DNA of 64,000 nt from Begonia masoniana (lineage: Eukaryota; Streptophyta; Magnoliopsida; Cucurbitales; Begoniaceae): assembly GCA_022432975.1 (NCBI GenBank), contig CM039508.1, forward strand, positions 31,204,433 to 31,268,432. The letters are read 5' to 3'. The notes beneath the pieces were generated by a model. The model searched no databases, was not told where the DNA came from, and worked only from the letters and a program-made list of their open reading frames with translations. Positions 1 through 64,000 of the stretch are shown one piece after another (the stretch's first letter is position 1; each line of letters opens with the position of its first letter). A program made the position numbers and the translations under genes.

Positions 1-59
1 TTGATCGCCGCCTGAAAATCAGCTGGGAGTGCGTTCAATTGATGCAGAACGTTTTCCAT
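1..59 (-). CDS. possible 5' end of an unrecognised coding sequence, cut by window start
   Basis: On the minus strand an ATG at 59-57 opens a stop-free frame of 19 codons that runs off the window (MENVLHQLNALPADF...). Upstream (60-345) is AT-rich DNA with no coding character, which would suit a 5' leader. I do not recognise the product. Nineteen codons is too little to exclude chance. It lies on the same strand as the POLH exons but does not match the POLH continuation expected after 346. Confidence 0.2.
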   Translation of the reverse strand, partial: MENVLHQLNALPADFQAAI

Positions 60-345
60 TAGAAGTCCAGGTTCATCCCAGATTTCTTGTAAAATCCAAC
101 TAAAAATCGGGTTGCTGCGGGAATTCAGCAATCCAATTTGAACTTTGATTTTCCCTCTGTTTTTGGTGAATTTATGGGCTAGATTCATTAGATTTGTTTC
201 CCCAAAATCCGAATTTGAGTGATTGCATTCTGATTTGGAAATTTTGAAATAAATTTTAGGTTAACTTTGATTTGGGAAATTTGAATCTTGGATTGATTTA
301 GGGATTTCCGAATTTTGATTTTCAATAATAATCCCCAATTGTTAC
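60..345. other. AT-rich non-coding stretch
   Basis: There is no open frame of note on either strand. If the POLH call at 346-444 is right, the minus-strand side from 345 down starts with a GTAAC donor, and this stretch would be the first part of the following intron. Confidence 0.3.
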
Positions 346-444
346 ATGTAATGTAAGCGTGTGAGCAATACGCTTGTTATCATCAAAATCACATTGCAGT
401 CGTTCACTCAATTCTTGACAAAGCTCATCAAGCCAATGTTGAAC
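346..444 (-). CDS. POLH: DNA polymerase eta exon (little-finger region)
   Basis: On the minus strand this 99-nt block encodes 33 residues with no stop, beginning VQHWLDELCQELSERL and ending DNKRIAHTLTLH. The pattern ELSERL...NKRIA.TLTLH is what I recognise from plant Y-family DNA polymerase eta, in the DNA-binding little-finger domain. Pol eta copies DNA past UV-induced dimers in the nucleus. The block is bounded by an AG acceptor (446-445) and a GT donor (345-344), and it is in phase 0 with the exon at 1373-1415. No downstream exon is visible in 1-345, so the gene continues off the window or is broken. The call rests on recalled family motifs, not on a search. Confidence 0.7.
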
Positions 445-1372
445 CTGAATTCAAGGAACACATAAGGTGATGAGCACCTTATAACCATAACCATGCCAAG
501 AACTCTAAATTCAGAAATTTAGGAGTTTAAGCTTCCACATATCATGTCCCCAAAAAAATAGAAAAAGGGTTGCAAAAGTTTGTTCAGTCCACTTTTCGAA
601 TCATCAATTGCACCACACATTTTCCATATCAATCGCATAAAAAATTTTGTAGCCTCGCTTCTTTACTTTAAAACAATGTTCACAGAGACTTCAGAGCTTA
701 ATAGACATCTTTATACAATTAATATTTCTTCCTCTCGTTGCATCTGGTTAAAGCATGTTGACAGTAAACATGCTGTCACTTTTGCATGGATGCTGATAAA
801 TAATATTTTTAACAGCTCAGGCTCTCTCAGCATCAATATTAGACAAGTGACATCACATTTACACCATAGCATAAGAGAACAAATATAACATTTATGAAGT
901 GATTTTACCCTTTTTTCTAAAACATTTTCTCATCAATCAAATTTAGCATGTAAATAACAGCCTCGGATAAGATTCTTCCAAAAGAAGCTTCTTGATCACT
1001 ACCTGTTTCATTATATGATGCAGTTAATGAATCGTGTATCAACACATTTGAGTCTTCAAAAATATAAACATCTAAGATTGCTGACAAGTAATCAAAAGCT
1101 GTAATCTATAAAGTTCATCAACATACAGGGGCTGACATGCATTCCTTTTTGTTTTTTTTGTGAGAACATCTAGCGTGCATTCTTTAAAAGCAAATCATGC
1201 AAGAACTCTACTTGAAGAATGTCACAAAGTAAAACTGTTCGGCCTTCCCATAAATTCAGGTTGAAGTTTTATTTCAACATTTAGAATTGTTAGCTTGAAT
1301 ATGATTGTATTTCAGGAAGAGTAGATATAGTTTGCATAAAGAAACCATCTAATGGGAAACCAATTTTCTTAC
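445..1372 (-). other. POLH: POLH intron
   Basis: This 928-nt AT-rich interval lies between the two POLH exons on the minus strand. It opens with GTAAGAAA at 1372 and closes with TTCAG at 449-445, so both ends fit canonical splice signals. It contains a stop-free minus-strand run at 917-1098 that resembles no family I know. Confidence 0.6.
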
Positions 1373-1415
1373 AGAAGAAATGGTCTTCAAAGCTCTAAGG
1401 CCAGGAAATGTCTCC
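1373..1415 (-). CDS. POLH: DNA polymerase eta exon (upstream of the 346-444 exon)
   Basis: The minus strand reads one base plus 14 codons, ETFPGLRALKTISS, between an acceptor (TTCAG, ending at 1416) and a donor (GTAAGAAA from 1372). In plant DNA polymerase eta a G-(K/E)TFPGPRALKT segment directly precedes the VQHWL segment. Joining this exon to 346-444 keeps phase and gives that order. The exon before it is not found between 1416 and the retrotransposon cluster. The next upstream exon is therefore lost, in the gap at 1773-1872, or far to the right beyond the nest. Confidence 0.7.
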
Positions 1416-1452
1416 CTGAACCATACTCGCGTAAAGGCGCTGCTCACTTCTA

Positions 1453-1453
<1 letters not shown>

Positions 1454-1491
<38 letters not shown>

Positions 1492-1495
1492 CCCC
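1454..1495. repeat. homopolymer tract, 36 A followed by 6 C
   Basis: An uninterrupted run of A (1454-1489) is followed directly by six C. It sits about 40 bp upstream of a POLH exon. It could be the tail of a retroposed sequence or simple-repeat expansion. No flanking target duplication is clear. Low-complexity frames that cross it are artefacts. Confidence 0.9.
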
Positions 1496-1539
1496 GAAAA
1501 AATTGAAAAACATGGGCTCCCACGAGTCACTAAACTTCA

Positions 1540-1772
1540 CTCATCTTAGCGCCCAGAGAGTAGGAGACACATCCGGTGAAATACAGAAGACATCATCCCG
1601 GTGACGTCATCCGATAACTTGCATCACCTGAAGCACCACACTACATCCTCCTGAACAGTGTATAACCCTCACCGATAGACCCACTTAACTCCTTAACTAT
1701 ATCCTGCGATGAGAACATCCACCGTGAGACATAACCTTCCAACTTCATCCTCCATTGACATAACATTCATAC
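1540..1772 (-). mobile_element. degenerate LTR fragment resembling element A
   Basis: The block holds CATC-CGGTGA and GGTGACGTCATCCGATA strings like the repeated GGTGACGTCAGCC / ATCCGATCGG modules inside both LTRs of element A (4020-4170 and 10830-10980). The match is patchy and ends at the N gap. Orientation is inferred from element A. Confidence 0.35.
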
Positions 1773-1872
1773 NNNNNNNNNNNNNNNNNNNNNNNNNNNN
1801 NNNNNNNNNNNNNNNNNNNNNNNNNNNNNNNNNNNNNNNNNNNNNNNNNNNNNNNNNNNNNNNNNNNNNNNN
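1773..1872. other. assembly gap, 100 N
   Basis: One hundred consecutive N mark a scaffold gap of unknown true length. The translated frame running through it is not real. Confidence 0.99.
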
Positions 1873-2700
1873 AAAGTATTGGGTGTGCGCGTCTTATTAC
1901 TTGACTCGTTATCACACTCTAGCTCTTGTTATTACGTCTGTTCATGTGTATCACACATGTGGAAGAAAGACAGAGGCCTTCTTCATCGTACCTCTTTGGG
2001 CCCTAGCTGAGAGGAAAGCGTTGAGGCCTTCGCCGATTTTAAACTGCGGTCTGAGGCCTTATGTTGTGTAAATCAGATTCTCAGCTTTGAATTACACAAT
2101 AGAAGAAGGAAACTAGCAAAATATATTCAGATTCTCCACTCCTTCCCAGGTTCCTCCAAAAAACAAAATTACAGAAAACTAAGAAATTGCAGAAAAAGGA
2201 AAAACAACACTTGGAAGATGAAAAAACAAACAATCCACACCACTTTCCATCCCCTCTGAACTTATAGCTAGGGTTTAACCGTCTTCTCCTTTTTCGTTAC
2301 ATCTTTGTTGGAACGATTGGCTTCCTTCGCTACTCCTTTTACTCTGGGCGCCAACTGTGCGTTGGTCCATTGGTTTGGCCCTTCATAACAGGCCTCCCCC
2401 TAAGAAAGACCTTGTACCTAAGGTTCTCGAATTAGGAAATTGTGCAGTAATGGCGTCGGAGTCCACCCAAGAAGCATAAAAAACGAGAAGGTTCTACCAA
2501 TAAAGTAGCCAGATTGACTAGAAGATACCTTTTTTGACAATTGGTCGCGGAGGCCGACTGGTTGATTAGAGGATTGACTTCTGAAAGTCGGGCGGGAGTG
2601 TGTGGAGCACGTAGCCGAGTTGCCGATGGTGGCTTTCAATAGGAGGACATGAAAAACAGCGGTGAAGGCGGGCACCCTCTGCGTAAACTCTGCTTATAAG
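1873..2700. other. degenerate repeat-derived DNA with a possible gypsy 3' end
   Basis: There is no intact gene. Around 2390-2470 the minus strand reads ACCTTAGGTACAAGG followed by TTCTTAGGGGGAGG, like the coding tail plus purine tract at the 3' end of some plant gypsy elements. The frame is broken. A short inverted repeat (TTGTGTAA / TTACACAA) lies at 2074-2110, and three GAGGCCTT strings occur between 1970 and 2060. Confidence 0.3.
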
Positions 2701-2879
2701 AGACGTGGACCTTGGCTAACACTTGAAAGGACAACGTATTCGCGAGCAAGTTATGAGGAGGGGACGAGCAAGCAGACGTATGGGTGTCTATATGGCTGGA
2801 GTTTTAAGTAGACCCATGTTCACCATGAAACTCTCTCGGATCGACCGCAGGCAGAAAAATACGCACACATTCGGGTCAT

Positions 2880-3617
2880 CACAACGCCAGGTAAGTGGGT
2901 GTTAGGTTTCCTGCCCTTAAGGCCGTACATCGTGTCAATGTTAGGTTTTCGTGTTTTGATGATGATTTTCTAATTGTAGGGCTTAACGTGTCGGGTAGCC
3001 TAGGATGTTAGTTAATAGTTGTTTGTTAGGTTCGTTGCGAGTAAAGCATGTCTATGTACGTTTGTAAATTGTTTGATGATATGTCATACGTGAATTCCTC
3101 ATGCATCATGTTTTCTCAAATGTCATATGAAATGTTTCCATGTATGATTTATGTAAAGGAAAGGTAACGATTAAGTGTGGGTTGGGAAAGTATGGCCATA
3201 TCAACAAAACTAATGTCACTGTCCACGCGATGGATCATGATTACGGCCGAAAGGACTATGTACACGCACTTGGCCTACTCCCTGGCACGATCCCCACCTT
3301 AATTCATGTCAACGAAAAGAAAAAGAATAAGAACAAGTAAACGAACATGTTTTATGAAAAATCATGCCTTCATGCATATGTCATTTATAGTACATTCCCT
3401 TACTAAGCATTAGGCTTAATGTTTAAGTTTCATGATGTAGGTGACAAGAATGAAGGTGAGGAACATTCCCACGATGATCAAGTATAGGTGGTCGTTGGAT
3501 GGGTGCTCGTGGCGACGGCAAGTGTTTTGGCTAGGCTTGATGACTCGTCGGTTTGCTCCAAACTATTTTGTGGTAAATAGGTGTGGATTAGATTAAGATT
3601 TGTTGATGTTATGGATT
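2880..3617 (+). mobile_element. LTR remnant Z, left part (split by element A)
   Basis: From about 2880 the sequence follows the LTR of element C: ACGCCAG|GTAAGTG, then a GTTAGGTTTCC..CCTTAAGGCC block, the CATGCATCATGTTTTC stretch, TTACTAAGCATTAGGCTTAATG, and GATGTAGGTGAC. Similarity stops at 3617, where element A begins, and resumes at 12661. The 5' third of the LTR is missing or too diverged to see. The last five bases (GGATT, 3613-3617) are the left copy of element A's target duplication. Confidence 0.7.
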
Positions 3618-5757
3618 TGTAACGCCCCGAATTATATAAACACGGTTCACTACACTTAACCCGAATATAACTAAGAAACTTTGGACAAAATTTAAAATTT
3701 CGCTCGAAAGTCAAAATTTGACATTTTCTAAAACCTCGAAATATTAAAAAAAAACTAGCAGCGGAAATCATTTAAGCAAAAATAGAGTTAATCAAAACTA
3801 TATAAAAGAAATGTTTGAATAATCGGTTGAAATAGTAAGAAACAATCGGCCAAAGGAAATAAGGGTTTAAATCGTGAAATACTCGAAAAATTACAAAAGT
3901 CTAACATATCTACCGCCGAGCAAAGTCAACGGAAGAGGCTGAAACTGGAACCAGAAAGCTTCCCTGGTGACAAGCGACAAAACTTTGGCTACATCAACCG
4001 GTCACAAAACGACAAAACACTTCCTACATCCACCGGTGACGTCAGTCATCGTCCGGTCACAAAACGACAAAAAACTTCCTACATCCACCGGTGACGTCAG
4101 CCATCATCCGATCGGCTTTATCATACATCCACCGGTGACGTCAGCCGGATGATTCATTCATCCGATCGACTTTATCATACATCCACCAGTAAAACAAGCT
4201 ACATATACCGATTACTAAACGACAAATTACATTCTGTATCATCCGATGGCTTCCACTGAGGACATCTTCCGATAGACAACAGAACAACAACTCAACTTCT
4301 GCCGATAGACTTCATCTACCGACAGAGAATAGAATAACAACTCAACATCTGCCGATAGACTTCATCTACCGACAGAGAACAGAACAACAACTCTAACTAC
4401 GGAAAGGAATTTACTAACTTCACTGAAACCATTCAGAAACAATTCAAACTATTGCATTACTAAAATCCAGTGAATACCAACGTAAAATCCCAACAGAATA
4501 CTATTATCAGTAAATCTCAAAAAAAGGGTATTCAAAACATTGAAACCACTACGGTCATGAAAATTCAACACACTTAAATTGAAACATTGTCAACTAAACC
4601 TTCATACTACTGACACCAGTTAACCCGCCTCATCAGTTTGCTAGACCGAAGAATGAATACACTCCTCCAACCTCATCTATTCATCTGTGCACACAAGGAA
4701 ATCACCTGCAGTATCCTCAACACCTACATCACAAAACTCATCTATTAGCCTAATGCTAAGTAAGTAAAGTAGTAAGAAAATGAGATGCTGAAATGCTGAG
4801 AGACAAAATTCCTAAACATGCAAATTTCTACTTTCTCATCTCAGTTGCATTTATATTCATTCATAACTGATCTGATCCCCCGGTTTCCTTGGGAGTGGGA
4901 TCAATCCTCCCAATGTTATACATCCTCTACTCGATTAAGGGGCAGATAGATTCCCTTAATAGCTAATCTGATCCCTCAATTCCCTTGGGAGTGGGATCAA
5001 TCTCCCAATGTTATAAATCCACTACATCAATTAAGGGGCGGATTAGTTCCCTTAATAGCTATTATAACACGTTCTGTTCATGCCTTACCATTCATTCCAT
5101 GTAAATTCATTTTCGTGTTTCTTCAAAAACATGATACATGACATAAAGAAAACACTCAAACATGCATAACCCTACTGTTTTGTGATGTAGGCCCGAAGGC
5201 ACACACAATACTTCACTTACCTGGATTCCTGGTGAATACTCGGTTAGGGGTTGCTTCGAAGTTGCTCACCTAGAACCATAAACAGAGCATCAAGCCAATC
5301 CTTACAAATCCTCATTCTAAAGCATTCAGAAAACCTAAGTGAACAGTTAGGAGTTCTATTCACTGAGCATCCCCAAATTTTACACTAAACCCGAATCTAC
5401 TCTCATTCACAACATCCGCGAAATCCCCACATTATACTCCCTCAGTTGTCTAACTGCTTAAACCCGAGAGAAATGAGGAAAACTTACCAGGTTGAAAGGG
5501 AAATCGGGTGGGAGAATCGTTGAGAGCTCTACTGAGCTTGAGTCGAATACCGAAAGGAGTAAAGATGAAATAGTGGCGGCTATAGTGCATTTGTCACTAA
5601 ATCTCTTCCCTTTAATAGGTTATCCACTTTTAAATTTCAAGTTACCCTTATACCCTTGCCTAGTCACTCAATAACCCTACATTTATTATCACCATTTAAA
5701 GTGTGTCATTAATTTTAGAAAGAAATAAGACTTAGTTCTAAAGAACCGAGTGTTACA
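3618..5757 (-). repeat. element A 3' LTR
   Basis: The LTR is 2140 bp. On the minus strand it carries the shared LTR plan: a donor CTG|GTAAGT near 5485, an acceptor TTCTAG|GTGAGC near 5270, a second donor CCAG|GTAAGT near 5220, and a GATGTAG|GTG acceptor near 4725. GGTGACGTCAGCC repeats lie near the plus-strand left end. It has two copies of a 50-bp tandem unit where the other LTR has four. Confidence 0.93.
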
Positions 5758-5770
5758 TTCTACCCTCCTT
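5758..5770 (-). promoter_or_regulatory. element A polypurine tract
   Basis: On the minus strand AAGGAGGGTAGAA directly precedes the 3' LTR. It is the usual plus-strand primer for reverse transcription. Confidence 0.85.
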
Positions 5771-5792
5771 AAAAGAATTTTGTCCTCAAAAT

Positions 5793-8670
5793 TCAGTACC
5801 TGAATAGTTCTGGATGTTGGTCCATCATGTCTTGCTGGCGCTCCCAAGTCGTCTTCTCAAAGTTCTGGTTACGCCATAAGACTTTCACTAGTGGAACCTC
5901 TTTGTTGCGCAATACCTTCACTGCATAGTCTAAGATCCTTACTGGTTTCTCCTCATATGTAAAAGTAGGACGAACTTCAATACTCTGCTGTTCCACAATC
6001 TAAGATGGATCTCGTACACACTTCTTAAGCATGGAGACGTGGAACACATTGTGAATCCCTTCCATAGAGGCTGATAATTCTAACTGATATGTTGTTTTCC
6101 CAATTCTCTTTAGAATAGTAAATGGTCCAATAAATCTGGGGTTCAACTTTCCTCTCTTTCCAAATCTCACAACTCCTTTAAATGGTGACACCTTGAGAAA
6201 AACTTCTTCACCTACCTCAAACTCCAATTCTCTACGCCTGCAATATGCATAGCTCTTCTGTCGGCTCTGAGCTGCCAAAATTTTATGTCGGATGAGGGAA
6301 ACCTTCTCAACCGTTTGCTGCACAATGTCAGAACCAAGCAACTATGCTTCCCCAACTTCATCCCAGTACAAAGGTGATCTGCATTTTTGTCCATACAATG
6401 CCTCATACGGTGCCATTCCTATTGTTGCCTGAAAATTGTTGTTGTAAGAGAATTCTACTAAGGATAGATACTTGCTCCAAGAACTTTGAAAATCCAATGT
6501 GCATGCACGAAGCATATCCTTTAATGTTTGGATGGTTCTTTTGGATTGTCCATCTGTCTGAGGGTGAAAAGCTATGCTAAAACTAAGCTGCGTTCTCATA
6601 GCCTTATGCAGACATTTCCAAAATTTAGATGTAAATCTAGAGTCTCAATCTGAAACTATGGTACCTGGAACTCCATGTAACCTAACAATTTCCTGCACGT
6701 ACAATTCAGCAAGTTGATCCATCGAGTAAGTCACCTTTATTGGTAGAAAATGAGCTGATTTGGTTAGTCGGTCGACTATAACCCAAATTGCATCATGTCC
6801 CTTTACTGTTCTAGGCAATCCTATAACAAAATCCATCGTTATTTGTTCCCATTTCCATTCGGGAACTGGTAAGGGTTGTAATGCTCCTACAGGTCTCTGA
6901 TGTTCAGCTTTGACTTGCTGGCAGACCAGACATGATTCCACATACTCCGCCACACTTCTTTTCATACCTGGCCACCAATAATGTTGTCTAAGGTCCTTGT
7001 ACATCTTTGTACTCCCAGGGTGGACAGAGAACCTGGAAGAATGTGCTTTTGAAAGAATTTCATCACGAAGTTCTTTAATGGCAGGAACGAACCATCTATT
7101 TCTAAACTTAAGGATTCTATTGGTAGAATGGTTAAAATCTGACTTGTCCGTAGAATCCATGCTTAACTTGTATTTGTTGCACTCAGCATCATTCGTCTGA
7201 GCTTCCTTTATTTTCTCAAGAATGGTAGGCTTTAAGGTTATGGCTGAAAGTATAGCTGATACACTGGATACTACTTCTAGATTAAACCTCTGGAATTCTG
7301 ACTCTAAGGCTAGTGACATATCGAAAATCATGGTTGGGGTTGGTGTTGTAACTTTGCTCAAAGTATCTGCCACAACATTTGCTTTGCCGGGATGGTATTT
7401 AATCTCAAAATCATAGTCCTTTACAAACTCCAACCATCGATGTTGCCTCATGTTTAGTTCCTTCTGTGTGAAAATATACTTCAGGCTCTTATGATCTGAA
7501 AATATCTCACAGGATTGTCCATACAGGTAATGCCTCCAAATCTTAAGTGCAAATACTACTGCAGCTAATTCCAAGTCATGCGTAGGCCTCTCATGTGTTT
7601 TCAGCTGTCTAGAGGCATAAGCTATTACCTCTCCATCCTGCATTAATACACAACCAAGACCAATTTTGGAGGCATCACAGTAAATGCTAAACTTACCATC
7701 TTCAATTGGAAGGGTTAGGATTGGAGCATTGGTCAGTTTCTGTTTCAAGGTCTGGAAACTATGCTCACATTCATCAGTCCATATATATTTCACATTTTTC
7801 CTTGTTAACTTAGTAAGGGGTGTTGCAATCTTTGAAAATCTCTCAATAAATTTTCTATAATATCCTGCTAATCTAAGGAAACTTCGAATATATGTAGCAT
7901 TCCTTGGTTGGGGCCATTCCTTAACTGCTTGAACCTTAGCTGGATCAACAGATATCCCATCTCCAGAGATCACATGACCAAGAAAGTGAACTCTGTCCAA
8001 CCAAAACTCACACTTAGAAAACTTGGCATAAAGTTGGTGCTGCCTAAGTATTCCCAACACCAAACTCAAATGCCTAGCATGCTCATCTTTAGTACGGGAA
8101 TAGATTAAAATATCAACGATAAACACTATGACAAACTTATCCAAGTATTGATGAAACACTCTATTCATGAGATCCATAAAGGCTGCTGGTGCATTTGTCA
8201 ATCCAAAGGACATGACCAAAAACTCATAATGTCCATACCTCGTGCGAAAAGCAGTCTTTGGAATATCCTCAGATTTAACCTTCAGCTGGTAATAACCGGA
8301 CCTAAGGTCAATCTTAGAGAAAACTCTTGCACCAATAAGCTGATCAAATAAATCATCAATCCTCGGCAGTGGATACTTGTTCTTGACAGTTAGCTTATTG
8401 AATTCCCTATAGTCTATGCACATACGCATTGATCCATCTTTCTTTTTGACAAAAAGGACAGGTGCACCCCATGGTGAAAAGCTAGGGCGTATGAATCCTT
8501 TCTCCAACAAATCCTTTAACTGCTTCTTCAATTCCTTAAGTTCTGTTGGCGCTAGTCTATATGGATTCTTGGATACAGGCTCAGCACCTGGGTAGACATC
8601 CACAACGAATTCAATTTCTCTATCTGGTGGCAAGCCAGGAAGCTCATCTAGGAATACTTCCGGAAAATCT
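5793..8670 (-). pseudogene. element A pol: RT, RNase H, integrase, chromodomain-like tail (broken)
   Basis: Minus-strand pol remnant. The frame 8633-6645 holds RT ([11 protein letters not shown], then FIVDILIYS), RNase H ([22 protein letters not shown]) and the integrase HHCC and first catalytic Asp (MDFVIGLP). In the RT active site the usual F-I-D-D reads F-I-V-D, so one catalytic Asp is lost. In-frame stops at 6645, 6342 and 6000 cut the integrase core and tail. The 5996-5793 piece (VLWRNQNFEKTTWERQQDM...) is the chromodomain-like C terminus. Two of the stops sit where relatives have Gln or Arg, as expected from C-to-T change. The element cannot make its own enzymes. Confidence 0.92.
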
Positions 8671-10267
8671 TAGACAACAAAAATATTCTTGGGGTTTGAT
8701 TTTTCTACTAGTTGTGTGTCTAAAACATTGGCCAAAAAGCACAAATACTCCCTGCATGAGGAGGGTCTACAATCGATAGAAGTCATTACAGTCATTTCCT
8801 TACTCTTCTTCAGAGCTTGGAAGGTATGGTTTAAACCACCAGGGGGTTGAAAACTAACAATTCCAGTCCGACAATCTATTGTGGCATAATGCTTAAACAA
8901 CCAATCCATTCCTAGGATGACATCAAATCCCATTATGTCCATGATAATAAGATCAGCAGGTAGACTTACGTTTCCTACTAACACAACACTGTCACGCATC
9001 ACTTGGTTAGAGTGCATGCGTTCACCGGAAGGTAATGCAACACTAAACACATGCATGGAAGGGGCAAACTGCATATATAACTTAACAGCAAAAGCAGATG
9101 CTATAAAGGAATGTGTTGCAACAGAATCTATTAAAGTAAAAGCAGGCACAGAGTTGATCAATATAGTACCTGACACAACAGCAGGCTGTTCCTCACCCGA
9201 CTCCGTCATGGAGAATATCCTGGGTTTAATCAAAGCAGGGCCGCTCTTCAAAGCTGGGTAGTCTCTGTTGATATGGCCGACTTTGTTACAATTAAAGCAT
9301 CGGGTGATTCTAGGCTTCGGGCAATCTCTGTGTGTATGTCCAAACTCCTCACAGTTGAAACACTTACCTGACTCGAATCTGTACTCGCCCAAATGACTTT
9401 TCAGACACCTCGGGCACAGAGGATACCTCTTGTTATTCGGTACCTTCCTCCCTGATCCTTGGCTACTCTGGTCTTCATTTGGCCTCTTCATTCCTCTCTG
9501 TTGTTGGGGTTGGACGAACTTTCGTGGGGCTTCCTTCGGTCCAGAACATTTCATTTCAGCTTCTTCCACCTCCAAAGCTGTGGACACAACTTCACTGAAA
9601 GGTAAACCTTTAAAACCCGAAAACTTGACCCCTCTGTACATATTAGGCTTCAGTTCTTGCATAAATAGAAACACCTTATCTTCATTCTTGTGAACAAGGT
9701 GTCCAGCGAACCTGGACAGAGACTCAAATTGTCTGACGTACTTAGCCACAGATCCTGACTGCTTCAAGTTCAGGAACTCTACCTTCTTTGTGGCCTGGAT
9801 GGTGCTGTTAAAATACTTTTCAAAGAAAATGTCCTTGAACTGAGACCAAGCCATAGTCAGAATATCAGTGGTGGTCTCAATGTCTCCCACCAAAGTTGAG
9901 CGTCTCCAGTAAAATGAAATGTCGCCAGAGTGACCTTGTCACCTTCTCCGACATTGGCACACCTAAACATACTTTCAATCTTCCTAAGCCACTCTTCAGC
10001 AACAATCGGGTTAGATGATTTTCCATCAAACGTGGGCGGTTGAAGCCTCTGGAATCGGTCTCCTGAATGTTCATTGCTAGAACCCGAGTTGGCACTTCCT
10101 TGTACTTCTCGGTTCAACAACACTCCTAACTGATCGGACTGCTGACGTACTAAGTCTGATTGCTGACGTACCAAATCTGTCAGCTATCTAATAACACTAG
10201 GTTCCTCCTCACTCCTCAAGTCTGACATTTCCCTCGGTATCCTAGGTCTTCCTGGGTGTCTGGCCAT
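8670..10267 (-). pseudogene. element A gag-protease (broken)
   Basis: The gag ATG is at 10267-10265 (MARHPGRPR...). An in-frame TAG at 10186-10184 stops it after 27 codons, and a one-base frameshift near 9880-9890 separates the DAQLWW segment from the rest. The frame 9893-8670 carries the capsid end, two zinc knuckles (CFNCEEFGHTHRDC; the second has Tyr for its last Cys) and the protease. The protease active motif is DSV in place of DSG, so its glycine is lost. The stop at 8672-8670 lies in frame between protease and RT and is a nonsense change, not a natural gene end. Confidence 0.9.
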
Positions 10268-10336
10268 TGTACTAAGTTCCTGTACAGGTTATTTACACTC
10301 TTAAATATCTATTAACTAAGGTTAACAAAAACACTT

Positions 10337-10404
10337 ACAGTTGTTGAAGTACTTCCATGCAACGATTGGCAGTGATAAGTAATCTTTTGAACGGTTTAAC
10401 TGAA
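10337..10404 (-). promoter_or_regulatory. element A leader with intron-like start signal
   Basis: About 80 nt downstream of the primer-binding site the minus strand has CTG|GTAAGTG-like sequence (GT at 10338-10337) and 59 nt later CCTGTACAG, just before the gag ATG. Elements B, C and H have the same arrangement. Confidence 0.4.
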
Positions 10405-10418
10405 TGTCTCTGATACCA
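10405..10418 (-). promoter_or_regulatory. element A primer-binding site (tRNA-iMet type)
   Basis: The minus strand reads TGGTATCAGAGACA three bases inside the 5' LTR. It matches TGGTATCAGAG, the complement of the initiator-Met tRNA 3' end used by most plant LTR elements. Confidence 0.88.
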
Positions 10419-10421
10419 TAC

Positions 10422-12655
10422 TGTAACGCCCCGAATTATATAAACCCGGTTCGCTACACTTAACCTGAATATAACTAAGAAACTTTGGACAAAGTTTAAA
10501 ATTTCGCTCGAAAGTCAAAATTTGACATTTTCTAAAACCTCGAAATATTTAAAAAAAAGACTAGCAGCGGAAATCATTTAAGCAAAAATAGAGTTAAACA
10601 AAACTATATAAAAGAAATGTTTGAATAATCAGTTGGAATAGTAAGAAACAATCGGCCAAAGGAAATAAGGGTTTAAATCGTGAAATACTCGAAAAGTTAC
10701 AGAAGTCAAACATATCTACCGCCGAGCAAAGTCAACGGAAGAGGCTGAAACTGGAACCAGAAGGCTTCCCTGGTGACAAGCGACAAAACTTTGGCTACAT
10801 CAACTGGTCACAAAACGACAAAACACTTCCTACATCCACCGGTGACGTCAGCCATCGTCCGGTCACAAAACGACAAAACACTTCCTACATCCACCGGTGA
10901 CGTCAGCCATCATCCGATCGGCTTTATCATACATCCACCAGTGACGTCAGCCGGATGATTCATTCATCCGATCGACTTTATCATACATCCACCAGTAAAA
11001 CAAGCTACATATACCGATTACTAAACGACAAATTACATTCTGTATCATCCGATGGCTTCCACTGATGACATCTTCCGATAGACAACAGAACAACAACTCA
11101 ACTTCTGCCGATAGACTTCATCTACCGATAGAGAACAGAATAACAACTCAACATCTACCGATAGACTTCATCTACCGACAGAGAACAGAATAACAACTCA
11201 ACATCTGCTGATAGACTTCATCTACCGACAGAGAACAGAATAACAACTCAACATCTGCCGATAGACTTCATCTACCGACAGAGAACAGAACAACAACTCT
11301 AACTACGGAAAGGAATTTACTCATTTCACTGAAACCATTCAGAAACAATTCAAACTATTGCATTACTAAAATCCAGTGAATACCAACGTAAAATCCCAAC
11401 AGAATACTATTATCAGTAAATCTCAAAAAAAGGAACATTGAAACCACTAAGGTCATGAAAGTTCAACACACTTAAATTGAAACATTGTCAACTAAACCTT
11501 CATACTACTGACAACAGTTAACCCGCCTCATCAATTTGCTAGACCGAAGAATGAATACACTCCTCCAACCTCATCTATTCATCTGTGCACACAAGGAAAT
11601 CACCTGCGGTATCCTCAACACCTACATCACAAAACTCATCTATTAGCCTAATGCTAAGTAAGTAAAGCAGTAAGAAAATGAGATGCTGAAACGCTGAGAG
11701 ACAAAATTCCTAAACATGCAAATTTCTACTTTCTCATCTCAGTTGCATTTATATTCATTCATAACTGATTTGATCCCTCGGTTCCCTTGGGAGTGGGATC
11801 AATCCTCCCAATGTTATACATCCTCTACTCGATTAAGGGGCAGATGGTTTCTCTTAATAGATAATCTGATCCCTCAGTTCCCTTGGGAGTGGGATCAATC
11901 TCCCAATGTTATAAATCCACTACATCAATTAAGGGGCGGATTAGTTCCCTTAATAGCTATCATAACATGTTCTGTTCATGCCTTACCATTCATTCCATGT
12001 AAATTCATTTTCGTGTTTCTTCAAAAACATGATGCATGACATAAAGAAAACACTCAAACATGCATAACCCTACTGTTTTGTGATGTAGGCCCAAAGGCAC
12101 ACACAATACTTCACTTACCTGGATTCCTAGTGAATACTCGGTTAGGGGTTTCTTCGAAGTTGCTCACCTAGAACCATAAACAGAGCATCAAGCCAATCCT
12201 TACAAATCCTCATTCTAAAGCATTCAGAAAACCTAAGTGAACAGTTAGGAGTTCTATTCACTGAGCATCCCCAAATTTTACACTAAACCCGAATCTACTC
12301 TCATTCACAACATCCGCGAAATCCCCACATTATACTCCCTCAGTTGTCTAACTGCTTAAACCCGAGAGAAATGAGGAAAACTTACTAGGTTGAAAGGGAA
12401 ATCGGGTGGGAGAATCGCCGAGAGCTCTGCTGAGCTTGAGTTGAATACCGAAAGGAGTAAAGATGAAACAGTGGCGGCTATAGTGCATTTATCACTAAAT
12501 CTCTTCCCTTTAATAGGTTATCCACTTTTAAATTTCAAGTTACCCTTATACCCTTGCCTAGTCACTCAATAACCCTACATTTATTATCACCATTTAAAGT
12601 GTGTCATTAATTTTAGAAAGAAATAAGATTTAGTTCTAAAGAACCGGGTGTTACA
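10422..12655 (-). repeat. element A 5' LTR
   Basis: The LTR is 2234 bp, 94 bp longer than its partner, mostly because of two extra 50-bp tandem units at 11121-11280. Intron-like blocks on the minus strand are 12385-12168 (218 nt, GTAAG...CTAG) and one from 12118 (AG|GTAAGT). The exon-like block between them is 12167-12119 (49 nt). A duplicated module of about 100 bp (TTGGGAGTGGGATCAAT...) lies at 11770-11960. Confidence 0.93.
11121..11290. repeat. 50-bp tandem repeat inside element A 5' LTR
   Basis: The string TCTACCGA(C/T)AGAGAACAG recurs exactly every 50 bp (11121, 11171, 11221, 11271). The other LTR has only two such units at 4310-4390. Copy number therefore changed in one LTR after insertion, by slippage or unequal exchange. 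Confidence 0.9.
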
Positions 12656-12660
12656 GGATT

Positions 12661-13493
12661 TGAGGACGTATAGTAAGTATGAATTTTGGTGAAATGTATA
12701 GTGGATTTAGGCTTGGAGTTAAGTTATTTTAAATGTTCTCATAAACGTAATTGTTTTGGTGATGTTTTAGGAAATTTTGCTTTTACGTTCAACATTTGTG
12801 TTGTGAATTAGGTTGGATTGTAGTTGATGATTTTAGGTACTTTAAATCTGTAAGGATTCGTTCAGTTTTTAGAGCGATCCATGCAGTTTGTTTTCATGAA
12901 TTTTAAACACGTGTTCGGATATGTTTTGAGTCGGGATTTCTGGGGTTTCGAGGATTTTGTGTTGTAAAAGGTTGGGAAATGTTTAGGGAAGTTTAATGTG
13001 AAGGGTAGATAGGATAAAGGAGAAAAGAATGGCTGGGCACGCCCAGTATGTTGCCCACGCGATCGATCGGGCTTTGGGCACGATCGATCGAGTTTGGCAC
13101 GTGTTTGACACGTGAGGAGTGCGCTGGGGGCGCCCTGGCACGCGCTGGGCGTGCTGAGCGCGTAGCAGTGGCAGGCACGCGTGCGCGCCGAGTGCTGCGC
13201 GCGCACCACATGGCACCCACATGCAATTTTTTTTTTTTAATTCCGACTTTTCAAAACATGTTTCAACCCGACCTTTTATAATACTTTTTAAACGTATTTT
13301 ACAGGCGACCCCCACGTATTTTAAAGGATTTTAAGGGCCCAAAAACCGAGTCGACATTTTTCCGAGAAAGGGTTTTTACTTCGTTTTGATGATTTAAAAG
13401 TCGATTAATTTTATGCCCGTCATGTTTAAGTTTAAAGTTAGAATTACGTCATGGTTTGGCCGTGGCGGCCCTGACCGGGTTGGGGTCGTCACA
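12661..13493 (+). mobile_element. LTR remnant Z, right part and LTR end
   Basis: Similarity to the element C LTR resumes after element A and ends with GCCGTGGCGGCCCTGACCGG...GGGGTCGTCACA, against GTCGTTACA in C. Between 13030 and 13210 is a GC-rich inverted-repeat block (CGATCGATCG, CACGCG, GGCACGC), in the place where the other LTRs carry hairpins. What follows 13493 is not a primer-binding site, so Z is a solo or truncated LTR. Confidence 0.75.
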
Positions 13494-14974
13494 CCGGAGC
13501 CCTATCCAAACGATTGTGGGGACTACCACGACAACCCTCAAACACGGGTGCATCTGGGCAAAATCCCTTGATACTTTTAGCTGGGCCCCGCTAAGAGTGT
13601 CAAACGATTACCTCCAGAATCAACACCAAATGGCAATACAAAAAACTATGCAATGCATCAGAAAATCAGTCCACAATAAAACACAACAGCATAGTATGAT
13701 GATCAATCTCAACTCAATCTCATCGGCAAGACAAGCAAACATGGCAGTAGGCAGTCAAATCAAGTCAAAAGTATACATGCTTATTTAATGCAATATGCTC
13801 ATATTTTTAAAACAACCGACATCAATATCAGGAGTAGTCCACCACAATAATACATATATGTATGTTATGTAGGTGTATCGCAGTCAATATAATAACATAT
13901 ACCACCGAGGCGAGTCCTCTTAACTTCAATGGTCTGTGTCTCCTCGGGGATCGTCTCGAGGTCTGCAAAATCCTCCAAATCTAGGAGTCCAAACAAGGTA
14001 GGAAACCCCGTTAATATCCAATAGGGGTTAAAAACAATCTAAACTAGGAGCTGGGCAAAACTAGGCCTAAAAAGCTCAAGTTGACTTTTGATCAAAAAGT
14101 CAAAGGTCAACGGTCAACAATTAAAGTCAAAGTCAATGGTCAAAGTCAATGGTTGACTTTGACTTACCAGTTCGGTTCGGGTTCAATTCGGACTGGACCG
14201 ATTTGGGTTGAACAGGTTCAAGTTGGTTTGGAACTGGTTTGGGTCGGATCGGCCTGACCCAATTTTGTATGGCCTGGTCAAACCTAGCCCAATTGGGCTT
14301 GGGTCGAACCCAGCCTGAGTCGGGCTGACCCGGCCCACTGGGCACCTGGGTCAAGCCTGACCCTGCCCGAACAAAACTCGGCTCACGGGCTCGAGTTGAC
14401 TCGGCTGGCGACGGCCGAACGACGTCAAGTTTTCACGATCAAGAAACACATTCTTTCCGACTGTTTCCTCACCGAAAACTCTCCCCAATGCGTCATCACC
14501 TCTATTCTGGCCGAATCGTGTTAAAAACACCAACAATCGGCCTCCAAATTTTAGATCTAAGATTCTCTAAAAATCGAACACTTCAAACGTAAAAGTCGAG
14601 CGAACGAAAGCCTAACTCCGAAAAAGTCCTTCACTAAGGTTACTCTACTCTTCAAGACGAAGAGTTTGATACCAAAACTTCGCCGAACGGAGATGACTTC
14701 GGCATCGGATCTCCTGTCCTCGTGCAGCGGCGTCTCCTCCCTCTCTCTCTTTTTTTCTTTGTTCTGCCGACACAATAAAACCATCAGGTTTTCTATTTGA
14801 AAACCTATTGTTTTATTATTCTACTTTATCATTTTATTTATTTATTTTATTTCAATTTCAATATTTTATTTTAATTCTTTTAATTTAATTGATTTACGGT
14901 TTCTAATTTACAGTTAAAATTCGCAAAAAAATTTATTCAAAATTTTCATTCACAAAAATTTTGCGGATTTTACA
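13494..14974 (-). mobile_element. degenerate LTR-like region, minus strand
   Basis: There is no gene. The right end reads, on the minus strand, a purine-rich AAAAGGGTGAAAAGA followed by TGTAAAATCC at 14974. That looks like a polypurine tract and LTR start, and beyond it lies GAATTTCGAGGACGAAATTC (14995-15015), the usual end of a Tekay-type pol. The left boundary is unclear. Inside are a W-box cluster and a GGGT/GGTTC-rich low-complexity stretch (14165-14400) whose open frames look spurious. Confidence 0.45.
14081..14164. promoter_or_regulatory. dense W-box (TTGAC) cluster
   Basis: Ten TTGAC[C/T] cores on both strands fall within 84 bp, mostly as AGTCAA or GGTCAA. W-boxes are binding sites for WRKY transcription factors. 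Function here is inferred only from motif density. Confidence 0.5.
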
Positions 14975-15118
14975 TCTTTTCACCCTTTTATGAATTTCGT
15001 CCTCGAAATTCACAAAAATACTGCAATTTTGATCATTTTTTACATAAAATAAGCACTCAAAACAAACAAAACAAAGACTGCAACTGCATTCAAGTGTTCA
15101 ACGTATTCTCAATCTCAC
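14975..15118. other. AT-rich remnant next to an old LTR
   Basis: The stretch is non-coding apart from a short pol-end-like string at 14995-15015. It ends with CTCAC (15114-15118), the target duplication of the following solo LTR, and continues at 17482. Confidence 0.5.
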
Positions 15119-17476
15119 TGTAACACCCAGAAAATTCCGATAACGTGTGTAGCCCTAGGTTGTATGAGAGTTTAATGTTAAGTGATGGAGGGATTAGAAC
15201 TAAGTAAAATGTAAGAAGAAGTTTGACAATTCAAAACCAAAGAGTGGGTGAAAAGTCAAAGTATTTAAGCCAATCAAATTTCAAAGAAATGTGTGAAGGA
15301 AAAGGGGCATTTCTTTTGATGACTCACGTTGCATTTTAGGAGGGAAAAAGGGAGGGTGGAGTTGTAATTTTAAAAACTTTGGGGTGAGATTTTAAAAGAA
15401 GAAAATTTTTAGGTTTAAATGGTAAAGTTTTTCTCTTTTTCCTTCATCTCCCACTCCATTTCTTCTTCTCCTCCATAGCCGATCTCCTCCCTCTTCTTTT
15501 CTTCAATTTTGCAAGGTGTTTCAAGGTAAGAATGAATGGGTTTTGGTTTGTATACATATAGGTGAAGTTTATTGGTGATTGTAGGGTGTTTTGGTTGGAT
15601 TTAGTGAGGGTTTGAAAACCCTAGATTGAGGATTCCGAAAATTCCATTCCCTTGGCTAGTTTTCTTCCTCTTTTGATCATTTAATCCTTAGATATGATAG
15701 TTTAGGTTGTTTGGGTGGTTAGATTAAGGATTTGGAGTGAGTTGTTAGAAAACCAGTTTTGTACATTAAGAACACCGATTCTGTTTTTGGTTTTTCTGTT
15801 TGGGAAATGTGTTTGGTTGGTTAATTTGAGTGTTTTAATGGATAGTAGACGTGTAGAGGTTTACGGGTTGGGGTGGCACGTCGAAATCCGTTGAAAAATG
15901 AGAAAGTTATGGCCGTTTGAAGTTGGATGCTCGAAATTGTGCATAAAATCGGATTTTAGGGCTTTGAGGGTGAATTTGTTTTAAGTGTTGTTTAGTTTTA
16001 GTTAGAAAATCCTTTAGATTTTATTGGTGACTTACCAAGTTAAGTTTTTGTTATTTTAGGTCATCGAGCTAGTGAAGTGATAAGACGAAGTGAGAAATTG
16101 AAAGTCGAACAAGCAGGTAAGTAGTGGTTTCTATTCTTTCGCCTTCGGGCCTACACCATAGAACGGTAGGGTTTAATGGTTATTTGTTTTGCTTCATGTT
16201 GTGTTGAGTTGTCGTGTTGTGTTGCATATCTTTGAAGCATGCATCATGGTTTATAGCAAGCTAGATACGAATAGTGGCATTGTGTGGCATTGTGAGTGTG
16301 TATGATAGTTGGATAAAGAGTAAGGCATCTTATGGGTGCAGGCAAATTTTTAAGGCATCCTATGGGTGCAGACAAATTTTTAAGGCATCCTATGGGTGCG
16401 GGCAAATAAGACATCTTTCGATGCAGGCAAATAAGGCATCTTTCGATGCAGGCAACTAAGGCATCTAACGATGCGAGCAATTCTTAAGGCATCCTATGGA
16501 TGCGGGCAAACTTTAAGGCATCGCGATCGATGCAGGCAAACTTTATTAGCACAACTGTGCGTTAGAAACTGCATGTGATAGGATTGATTGCATTTTGTGT
16601 TATGGCATTCATTGTTCCTTACTTGCTAAGTATTAGGCTTATGTTTTGTGTTCTATGGTGTAGGTGACGAGATTTGCACAGGTGAGATAGACGAGACAGC
16701 CCAGGACTAGATAGCAGTCGGAGGAGTACGGGGTACGCCGGTGTAGGCTATTGTCGGGGCATCTTGGCCATCGTCTTCCGAGGGTTGTGTGGGAGTTTTG
16801 GTATTTTGTTTTGTAAATATTTTTCCTAGCTATTTTGGGACGGTTGTGAATGTGGATAGTTGGTCTGTACATGTTTGGAAGTTGAAATTATTTTATTTCC
16901 GGTTTTGATTGCAGGTTTGGATTTTTTTTGAAATTTTAGGCGTTATGCCGCTCGTTTGATTTTAAAACCAATAACGTCGGGTTCCCATTCTCTATTTTTT
17001 TTCGTTATCTATTTTAAGTCGGTTTTCTAAGATTTTTACGAGATACGAAGTCGAGAGTGTTGGGAATGTGTGGGTAAATTTTCAGGTGATTTGCAGGTGT
17101 TTGGCTTGAAGAAAAATAAAGAAAATGGAGGAAATTTGAAAAAAGGTGAAAAATGGGCGTTTTTGGCCGAAAAACCCGAGGAGGCCCGATCGATCGGGCG
17201 CTGGGTGCACAGGCGGACGCGCGGCGCCCAGCGCGTGCGCCCAGCACCATGTTTTTGAAAAGAAAAATTTAATTCCTATTTCTACTATGTTTTGACCCGA
17301 CCTTTTCCGACGTATTTTAAACGTATTTTACGCACGTTTACCAATATTTTTTGAGGGTCCAAAAAACCCAGAAATCGAGTCAAAAATTTATCAAAAATTA
17401 TTTTAAACGTCGTTTTAAATGCGGGTTGAGTTAGCAAAGTAGCGCACCGAGTCAGGGTGGGTTCGGGGGCGTTACA
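15119..17476 (+). mobile_element. solo LTR (2358 bp) with target duplication CTCAC
   Basis: The block starts TGTAACACCC and ends GGGGGCGTTACA, with CTCAC on both sides (15114-15118 and 17477-17481) and no internal domain. It is therefore a solo LTR left by recombination. It follows the shared plan: pyrimidine-rich start at 15430-15500, intron-like block 15526-16059 (GTAAGA...TTTTAG), exon-like 16060-16116, donor CAG|GTAAGT, a motif GGGCCTACACCATAG at about 16147, acceptor GTGTAG|GTGACG near 16665, and a GC-rich hairpin at 17185-17250. Confidence 0.93.
16322..16544 (+). repeat. array of about 8 small hairpins in the solo LTR
   Basis: Units of roughly 22-30 bp, AAGGCATC-N4/6-GATGC(A/G)GGCAAA, are repeated about eight times. 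Each holds a short inverted repeat (GCATC/GATGC or GCATC/GGTGC) with changing loops (TTTC, TAAC, CTATG, GCGATC). The array lies in the second intron-like block. Confidence 0.85.
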
Positions 17477-17481
17477 CTCAC

Positions 17482-18040
17482 CAATGGAGATTTACTCAAT
17501 CAACAAACAACAAAATTATAATGATTATGTTCAAGATATATGCACAGCAAATTATAAGAGAGACAAACTCGAAATTGGAAGAAACACTAAACAGACAAAA
17601 TGCAACAATCGGAAGTCAAAGATCCAATATATATATACAAGAAAAACCAGAACAAAGACAAAGAAACAATAAACAACAAATTATACGACAGATAAACTTG
17701 AAATCAAAAGGATAGTGACTCCAATTTTGTACAAATTTCACAAACAAAATGCAACAATCAAACAAGCAAACCATTGGTCACAACAAAAATCAGATTCGTC
17801 TCATAAGTTGCTCTATTTTGCAAGGCTCGGTTGTTCGTTGTCAGAACAAAATTCATCAGTCTGAGAAGGTGAGAGATAAGAGAGTGTCAACGTCTTGTTT
17901 AGACTATGAGTCGAGAGAAGAGAAGTTAGAGAAGTAGAGAAGTGCAATGGCGTCTGGACTGTGAGTCGAGAGAAGAGAAGACAAGTATGATGGCTGACAG
18001 AAGAGAAAGGTAGAGCATAGAAGAGCTGACAAAATGCAAT
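17482..18040. other. AT-rich sequence, no gene recognised
   Basis: The stretch has short open frames without domains. Purine-rich repeats of GTCGAGAGAAGAGAAG occur at 17910-17980. It is host or old repeat DNA flanking the copia remnant. Confidence 0.4.
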
Positions 18041-18718
18041 GATATGTACTCAATCGGATCTTGCGTATGCTATAAGTGTGGTCAGCAGCTTTATGTCAGA
18101 TCTTGGGCAATGTCATTGGAATGCTTTGAAGTTGATTATAAGATAGTATCGAGTTCTTTGGATATGAAACTGATGTACGGAAGGAATGCTACAACAACTG
18201 CTTCAGCATTAAAAACATAATTTGTAATCGGGTATGTTGATTCCAATTTCGTTGGTTGTCTAGACTCATCATGTTCTACTTCTAGATATGTATTTATAGC
18301 TTATGGAGAAGTTATAACCTGGAAGACTCAATTACAAAAGACGGTAGCTTTGTCCACTACACAAGCAGAGTACATTGCCGCGACGAAAGGTGTTAAGGAA
18401 GCTCTCTAGTTTAGAGCATTAGTTTCGGAGCTCGGTGTGTTCGTTGTTCCAAAAATTTTCTATGATAGTTAGAATGCAATATATCTGATGAAAAACCCAG
18501 CTTTATGAATGATCAAAAGCACATTGATATGAAGCTTCATTTTATTTGAGAGGTTGTTGATCGAGGTGAAGTGAAAATTCAGAGGATTGATACCGAGGAG
18601 AATCCAGTTGATGTCCTTACAAAATTTCTTCCAGTTGTCAATGTTGAGGAAAACTAGTCTATAATCGAGGATGCACAAGCTTTGGATAACAGCATGAAGA
18701 TGTTTTCAAAATTGGAAC
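18041..18718 (+). pseudogene. Ty1/copia RT-RNase H remnant
   Basis: Reading across frames gives MICTQSDLAYAISVVSSFMS, then GYVDSNFVGCLD, ITWKTQLQKTVALSTTQAEYIAA and NPVDVLTKFLP. This is the standard order of a copia RNase H (ADWAG-like box, S-T-x-AEY box, DxLTK box). Frameshifts and stops (for example before FRALVSEL and after FYDS) break it. Only the 3' quarter of the polyprotein is present. Confidence 0.85.
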
Positions 18719-19085
18719 CAAAGAGGAGATTGTTAATATTGGTTCAAATTTTGTGGTTTATTCTTTCTGGACTTACATTTTCTTATAAATATTGTAATAT
18801 TCTTCTTTCTATATTAATGAGTGAATGAGTTGTAAGAAAGTATAAAGAGAGAGAATCAGAGATAATAAGGTGTGGTAGAGTGGAAGAAATCTGTAGAGAT
18901 AGTGAATCGAGAGAGGGGTGCATTACAGGGTTTTCTCCCTTGGTGAGGAACGGCGTCTCTTGTATTCAGCAAAATGTTGCGGGCGATGTCTCAACATTAC
19001 GAAAAACTCTTACTTTCTTGATTCTTGAATAAAACTTATTGTTGGGGTTTTGTGTCTTGGATGTATGACAATTTAGTCTGAACCA
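18719..19085 (+). mobile_element. copia polypurine tract and 3' LTR
   Basis: The purine run AAAGAGGAGA is followed at 18731 by TGTTAATATTGG, a typical copia LTR start right after the RNase H coding end. The LTR looks short (about 350 bp). Its exact end near 19085 was not fixed because no partner LTR is in the window. Confidence 0.6.
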
Positions 19086-19278
19086 CATTAATTATTGTAT
19101 CTAGATTCTTCTTTCACTATTCTTTTTTATTCTTGATTATTTCTCGTAATGTAATTGGGTTCAATGCTAAATGATATTGGAGTCAAAACTGGAAGAAGTC
19201 ATTTTATGTGAAACCTCCACTTTGACTAGTGGTACAATTCCAAATGAAAGTTTAGCATTAAATGGAAAAGGATGGTAG
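19086..19278. other. short flank between copia remnant and element E
   Basis: No gene is present. An imperfect inverted repeat (AATGCTAAA near 19163, TTTAGCATT near 19252) bounds about 98 bp. No target duplication was found for it. Confidence 0.3.
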
Positions 19279-19941
19279 TGATACACTTAGGAGACCAGTG
19301 ACACGTTCCCAAGGCACATCACAAAACCTCACTAATCTTTATGCTGAAAATTTCTCTATTTTTGCATGTGAGGGCCCACTAGATTGCTCGGAATGGAATA
19401 CTTATAAGGAGTTTTCCAAAGGCTTAGCATGGGAGCCCAAATCTCAGGACATGGACTAGCCCAAACACTTACTTGGGAGATCGAAGATGGATCACTTCAA
19501 GCTATAAGGAGAATTTGTCTTCCCTTGGACGAGAATATGTAACTCTATATAATTCGGATATTTGGGCAAACATTGGCCTTATTTGTATTAAACTTCATAA
19601 ACTTGCATACATACATAAGATTGAATGGTTATGGCTAGTATAGTGGTAAGGGTTTGACGTTCACGAGGACATGTTGAACACTCCTAGTTCGAACTACTTA
19701 ACCTTAAGTCCATGGAAAGCACCAAAGGGGCCCGGTCCACATTGAAGATGGAGGGGGATTGTGCCACTTGAATAAACGTTGAAGCCCGGTCTATTTTTAG
19801 GCTAGGCGCACTCCATCAGCTTTGTTATTTTGAAATTTTACAACTCATCATCCCATACATGGCTAAAGAAACTATACCTTATGAAGACTTCATCCCCACG
19901 GTCAAAAAGATGGAGGAGCGTGCATATGTTCAGACAAGATT
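19279..19941 (+). repeat. element E 5' LTR, first part
   Basis: This 663-bp piece is collinear with 50763-51420. It contains a copy of the polyprotein C-terminal coding segment (RRPVTRSQGTSQNL...), because in this element the coding frame extends into the 3' LTR. It ends with AGATT, the left target duplication of element B. Confidence 0.88.
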
Positions 19942-21259
19942 TGTCAAGACCCTAACACTGTACCCAATTTATCCTAATATCTTTCTTTTTTTTTTTTATC
20001 CTAATACTTAAAATAAACTCTAGGCGGAACCTAAACTGAAATCAAAACCAGAATCGAAATCGGAATAAGAATCTATGTTTTAAAACATTTAATACAACTT
20101 AAAACAAATTTAATTAATTAATTAAAAACTATAAAAACAATTAAAGAAAACAAATAATTAAAGGGAGGGCAAAACTGTCCAGCCCGTGACAAAAGGGGCA
20201 GCGAACAGTCGCTGCAGCATGCAGCGACTGATCGTTGCATTCGCTGCATTTGCTGCAGCAAGCAGCGATTGATCGCTGCATTGCTGCAGCGATCAATCGC
20301 TGCACACTGCAGTGCAGTGATCGCCTCCTGCGATCATTCGCCTCATCTTCTGGCAACCTGTTTACTTGAATAACATGCTCTCTGGAATTTCCAGAGAGCA
20401 AACACTTTATCAACTCTCTGGAATCCGATTCCAGAGAGCAAACCTCACCTACTTAACACAAATTATCAACAATCAACTTACAACTTAAACTCGATTAACT
20501 TGCAGCGGACTTTGCGAAATCCAACTGCGTGGATAGCTCTAAAAACTGAACATATCCGTAACGTTCCTAAAACCATTCAAAACATTTCTATAACGTTAAA
20601 TAAAAGCTTTAAACCAAAACATTTTCTATATACAATTTACCAAAATGTTTGAACCATAGAACATAAACCTATCAACTACCAGTACCAAGCATCCTAAAAT
20701 ATTCTATACAACTGTCAACTCAAAACATCTCAAAATCTATACATACTCCCCTACGGTCGATTAAGCATCAACTACGCCAGCACACCACCGCAGTCATCCT
20801 CCGTCAACTGGACTCAAGCCTCAGGAGGAGGGACATCGTCCTCACCTGTCTCGATGTCTAAGTCACCTACACCATACAATACACTATGAGATGAAATCCC
20901 AGTAACCTCTACGTAAATGCAATGCATGCTGTGCATATGAGTTCATTAATCATGTATGTTTTCTTTACTATGCAATGCTCAATAAGTGTCACCGAGATCC
21001 TATCCCTCTAACCAGAGAGAGCTCATCCAGTGGGCAGACTACTCTTTCCGGCTAGAAGCGGGGGGTGCACGCTTACAACACGTACAGCCGTGCCTGAGCC
21101 CCACCTCGCGTGACCAATAACAATACGCAATTCGGCCAATACGCCTTTCGGCCAATAAGCCTTTCGGCCGATGCCATGCTTTACATTATCTTTAAAACTC
21201 TGTGAGGAAGTTCATTTTCATGCTTTTCTTTAAAACAAGTGATGCGTGAACAGTTCAAT
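19942..21259 (-). repeat. element B 3' LTR, left part
   Basis: On the plus strand this runs from TGTCAAGACCC to the insertion point of solo LTR D (TCAAT, 21255-21259). It contains the hairpin cluster (GCAGCGA/TCGCTGC inverted repeats, 20200-20330) and, at 21120-21177, three GGCCGAAAGGC-like units. A conserved large stem-loop lies at about 20995-21115. Confidence 0.92.
20200..20335. repeat. hairpin cluster of element B 3' LTR
   Basis: Overlapping inverted repeats built from CAGCGATTGATCGCTGC-like strings are followed by GCTCTCTGGAATTTCCAGAGAGC (20379-20401), a near-perfect palindrome. The partner LTR has the same cluster at 39385-39560 with an extra repeat segment. Confidence 0.8.
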
Positions 21260-21510
21260 TGTAACACCCGGTTTTCGAGATTTAGATTATATTCCAATAT
21301 AAACGGCAATTTTGTAAATACGTCGAATTGTGTCCGTTTCGTGAACGGAAAGTTTTAACGGAGCCGTAACAATTAATCGAAATTTATGGTAAAATATGAG
21401 AATTTTAGAAAATAGGATCGTTAGTTAAATAACGAGACAATTGGGAGAAGAAAATTTAAATTAAGTGAAGGGCAATTTAGTAATTGCCAAACCAAGTTTT
21501 TATTAAACAT

Positions 21511-21517
21511 TATAAAT
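21511..21517 (+). promoter_or_regulatory. TATA-like box of solo LTR D
   Basis: TATAAAT is followed 20-45 bp later by a pyrimidine-rich CTCTCC/TTCCTC stretch. It lies after a GGGCAA..GTAATT block that the other LTRs also have just before their start region. Confidence 0.35.
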
Positions 21518-22402
21518 TTTTCATTTCCTCTCCAACACTCCAACGTAAAATCCATTTTCCTCTCTCCTTTGGCGCGACTCTTCTCCTTTCCTCCGGCGAT
21601 TCTTCATTTCGGCGACGATTTCTTTCCTCCGACGACTCGAATCTTCACGCTTCTTCGTCGTCTTTGCTCTCTAGGTAAGGCTCTAAGCTTTTGGAACGTT
21701 AGATATTGATTTCTAGGATTTAAAACGAATAGAGTTCGTTAGGGTTTTCCTTGAAAACGTAAATCGATGTTTGAAATTGAGAGGTTGAGCTTAGTTATGC
21801 CTCTAATAGACGTATTGATAGTTATCGGAGCTTAGTTCATCGATTTGTTGAGGTGTATTGGAGACTTGGTTAAGTTGGAGCTTGAAAACCTGCATTAATG
21901 GAAGTTTGTTGATTCTCGAGCGTGAGTTGCTCGATGAAATGCCTCAACGAAGTGTTTTAGAGTTTTAGGGGATTTTCTTTAGTTAGGAGTTAACAATTTT
22001 TGGAGTTTGGTGATTTAGACTCGATTTAATACGTATATTGTGAAATGCATAGGTGAACAAACGCTCGTGGACGGAGCTCGGTGTGCAACGACGCGAGGTA
22101 AGTTCTCGTGACTTACTCTGGCCGATAGGCCTACACCATATGTCAATGTCGTCTCGAGGAACCTTGATGATTGTTTGTTTAAATTGTTTTGGGTTTGGGT
22201 AGTTAGGATTAGTTGTTTTTATATGTTGTTTATTTATTGTCTTGATGGCACACATGTGATTGTTTACTTTATGTTTATATTGAACTGTTCACGCATCATG
22301 GTTTTTAAAAAATGTCATGAAAATGAATTTACGCACGGATTTCATGAAAAGAACATGCATGTAAAGGCAAGTAAAGTATCACAGTAAACAACCATGACAT
22401 GG

Positions 22403-22525
22403 GGTTATCGGGGATGAGGTTCAGACCTGGCGTTCCGTGGTGAGCGGGTTTTCCTCCCTTCAGATGGTGTGGGCTGTCTAATCGCTTGACGTGCCCTATC
22501 CATCTGTCGAGCGTTTCCGATAACC
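22403..22525 (+). ncRNA. candidate structured RNA element in LTR D
   Basis: An outer stem GGTTATCGG (22403-22411) pairs perfectly with CCGATAACC (22517-22525). An inner stem CAGATGG (22461-22467) pairs with CCATCTG (22500-22506). The same positions in LTRs B, F and H also pair although the bases differ. This is an inference from base pairing; no homologous known RNA is recognised. Confidence 0.45.
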
Positions 22526-23641
22526 ATAGACTGACACGTACGGATATATGCATTGACATGGACGGTTTTCATAGTACAGAGCATACATGATCATGCATTA
22601 GCATTTACGTAGAGCTTACTGAGATTTTTATCTCATAGGTGTCTTTATGGTGTAGGTGATTTCGAGACAGGTGAGGATGACGTCCCTCCGCCTGAAGTAT
22701 GAGCATGTTGAGGGAGGAGGCCCGTGGAAGTGCGCTGGCAGTCGGAGCGTGATTTTGACCCGTTGGGACGTACATAGGTAGTTTGGGTTATTTTGGATAA
22801 AATTTTTAGAACAAATAGGTTGAATGGATCCGGATAGTTGATAGAATGTGTTTTGGGAAATTGTAACTATTTTGCAATGTTTTGAAATGTTTTGGTATTT
22901 TAAAACAGGAGGAATATGTGAAATGTTTAAACGGAACCACGCAATTTGTTTTGAGAAATTGGTAACGTTTAAATGTGTTTTTAGTCGAGTTAGGAGTGAT
23001 TGGTAAAGTGGGGGAGTAAAGTGTTTTTATGGTTATGAAAGTGTGTAAAGAAATGATGAAGATATGAGGTAGAAAAGAATATTGCAATGTGTATGATTAT
23101 GTTGAGTGTTGAATGGTTAAGTGAATTGCAGGGCGTGAAACGGGGAGGGAGAAGCAGCCTCTGGATTTCAAAATCCAGAGGCAGTGGCGAATAGTCACCT
23201 GAGGGACGCGAGCAATCGCCCCTCCCTTTGCTTGAAATCGCCAAGCGGCGATAGTAATCGCTGCCCTCTGGAGAAATCCAGAGGGTGTGGCGATTGATCG
23301 CCACAATTGTGGTGATCAATCGCCACAAGCGATTGCAACAGGCGATTGTGCCTGTTGCAATCGCCACATGTTCTGCCATTTTAGGCAGAACATATAAAAA
23401 AAAATAATAAAAGGATTTAAAATAACTTTAAACTAAATGTTTTCTTTTATTACTTAATTGTTTAAATAGATTGTTTTAAGTTTATTTTACATAGTTTTAA
23501 AACGAAAATTTTAAACGTTGTTAATAATTTCAATTATGATTTAAAAAGTTTTATTCCGCTAGAATGAGAGATTTAAAGTTTGTACGTATAAAATGAAAAA
23601 TTTATACGGAAAAATTAAGGGTAGGTTTTTGGGTCGTTACA

Positions 23642-24841
23642 TCAATATCTTAAAGTAAACAAGCAATAATGTATACCATCAAAGACTGTAAAACATAATC
23701 TATAAAACAAATAAACCTAGGTACCCAACCAAAGCAATATAAAACAAGTGCGTCTCCAAAATTCCTCGACACGACAGTCGACGTACATTGTAGGCCAATC
23801 GGCCAGAGAAGAATCACGAGAACTTACCTCGTGTCCAAAGCAGCTCAATCTCCGTCCACGAGCGCTGTTCACCTAAGCAATTTACAAGGATTGACGTTAA
23901 AACGAATTTAAGTTGATAAACGTCGGAATCATCAAAACCTTAACTAAAGTAATTTCCTAAAACTTTAATCCAATTCATTGAGCTATTTATTCGAGCAAAT
24001 TTACGCTCGGCACCTCAATATTCCAATTACGAGTTTTTCCTAAAATCTCGAATTCTCACAAATTTTAACATTCGTCCTAAATCAATTAAATTCGTCCAAT
24101 AACGTCCAATACGTTCAATATACACTTAATCATAGTGAATCCATAAATTTCGAATTCTAAATCTCGTTTTTAATCGAAACCCTAAACGAACCCTAATGGG
24201 TTTAACTCTACGAAACTCGGAATTTAACGCTCTAAAACTGTAGAATCATACCTAGAACGTCGATTGGAGGAGAAAACGCGAAGAAAACGAGATGATCGGG
24301 AGAAAGATCGGAGGTCGAAAAGCTGAAGTCGCCGCGGGCATAGGGAGAAGTCGCGAAAGAGAAAAGGAGAAATGCTCTCTGGAATCTATTTTCAGAAATG
24401 AAAATCACTTAAGGCTTTTGCCTTTTTATTAAATTTAGTTGCCTAATGACCATTTTGCCCTTACACTTGTTTTATATTTGTTTCGTCCTTCGTTTCGTTA
24501 ATCGTCCAACGACTCGACTTTTCCAAATTTTCATATTTCGCCAATAAGTCCAACTTATTATTTGAGATTTATCAAAATTATCCGTTTGCAATGTGGACCC
24601 CGTTTGTTATTTTTACGAGAACATCTTTTACATTACAAGAAATGTATTTACTCGGAATATAGCGTCTAAACTCCGAAAATTCTCGTAAGTTCCTTAAAAT
24701 TCCTATTAATCGTTAGGATCGTAATGACGCTTTCTTTTCGTAAAATGGACCTGATTTGACATATTTACCTAAAATGCCATTATATAATAAAATATGAATA
24801 TAATATATTAAATTCAAAATCCGTACAAGCCGGGTATTACA
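23642..24841 (-). repeat. element B 3' LTR, right part
   Basis: It resumes at TCAATATCTTAAAG and ends CCGGGTATTACA. On the minus strand it holds an exon-like start region (24370-24252), an intron-like block 24251-23873 (379 nt, GTATGA...GCTTAG), and a 45-nt exon-like block ending GAG|GTAAGT at 23828. It has 126 bp (24477-24602) that the partner LTR lacks. Confidence 0.93.
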
Positions 24842-24854
24842 TTCAACCCACCTT
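24842..24854 (-). promoter_or_regulatory. element B polypurine tract
   Basis: The minus strand reads AAGGTGGGTTGAA directly before the 3' LTR. Confidence 0.8.
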
Positions 24855-24881
24855 ATTTAGAATTTTGTCCACAAAATTAAA

Positions 24882-26898
24882 TCATACAAATAGCTCAGGA
24901 TATCTAGTCATCATATCCTGCTGTCGTTCCCACGTAGCTTCTTCCACCTCGTGGTTCCGCCACAAAACTTTGACCAGTGGAATTTCCTTGTTGCGCAATA
25001 CCTTGATGGGAGTCTCCAAAATACGTACCGGCCTCTCCTCGTAAGTCAAGGTAGGCTGTACCTCGATGTCTATTGCCTCCACGGCATGTGATGGATCACG
25101 CAAAAACTTCTGAAGCATGGATACGTGAAATACGTCATGAATACCCTCCATAGAAGCTGGAAGCTGCAATCTGTACGCCATCTTCCGGATTCTCTTCAGA
25201 ATAGGAAAGGGCCCCACATAACGAGGGTTTAGCTTACCCCTCCTTCCAAATCTCGCAACACCTTTGAACGGAGAAACTTTAAGATAAACTTCGTCACCTT
25301 CTTCGAACTCTTGCTCTCTCCGTCTCGTGTCAGCATAGCTCTTCTGTCTGCTCTGAGCTACCTCTATACGCTGTCGGATAATGGCAATCTTCTCTGCCGT
25401 TTGCTGTAAAATCTCTTGACCAACGATGCTGGCCTCGCCAACCTCGTCCCAATATAACGGAGACCTACACTTCCGACCATACAACGCCTCATACGGAGCC
25501 ATGCTAATAGTAGCGTGGAAGCTGTTGTTGTACGAGAACTCAACCAGGGGTAAATATCGGCCCCACGAGCCCTGAAACTCCAGCACACAAGCTCTGAGCA
25601 TATCCTCAAGTATCTGATTCGTCCTCTCTGTCTGACCATCAGTCTGAGGATGGAATGCCGTGCTGAAATTAAGCTGAGTCCCCATAGCTCTGTGTAAACT
25701 CTTCCAGAACTTCGATCTGAATCTCAGATCTCTGTCTGAGACAATAGAAACTGGCACTCCGTGTAATCTCACAATCTTCTGTACATAGAGCTCTGCGAGC
25801 TGATCCATAGAAGACGTCATCTTCACAGATAAGAAGTGGGCCGACTTTGTCAATCGGTCCACAATAACCCATATGCCATCATGGCCCTTCGTCGTCCTCG
25901 GGAGCCCCACAATGAAATCCATGGAGATCTGCTCCCACTTCCACTCCGGAATCGGCAGTGGCAATAACGTTCTGGCCGGTCTCTGGTGCTCTGCCTTCAC
26001 CTGTTTACATACTAAACAGGTCTCAACGTACTTGGCAACCTCCCTCTTCATGTTCGGCTACCAGAAATGTTGCTTTAGGTCCCGGTACATCTTAGTACTT
26101 CCCGGGTGCACAGAATACGCCGAAGAATGTGCCTCGGCCAATATCTCCTTCTTCAGATCCTCGTCGCTAGGCACGTACCACCTATGTCTGAACTTCAGAA
26201 TACCGTCCTCTGATAAATGGAAATCCGACAAGTCTCCCAATGTCATGCTGGATCGAAGCTCCTCACACTCCGTATCATTCTGCTGAGCCTCACGTATCCG
26301 ATCCAGAATAGTCGGCCTGAGAGAAATTTTGGTGAGCATACTGGACAACTCTGCCACTATCTCCACGTCGAACCTCTCAATCTCAGACCGCAGCGTAACT
26401 GACATCGCTGCTAATGAAGGCTGACTCACAGAAGGCACTCTACTCAAGGCATCAGCAACCTTGTTCGCCTTTCCTGGATGGTACTTGATATCAAAATCAT
26501 AATCTTTGACGAACTCAAGCCATCGTCTCTGTCGCATGTTCAGCTCCTTCTGCGTAAATAAATACTTCAAACTCTTGTGGTCGGAGAATATCTCGCACTG
26601 CTGCCCGTATAAATAATGTCTCCAAATCTTCAGTGCGAAGACCACAGCTGCCAACTCAAGGTCGTGCGTAGGGTAATTCTGCTCATACGGCTTCAACTGC
26701 CGAGAAGCATATGCAATAACTCTACCCTCCTGCATCAATACACAACCCAGTCCCACTCCAGATGCATCGCAGTAAATACTGAATATGACACCCTCAACAG
26801 GTAGCGCCAGTACTGGAGCGGTGGTCAATCTCCTCTTTAACTCCATAAAACTGTCATCACAAGCAGACGACCATATAAACCTCTCGTTCTTCCTAGTC
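24882..26898 (-). pseudogene. element B pol, 3' part: RNase H, integrase, chromodomain-like tail
   Basis: This minus-strand continuation of the pol frame begins at the element C insertion point ([10 protein letters not shown]...) with RNase H ([22 protein letters not shown]). The integrase zinc finger follows ([10 protein letters not shown]...CLVCKQ) but is cut by one in-frame stop at 26052-26054, where relatives have Trp. The 389-codon frame 26051-24882 has the DDE core ([21 protein letters not shown]) intact and ends with a chromodomain-like tail (VLWRNHEVEEATWER). The stop at 24884-24882 is the natural end. Confidence 0.92.
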
Positions 26899-26903
26899 AA
26901 TCG

Positions 26904-29399
26904 TGTAACGCCCGGGAAATTTCATTTTAGGAATTATAAATTTTAGTTTTTAAGTATTTAATATTTTAAGCGTTATAGAGTTATAATTCGTAGAAATAGT
27001 GAATCAAGTCCGATTTGCGAACGGGAAGTTTCGTTAGGACCCTAGAATTTAATAGGAATATTTGGAGAAATAAGGGAATTTTGGAGAAACCAAATCGATA
27101 GACGAAATGACGAGTTAAGTTAAGAAATTCAATTAAGGGCAGAATGGTAATTATGAATCAAAATTTTAAATTAAAAAGAAAGCTCTCTCTCTTCTTTCTT
27201 TCTCATTTTCTCCTCCAGACCCGTAGCCCCTTTCTTTTTCCCTTCTCTGGCGATTTCTTTTCCTCCCTCTCTGCCGATCCTCAAGCTCAACGACTCCTCC
27301 ATTTTTGCAACGATTTCCCTTCCGATTTTCTTCCCCAGATCAGTGCCTTAGGTGAGTGCTACCTTCTAGTTGAATTTATTGATAGTTTCAGGGTTTATTT
27401 CAAATTAGGGTTTTATGAGAAATCGTCGATTTTAGTTAGAAATTCGATAGTTTATCAATATTAATGTTCGTAGATGATATATTAGTGATTATTGTGGTTG
27501 TTGGAGTTAGATTAGTGTTAGTGGTAATCATAATTGATTTTGGATTAGTTTTAGGTTTTTGTAAACGGATATACGAGACTTAGAGAAATTGTAAGCGTAA
27601 TGTGCTTAATGAGATGCTCGAGTGAGGAGGATTAGAGCTTTAGAAGAAATTTGTCTGGACTCGAAAAGTAGATTTGTTTGGAATTTATGTTTTAGAGTTG
27701 ATATTAATGATGTTTTATTAAATGTCTTAGGAAACCAAGCTCAACGGACGGTGCTCGGCATTTCTAGGACGCCAGGTAAGTGAGTATTAGGTTTCCGGCC
27801 CCTAAGGCCCTACGTCGTAGCGATATAGAAATTGTATGTTCCCGATGGTTTAGTTCATTTGGTTGAAAGGGGTTTCTAGTGTGTCGGGTACTTAGGATGA
27901 GTGATCGGTCTTACTACGTGTTTATCCGCCTACGGGCTATAGAAGTCTAAGAACGTGTCTTTGATGATTTCCTTACGTGATCGTTTGTCCTCATGCATCA
28001 TGTTTTCCAAAATGTGCATACGAACTGTTTACATGAATGTTTTACAAATGTTAAACTGAATAATGATAAATGTTGATGAGAAGTGATATGTTTTCTAATG
28101 GAATATGATATGGTTCTGACGGGGCAAGGCATGGTTCTGACGGGGCAAGGCAATGGTCTATGATATAGACGAATGTTTAAAGTTAATGAAAATGAAAACG
28201 AAAACGAACACGTTTTATAAATGTCATGCATATATGAATTGTTATGTTTAGTGCACTCTCTTACTAAGCATTAGGCTTAATGTAATTATCGTATGATGTA
28301 GGTGACGATATTGAAGGTGAGGATCTCCCTCAGGATGAAAATGTCTAGATGGTCGTTGGGAGAGGATCGTGGCGGCGAGGCGTGTTTTGGTTTGGCATGA
28401 CGACTCGCGTACGGACTCTGTATGTTTTGGGGATATGATGTATAGTGGATTATGGGTAGAGAGAATGATGAAATTGTAGGTTGTTAGATGAATTGGATAT
28501 TTTGGATCGTAGGTGGATGAACTTAGATTTGGAGTCATTTTAACTGGATGATTTGTAAGTATTTTGTTTGATGATTTAGATATTGTGAACTGTGGGATTG
28601 TTTCTGTTTTAAGGCTACCCACGCCTTTTTTTTTTATGAAGTCTCTGTTATGTTTTGAATTAGATGATTGAGTGGTTTTAAAATGGTTAGAATGTTATGT
28701 GTGTTAAATTGAAGTGTTTAAGGTGCAGGGATGGGAAAACGAAGTTTGTAGTTGCTCTCTGGAATCTGTGATTTCAGAGAGCAATTGCATAAAGCGTTTT
28801 GCCTCTACAGATTCCAGGGAGAAATCTCGTAAAGTCTTTACTCTCTGGAATGTGTAAATTACAGAGCAATAGCTAAGTAAAAACAGAAGAGAAGAAGAGA
28901 AGGATTGCAGCCTAGCATTAGCGATCGATCTCTATGAAACATAGAGATCGATCGCCCTTGCTGTTAAAGCATAGCGATTGATCTCTATGTTTTATAGAGA
29001 TCAATCGCCATGAAGAAATAAGAAGGCAGCAATCGATCTCTATGTTTTATAGAGATCGATCGCCCCTCCCCTTTGTAATGCAGCGATCGATCTCTATGTT
29101 TTATAGAGATCGATCGCCCTTCTCTTTTAATGCCAGCGACCGATCTCTATAAAACATAGAGATCGATCGCCCCTCCTCAAACCTTTCTGTTTCACGATTT
29201 TACCCTCACTTTTATTTAATAGCTTTAGTTGATTTTAAAATATGTTTATTAATTTGTTTCATGAGAGTTACTGAGAGTAAAAAAAAAAAATCTATATACT
29301 AACTAACAATAAATATAGTTCTACTGGGGTATGGAAGGTTGAGTGGGGACTAGGTTATGGTTAGGCCGTGACGGCCCTGACCGGGTTGGGGTCGTTACA
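26904..29399 (+). repeat. element C 5' LTR
   Basis: The LTR is 2496 bp, TGTAACGCCC...GGGGTCGTTACA. Internal plan: AAGGGCAGAATGGTAATT block at 27135, pyrimidine-rich start near 27180-27250, intron-like 27352-27730 (379 nt, GTGAGT...CTTAG), exon-like 27731-27775 (45 nt), donor CCAG|GTAAGT at 27776, a 21-bp duplication at 28110-28151 (TGGTTCTGACGGGGCAAGG), acceptor GATGTAG|GTGACG near 28303, and five hairpins at 28920-29172. Confidence 0.96.
28920..29172. repeat. five tandem hairpins in element C 5' LTR
   Basis: Inverted repeats of the form GCGATCGATCTCTATG-AAA-CATAGAGATCGATCGC (split here at the loop) occur five times, with spacers of 14-25 bp. The second has GCGATTGATC paired with GATCAATCGC, a change on both arms that keeps pairing. 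The other LTR has the same set at 36012-36264. Confidence 0.93.
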
Positions 29400-29402
29400 A
29401 TT

Positions 29403-29416
29403 TTGGTATCAGAGAG
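29403..29416 (+). promoter_or_regulatory. element C primer-binding site (tRNA-iMet type)
   Basis: TTTGGTATCAGAGAGA begins three bases after the 5' LTR. TGGTATCAGAG fits the initiator-Met tRNA 3' end. Confidence 0.88.
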
Positions 29417-29489
29417 ATAGAATTTTGAGAAAGTAATTTCGCGAAAGCCTTGCCAAAACACACCGCCGCACGAGGACTCTCCATCGACT

Positions 29490-29556
29490 GTAAGTGTTTA
29501 AGTTTAAGTACAATTCCTAGTTATTTATATTGTTTTGCATTGTCTAATATGTTCAG
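29490..29556 (+). other. candidate leader intron of element C
   Basis: GTAAGT at 29490 follows CGACT, and ATGTTCAG ends at 29556 after CTAAT (possible branch site), 67 nt apart. Splicing would remove the ATG at 29549 and leave the ATG at 29567 as the first one. Elements A, B and H have GTAAGT at the same distance (80-86 nt) from the primer-binding site and an AG shortly before the gag ATG. There is no direct evidence of splicing. Confidence 0.4.
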
Positions 29557-29566
29557 GAGCAAGAAA

Positions 29567-32500
29567 ATGCCTAGAGCACCTGCACCGCCTCCAGAAAATC
29601 CCATGAATCAATTCATGGGTATATTACAACAGCAGTCGGATCAGATTGGGATTCTATTGAACAGAGAAGGAAATGGAAATAGACAGGGAGATACTTTTCA
29701 GAACCATGGTGGAGAACGTTTTAGACGCCTTGGGCCTCCGGCCTTCGACGGACAGTCTTCCGATCCTACTAGTGCTGAACAGTGGATCCGAAAGATTGAA
29801 AGTATGTTTGCCTACGCAAAAGTGGAGGAGGATGACAAGGTGATGTGTGCAGTATTTCACTTGGAGAATGACGCTATGTTCTGGTGGGACTCGATTAAAG
29901 TTACTATGGATGTGGAAGCTATGACTTGGGAAAGGTTCAAGGTGGTGTTCTACAACAAATATTTCAGCCGAGCTCTCAGGGCTAGTAAGAAGGCGGAGTT
30001 TTCCCGACTACGCCAAATAGGCTCAGTGGCTGAGTATGTACGGAGATTTGAGTCATTATCCAGGTATGCGGGGTATATGATTTATGAAGAGGAGGACAAG
30101 ATTTATCAATTTGTACAAGGCCTGAAACTTGAGATTCAGAAGGGAGTGATGACAGCAGGGACCGAAGATGTACCTTTCCAGAAAGTTGTAGAAAAAGCTC
30201 TTGAACTTGACGATATGGAAATGAAGCTTCAGCGGCAGAGAGAAGCACCGAGGAGATTTATTAGAGAAGCACAACCACAACAGAATCGAGGTGGACAGCC
30301 GCAACCTCAGCGTGGTGTCAAGCGGGCCAATGAGGCTCCCAGAGTACAGGATAAGGGTAAACGTCCGCAAGGGGCGACACAAGCTCCTTTATGCCCTACA
30401 TGCCTGAAGAACCATTTCGGCGAGTGTAAGCTACATTCGGGTCGATGCTTTCGATGCGACAAAGTGGGGCACAAGGCAATTGATTGCCTCGAGCCGAACA
30501 GGAAGCCACCGGGTGGTCAATCTAGAATCTTTTCTTTTATCGAAGATGAAGAAGCTGCTCAGCCTTCAGTTGTATCAGGTATTATACTGGTTTGTGGGAA
30601 TGCAGCTCATGTTTTAATTGATATAGGCGCAACTCATTCTTTTATTGCCTTGGAGTATGTAGTTAAGTGGAATCTTGAGTTCGTTCCTACCGATCGAAAT
30701 TATAGTGTTATGTTGCCTTCTGGAGAACTTTTACATTCTGAGCAGGCCATACAGTGGGAAGTGATAACTATCGAGGGCCGAAAGTTATATGCGAATTTGA
30801 TTATTATAAGTATGAAAGGGTACGATGTGATCTTAGACATGGATCTGTTATACAGTCATTATGCTTCAATAAATTGTAGATCAGCATCGGTAGACTTTAG
30901 ACCTCCGAGCGGTGAGAGCTACTCGTTCAAAGCAACCCTCCGTTCGAGCAAGATGCCACTAGTGACTTCTATGTGCGATCAGAATTCTATTAAGCCGGGA
31001 TGTTTGGGTTATGTAGCGAGTATTCTCGACACAAGAGTATTGCATGAAAAAGAGTTATGCGACATTCCAGTGGCTGAGGAGTTCCCAGAAGTCTTCCTTG
31101 ATGAATTACCAGGTTTGCCTCCCGATCGAGAAATGAGTTTTTCTATTGATATTATTCCAGGTTCATCGCCAGTATCTAAAAATCCTTATAGGATGGCACC
31201 AATCGAGTTGAGAGAATTGCAGGTCCAATTGAAAGAACTGGTAGACAAAGGTTTTATACGCCCGAGCGTTTCTCCTTGGGGCGCTCCAGTGCTGTTTGTG
31301 AAAAAGAAAGATGGCTCTTTAAGGATGTGCGTGGATTATCGTGAATTGAATAAATTGACCATAAAGAATAGGTATCCATTGCCGAGGATAGATGATCTGT
31401 TTGATCAGTTGCAGGGAGCTACAGTATTCTCGAAGATTGACCTACGTTCAGGGTACTACCAGTTGAGAGTTAGAGACGTGGACATACCAAAGACTGACTT
31501 CAGAACACGTTATGGCCACTACGAGTTTATGGTTATGTCTTTTGGGCTAACGAATGCCCCGGCAGCATTTATGGACCTCATGAACAGAGTATTTCGGGGA
31601 TTCTTGGACAAGTTCGTTATAGTATTCATAGATGACATCCTCATATATTCTCGAAATGATAAAGAGCACGCAGAGCACTTGAGGGCCGTTTTGACTACTC
31701 TGAAGCAACATCAATTATATGCTAAACTTTCCAAGTGCGAGTTCTGGCTGAGTCAGGTGAACTTCTTAGGCCATGTGATTTCAAAAGAGGGTGTTTCAGT
31801 GGATCCAGCAAAAATTCAGGCCGTTAGAGAGTGGCCTCAGCCTAAAAATGCGACTGAAGTACGAAGTTTTGTAGGATTGGCTGGATACTACCGGAAGTTT
31901 ATTGAAGGGTTCTCTATCATCGCCAAGCCTTTGACGAATTTAACAAAGAAAGAGGTGAAGTATGAATGGACTAAGGCATGTGAAGAAAGTTTCCAGATCC
32001 TAAAGCAAAAGTTGACCACAGCGCCTTTATTGATTTTGCCGGTAGAGAACGGAGTATTCAGTATCTATTGTGACGCGTCCAAGGTAGGATTGGGATGTGT
32101 TCTGATGCAGGATGGTAATGTTATAGCATACGCCTCTAGACAATTGAAGAGTTATGAACAGAACTACCCAACACATGACTTGGAATTGGCAGCGGTAGTA
32201 TTTGCGTTGAAGATATGGAGACACTATCTTTACGGACAGAAGTGTGAAGTGTATTCAGACCATAAAAGTTTGAAGTACCTTTTTACGCAGAAAGATTTAA
32301 ATATGAGGCAGAGGAGATGGTTGGAGTTTGTGAAAGATTACGACTTCGAGATCAGGTATCATCCTGGAAAGGCGAATACAGTGGCAGATGCTCTGAGTAG
32401 GATGCCTAAGACTGTAGAGTCAGTTGTATGCAGTATGCCAGCTTTATTGAAAAAGGAGATCCAGAGATTTGATTTGGAGGTAGTTTCAGAACTTTCAGCT

Positions 32501-33982
32501 CTACTTACAGATTTAACGATCAGGCCTACTCTCTTGGATAGAATTAAGGAAGCTCAATTAAAAGATTCGGAAGAAAAGGAGTCAATTATGGCTAAGTTGT
32601 CGGATGCTTCTTCGGATTTCAGTTATTCAGTGGACGGCATTTTGAAATTTCAAAACAGATGGTACGTTCCCAAGAATGAAGAGTTGAGAAAGTTGATCAT
32701 GGCAGAGGCACATTCATCGTCTTTCTCAGTGCATCCGGGTAACACCAAGATGTACCGAGATCTGAAGGTGCTTTATTGGTGGCCGAATATGAAGCGGGAT
32801 ATTGCTAACTATGTACAGTCTTGCCTGATTTGTCAGCAAGTAAAGGCAGAACACCAAAGACCAGGCGGGATGTTGCAGCCATTACCGATTCCCGAGTGGA
32901 AATGGGATCACATTGCGATGGATTTCGTGGTTGGTTTACCAAGGACAACAAAGGGGCATGACAGTATATGGATCGTAGTGGATAGATTGACAAAGACGGC
33001 CCACTTCTTACCAGTCAAGATGACCTACACGATGAATCAGTTCGCAGAGCTGTATGTTCAGGAGATCCTGAGGTTACATGGGGTTCCAGTATCGATTGTT
33101 TCAGATCGGGATCCCAGGTTTACTTCGAGATTTTGGAAGAGTTTACAAAGCGCCATGGGTACTCAACTGACCTTTAGCACGGCTTTTCACCCACAGACCG
33201 ACGGACAGTCTGAAAGAACAATTCAGATACTCGAGGATATGTTGCGAGCGTGCGTGCTTGAGTTTCAAACGTCTTGGAGCCGATTTTTACCGTTGATTGA
33301 GTTTGCATATAACAACAGCTATCAGTCTACGATTGAAATGGCGCCGTACGAAGCGCTGTATGGCAGAAAGTGCAGGTCGCCATTACATTGGGATGAAGTT
33401 GGAGAAACTAAGTTGCTTGGTCCGGAAATTTTACAGCAGCTATCTGAGAAAGTGGCTCTAATCAGGCAAAGGATGGAAACGGTGCAGAGTCGCCAAAAGA
33501 GTTATGCGGATCGAAGGAGACGTGATCTAGAGTTTGTAGTTGGTGACGAAGTGTTTTTAAAAGTTTCACCATTTAAGGGTGTTATTCGCTTTGGGAAAAG
33601 AGGAAAGTTAAATCCACGATTTGTTGGACCGTTCCCAATTACGAAAAGGATAGGAGCTTTGGCTTACAGGCTTCTATTGCCTATGTTTATGGAGGGTGTG
33701 CATGACGTCTTCCACGTGTCGATGTTGAGGAAATGCGTAAGGGATCCGACGCACGTGGTAGAATCAGTTAACCTTGAGATACAGCCAACTTTAACTTATG
33801 AGGAGAAACCGATACAGATTCTGGAGTCTTCAGTTAAGGTTTTACGCAATAAGTCTATCCCACTAGTGAAGGTATTGTGGAGAAATCAAAACATAGAGGA
33901 AGTAACGTGGGAACGACGACAAGACATGATAGACAGATATCCGGAGTTATTCAGGTACGAAATTTTGGGGACAAAATTCTAA
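29567..33982 (+). CDS. element C Gag-Pol polyprotein, intact frame
   Basis: The frame is 1471 codons from ATG 29567 ([16 protein letters not shown]); another in-frame ATG is at 29549, and the frame stays open upstream only from a TTG at 29450. Domains in order: gag capsid (DAMFWWDS, about residue 100), CCHC knuckle (294-307), protease (D352-I-G), RT (F687-IDD-690), RNase H (D836), integrase HHCC (H1049 to C1089) and core D1119, D1180, E1216 with exactly 35 residues between the last two, then a chromodomain-like end ([19 protein letters not shown]). Oddities: the protease motif reads DIG where DSG or DTG is usual, and an ILDMD box stands where relatives have ILGMD. It would copy and integrate the element via virus-like particles. 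Confidence 0.95.
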
Positions 33983-33997
33983 ATAAGGAGGGTAGGA
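33983..33997 (+). promoter_or_regulatory. element C polypurine tract
   Basis: AATAAGGAGGGTAGGA directly precedes the 3' LTR, overlapping the last bases after the stop codon. Confidence 0.88.
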
Positions 33998-36494
33998 TGT
34001 AACACCCGGGAAATTTCATTTTAGGAATTATAAATTTTAGTTTTTAAGTATTTAATATTTTAAGCGTTATAGAGTTATAATTCGTAGAAATAGTGAATCA
34101 AGTCCGATTTGCGAACGGGAAGTTTCGTTAGGACCCTAGAATTTAATAGGAATATTTGGAGAAATAAGGGAATTTTGGAGAAACCAAATCGATAGACGAA
34201 ATGACGAGTTAAGTTAAGAAATTCAATTAAGGGCAGAATGGTAATTATGAATCAAAATTTTAAATTAAAAAGAAAGCTCTCTCTCTTCTTTCTTTCTCAT
34301 TTTCTCCTCCAGACCCGTAGCCCCTTTCTTTTTCCCTTCTCTGGCGATTTCTTTTCCTCCCTCTCTGCCGATCCTCAAGCTCAACGACTCCTCCATTTTT
34401 GCAACGATTTCCCTTCCGATTTTCTTCCCCAGATCAGTGCCTTAGGTGAGTGCTACCTTCTAGTTGAATTTATTGATAGTTTCAGGGTTTATTTCAAATT
34501 AGGGTTTTATGAGAAATCGTCGATTTTAGTTAGAAATTCGATAGTTTATCAATATTAATGTTCGTAGATGATATATTAGTGATTATTGTGGTTGTTGGAG
34601 TTAGATTAGTGTTAGTGGTAATCATAATTGATTTTGGATTAGTTTTAGGTTTTTGTAAACGGATATACGAGACTTAGAGAAATTGTAAGCGTAATGTGCT
34701 TAATGAGATGCTCGAGTGAGGAGGATTAGAGCTTTAGAAGAAATTTGTCTGGACTCGAAAAGTAGATTTGTTTGGAATTTATGTTTTAGAGTTGATATTA
34801 ATGATGTTTTATTAAATGTCTTAGGAAACCAAGCTCAACGGACGGTGCTCGGCATTTCTAGGACGCCAGGTAAGTGAGTATTAGGTTTCCGGCCCCTAAG
34901 GCCCTACGTCGTAGCGATATAGAAATTGTATGTTCCCGATGGTTTAGTTCATTTGGTTGAAAGGGGTTTCTAGTGTGTCGGGTACTTAGGATGAGTGATC
35001 GGTCTTACTACGTGTTTATCCGCCTACGGGCTATAGAAGTCTAAGAACGTGTCTTTGATGATTTCCTTACGTGATCGTTTGTCCTCATGCATCATGTTTT
35101 CCAAAATGTGCATACGAACTGTTTACATGAATGTTTTACAAATGTTAAACTGAATAATGATAAATGTTGATGAGAAGTGATATGTGTTCTAATGGAATAT
35201 GATATGGTTCTGACGGGGCAAGGCATGGTTCTGACGGGGCAAGGCAATGGTCTATGATATAGACGAATGTTTAAAGTTAATGAAAATGAAAACGAAAACG
35301 AACACGTTTTATAAATGTCATGCATATATGAATTGTTATGTTTAGTGCACTCTCTTACTAAGCATTAGGCTTAATGTAATTATCGTATGATGTAGGTGAC
35401 GATATTGAAGGTGAGGATCTTCCTCAGGATGAAAATGTCTAGATGGTCGTTGGGAGAGGATCGTGGCGGCGAGGCGTGTTTTGGTTTGGCATGACGACTC
35501 GCGTACGGACTCTGTATGTTTTGGGGATATGATGTATAGTGGATTATGGGTAGAGAGAATGATGAAATTGTAGGTTGTTAGATGAATTGGATATTTTGGA
35601 TCGTAGGTGGATGAACTTAGATTTGGAGTCATTTTAACTGGATGATTTGTAAGTATTTTGTTTGATGATTTAGATATTGTGAACTGTGGGATTGTTTCTG
35701 TTTTAAGGCTACCCACGCCTTTTTTTTTTATGAAGTCTCTGTTATGTTTGAATTAGATGATTGAGTGGTTTTAAAATGGTTAGAATGTTATGTGTGTTAA
35801 ATTGAAGTGTTTAAGGTGCAGGGATGGGAAAACGAAGTTTGTAGTTGCTCTCTGGAATCTGTGATTTCAGAGAGCAATTGCATAAAGCGTTTTGCCTCTA
35901 CAGATTCCAGGGAGAAATCTCGTAAAGTCTTTACTCTCTGGAATGTGTAAATTACAGAGCAATAGCTAAGTAAAAACAGAAGAGAAGAAGAGAAGGATCG
36001 CAGCCTAGCATTAGCGATCGATCTCTATGAAACATAGAGATCGATCGCCCTTGCTGTTAAAGCATAGCGATTGATCTCTATGTTTTATAGAGATCAATCG
36101 CCATGAAGAAATAAGAAGGCAGCGATCGATCTCTATGTTTTATAGAGATCGATCGCCCCTCCCCTTTGTAATGCAGCGATCGATCTCTATGTTTTATAGA
36201 GATCGATCGCCCTTCTCTTTTAATGCCAGCGACCGATCTCTATAAAACATAGAGATCGATCGCCCCTCCTCAAACCTTTCTGTTTCACGATTTTACCCTC
36301 ACTTTTATTTAATAGCTTTAGTTGATTTTAAAATATGTTTATTAATTGGTTTCATGAGAGTTACTGAGAGTAAAAAAAAAAAAAATCTATATACTAACTA
36401 ACAATAAATATAGTTCTACTGGGGTATGGAAGGTTGAGTGGGGACTAGGTTATGGTTAGGCCGTGACGGCCCTGACCGGGTTGGGGTCGTTACA
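33998..36494 (+). repeat. element C 3' LTR
   Basis: The LTR is 2497 bp. Differences from the 5' LTR seen by eye include TGTAACACCC for TGTAACGCCC at the start, one T/G near 35186, C/T near 35421, a missing T near 35749, and C/T and G/A changes in and near the hairpin array. The hairpin set lies at 36012-36264; its third hairpin is perfect here and has one mismatch in the 5' copy. Confidence 0.96.
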
Positions 36495-36499
36495 AATCG

Positions 36500-37306
36500 T
36501 GAGAGGGGAAGTGCGATCTTCGAGAATCCCTCTATAAATTTCCTATAATAACCGGCCAATCCGAGAAATCCACGCACCTCACGTACGTTCTTTGGCTGTG
36601 GCCACTCTCTGACCACCTGAATCTTGCTCGGATCCACAGAAACTCCGTCCTGTGATATGATATGGCCAAGGAAGCTCACTCTGTCAAGCCAGAACTCGCA
36701 CTTTGAAAACTTGGGATATAGCTGGCGTTGACTCAGAATCTGTAAAACGATCCTCAGATGCTCCTCGTGCTCTTCCTTCGTCTTAGAGTAAATCAGGATA
36801 TCGTCAATGAAAACCACCACGAACTTGTCCAGATACTCCTTAAAGACACGGTTCATCAGATCCATAAACGCTGCAGGGGCATTAGTAAGTCCAAAAGACA
36901 TGACAAGGAACTCATAATGCCCATACCTCATTCGGAATGCCGTCTTCTGAATATCATCTCTCCGGACTTTCAGCTGATAATAACCCGAGCGCAAGTCTAT
37001 CCTGGAAAATACTCGGGAACCCTGTAGCTGATCAAATAAGTCATCAATCTGGGGCAACGGATACTTATTCTTCACTGTAAGCTTATTCAGCTCCCTGTAA
37101 TCAATGCACATCCTGAGGGTCCCGTCTTTCTTCTTGACAAATAGAACGGGCGCACCCCAGGGTGAAACGCTTGGTCGAATAAATCCCTTTTCTAACAACT
37201 CGTCAAGCTGAGTCCTCAACTCTCTCAACTCAGCTGGTGCCAATCAATACGGGTTTTTAAACCTCGGCGCGGAGTTTGGATAGACATCAATAGTGAACTC
37301 GATCTC
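36500..37306 (-). pseudogene. element B pol, RT part
   Basis: Minus strand, from an in-frame TGA at about 37246-37244 (where relatives have Arg before LAPAEL) to the element C insertion. It holds complete RT motifs: [51 protein letters not shown] and an intact FIDDILIYS. The frame resumes at 26898 across the insertion. Confidence 0.9.
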
Positions 37307-38962
37307 CTAGTCTGGTGGTAACCCGGGAAGATCATCAAGAAAGATCCCAGAGAACTCTCTAACAATAGGAATGTCGCTCGGCTTTTCTCTGCTGAGCAAC
37401 TGACAATCGAATACAGAGGCCAAATAAATAGAGCACGCACCTTTAAACTGCTCGTTGACCTTCATGGAATAAGAAATAGGCGAGCTACTCAATCTGCTCA
37501 TCGCCTGATAAGAAAACTCGGCTTTACCCGGGGGTCGAAAGGTGACAATCCCAGATCGACAATCGATGTTGGAGAAGTGCTGTGACAGCCAGTCTATCCC
37601 TAAGATCAGATCATAGTGTTCTATGTCCATAACAATGAGGCGAGCATAGAGGGTACGATCCCCAATCGAGATAATATTACCCTGGACCACACGACTTGAC
37701 TGCATACGCTCTCCTGAAGGTAGCATCACACTATACTCGCATTCTGCTAACTCAGGCGCAAGCCTCAATCTCGACACACAAGCGGTGGAAACAAAAGAAT
37801 GCGTAGCTCCCGTGTCTAATAAAGAAAATACAGGAACGCCAGTAACCAATATAGTACCTGCTATCACGGCAGGCTGATCCTCGTTATCAACATCACCAGG
37901 CTCGATAAAAGCGAAGATCCTGGGCATAACTCTTCTCTGATCACTGCCTGGCTGATCTTGGCCCCGCTTCGGGCAGTCTTTAGCAAAATGGCCTGGCTCT
38001 CCACACCAATAACATACATTCGAGCCCATCCTGCACTGGCTAGTGTGCTCCTTCTGACATTTAGGCCAAACAGGTGCCTGAGAAGCACCCTGTACCTGCT
38101 TCCTCTTTCCCCGGTCGTTACCTCCCTCAAGAGGTCTCTTCACACCCCTCTGCTGCTGCTGCTGGGGCTGTGCTCTCGGCTGCCAACCTCGGTTCAGTGA
38201 CTGAGGTCGGATCTCTCGGAAGAAGCCCTTAGATGGCTCCCTCGGTCTGGTAGAACTCTGCTTAACTGCCTCAATGTCGAGGGCTCTGGCCACTATCTCG
38301 TCGCAGGATGCGTCACGTACTCCTGATATCGTAAGGCGCATCCAGAACTCCTGGCTAAGTCCCTATAAAAACCGACACACCTTGTCCTCGTTGATGCTGA
38401 CCTGCCGTGGTGTAAATCAAGACAGCGCCTCAAATCTCTTAACGTACTCGGCAATAGACACAGTTTGCCGCAACTACATAAACTCGACCATCTTCGCCTC
38501 GCGAACGGTATGGCTGAAATATTTACCGTAGAACAATGTCCTGAACCTCTCCCAGCCCATAATAGTAACATCGGTGGTCGTCTTCACTGTGTCCCACCAA
38601 AATCGGGCATCTAAGGCCAGGTGGTAAGTCACCAACGCCACCTTCTCCTCGTCCTCAATGCTAGCATACGCCAGCATGTCCTCCATCGTGCGAATCCACT
38701 CCTCAGCTGAAGAGGGATCAGTGGACTGTCTGCTAAATATAGGGGGCTGGAGCTTCTGAAATCTCTCCATCCCACGATTACCCGGAATAGCTGCCTCCCG
38801 AGCTCTAGTGCCCTCTCGGTCTATAAGAGTACCCAGCTGCTGAGACTGCCTCTCCATCTGCTGAGCCTGTCTCTCCATGTGCTGAGACTGCTGGGCAATA
38901 AAATCCTTGAGGGTATCAATCGTATTGTCTCGGTCGTCTCGGTCATTTCCTCGACGCACCAT
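37307..38962 (-). pseudogene. element B gag-protease (several stops)
   Basis: The gag ATG is at 38962-38960 (MVRRGNDRDD), followed by a MERQ-rich coiled region and capsid (DARFWWDTV). In-frame stops are at 38476-38474, 38419-38417 and 38365-38363, at places where the related element H has Gln, Arg and Gln. The 344-codon remainder has one zinc knuckle (CYWCGEPGHFAKDC) and an intact protease motif (LLDTGATHSF). It ends at 37309-37307, where H has Arg. All but one of these changes can be explained by C-to-T on one strand or the other. Confidence 0.9.
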
Positions 38963-39038
38963 TTTTATAAACAACTCCTATAAAAAGTTTAAACAAACAC
39001 TCTACGAAATCGAAATAAAACAAAGCTATAAACATACT

Positions 39039-39124
39039 TACAGTTGATGAAGAATGTCCGCATAGTGGCTGTGCAGTCGAGCAGTCTACAGAACCGTTTT
39101 TAAAACCCGGTGGCTCTTATACCA
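39039..39124 (-). promoter_or_regulatory. element B primer-binding site and leader
   Basis: The minus strand reads TGGTATAAGAGCC at 39124-39112, one mismatch from the initiator-Met primer site, five bases inside the 5' LTR. CTGTAAGTATG follows 83 nt downstream (GT at 39041-39040), with TTTTTATAG 64 nt later. Confidence 0.8.
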
Positions 39125-39129
39125 TAAAA

Positions 39130-41542
39130 TGTCAAGACCCTAACACTGTACCCAATTTATCCTAATATCTTTCTTTTTTTTTTTATCCTAATACTTAAAA
39201 TAAACTCTAGGCGGAACCTAAACCGAAATCGAAACCAGAATCGAAATCGGAATAAGAATCTATGTTTTAAAACATTTAATACAACTTAAAACAAATTAAA
39301 TAAATTAATTAAAAACTATAAAAACAATTAAAGAAAAGAAATAATTAAAGGGAGGGCAAAACTGTCCATCCCGTGACAAAAGGGGCAGCAAACAGTCGCT
39401 GCAGCATGCAGCGACTAATCGCTGCATTCGCTGCAACGAGCAGCTATCAGTCGCTGCAATTTGCAGCGACTGATCACTGCATTTGCTGCAGCAAGCAGCG
39501 ATTGATCGCTGCATTGCTGCAGTGATCAATCGCTGCACACTGCAGTGCAGCGATCGCCTCCTGCGATCATTTGCCTCATCTTCTAGCAACCTGTTTACTT
39601 GAATAACATGCTCTCTAGAATTTCCAGAGAGCAAACACTTAATCAACTCTCTGGAATCCGATTTCAGAGAGCAAACCTCACCTACTTAACACCAATTATC
39701 AACAATCAACTTATAACTTAAACTCGATTAACTTGCAGCGGACTTTGCGAAATTCAACTGCGTGGATAGCTCTAAAAACCGAACATATCCGTAACGTTCC
39801 TAAAACCATTCAAAACATTTCTATAACGTTAAATAAAAGCTTTAAACCAAAACATTTTCTATATACAATTTACCAAAACGTTTGAACCATAGAACATAAA
39901 CCTATCAACTACCAATACCAAGCATCCTAAAATATTCTATACAACTATAGACTCAAAACATCTCAAAATCTATACATACTCCCCCACGGTCGGTTAAGCA
40001 TCAACTACGCCAGCACACCACCGCAATCATCCTCCGTCAACTGGACTCAAGCCTCAGGAGGAGGGACATCGTCCTCACCTGCCTCGATGTCTAAGTCACC
40101 TACACCATACAATTCACTATGAGATGAAATCCCAGTAAGCTCTACGTAAATGCAATGCATGCTGTGCATATGAGTTCATTAATCATGTATGTTTTCTTTA
40201 CTATGCAATGCTCAATAGGTGTCACCGAGATCCTATCCCTCTAACCAGAGAAAGCTCATCCAGCGGGCGGACTACTCTTTCCGGCTAGAAGGGGGTGCAC
40301 GCTTACAACACGTACAGCCGTGCCTGAGCCCCACCTCGCGTGACCGATAACAATACGCCTTTCGGCCAATACGCCTTTCGGCCGATGCTATGATTTACAT
40401 TATCTTTAAAACTCTGTGAGGAAGTTCATTTTCATGCTTTTCTTTAAAACAAGTGATGCGTGAACAGTTCAATATCTTAAAGTAAACAAGCAATAATGTA
40501 TACCATCAAAGACTGTAAAACATAATCTATAAAACAAATAAACCTAGCTACCCAACCAAAGCAATATAAAACAAGTGCGTCTCAAAAATTCCTCGACACG
40601 ACAGTCGACGTACGGTGTAGGCCAATCGGCCAGAGAAGAATCACGAGAACTTACCTCGTGTCCAAAGCAGCTCAAGCTCCGTCCACGAGCGCTGTTCACC
40701 TAAGCAATTTACAAGGATTGACGTTAAAACGAGTTTAAGTTGATAAACGTCGGAATCATCAAAACCTTAACTAAAGTAATTTCCTAAAACTCTAATCCAA
40801 TTCATTGAGCTATTTATTCGAGCAAATTTACGCTCGGCACCTCAATATTCCAATTACGAGTTTTTCCTAAAATCTCGAATTCTCACAAATTTTAACATTC
40901 GTCCTAAATCAATTAAATTCGTCCAATAACGTCCAATACGTTCAATATACACTTAATCATAGTGAATCCATAAATTTCGAATCCTAAATCTCGTTTTTAA
41001 TCGAAACCCTAAATGAACCCTAATTGGTTTAACTCTACGAAACTCGGAATTTAACGCTCTAAAACTGTAGAATCATACCTAGAACGTCGATTGGAGGAGA
41101 AAACGCGAAGAAAACGAGACGATCGGGAGAAAGATCGGAGGTCGAAAAGCTGAAGTCGCCGCGGGCAGAGGGAGAAGTCGCGAAGGAGAAAAGGAGAAAT
41201 GCTCTCTGGAATCGATTTTCTGAAATGAAAATCACTTAAGGCTTTTGCCTTTTTATTAAATTTAGTTGCCTAATGACCGTTTTGCCCTTACACTTGTTTT
41301 ATATTTGTTATTTTTACGAGAACGTCTTTTACATTACGAGAAATGTATTTACTCGGAATATATCGTCTAAACTCCGAAAATTCTCGTAAATTCCTTAAAA
41401 TTCCTATTAATCGTTAGGATCGTAATGACGCTTTCTTTTCGTAAAACGGACCTGATTTGACATATTTACCTAAAATGTCATTATATAATAAAATATGAAT
41501 ATAATATATTAAATCTAAAATCCGTACAAGCCGGGTATTACA
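39130..41542 (-). repeat. element B 5' LTR
   Basis: The LTR is 2413 bp. It has the same plan as the partner: hairpin cluster 39385-39560, intron-like block 41078-40700 (379 nt), 45-nt exon-like block and GAG|GTAAGT. It lacks 126 bp found at 24477-24602 in the partner; a TTTGTT repeat sits at both deletion edges. It also has about 40 bp extra in the hairpin cluster. Confidence 0.94.
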
Positions 41543-41547
41543 AGATT

Positions 41548-42138
41548 CATCCAACCATTTCTTCCTTTTTTTCATTCAATCGAAACTCTCACCACCCTAG
41601 GAATACTTAAGCATTGCTTTTAGTGTTTGTATTCACTTTTGAATAATCAATATACACCGGTCAGTTCTCCTAAGGCTTAGAGAGCGTTGGCTCAAGGTAA
41701 GCCTTGGTTGTTCATCTTCCGAGCAAAGTTTCGCCTCCGATTGTTCTTCTAGGCCATGGTTGCTTGGTGACTCTTATCATCACATTCTCTACCTTCTTTC
41801 TAAGATCTTAGAAAAGAGAGAAAAGGCAACCAAACCAGAACTTTTGCCGTTGTAATCCTCCTTGGAAGATTACATTCCCCGAAGGTGCTCTAGGTTGCCT
41901 CTCGGACCGATTATGGGACTTTCTTGCATATTTTCTTTGTTTTGTGTTTTATTGCTCAAATTTTGCAGGATCTATTCTACACTAAATTGGTAACACCCCT
42001 TTGAAATTTCATTACAATTGGACTTGATTTGATATTTATTTGGTTTGCTTGAAATTGGTTGTTCTCGGATGTAGTCAAGAACACCACCCTACAATTTTGG
42101 TTTGCATAACCTTTGTTTTGCTGGACCAAAGGTTATCA
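41548..42138 (+). repeat. element E 5' LTR, second part
   Basis: It continues at CATCCAACCATTTC after the target duplication AGATT and ends CCAAAGGTTATCA. It is collinear with 51427-52019. Confidence 0.9.
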
Positions 42139-42140
42139 TC

Positions 42141-42567
42141 TGGTATCAGAGCCTAAGTTACTTTCTTGGGTGATTTGAGTGATCTTTGTTTATGAAATTT
42201 CATATATTTTAGATCTATCAAATCGTGGTTAATCGTTATTGTCAATTGGCCAAGGAAGGTTACCCTAACCTAAGGCAAATTGTTGATTGTTGTTAATATT
42301 ATTTGCAAGAATTGTTAACTGATCTCAAAATATTATTATAAACACTTGATTGATTGGTATGATTAAATTTATTATTAGCATAATTTATTTGGTTGTTGAA
42401 AGTGTTCCAATCGGTTGATTTACAAAGTAGCCAAGGAAGGATATTCTTAACCTAAGGCTATTAGGATTTTTGTGTCACTGATTATTGTGTTTCGATTTTA
42501 GTAAATTTAATTATTGTTATGTCACATTTTTTATGAAGTAAGTTGCACGAAATTGAAGCATGTTTAA
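42141..42567 (+). promoter_or_regulatory. element E primer-binding site and leader start
   Basis: TGGTATCAGAGCC (42141-42153) matches the initiator-Met tRNA end. The leader contains two imperfect copies of GCCAAGGAAGG...CTAACCTAAGGC (42250 and 42432). It is interrupted at 42568 by solo LTR F. Confidence 0.85.
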
Positions 42568-45500
42568 TGTAACACCCAGTTTTCATCGGGTTTTCGATTT
42601 TCTGCATATGAATGTCATTTTCGTAAATATATAAAATTAAGTCCGTTCTACGAACGGGAAGATTCGTTAGAGCCCTAGTAATTAATGAGAAATTTTAGAA
42701 GAATAAGGAAATTTCATAAATCCAAATTGACAGTATAACGCCCAAGTGTTCGATTTCTGCTATAAGAGGTAATTTCGTAAATAATCGAAATATGTCCGTT
42801 TTGTGAATCGAGACTTTTAATGGAACCCTTATGATTTATAGGAATTTTAGGGGAAAGATGAGAATTTTTGGAATCCCAATCGATGGTGAAACGGTGAAGT
42901 TTCCGTTTTCGCCCCTATTGCGATTTAATTCGTAAAAATAGTAAACAAAATCTGTTTGATGAACGGATAGTTTTATTAGAGCCCTAATAATAAGTTGGAA
43001 TTATTGGAGAAATAAGAAAATTTTAGAGAAACCGAACCGATAGTCGAACAATAGGATAAACGAGAAAATTTAAATGAGGGACGGACTTGTAATTTATCAA
43101 TCCAATTCAATTAAAATGGCAAAACTCCCCTCATTTCTTCTCCAGCCCTCAACGAAAATCGCAGAGCACTCCTCCCTGGCGATTTTTCTTCTCCAACGTC
43201 GATTCTCCTCTCTTTCAACGACGACTCCATCAATCGAGCCGAGTTCTTCACTATTTCTTCTCCAAGCGGCATTCTAGGTTAGATTCTAGTGTTATTTCAG
43301 AGTTAGTTCTCGACTTCTAGATTGTTAAACCGTTAGGGTTTTGTTGGTTGTGTCGAAAATAACCGGGCTATGTTCGAAAATGTTAGATATTGCCGTATTG
43401 ACGATTATTTAGCATTATTCGATGGATTGGTTGAAATGTGCAAACTGGAAAATGTAGGGCAGATTCGAATTTTTATTTTCTGCCATTTATTGGGGTTCAT
43501 TTTTGATAAATGAATAATTCTATGTTAAACTAGACATTGTAAGGATTCTATGACATTTTGAATTATTGAATTCGGATATGTGTACGATTTATGGTGAATT
43601 TTCGAAGTTGGACAAAAAGTAAGGATTTAAAAACAGAGCAGTTTCGGTTTTAGATTTTCTGCCATTCTTCGGGCTTGGCTTTTGATAAATGAGTTTCACC
43701 ATTAGAAAGTAGACATTCTAAGGAGTCCATAGCAACTTGATTCACTCGATTTCGTTAAGAATTGATTTAGTTATGAATTTTCAAAGTTGTTGTGCAAAAA
43801 CTGGAGAATTTCCGCAACCAGTTCGGTTTTCGTTTTTCTGGCACTAAATGAGTTAGCTTTTTAGCAAATAGACTCCACCATGTTAAACTAGACGTTTTAA
43901 GGATTCTATAGCATGTTGAATCATTGAAATCGGATAAGAATTGGAGAAGTTATGAATTTTCAAAGTTTAAGTGAAATGGTAAAACGAAATTCCGGGCAGG
44001 TCACTGTTCCGATGCATTTTGACCCTCTTCCCGATTCTATCTCGCAAAACTGTTTTTGTGGATTAAATTAGATACCTTAAGGAAGCCGTGGCCTTTGGAA
44101 TTAAGCCGTTTCGACATTTGTAGATGAAGTTATAATTTTTCGAAATTGGTTCATGTTTCGAGCTAGAATCTTAGTTTTTATGATTAAAGTCAACTGATTT
44201 GCTTGTGTTGGTTTGAAATGCTTCATTTAAAGTGCCACACATGTTTATGTTCTTGTTGGATTAGATTTCTTGGAATTGTTGATGTTCGGTTTTAAAACTA
44301 ATTATATTGAGATGTTTCGATTGGAGATATTGATTTTTTTAGTTGATGTGCTTTAGGTTTCAAGTTACAAAAATAGATTCGTCAAGCTAAATTCATTTGC
44401 TAAGGACCCGAGGTAAGTCTCTGTGACTTGTTTGGCCATCTAGGCCTACACCGTACGAATTGAGTCGATTCGAGGATATTGGTGATGATTGTGTGTTTCG
44501 GGTGATTAGGACGGGTAGTTAGACTACTTTAAGTTATAGAAAGTTTAGTTTTGATGGTTGTTAAATGCTTTATTTTCATTGTTCGTTATCGTCATTGCAT
44601 AGAGCACGTTCAGGCATTGTTTTCTAAGCACGCATGCAAAATGAATTTCAAAGCGTTTTACATGGAAAAAAGGTAAACAAAGTACGTAATTGAACAACAG
44701 AGATAGTCACGCCGGGTGCGGTGGTTCAGGCATGGCTGTCGAAGGAAGCATCCTTTCCCCCCGTGTTAGATCCGAGGGGCTATCCAATCGCGGGATGTGC
44801 CGCTCCTATCTAACGAGAGTGAAGCCCCGGGTGACACATAGACACAGAAACAAAGAAATGAAAAGAATGCAGAGTTTCAAAAGAACATAGCATAGCATAG
44901 CATACATTTGCATTCACTTAGATTTACTGAGCCTCTAGCTCACGTGTTAAATTCTATGGTGTAGGTGACATTGAGACAGGTGAGGAAGACATCCCTCCGC
45001 CTGATGTATGAGCATGTTGAAGAAAGATGGCTCGCGGGAGTGCGCTGGTGGTCGGTGCTTGATTTTGACCCGTGGGGACATAGGTAATGTTCGGGATTTG
45101 ATAGATAAAAGGAATTGTATAGTTGATATTTAGGATGTCTGGATTTGGATTGTATTTTGTTATGTTTTCGATGTTTTTCAAACAGTGGGAATGTTAAACT
45201 TTTAAACGGAACCATGCGGTTCGTTTTCGTGAAATCGATTTCGTTTAAAATTGTGTTTTGAGTTGGTGAATAGGTGATTGATAGCGGGGGAAACGTATGT
45301 GTGAAATAGTGTTATTGTATAGAAGTGTGTTATGAAATTTTCAAAGATGTTTGATGAAAGAAAGAAAAAAAAAGGGAGTTGTGTGTTTTGTGTTGTATGT
45401 GTTATTTTGTTGTGTGCTAAGGGGTGAGCGTGAAAGGCAGGGCAAGAGGGAGGCGACGGGTCGCAGAATGAGGGGAGTTGGAACGCAGAACTCTCTGGTT

Positions 45501-45924
45501 TTCCAGAGAGTTTGGCGACTGTGCGCGGGTAGAGAGGCGCTCGGTCGGTTTAGGGAGTCGAGATTCACGTTCTGGAAGCAGAACGTGAACCGACCGAACG
45601 CTTGAGGTTAAGCGTTCGGGCGGCTGTGCAAGGGGCGCCTGAACGCTTAACGTTAAGCGTTCGGTCGCTTATGCTTTTGGGGTGATTTGTCTCTTCTGCC
45701 CACCTCCCTTCAGTCGATTGATTTTTAATAGTTTCAGTTATTTTTAATAATTGATTTAAGTAATTTCTATTAGTTTTCAAACGATTTGGATTGTTAATTT
45801 CAATTCTTATTTCGACTTCGATTTTAAAAGTTTTATTTCCGCTCAAAAGTATGTTTAAAGTGTTTAGTATAAAAAAATATATATATATACGAGGAATTAA
45901 GGGTTACGGGTAAGGGTCGCTACA
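42568..45924 (+). mobile_element. solo LTR F (3357 bp), target duplication TTTAA
   Basis: The block runs from TGTAACACCC to GGGTCGCTACA, with TTTAA at 42563-42567 and 45925-45929. It is about 1 kb longer than its relatives because the start module is present three times (42568, about 42735, about 42900) and the intron-like block is stretched by tandem repeats of about 180 bp. Plan: intron-like 43278-44356 (1079 nt, GTTAGA...TTTAG), exon-like 44357-44412, donor GAG|GTAAGT, GGCCTACACCGTACG, large stem at 44705-44835, acceptor TGTAG|GTGACA near 44965, hairpins 45485-45665. Confidence 0.93.
43440..44180 (+). repeat. tandem repeats of about 180 bp in solo LTR F
   Basis: Four imperfect units share TTTTCTGCCA or TTTTCTGGCA, GATAAATGA, a run like AAACTAGACATT(C/G)TAAGGA(T/G)TC, ATAGCA and GTTATGAATTTTCAAAGTT. 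They lie wholly inside the first intron-like block. Confidence 0.75.
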
Positions 45925-45929
45925 TTTAA

Positions 45930-46253
45930 ATTGGCTAAATTGTTGCTAAAACGTTTTTAAAATTGATTTCCTAAATCAGACATTATTTCATTAATAGATA
46001 TTTAGCACACTTGAAAGATTAATTAACTTTCCTAATACAGAAACATCTAACAATCTACTTTCCTAAAACTTAGGAAATTAATTAGAGCCTCTAAACTCAT
46101 ATTTGGAAAGTATAATTGATAATAAAGGAGATAAAATTTCTTAATAATCAAAAATATTATCCTTAACTGAATAAGTTATTTTAAGAGTACTAACATCTAA
46201 GTTGTAATCAATCCAAAAAGAATCTCCTAAAACTTTAAGAATTAATTAATACA
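45930..46253 (+). other. element E leader, AT-rich
   Basis: This is the untranslated stretch between solo LTR F and gag, with no feature recognised. Confidence 0.6.
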
Positions 46254-47468
46254 GTGATTACTAGGAGTGGAGCAAATTACAACCAAAATCTTGACCAAAG
46301 TCGGGATATGGAAACTCCCCAAGATGAAGACCCTCAAGTGGGTGAATCAAGTCTACAAGGCCAAATTGATGGCCTTAGCCAAATGATGAAGTTAGTTTTG
46401 GAAAGATTGGATGAGCGTAACAAAGATAATGAACGTAATAAAAATTTCCAAGACACCTTTCATAGAGAGAGAAATGAATCGGATCTTAGAGGACCATTAC
46501 CAAGAAGAAGAAATGAGGCCGAGTTCCATGCAAAAAAGGAGAACCGAACCGGATTATGGAATGCCTATACCTCGAAGAAGAAACGAACCTGACTTCCTGA
46601 GCCAATATACGGGAGGAACGCTGAACCTCCTAGGGAAAGGTTCCATAACCAAGACTACCAAGATGAAGAATATTTTTTTAGGAGAGGGGGATTTCATTCC
46701 AAACCGATGCAGGGAAAATGATGAATTTAGGCATGCCAAATGTCAATACCTTCGTTCAATGAAGCATGCAACGGAGATAAATTTTTTGGACTGGTTAGAC
46801 AAGGTCGAGAAAGTATTCGACTACTATGAATATTCATATCATACTTTGATACAACTAGTAGCAGCTGAACTAACTAGCCATGCTTTCTTATGGTGGGAAA
46901 ATCTTAAAAATCAAAGGTGGCAAAACCGTGAAGGTTCAGTCACTACTTGGAGAGAAATGAAGTACCTCATGCAATAGAATTTCGTTCCTAGCCACTACCG
47001 ACAAGAACTTTTTCTACAAATGTAGAACTTGTTACAAAAGGGACAAACGGTAGAATAGTATCTCACGGAATTCGAGATGCTAAGAATAAGAGGAGGATGG
47101 AACGAACTAGATGAGCAAGTGATTGCGAGATTTATTCGGGGATTAAACTGAGACATTAGCAACGTAATTGAACTACATCCTCTCAACTTATTAGATTCCA
47201 TTAGCCAAATGGCCATCAAGGTCGAAAGACAATTAAAGAGAGTGTTAAGGACAACCTCCAATAGGTTCCCTTCCAAAACCCCCAGAACCTATCAAGAAAA
47301 CATTCAAGGCTGAAGAGAAGAAACTTTTTACCAAGAGCTGGCCGACTAAGGAGTCTAATCGCAGGCCTACAATAGCAGATACTAATCAAAATAAGGTAAG
47401 AGACATTAGATGTTTCAAATACCAAGGCCTCGGACACATGTTAGCTTCAATGCCCCAACCGACATATT
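46254..47468 (+). pseudogene. element E gag (frameshifted)
   Basis: Frames 46254-46592 and 46411-46977 overlap and together carry gag: an acidic/basic N part (LQGQIDGLSQMMKLVLERLDERNKDN), then MKHATEINFLDWLDKVEKVFDYY and HAFLWWENL. A frameshift lies near 46540, and a stop at 46977 follows WREMKYLMQ. The zinc-knuckle area (about 47410-47460) is not in an open frame. No clear ATG starts the frame. Confidence 0.8.
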
Positions 47469-50400
47469 ATGGTAATCAGAGAAGAGAGTGGTGAGATTGA
47501 AAGTGAAGACGACCAAGAAGAGGAGCTCATAAAGGAGGTAGAATCTGAAGATGAAGTTTACCATGCCCATGATGGACCTCTCTTAATGGTCATACGACGA
47601 GTACTCGTATCAAAAACTATTGATGATCAATGCCAACAAGAGAATATCTTTCATACTCGTTGTCTGATAAATGATAAAGTATGCTCGCTAATAATCGATT
47701 GAGGAAGTTGTGTCAACGTAGCTTCCAAATACATGGTTGAAAAGCTAGGGTTACACACTATTCCACACCCAAAACCTTATAAGTTCCGATGTTGAACAAT
47801 AGGGATGACATGAAGGTCAATAAGCAAGTTACCATTGAATTCTCTATCAAAAAATACAAGGACTCCGTCCTTTGTGATGTTGTACGTATGAATGTCAGTC
47901 ACTTACTTCTAGGACATCCCTGGAATACGTCAGAAGAGTATCACATGATGGTTTTTTCAACTACTACTCGCTTAAATTCGGAGGAAAAACAATCAAGTTA
48001 GCACCACTAACGCCTGAGCAGATAGAAAAAGATGAGGTGGCAAGGAAGAAAGAAAAAGATAAGGCCAGCCTATTAATGACAAAAGACGAAATCAATACCG
48101 CTATATTAGAGGGAGAACCCCTTATATTAGTGATGTTCAAATATAGAGTTCTGAAACTTGGAAATATTCCTAACTTAGTATTAAATTTGTTAAAACAATT
48201 TCAAGACGTTTTTTTCGAAGAGATTCCACAAGGTTTACCACCTTTACGTGGAATTGAACATCAAATAGACTTGCACCCGGGGGTTGTTTTGCTGAATCGA
48301 CCAGCTTATCAGATGAACCCATCAGAGACAAAGGAACTTCAAAGCCAAGTAAATGATTTATTGGATAAGGGTTATATAAGAGAATCCATGAGCCTTTATG
48401 CAGTACCTACACTGCTAGTTATCAAAAAGAACGGCATAATGAGAATGTGCGTAGATAGTCGCACTATTAACCAAATCACTATTAAGTATAGATTTTTGAT
48501 TCCGCGACTAGAAGACATGTTAGACGAGCTCAGTTGGGCAGCCATATTTTCGAAAGTGGATACCACCAAACTAGAATGAAAGAAGGTGGTGAATGAAAAA
48601 CTGCTTTCAAAACAAAATATGGTTTGTTTGAGTGGATAGTGATGCCTTTTGGATTGACAAATGCACCTAGTACCTTTATGCATTTAATGCATCATGTACT
48701 TAAAGAGTACTTAGGAAAGTTTATTGTCGTATATTTCGAGGATATACTAATCTATAGCTCGGACTTAACCACTCACTTAGACCATCTAAGGACTCTTTTC
48801 ATTACCCTACACAATGCCAAATTACTTGGTAATCTACAAAAGTGCTCTTCCGCTCAAGATTAAGTGTATTTATTAGGATTCATAATCTCCAAAGACGAAA
48901 TGGAAGCGGAGAGGCCAAGATAGAAGCCATCAAAGAATGGCTAGTTCCAATGGGGATAACAGAAGTTCGGAGTTGTCATTGATTAGTCTAATTCTACTGG
49001 AGATTTATTAAAGATTTTAGTGTTATCATGGCTCCTATAACTTACTACACTAAGAAAGGTAGAGTTTTTGAATGGACACCAACTTGTCAACACAGTTTTG
49101 AGTTGATGAAGGAAAAATTATGTCAATCTCCTATCTTAGCACTCCCGGATTTCAACAAGGTGTTCGAGGTAGAGTGTGATGCATTAGAAGTGGGTATAGG
49201 AGTTGTCTTAATACAAGAGAAACGACCACTAGCTTACTTCAGTGAAAAGCTCAAGAGACCAGCTCTAAACTACTCGACCTATGACAAAGAGTTCTATTCT
49301 GTCATACGTGCACTTGAGCAGTGGCAGTATTACCTCCTACTTAAAGAGTTCATCATACACACTGACCATCAGGCGCTAAAACACATCAAAGGTCAAGTAA
49401 AACTCAACAAAAGACATGCCAAATGGGTCAAATTTCTCGAAAGGTTTTCTTATGTCCTTAAATATCTAAAAGGATAAACCAACGTAGTGGCGGATGGACT
49501 ATCAAGGAGACACCTACTCCTAACTAAACTAGAAACTAGATTTTTTGGATTTGAATGGATTAATAACAATTATGAGTCGGACTAGGATTTTGGAAAATAC
49601 TACCAAAAGTGCCTTATAAAAAAATGATGGAAAATACCACATCGTCCATGGATATGTATTCAAAAGAAGTAAATTAGGACTAAGAATGTGTCTGGTAAAA
49701 GAAGCACACAATGGAGAATTGGCCAACCATTTCGGAGAAGACAAAACCCAGGAAATGGTCAAAGAACATTTTTTTTCTCCACCTAATACGCAATGTACGT
49801 CGTCTGATAGAGCGTTGTAGCATGTGCAAAAAGGCTAAGAGCAAAGTCCTTCCCCAAGGGTTATACCTTCCTCTCACAATTCCAACTCATCCTTGGGTGG
49901 ACATTAGTTTAGATTTCGTTCTTGGAATTCCTCGTACTGTCAGATCCAAAGACTCAATTATGGTAGTAGTAGACAAGTTCTCTAAGATGACACATTTTAT
50001 CGCATGTGCCAAGACTGATGACTCCAATAACATTGCAAACCTTTTTTCTCAAAGAGATAGTTAGACTTCATGAAGTACCTCACACATTAGTATCAAATAG
50101 AGAAACTAAGTTCCTTAGTGCATTTTGGAGAACTTTATGGACGAAGATTGGAACCAAACTGTTGTTCAATACTTCCTTTTACCCACAGACGGATGGTCAA
50201 ACTGAAGTGGTCAACCGAATTCTTGGTACTCTTCTCAGGGGTGCGATAGGAAAGAAACTAGGTGAATGGGATATTAAACTTCCACATTTGGAGTTCGCCT
50301 ACAATAGAAGTGTTCATTCCTCCACTCAGAGAATGCCTTTTGAAGTGGTATACGGTTTTAACCCTACTGCTCTATTGGATCTTTTACCACTTCCTATGAA

Positions 50401-50762
50401 GTCCCTTGCCTACATGAGCAAGTTAGGAATACCATACAAAGAAAACATGAGGAATTCGCTAAAAGAGCTAACAAAGGGTGAAGGGAAAAAATATTTAACG
50501 AAAGTGACTTAGTGTGGCTTCACCTAAGTAAAGAGTGTTTTCCTGAAAAAATGAAATCAAAACTCCTTCCAAAGGCAGATGTTCCCTTCAAGATATTGGA
50601 GCGCATTAACAACAATGCGTATAAGTTGAAGTTACCTGGAGAGTATGGTGTATCAGCGACCTTTAATATTCAAGATCTCTCCCCATTTATGGGTGATGAA
50701 AGCGAAATTAAGAAGGACGAATCTCTAGATTTGAGGTCAAATCCTTTTCCACCTAGAGAGGA
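47469..50762 (+). pseudogene. element E pol (protease, RT, RNase H, integrase; many breaks)
   Basis: The protease site reads ICSLIID, then TGA at 47700-47702, then GSCVNVAS, so the active-site serine codon is a stop. The RT is in two frames (48037-48579 and 48624-48863) with MRMCVDSRTINQIT and YFEDILIYS; the usual FDD is FED. RNase H is at 49028-49477 ([21 protein letters not shown]). Integrase is at 49711-50512 ([53 protein letters not shown]), with a frameshift near 50040. The element is inactive. The integrase style suggests a CRM/Galadriel-type chromovirus, not Tekay. Confidence 0.85.
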
Positions 50763-52019
50763 TGATACACCTAGGAGACCAGTGACACGTTCCCAAGGCA
50801 CATCACAAAACCTCACTAAACTTTATGCTGACAATTGCTCTATTTTTGCAAGTGAGGGCCCACTGGATTGCTCGGAATGGAATACTTATGAGAAGTTTTT
50901 CAAAGGCTTAGCATGCGAGCCCAAATCTCAAGACATGGACCAGCCCAAACATTTACTTACTTGGGAGACCGAAGATGGATCACTTCAAGCTAAAAGGGGA
51001 ATTTGTCTTCCCTTGGACGAGAATATGTAACTCTATTTAATTCGAATTTTTGGGCAAACATTGGCCTTATTTGTATTAAACTTTATAAACTTGCATGCAT
51101 ACATTAGATTGAATGGTTATGGCTAGTATGGTGGTAAGGGTTAACGTTCACGAGGACATGTTGAACACTCCTAGTTCGAATTACTAAACCTCAAGTCAGT
51201 GGAAGGCACCAAGGGGGCCCGGTCCACATTAAAGATGGAGGGGGATTGCGCCACTTGAATAAACGTTGAAGCCCGGTCCATTTTTAGGCTAGGCTCGCTC
51301 CATCAGCTTTGTTATTTTGAAATTTTACAAATCATCATTCCATACATGGCTGAAGAAACTATACTTTATGAAGACTTCATCCCCACGGTTGAAAAGAAGG
51401 CGGAGCGTGCATATGTGCAAACAAGATTCATCCAACCATTTCTTCCTTTTTTTCATTCAATCGAAACCCTCACCACCCTAGGAATACTTAAGCATCGCTT
51501 TTAGTGTTTGTATTCACTTTTGAATAATCAATAAACACCGGTCAATTCTCCTAAGGTTCAAAGAGCATTGGCTCAAGGTGAGCCTCGGTTGTTCATCTTT
51601 TGAGCAGAGTTTCGCCTCTAATTGTTCTTCTAGCTTGTGGTTGCTTGGAGATTCTTATCATCACATTCTCTAGGTTCTTTCTAAGATCTTAGAAAAGAGA
51701 GAAAAGACGACCAAATCAGACCTTGTGCTATTGTTATTCTCCTTGGAAGATTACATTCCCCGAAAATGCTCTAAGTTGCCTTTCGGACCGGTTACGGGAC
51801 TTTCTTGCATATTTTCTTTGTTTTGTGTTTTGTTGCTCAAAATTTATAGGATCTATTCTACACTCAATTGGTAAGAATCCTTTGAAATTTCATTGCAATT
51901 AGACTTGATTTGATATTTATTTGATTTGCTTGAACATGGTTGTTCTCGGATGTAGTCAAGAACACCACCCTACAATTTTGGTTTGCATAACCTTTGTTTT
52001 GCAGGACCAAAGGTTATCA
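50763..52019 (+). repeat. element E 3' LTR, overlapping the polyprotein end
   Basis: The LTR starts TGATACACCTAGGAGACC and ends GGTTATCA. The pol frame 50512-51030 continues about 89 codons into the LTR (RRPVTRSQGTSQ...LPLDENM), so the C-terminal tail is LTR-encoded. The empty target site of element B (ACAAGATTCATCC) is visible at about 51420. Confidence 0.9.
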
Positions 52020-52599
52020 AAGGGGGAAAGGGGACACTAGTAAGGATAACTAGTTTAAAATAGATACACTTTATTCAATTGGCTAAAAAAAAGCTGAAAA
52101 GTATAACTTCAATATGAAAATTTTACTGCTGTTTCAAACATGATTACATTTGAGGATTAAGGGTCTATTTATACTAGAAATTCATAGACATCAATGAACA
52201 TATTGAAGGAATTAATGTGATGGTCAAAGGCATCCTTCAAGGGCCTTAAATCCTTTGGTCAAAAGTCAAATGAGACTTATGGTATTCCTAAAGTTAGCAT
52301 CTCACCTTTCTAGGGATAATGGATCACATTATTCCCCTCGTACACTAAAACATAAAACACTCGACAAACCATTCACTTGACCAGGTAAAGGATCGGCCAA
52401 GTAAAGTTTCTAGACACTTGGACTGAATTACTAATGGACTTACACGACCAATGAATGAATTGGTCAAGTGAGCCTACAATGACTTGGACTTTTAGTAACA
52501 CAAAATAAGTCCAAGTTTGATATGCCTCAGAGGTCATCACTCGATCACAAACCAAGACACAAGCTTTATCAAACTTATTTACGAATAAACTCAATTCTT
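52020..52599. other. no gene recognised
   Basis: The stretch begins with AAGGGGGAAAGGGGAC and is then AT-rich. No domain was found in any frame. Confidence 0.4.
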
Positions 52600-53640
52600 T
52601 TACTGGTATTGATAGCTTCGAAAACCTCTTCAACGACTTGGATTGGGAGCCAAGCACAAAGGACATGGATCAGCCCTTGCACGTGCTATCGTGGGAACTC
52701 AAGAGGGAAGCACTTGAAGAAGGGATTTGTCTCCCTTGGAATTAAAATTGTAACTGAACACTTACTTTTTCCTTATTGTTTTGGCAAACTTTTAGCCTTG
52801 TATTTTGTTGGCAAACATTGGCCTTCATGTAATGTTTTATAGTTGCATGCATCCTTAGGCATTAGGATTAGATGTATGTTAAGTTAGATGGTGGTTGGAA
52901 GTTTGTTGAAGCAAAGGAAATGGAGAGAAGCCAACATGGGCCGAAGATTGGAAAGAAGCCCAACATTGGCCACACATAATGGCTCTTTTTTGTAGCCCAA
53001 GCCCTACCTAACAACTAGTCCACCTTAGGTCTATAAATACATGGTTATTGGTGTTTGTAATGGTTGTTAATGATATGAGAATAACCTAATTCGTCTACTA
53101 AAGCGTCACCTTGAAGATTGGTGAACGGTAAGGCTCAGTTCGGTTAAGAACCGAGAAGGAGTTCTCTCCTTTGAGCTTTCAAGCCCACGGTTGCTTGAAT
53201 AGCTATTGTTCTACTTTTCTTCTCTCTCTTTTTACAAAGTAAAATACACTAAGAAAGCGGCCATAATCTGTTCTATTTGCTGCCATCTTCTTCGGAAGAG
53301 TGTTATGCCGAGAGCTTACAAAATATTGCTCATCGGACAGCATCTAGTGTTCTTTGCATAACTTTTTATTTTCTCATCATCTGGACCTGAAAATTTGAGG
53401 AAACATTGTTCACACATATATTAAGAAACCCTTAAAATTGCATTGCATTTGGACATCATTTGGTTAGTCAAACCACTGCTTGATTTTAGGATATTTTCAG
53501 ACTAGCCGAGTTGCTATTTTCTAACTTTGTTGTTTGTGGGTAGAACTTGATCCATTGAAGGTAGAATCGTGTCAAAGTTCATACCCATTAAGCCCGAAAT
53601 TTAGGACACTAAAAAACATTAAAAAGGAAGAGCAATGTTG
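52600..53640 (+). mobile_element. diverged LTR of an element E relative
   Basis: The plus strand reads DWEPSTKDMDQPLHVLSWE...GICLPWN, matching the LTR-encoded tail of E (PKSQDMDQPKHLLTWE...GICLPLDE). It is followed by GGCAAACATTGGCCTT...TTGCATGCAT as in E's LTR, and by a late block with TTGCATTTGGACATCATTTGG. Boundaries are approximate and no target duplication was seen. It may be a solo LTR. Confidence 0.6.
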
Positions 53641-53678
53641 AGCCTATAGTATAAAGCCTTTTTGAAATGGAGAAAGAC

Positions 53679-55270
53679 TTAAAAGTCCAAAAAATTGGGA
53701 GGCTGCATGGTGGAGATGGGGCCTTGGTGGACTAAATCTTCAAGATGGATTTGGCCTCCAACTTCTATCGCATACGTGGGTTTCTTCTTATCCATGGAAG
53801 ATGGCGACTCTACTAATTTGTCATAAAAAGAGTTATTTGCAAAATGAGTAAACAAGTTAGAAAACTCTTTGGTTTGGGGTTGAGTGAGGGGTCTCGCATA
53901 CACATCATCGTCCCTGGGTGATTTAGGATTTGACATCAAATATGATAAGACTTCTTCCTCCTCATTTTCTTCTCCATGGAATGGGGACAAATCTTTAACA
54001 TTGAAGGTAGTCGAGGCTCTAAATTCCCCTAGAAGTTTGATCTTATAGGCATTGTTATTGATACGCTTAAGAACCTTAAATGGATCATCGACTCTTGGTA
54101 ATAGCTTAGACTTCTTTTATTTAGGGAAACATTCATTATTTAAGTGTAGCCACATCAAATCACCTTCTTTAAAAATGACCTCCTTCTTTCCTCAGTTTGC
54201 TAATTTAACATAAGCTTCGTTTTTCTTTTGGATGGTTTTGCTAATCTTTTCATGCGTGGCCTTTACTTGTTCGACCTTTGAAGCCACATCCAAATCAATA
54301 GCACTTTGATATGGTAATGGAATTAGATCCTTCGGCGTGAGTGGACTGAAGCCATAGACAACTTCAAAAGGGCTCTTTCTAGTAGTAGAGTGCACACTCC
54401 TATTATAGGCAAACTCAATAAAAGGGAGTTGTAAATCTCAAATCGAGAGCCTTTTTCCAACCATACTCCTCAAGAGTGCTCTCATTGTATAGTTTACCAC
54501 CTCAGTTTGTTCATCCGTTGAATGATGAAAGGAAGTGCTAAAAAGAAGCTTTGTGCCCAATTTATTCCAAAGAGTCCTCCAAAATGAACTTAAGAATTTT
54601 GTGTCCCTATCCGAAACAATGGATCTTGGGATACCATGCATACGAACAACCTCCTTGCAAAATATATAGGCTATGTGGTTTAAGTCATCTGTTTTTGTAC
54701 AAAAAATGAAGTGTGTCATCTTTGAGAATCTTTCAACAACAATCATGATTGAGCCATTCATTCTCAATGTTCTAGGTTGTCCAAGCACAAAATCCATATT
54801 TACCCCCACCCATGGATGGCTAGAAATTAGAAGTTGTAAGTATAAGCCTTGAGGTAATACTCGGCTCTTAGCCTTTTTGCACATGACACATCTTCCTACC
54901 ACTTTATAAAAATCCTTAAAGAGATGTGGCCAAAAGAAAATCTCTTTGACCACTTTATAAGTCTTTTGTTCTCTAGAATGGCTTCTTAAACCACCACAAT
55001 GTGCTTCCTTAACAAGGGATTCCTAGAGGCTAGAAATAGGAATGCACAATTTCCACCCTATGAAAAGATAACCATCTTGAATGTAATAACCACCATCAGC
55101 CTTGATGATACATCTTTTGTAGACATTTTTGAAGTCTTGTTCTTTCTCATATGCTCCTTCAATCCACTCAAATCCAAGAATCTTGCCATGCAATTTGGTT
55201 AAAAGAGAATACCTCCTAGAAAGGGTATCGGCTACGACATTGGATTCTCTTTTCTTGTACTTAATGATAT
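53679..55270 (-). pseudogene. element G: gypsy pol 3' part (RNase H end, integrase, tail)
   Basis: Minus-strand, nearly one frame, broken by stops at 54438 and 54192. It begins in the RNase H end ([16 protein letters not shown]), then integrase (CVMCKKAKSRVLPQGLY, MDFVLGQP, KMTHFIFCTKTDD, SIVSDRDTKFL, EQTEVVNY), KSPFEVVYGFSPLTPKDLIPLP, and a tail DLSPFHGEENEEEE. It is a relative of E in the opposite orientation. It stops at 55270, where an LTR-like sequence (TGTAACGCCCCGAG) begins after GATAT, so G was interrupted there. The rest of G is not in the window. Confidence 0.85.
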
Positions 55271-55627
55271 TGTAACGCCCCGAGTTAATCAACCCAGTTC
55301 GCTACTCACATTCACTGGTCAAAACTAGAAAATTCTGGGAAATATTTAAAACTCCTCTCAACGGCTAAGATCGACATTAATTCGAAACATCAAAACCTTG
55401 CAGCGGAAAACATTTACGTAAAGAAAACAGAATCATGACGAAAACAGACTAGCAAAAACCTTGAGTTCAAGATCGTTAAAAACTTCTCTGCAACAACTGC
55501 AAACAGTTTGACAATACTAAGCAATCTGTCATTCACAGAGTCTGTCGTCTACATATTTTCGTCCACAGACTTACTTAAGTTTTATCGTCCACGGGCCACG
55601 TGACTTTATCGTCCACGGGCCACGTGT
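55271..55627 (-). mobile_element. truncated LTR related to element A
   Basis: TGTAACGCCCCGAGTTAAT...CAGTTCGCTAC is the same as the plus-strand left end of element A's LTRs. It is followed by CTTGCAGCGGAAA and a GTCCACGGGCCACGTG repeat (two copies, 55590-55626). After 55627 the similarity ends and the 25-bp satellite begins. Confidence 0.65.
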
Positions 55628-57627
55628 AAAATGGGCCGTAAGGCATACAGTTAAAATGGGCCGTAAGGCATACAGTTAAAATGGGCCGTAAGGCATACAG
55701 TTAAAATGGGCCGTAAGGCATACAGTTAAAATGGGCCGTAAGGCATACAGTTAAAATGGGCCGTAAGGCATACAGTTAAAATGGGCCGTAAGGCATACAG
55801 TTAAAATGGGCCGTAAGGCATACAGTTAAAATGGGCCGTAAGGCATACAGTTAAAATGGGCCGTAAGGCATACAGTTAAAATGGGCCGTAAGGCATACAG
55901 TTAAAATGGGCCGTAAGGCATACAGTTAAAATGGGCCGTAAGGCATACAGTTAAAATGGGCCGTAAGGCATACAGTTAAAATGGGCCGTAAGGCATACAG
56001 TTAAAATGGGCCGTAAGGCATACAGTTAAAATGGGCCGTAAGGCATACAGTTAAAATGGGCCGTAAGGCATACAGTTAAAATGGGCCGTAAGGCATACAG
56101 TTAAAATGGGCCGTAAGGCATACAGTTAAAATGGGCCGTAAGGCATACAGTTAAAATGGGCCGTAAGGCATACAGTTAAAATGGGCCGTAAGGCATACAG
56201 TTAAAATGGGCCGTAAGGCATACAGTTAAAATGGGCCGTAAGGCATACAGTTAAAATGGGCCGTAAGGCATACAGTTAAAATGGGCCGTAAGGCATACAG
56301 TTAAAATGGGCCGTAAGGCATACAGTTAAAATGGGCCGTAAGGCATACAGTTAAAATGGGCCGTAAGGCATACAGTTAAAATGGGCCGTAAGGCATACAG
56401 TTAAAATGGGCCGTAAGGCATACAGTTAAAATGGGCCGTAAGGCATACAGTTAAAATGGGCCGTAAGGCATACAGTTAAAATGGGCCGTAAGGCATACAG
56501 TTAAAATGGGCCGTAAGGCATACAGTTAAAATGGGCCGTAAGGCATACAGTTAAAATGGGCCGTAAGGCATACAGTTAAAATGGGCCGTAAGGCATACAG
56601 TTAAAATGGGCCGTAAGGCATACAGTTAAAATGGGCCGTAAGGCATACAGTTAAAATGGGCCGTAAGGCATACAGTTAAAATGGGCCGTAAGGCATACAG
56701 TTAAAATGGGCCGTAAGGCATACAGTTAAAATGGGCCGTAAGGCATACAGTTAAAATGGGCCGTAAGGCATACAGTTAAAATGGGCCGTAAGGCATACAG
56801 TTAAAATGGGCCGTAAGGCATACAGTTAAAATGGGCCGTAAGGCATACAGTTAAAATGGGCCGTAAGGCATACAGTTAAAATGGGCCGTAAGGCATACAG
56901 TTAAAATGGGCCGTAAGGCATACAGTTAAAATGGGCCGTAAGGCATACAGTTAAAATGGGCCGTAAGGCATACAGTTAAAATGGGCCGTAAGGCATACAG
57001 TTAAAATGGGCCGTAAGGCATACAGTTAAAATGGGCCGTAAGGCATACAGTTAAAATGGGCCGTAAGGCATACAGTTAAAATGGGCCGTAAGGCATACAG
57101 TTAAAATGGGCCGTAAGGCATACAGTTAAAATGGGCCGTAAGGCATACAGTTAAAATGGGCCGTAAGGCATACAGTTAAAATGGGCCGTAAGGCATACAG
57201 TTAAAATGGGCCGTAAGGCATACAGTTAAAATGGGCCGTAAGGCATACAGTTAAAATGGGCCGTAAGGCATACAGTTAAAATGGGCCGTAAGGCATACAG
57301 TTAAAATGGGCCGTAAGGCATACAGTTAAAATGGGCCGTAAGGCATACAGTTAAAATGGGCCGTAAGGCATACAGTTAAAATGGGCCGTAAGGCATACAG
57401 TTAAAATGGGCCGTAAGGCATACAGTTAAAATGGGCCGTAAGGCATACAGTTAAAATGGGCCGTAAGGCATACAGTTAAAATGGGCCGTAAGGCATACAG
57501 TTAAAATGGGCCGTAAGGCATACAGTTAAAATGGGCCGTAAGGCATACAGTTAAAATGGGCCGTAAGGCATACAGTTAAAATGGGCCGTAAGGCATACAG
57601 TTAAAATGGGCCGTAAGGCATACAGTT
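55628..57627. repeat. satellite array, 80 copies of a 25-bp unit
   Basis: The unit starts AAAATGGGCCGTAAGGCATA and ends CAGTT. The array is exactly 2000 bp, 80 units. I saw no base change between units anywhere in it. All reading frames contain stops, so it is not coding. The same unit occurs four times, with some changes, at about 58526-58627 inside the LTR of element H. Confidence 0.98.
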
Positions 57628-58525
57628 AAATTTGTGTAATATCCGACCTGTACGGAATTTCATATTATAATATATATTGGCATTTTTGTAAATATGTCAA
57701 ATCAAGCCCGTTTTACAAAAAGAAAGCATCATTTCTATCCTAACGATTAATAGGAATTTTACGAAATTTACGAGAATTTTCGGAGTAATAACGCTATATT
57801 CCGAGTAATTAAATTTCTCGTAATATAAGGAACGTTCTAGTAAAAAATAGTAAACGAGGTCCGATTTGCGAACGGACAAATTTAATAAATCTCAAATAAT
57901 AAGATGAACCTATTGGTGAATTAAGGAAATTTGGAGAATCCGAATAGTTAGCCGATTGATGAAACGAAGGAAGAAACAAATATAAAAACTAAAGAAGGGC
58001 AAAAAGGTAAATTGCCATGTTGATTTTTAATAAAAATCAAATTTCATCATTCAGCAGAACACTTCTGCGATTTCAATTTTTCCTCTTTCTTCCAGAGGCG
58101 ATTTCTCTCTCGGCTTCCCTCTCTGCCCGCGACGACTTCGACGATCCGACCTCCAATCTTTCCTCCAATCGTTCCGTTTTCTTTGTGCTTTCTCCTCCAA
58201 TCGACGTTCTAGGTGATCAGCGCTCGTGGACGGAGCTTGAGCTGCTTTGGACACGAGGTAAGTTCTCGTGATCTTCTTTGGCCAATTGGCCTACACCGTA
58301 CGTCAAATGTCGTCTCGAGGAGTTTTGGAGATGCGTCTGTTTAATTTTGCTTTGATGGGTAGGCAGGTTTAGTTGTTTTATAGGTTATAGGTTATCCATT
58401 TATAGTCTTGATGGTACCCGTTATTGCTTGTTTACTTTATGATATAGACTGTTCATGCATCACGTGTTTTAAAGAAAAGCATGAAAGTGAATTTTTGCAT
58501 AATGTTTAAAAGATAATGTAAAGAA

Positions 58526-58627
58526 TAAAATGGGCCGTAAGGCATACAGTTAAAATGGGCCGTAAGGCATACAGTTAAAATGGGCCGTAAGGCATATAGT
58601 TAAAATGGACCGAAAGGCATACAGTTT
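58526..58627 (+). repeat. four 25-bp units inside element H LTR
   Basis: Three near-identical copies and one changed copy (ATGGACCGAAAGGCATACAG) of the satellite unit. In element B the same position has GGCCGAAAGGC-containing units of about 16-17 bp. The changed copy resembles the B type. Confidence 0.93.
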
Positions 58628-58760
58628 ATAGGTCATGCGAGGTGGGGCTCAGGCACGGCTGTACGTGTTGTAAGCGTGTACCCCCCGCCTCTAGCTGGAA
58701 AGAGTAGTCCGCCCGCTGGATGAGCTCTCTCCGGTAAGAGGATAGGATCTCGGTGACACC
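58628..58760 (+). ncRNA. candidate structured RNA element in element H LTR
   Basis: GTCATGCGAG pairs with CTCGGTGAC (outer stem) and CTAGCTGGAAAGAG pairs with CTCTCTCCGGTAAG (inner stem, with G-U pairs). The equivalents in LTRs B, D and F pair with different bases. No known RNA family is recognised. Confidence 0.45.
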
Positions 58761-59369
58761 TACAGTGCATAGCATGGCATAGCATAGCACAGCATAGCAT
58801 AGCATAGCATAGCATTTGCATTTACGAGTCTTACTGAGATTTTTATCTCATAGTGTATTGTATGGTGTAGGTGATTACGAGGGGACAGGTGAGGACGAGA
58901 TCCTTCTACCTAAGGAGTGACGCAGTTGACGGAGGATGGCTTGCTGTGGTGTGTTGCGCAGTCGATGCTCACCTGACCCGTGGGGAAGTATGTATAGATT
59001 TTGAGGATTTTAAGTTACTTTGGATAGAATAGGAAAATTGTATAGACATTATGGGGTGTTTGGTTCTGGTAGTTGATAGGTTTACATTTTAATGTTTTTA
59101 AACGTTTTGTAATTGTTTAGTAATTTTAAAACAGGAGGATATGTTTGGTTTTTAAACATATCCATGCGGTTTATTTCTATAAAACGTACTTGGTTTTAAA
59201 ATGCGTTTGGAGTTGTTAACGAGGGGTAAGTGAATTATGTGGGTTTTGAGTGTTCGGAGGAATACGGGAATTGTGAATGTATGATGTAAGGAAGAGAAAA
59301 GAGAGGTGTATGTTGTGTGTATATGTGTGAACGCAGGAGAAGAAAAGGGAAAAAGGGGAAGGAGGCAGA

Positions 59370-59590
59370 GGAGATGGCGACGAATCGCCATGGGGGGCGA
59401 TTGCATCGCCACTCCCTGGAAAATTTCCAGGGAGTGTGGCGATTAGTCGCCACAAACTGTGGCGACTGATCGCCACAGGCGATATGCAACAGGCAAGTAA
59501 TCGCCTGTTGCAATCGCCGATGGGCGATTATTCGCCCTATCTTTTGGGCGAGTAATCGCCCCTGCATGTAAAGGGGCGATTGCCCCTTTT
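59370..59590. repeat. hairpin cluster of element H LTR
   Basis: Nested inverted repeats include CTCCCTGGAAAATTTCCAGGGAG, GTGGCGATTAGTCGCCAC, GTGGCGACTGATCGCCAC and GGGCGATTATTCGCCC. The position in the LTR is the same as the clusters of B, C, D and F. Confidence 0.85.
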
Positions 59591-59816
59591 GTCCCTCAAT
59601 TTAACTTAATTGTTTTTAAATGTTTTTAAATTGATTTACATATTTGTTTTACTTGTTATTTAAATTGTTCCAAGATTTGTTTTAAACGATTTTTTTAACG
59701 AACCTTGATTTCGATTTCGGTTTAGGTTCCGCTTAGGGTTTATTTAAAGTATTTATAAAAAAAATAAAAAAAATAGTATGAAGAATCGGGTACAGTATTA
59801 GGGACGTGACAAATTA

Positions 59817-59829
59817 TGGTATCAGAGCC
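59817..59829 (+). promoter_or_regulatory. element H primer-binding site (tRNA-iMet type)
   Basis: TGGTATCAGAGCC lies five bases after the LTR end. CTGTAAGTACG follows 83 nt downstream (GT at 59900-59901), as in B. Confidence 0.9.
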
Positions 59830-59979
59830 CCCAAGTTTTAAAATCGGTTCTGTAGACTGCTCGACTGCACAGCCACTACGCGGACATCCTTCATCAACTG
59901 TAAGTACGTTTATAGCTTTATTTGATTTCTAGTTTCTTAGAGTATTGTGTTTTAACTTTGGTATAAGAATTTTATAAAT

Positions 59980-61345
59980 ATGGTGCGTCCACGAAACGAT
60001 CGAGATGACCGCGACGATACAATAGACACTCTGAAGGATTTTATTGCCCAGCAGTCTCAACATATGGAGCGACAGGCTCAACAGATGGAGAGACAGTCTC
60101 AACAACTAGGCACCTTAATTGACCATGAAGGCGTTAGAGCTCGTGAGGCGGCGACTCCCGGCAATAAGGGGATGGAGAGGTTCCAAAAGCTCCAACCTCC
60201 TATATTTAATGGACAATTTACGGATCCTGCTTCAGCTGAGGAGTGGATTCGTACTATGGAGGATATATTGACCTATGCTAGCATCGAAGACAGAGAAAAG
60301 GTGGCGTTGGTGACTTACCACCTGGCTTTAGATGCCCGATTCTGGTGGGACACCATTAAGGCAACCACTGATATTACGATAATGGGCTGGGAACGATTCA
60401 AAGAGTTGTTTTATGACAAGTATTTCAGCCATACCATACGAGAGGCGAAGATGGTTGAGTTTATGCAGTTACGGCAGGTCAGTTCTATTGCCGAATATGT
60501 GAGGAAGTTTGAAGCCCTTTCTAGATTTGCGCCACGACAGGTCAGCGTAAACGAGGACAAGGTACGCCGATTCTTACAGGGACTTAGCCAGGAGTTCTGG
60601 ATGCGCCTTACCATATCTGGGGTACGGAATGTATCCTATGACGATATTGTGGCTAGGGCGCTTGATATTGAAGCAGTTGATCAGAGTTCTGCCAGACCGA
60701 GGGAGCCATCTAAGGGTTTCTTCCGAGAGATACGTCCTCAGTCTCTGAACCGGGGTTGGCAGCCTAGAGCGCAGCCACAGCCACAACAGCAGAGAGGCGT
60801 CAAAAGGCCTCTTGAGGGAGGTAGCGATAGGAGTAAGGGGAAGCAAATACAAGTGGCTTCTCAGATACCTGTTTGCCCTAAGTGTCAGAGGGAGCACAAT
60901 GGCCAGTGCAGATTGAGCACGGGTGTGTGCTATCGGTGTGGAGACCCGGGCCATTTTGCTAGAGATTGCCTAAAGCCCAGCAGAGATCAGTTAGGCGGTG
61001 ATCAGAGGAGAGTTATGCCCAGGATCTTCGCATTTATTGAGCCTGGCGATGTGGATGATGAGGATCAGCCTGCCGTGATAGCAGGTACTATATTGGTTAC
61101 TGGCGTTCCTGTATTTTCTTTATTAGACACGGAGGCTACGCATTCTTTTGTTTCCACCGCTTGTGTGTCTAGACTAAAGCTTGCGCCTGAGTTAGCAAAG
61201 TGCGAATACAGTGTGATGCTACCTTCGGGTGAGCGTATGCAGTCAGGTCGTGTTGTCCAGAGCAATATTATATCGATTGGGGATCGTACCCTCTATGCTC
61301 GCCTCATTGTTATGGGCATAGAACACTAATGATCTGATCTTAGGG
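59980..61345 (+). pseudogene. element H gag-protease (frameshifted at the end)
   Basis: ATG at 59980 (MVRPRNDRDDRDD). A 449-codon frame follows with a Gln-rich coiled segment (MERQAQQMERQSQQL), capsid (DARFWWDTI), a CCHC knuckle (CYRCGDPGHFARDC) and the protease. The protease motif is LLDTEATHSF, Glu in place of the catalytic-site Gly. One extra A near 61328 (CACTAATGATC against CACTATGATC in B) shifts the frame and ends it at 61329. Confidence 0.92.
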
Positions 61346-64000
61346 ATGGACTGGCTGTCACAGCACTTCGCCACCATCGATTGTCGATCTGGGATTGTCA
61401 CCTTTCGACCCCAGGGTAAAGCCGAGTTTTCTTATCAGGCGATGAGCAGATTGAGTAGCTCGCCTATTTCTTATTCCATGAAGGTCAACGAGCAGTTTAA
61501 AGGTGCGTGCTCTATTTATTTGGCCTCTGTATTTGATTGTCAGTTGCTCAGCAGAGAAAAGCCGAGCGACATTCCTATTGTCAGAGAGTTCTCTGGGATC
61601 TTTCTTGATGATCTTCCCGGGTTACCACCAGACCGGGAGATCAAATTCACTATTGATGTCTATCCAAACTCAGCGCCGAGGTTTAAGATCCCGTATCGGT
61701 TGGCACCAGCTTAGTTGAGGGAACTGAGGACTCAGCTTGATGAGTTGTTAGAGAAGGGATTTATTCGACCCAGTGTTTCACCCTGGGGTGCGCCTGTTCT
61801 ATTCGTCAAGAAGAAATATGGGACCCTTAGGATGTGCATTGATTATAGAGAGTTAAACAAATTGACGGTGAAGAATAAGTATCCACTGCCCGGATTGATG
61901 ATTTATTTGATCAGCTGCAAGGTGCCCGTGTATTTTCGAGAATTGATCTACGCTCGGGTTACAATCAGCTGAAGGTCCGGAAGGATGATATACCGAAGAC
62001 GGCATTCTGAACGAGGTATGGGCATTATCAGTTTCTTGTCATGTCTTTTGGACTTACTAATGCCCCTGCAGCGTTTATGGATTTGATGAACCGTGTCTTC
62101 AAGGAGTATCTAGACAAATTTGTGGTGGTTTTCATCGACGACATTCTGATATATTCAAAGACGAAGGAAAAACACGAGGAGCACTTGAGAATAGTTTTGA
62201 GGATTCTATGCCAGCACCAGTTGTATCCAAAGTTCTCTAAGTGCGAGTTCTGGCTGGATCGAGTCAGTTTTCTTGGCCACATTATATCAGAAGAAGGGGT
62301 TTCTGTAGATCCGAGTAAAATTCAGGCGGTCAGGGATTGGCCATAGCCGAAGAACGTACGAGAGGTGCGCGGATTTCTCGGATTAGCTGGTTATTACCGG
62401 AAGTTTATCGAAGGATTCTCGAAGATCGCACTTCCTCTTTCAAAATTGACTCGGAAGAACGAGAGATTTATATGGTCAGCTGCTTGTGACAGCAGTTTTA
62501 TGGAATTAAAGCAGAGGTTGACCACCGCCCCAGTATTGGCGCTACCTGTTGTAGGTGACAAGTTCAGTATTTATTGTGATGCGTCAGGAGTTGGACTGGG
62601 TTGTGTGTTGATGTAAGAGGGGAGAGTTATTGCTTATGCTTCTCGGCAGCTGAAGCCGTACGAGCAGAATTACCCTACGCACGACCTTGAGTTAGCAGCT
62701 GTGGTCTTCGCACTGAAGATATGGAGACATTATTTATATGGGCAGCAGTGCGAGATATTTTCAGACCACAAGAACTTGAAGTATTTATTTACGCAGAAGG
62801 AGCTGAATATGAGTCAGAGAAGGTGGCTTGAGTTCATCAAAGACTACGATTTTGATATCAAGTACCATCCAGGAAAGGCGAACAAGGTTGCTGATGCCTT
62901 GAGTAGAGTGCCTTCTGCGAGTCAGCCTTCATTAGCAGCGATGTCAGTTACGCTGCGGTCTGAGATTGAGAGGTTCGACATTGAGATAGTGGCAGAGTTG
63001 TCCAGTATGCTCACCAACATTTCTCTCAGGCCGACTATTCTGGATCAGATACGTGAGGCTCAGCAGAATGATACGGAGTGTGAGGAGCTTCGATCCATCA
63101 TGACATTGGGAGACTCGTCAGATTTTCATTTATCAGATGATGGTATTCTACGGTTCAGGCATAGGTGGTATGTGCCTAACGACAAGGATCTGAAGAAAGA
63201 GATATTGGCCGAGGCACATTCTTTGGCATATTCTGTACACCCGAGAAGTACTAAGATGTACCAGGACCTAAAGCAACATTTCTGGTGGTTGAACATGAAG
63301 AGGGAGGTTGCCAAGTACGTTAAGACCTGTTTGGTATGTCAACAGGTGAAGGCGGAGCACCAGAGGCCGGCCGGAACATTATTGCCACTGCCGATTCCGG
63401 AGTGGAAATGGGAGCAGATCTCCATGGATTTTATTGTGGGGCTCCCGAGGACGACGAAGGGCCATGACGGCGTATGGGTTATTGTGGACCGATTGACAAA
63501 GTCGGCCCACTTCTTACCTGTGAGGATGACGTCTTCTATGGATCAGCTAGCCGAGCTTTATGTGCAAGAGATTGTCAGACTGCACTGAGTTCTAGTTTTT
63601 ATTGTCTCAGACAGAGATCCGAGATTCACGTCGAAGTTCTGGAAGAGTCTGCACAAAGCTATGGGGACTCAGCTTAATTTCAGCACTGCATTTCATCCTC
63701 AGACCGATGGTCAGACAGAGAAGACGAATCAGATTTTGGAGGATATGCTCAGAGCATGTGTGCTGGAGTTTCAGGGATCGTGGAGCAGGTATTTGCCACT
63801 GATCGAGTTCTCATACAACAACAGCTTCCAGGCTACCATCGGCATGGCTCCGTATGAAGCTTTATATGGTCGGAAGTGTAGATCTCCACTGTATTGGGAC
63901 GAGGTTGGCGAGGCCAGCATCGTTGGTCCTAAGATTCTACAGCAGACGGCGGAGAAGATTGCCATTATCCAACAGCGTATTGAGGTAGCTCAGAGCAGAC
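61346..64000 (+). pseudogene. element H pol, decayed, runs off the window
   Basis: Protease end to integrase across several frames. Breaks: TAG at 61712-61714, one-base loss near 61890, TGA in the F-TRYGHY box near 62008, TAG near 62346, TAA near 62615, TGA near 63587. [11 protein letters not shown] (62133-62160) is intact. RNase H ([22 protein letters not shown]) and integrase ([37 protein letters not shown]) are recognisable to the end. Most stops stand at Gln or Arg codons of element B or C, and two look like G-to-T changes. Confidence 0.9.

Follow-up and report, generated by a model that had tools for sequence, protein, structure and literature searches.

The 5' LTR of one Ty3/Gypsy element in the window (the whole stretch of 64,000 nt of Begonia masoniana DNA analyzed here) lacks, exactly from donor to acceptor, an intron-like GT...AG block that is present at the same place in the nine other LTR copies in which that place was read. 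This element, H, retains a second such block. Judged from the sequence, it is likely that an RNA spliced at the first block (intron 1) and still carrying the second (intron 2) was reverse transcribed in the line leading to H; the weight given to this reading, and that given below to a plain deletion, are matters of judgement.

Ty3/Gypsy elements in the window

Nested Ty3/Gypsy elements fill the window, and they have the LTR pairs, the PBS-like site and the target duplications by which LTR retrotransposons of this class are recognized. The elements, together with the solo LTRs and LTR fragments, are the following.

Element A: LTRs 12655-10422 and 5757-3618, minus strand, target duplication AATCC
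Element B: LTRs 41542-39130 (B5) and 24841-19942 (B3, split by C), minus strand, target duplication AATCT
Solo LTR C: 21260-23641, plus strand, target duplication TCAAT
Element D: LTRs 26904-29400 and 33998-36494, plus strand, target duplication AATCG
LTR fragment E: from 42734, plus strand
Solo LTR G: 15119-17476, plus strand, target duplication CTCAC
Element H: 5' LTR 57635..59811 (2177 nt), plus strand, the remainder running past base 64000
LTR fragment I: before 3617, plus strand

The PBS-like sequence TGGTATCAGAGC lies at 59817, after the 5' LTR of H. Pfam searches on pieces of the elements gave matches to gag and RVP_2 in H and to gag, RVT_1, RT_RNaseH and Integrase_H2C2, in that order, in D, and the set expected of Ty3/Gypsy (gag, protease, RT, RNase H and integrase) is represented on pieces of different elements. 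A Chromo match in D (E 0.00094) scored 19.5 bits, which is under the curated value of 25.1. These elements may be chromoviruses (Tekay/Del-like), in which a chromodomain follows the integrase. Between the LTRs of D there is an open frame of 1510 codons (29450-33982, listed from TTG), and its two LTRs, which are 99.6% identical, have kept both of the introns described below; this element is young and perhaps active.

The H gag had 45 database matches with identities of 23-43%, and the named ones come mostly from flowering plants (Primulina, Zingiber, Coffea, Rosa), next to two with bacterial labels. The latter, P0003 and P0005, are gag proteins of the plant retrotransposon type labelled as belonging to an unnamed bacterium and to Salmonella enterica, and are perhaps due to contamination with plant DNA. 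Two scans of viral contigs with RT pieces found no relatives. A run of 100 N at 1773-1872 is probably a scaffold gap.

Two GT...AG blocks at common places in the LTRs

Ten LTR copies were read at the place of intron 1 (two each from A, B and D and one each from C, E, G and H), and the same ten plus I at that of intron 2. The blocks found are as follows.

A 5' LTR, intron 1: 12168..12385, minus strand, 218 nt
A 5' LTR, intron 2: 11622..12118, minus strand, 497 nt
A 3' LTR, intron 1: 5270..5487, minus strand, 218 nt
A 3' LTR, intron 2: 4724..5220, minus strand, 497 nt
B 5' LTR, intron 1: 40700..41078, minus strand, 379 nt
B 5' LTR, intron 2: 40100..40654, minus strand, 555 nt
B 3' LTR, intron 1: 23873..24251, minus strand, 379 nt
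C, intron 1: 21675..22052, plus strand, 378 nt
C, intron 2: 22098..22655, plus strand, 558 nt
D 5' LTR, intron 1: 27352..27730, plus strand, 379 nt
D 5' LTR, intron 2: 27776..28301, plus strand, 526 nt
D 3' LTR, intron 1: 34446..34824, plus strand, 379 nt
D 3' LTR, intron 2: 34870..35395, plus strand, 526 nt
E, intron 1: 43278..44356, plus strand, 1079 nt, acceptor guessed
E, intron 2: 44413..44964, plus strand, 552 nt
G, intron 1: 15526..16059, plus strand, 534 nt
G, intron 2: 16117..16663, plus strand, 547 nt
H, intron 2 (retained): 58258..58870, plus strand, 613 nt, GTAAGT...GTGTAG, its donor being the best-scoring GT in the LTR
I, intron 2: 2891..3440, plus strand, 550 nt

Intron 1 is thus found in nine of the ten copies (two each in A, B and D, one each in C, E and G) and is absent only in H, and intron 2, which has the donor GTAAGT and a length of 497-613 nt, is found in all eleven, H included; such conservation of position is what is expected of U2-type spliceosomal introns. 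B and D have an intron 1 of 379 nt in each of their LTRs; its length is 378 nt in C, 218 nt in both LTRs of A, 534 nt in G and, with the guessed acceptor, 1079 nt in E. The second intron of the B 3' LTR is interrupted by the solo LTR C. The exon between the two blocks (exon 2) measures 45 nt in H, B, C and D, 49 nt in A, 57 nt in G and 56 nt in E.

The join in H

In both LTRs of B the 379-nt block starts with GTATGATTC and ends with TTGCTTAG, after which GTGAACAGCGCTCGTGG follows. In H, TTCTAG is joined directly to GTGATCAGCG, two sides that the block separates in B, so that the sequence at 58212/58213 reads TTCTAG/GTGATCAGCGCTCGTGG (the slash marks the join). The features of H around the join are the following.

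58202..58223, plus strand: exon 1-exon 2 junction without intron 1, join between 58212 and 58213
58213..58257, plus strand: exon 2, 45 nt, 44/45 identical to B5
58871..58888, plus strand: putative short exon 3 (18 nt), if the conserved third donor CAG/GTGAGG is used

A search for CGACGTTCTAGGT that allowed at most one mismatch found it at three places, all exact (24250-24262 and 41077-41089 on the minus strand, and 58202-58214 on the plus strand), against an average of 0.04 in shuffled sequences. When H was compared with B5 by BLAST, two matching pieces (H LTR 468-580 with 41191-41077, and 576-1485 with 40702-39862) met at the join with a 5-nt overlap, TAGGT. The loss, which is known from one LTR of one copy (the 5' LTR of H within the window), runs exactly from the donor to the acceptor of intron 1, as reverse transcription of a spliced RNA would leave it.

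The preliminary description of this DNA had placed the blocks of both B LTRs, of C and of the 5' LTR of D at the positions listed above, and had noted the direct joining of the flanks in H and the TAGGT repeat at both edges of the block. A readout of the sequence confirmed the blocks in B, the coordinates and lengths in C and D are right, the exact-match search and BLAST both recover the join, and the repeat is the same five bases as the BLAST overlap.

Kinship and direction of the change

Inside the element, H is 91.0% identical to B over 1556 nt and 85.0% over 2846 nt, and 69% and 68% identical to D and A, respectively. Since H is nearest to B, and A to E and G all have the block, the state of H is a loss. 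Exon 2 is identical between H and B at 44 of 45 positions, intron 2 at 86% and the part after exon 3 at 75%; B is not the immediate parent of H, so the loss may be an old event.

Kinship between the copies of intron 1 was judged by alignment score, because percent identity is no proof here, shuffled sequences giving 68-72% over fewer aligned bases. The blocks of B and C are clearly related (score 85, against 12 for the best of 200 shuffles), whereas those of B and D (22 against 19) and of C and D (29 against 18.5) score barely above all shuffles, so that place, more than sequence, argues for a common origin of the D block.

Candidate splice sites and base composition

Donors were scored with an approximate matrix for plant donors, in all LTRs but the 3' LTR of D. 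By this measure the donor of intron 2 ranks first among the 107-192 GTs in each of the ten LTRs scored, and that of intron 1 ranks second to fifth in all eight that were scored for it. However, of 300 mononucleotide shuffles of a single LTR, 2 to 35 reach its best donor score, so that the score of a single LTR proves little and it is the shared place that counts. In an alignment of H, B5, C, D5 and E we took the four best donors per LTR and strand. On the sense strand, each of the five LTRs has columns 1795 and 2516 among its four, and B5, C and D5 also have column 643 (the donor of intron 1), such that three of the four best sense donors of B, C and D fall in common columns; the four best antisense donors of the same five LTRs have no column in common.

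The match to the U2-type donor and acceptor consensus, again by approximate scoring, is strong for the donors and modest for the intron 1 acceptors of B, C, D and E, which rank 11-23 of 142-173 and count against an intron, while those of A and G are good (rank 1-5). The intron 2 acceptors are conserved, as ATG[GA]TGTAG or GTGATGTAG, and YTNAY motifs, which are themselves common, lie 21-50 nt upstream of the acceptors. The GC content is 47-62% in the end of exon 1 plus exon 2 and 30-40% in intron 1 (B, C, D and A), a contrast that favors an intron but is small or partial in G and E. T makes up 36-41% of intron 1, more than of exon 2 (13-29%) but no more than of the pyrimidine-rich end of exon 1 (31-46%), and the latter comparison counts against an intron.

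Copying from RNA or deletion of DNA

The preliminary description proposed that the leader inside the LTR contains a real intron and that spliced RNA was packaged and copied. What speaks for this proposal is the shared place of the block, the presence of a second block and the exactness of the loss. It needs one amendment: H keeps intron 2, so that it is not a fully processed retrocopy from which all introns have been removed, and copying would therefore have required an RNA that was only partly spliced. Among 50 gaps of at least 15 nt in nine pairwise LTR alignments, only one can be read as GT...AG, and that is the lost block, in the alignment of H with B3; these gaps are not independent of each other, and the count omits gaps that are opposite another gap or close to an end. 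Three of the four alignments that include H do not show the lost block as a single gap; BLAST does place it.

The exactness of the loss has also to be set against a plain DNA deletion by microhomology at TAGGT, for which the fit to the splice sites would be a coincidence, aided by AG/GT being common at both ends of introns. The preliminary description had left room for this explanation, which has some support: besides the TAGGT at both edges of the block, direct repeats lie near the borders of 213 of 213 introns examined in another study (PMC11782384), and B5 lacks 126 nt relative to B3 with a 6-base repeat at the edges, so that repeat-mediated deletion is a live process here. However, B5 contains 1,869 pairs of direct repeats of at least 5 nt that lie 100-1000 nt apart, of which 92 can be read as GT...AG and 20 of these also have G at -1 and +5, a group that includes the conserved block; the corresponding numbers for the first part (1,200 nt) of B3 are 786, 31 and 3. 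Longer repeats existed as well, since B5 has 528 pairs of at least 6 nt, none of them at the block. We regard such a deletion as unlikely.

Two further explanations fare worse. One could take the TAGGT that flanks the block in B and C for the target duplication of a small mobile element, with H as the empty site, but B, C, D and E all carry a block at this very place and A and G carry equivalent ones, and for this reason we rejected an insertion as its origin. Moreover, its ends, GTATGATTCT and AATTGCTTAG, are not inverted repeats, and as H is nearest to B a precise loss in H would still be needed; this makes the insertion extremely improbable. It is also very unlikely, if less so, that the blocks are not spliced, in which case their sites would be kept for something else, such as U1 snRNP binding or a role in the promoter, and H would have lost its block by a chance deletion. 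The conserved donor in the 5'UTR of human L1 does sit within a transcription-factor site (PMC5860796), which lends this explanation some plausibility, but in the LTRs studied here acceptors are conserved too, as seen for intron 2, YTNAY motifs lie upstream, and the loss spans donor to acceptor exactly.

A proposed leader with introns inside the LTR

According to the reading that we prefer, copying from RNA, the LTRs of these plant Ty3/Gypsy elements would contain two spliceosomal introns in their transcribed leader, and RNA that is copied into new DNA would normally retain both of them, as they are present in the remaining copies in view. In the H line, an RNA without intron 1 and with intron 2 would have been packaged and reverse transcribed, and as the R/U5 part of both new LTRs can be copied from the 5' leader of the RNA, the product would be an LTR that lacks the intron precisely; the 3' LTR of H should then lack it as well. 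Both LTRs of A, B and D, the elements of which the two LTRs are in view, have kept intron 1, so that unspliced RNA would usually serve as template, or else the second copy at the 3' end would be used to restore introns. A TATA-like box is located at position 347 of the H LTR, and if transcription starts near it, both introns lie within R or U5. AATAAA occurs 49 nt before the LTR end in H and 92-93 nt before it in D, and was not found in the last 200 nt of the examined LTRs of B, C, A and G.

The LTRs have a third conserved donor, AG/GTGAGG (GTGAGA in G and GTGATT in A), which bounds a possible exon 3 of 15-21 nt. In addition, A, B, D and H have ACT/GTAAGT at 83-89 nt past the LTR, and 59-68 nt beyond it an AG shortly precedes the gag ATG. 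In H these sites delimit the following candidate.

59900..59967, plus strand: candidate third short intron, 68 nt, between PBS and gag ATG (59980), donor ACT/GTAAGT, acceptor AAG weak

We speculate that the third LTR donor can be joined to the AG before gag, giving an mRNA without the primer binding site. A wider scheme, which we put forward tentatively and hold to be rather unlikely, is that the lineage keeps a leader with multiple introns in the LTR and that splicing separates messenger from template: fully spliced RNA would be translated, with the mRNA losing its primer site if the third donor is joined to the pre-gag AG, only unspliced RNA would be copied, and H would be a rare leak of partly spliced RNA.

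Comparison with known systems

The nearest known process is that of the spliced integrated retrotransposed elements (SpIREs) of human L1, in which RNA spliced in the leader is copied back with a precise loss from donor to acceptor (PMC5860796). L1, however, is a non-LTR element, and its loss affects a single 5'UTR and lowers promoter activity (PMC5860796), whereas the loss in H is in an LTR and concerns a block common to several diverged elements. H works like a SpIRE, but it is not one, because with LTRs and a PBS it falls outside the non-LTR (L1) elements.

According to a review of 2025, plant LTR elements are generally without introns, Ogre and EVADE being exceptions with functional introns (PMC12786077); the splice in EVADE, however, takes out the protease region (PMC12786077). 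BARE1 is likewise a plant LTR retrotransposon, and its RNA exists in a spliced and an unspliced pool, but its intron of 104 nt is at the end of gag, outside the LTR (PMC3735527). Direct evidence for introns in the RNAs of plant LTR retrotransposons comes from triticale, where nanopore sequencing found one intron in 13 of 15 GAG-RNAs and the sole Ty3/Gypsy GAG-RNA had none (PMC7765848), and from sunflower, where two elements gave isoforms with two introns spliced (PMC7730604). These data indicate that introns as such are not rare in plant elements, although the passages concerned do not place them in the LTR (PMC7765848, PMC7730604). Foamy viruses have their major splice donor inside the LTR, upstream of the polyadenylation signal, but the abstract puts only the donor in the LTR (PMC3694450), whereas here pairs of donor and acceptor lie within it. 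No title or abstract opening in the open-licence literature searched names an intron within a plant LTR, and a precedent in print is possible.

An RNA-based life cycle should lose introns. If our reading is true, the keeping of two introns in the LTRs of diverged elements implies that replication templates avoid being spliced or that the second LTR copy in the RNA serves to restore the introns, and H, as one natural failure of this escape, offers a way to count how frequently it fails. LTR promoters would also have to be read differently, because solo LTRs like C and G would supply their neighborhoods with a ready first exon, introns and a second exon.

A reading frame in the leader

In H, a reading frame at 58017-58921 spans exons 1-3. 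No stop interrupts the frame from exon 1 to exon 3 in B, C, D, G and H, in which introns 1 and 2 are both in phase 1; in A it is open over 44 codons of exon 1 plus exon 2, and in E it has a stop, given the guessed acceptor. In all eleven copies the third donor comes 15, 18 or 21 nt into exon 3 and the frame ends at a stop 30 or 33 nt beyond where GGTGA begins, every one of these lengths being a multiple of three. An in-frame ATG in exon 1 is present in H and D only. With the A peptide taken with a misread N-terminus, the leader peptides align poorly (16-34% identity to the first) and none of 1,045 database candidates matched them at E <= 1. That the spliced leader encodes a short protein is unproven. 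A fusion of the frame with gag was considered and dropped, as by eye it is inconsistent among A, B and D.

Short repeats in and near the LTRs

At 55650-57624 there are 79 exact head-to-tail copies of the 25-mer GTTAAAATGGGCCGTAAGGCATACA, in an array that ends 10 nt before H. The same 25-mer occurs once exactly in intron 2 of the H LTR, with near copies adjoining, and H may have inserted into an array expanded from a related LTR. The solo LTR G has, by eye, short-unit repeats of its own within intron 2.
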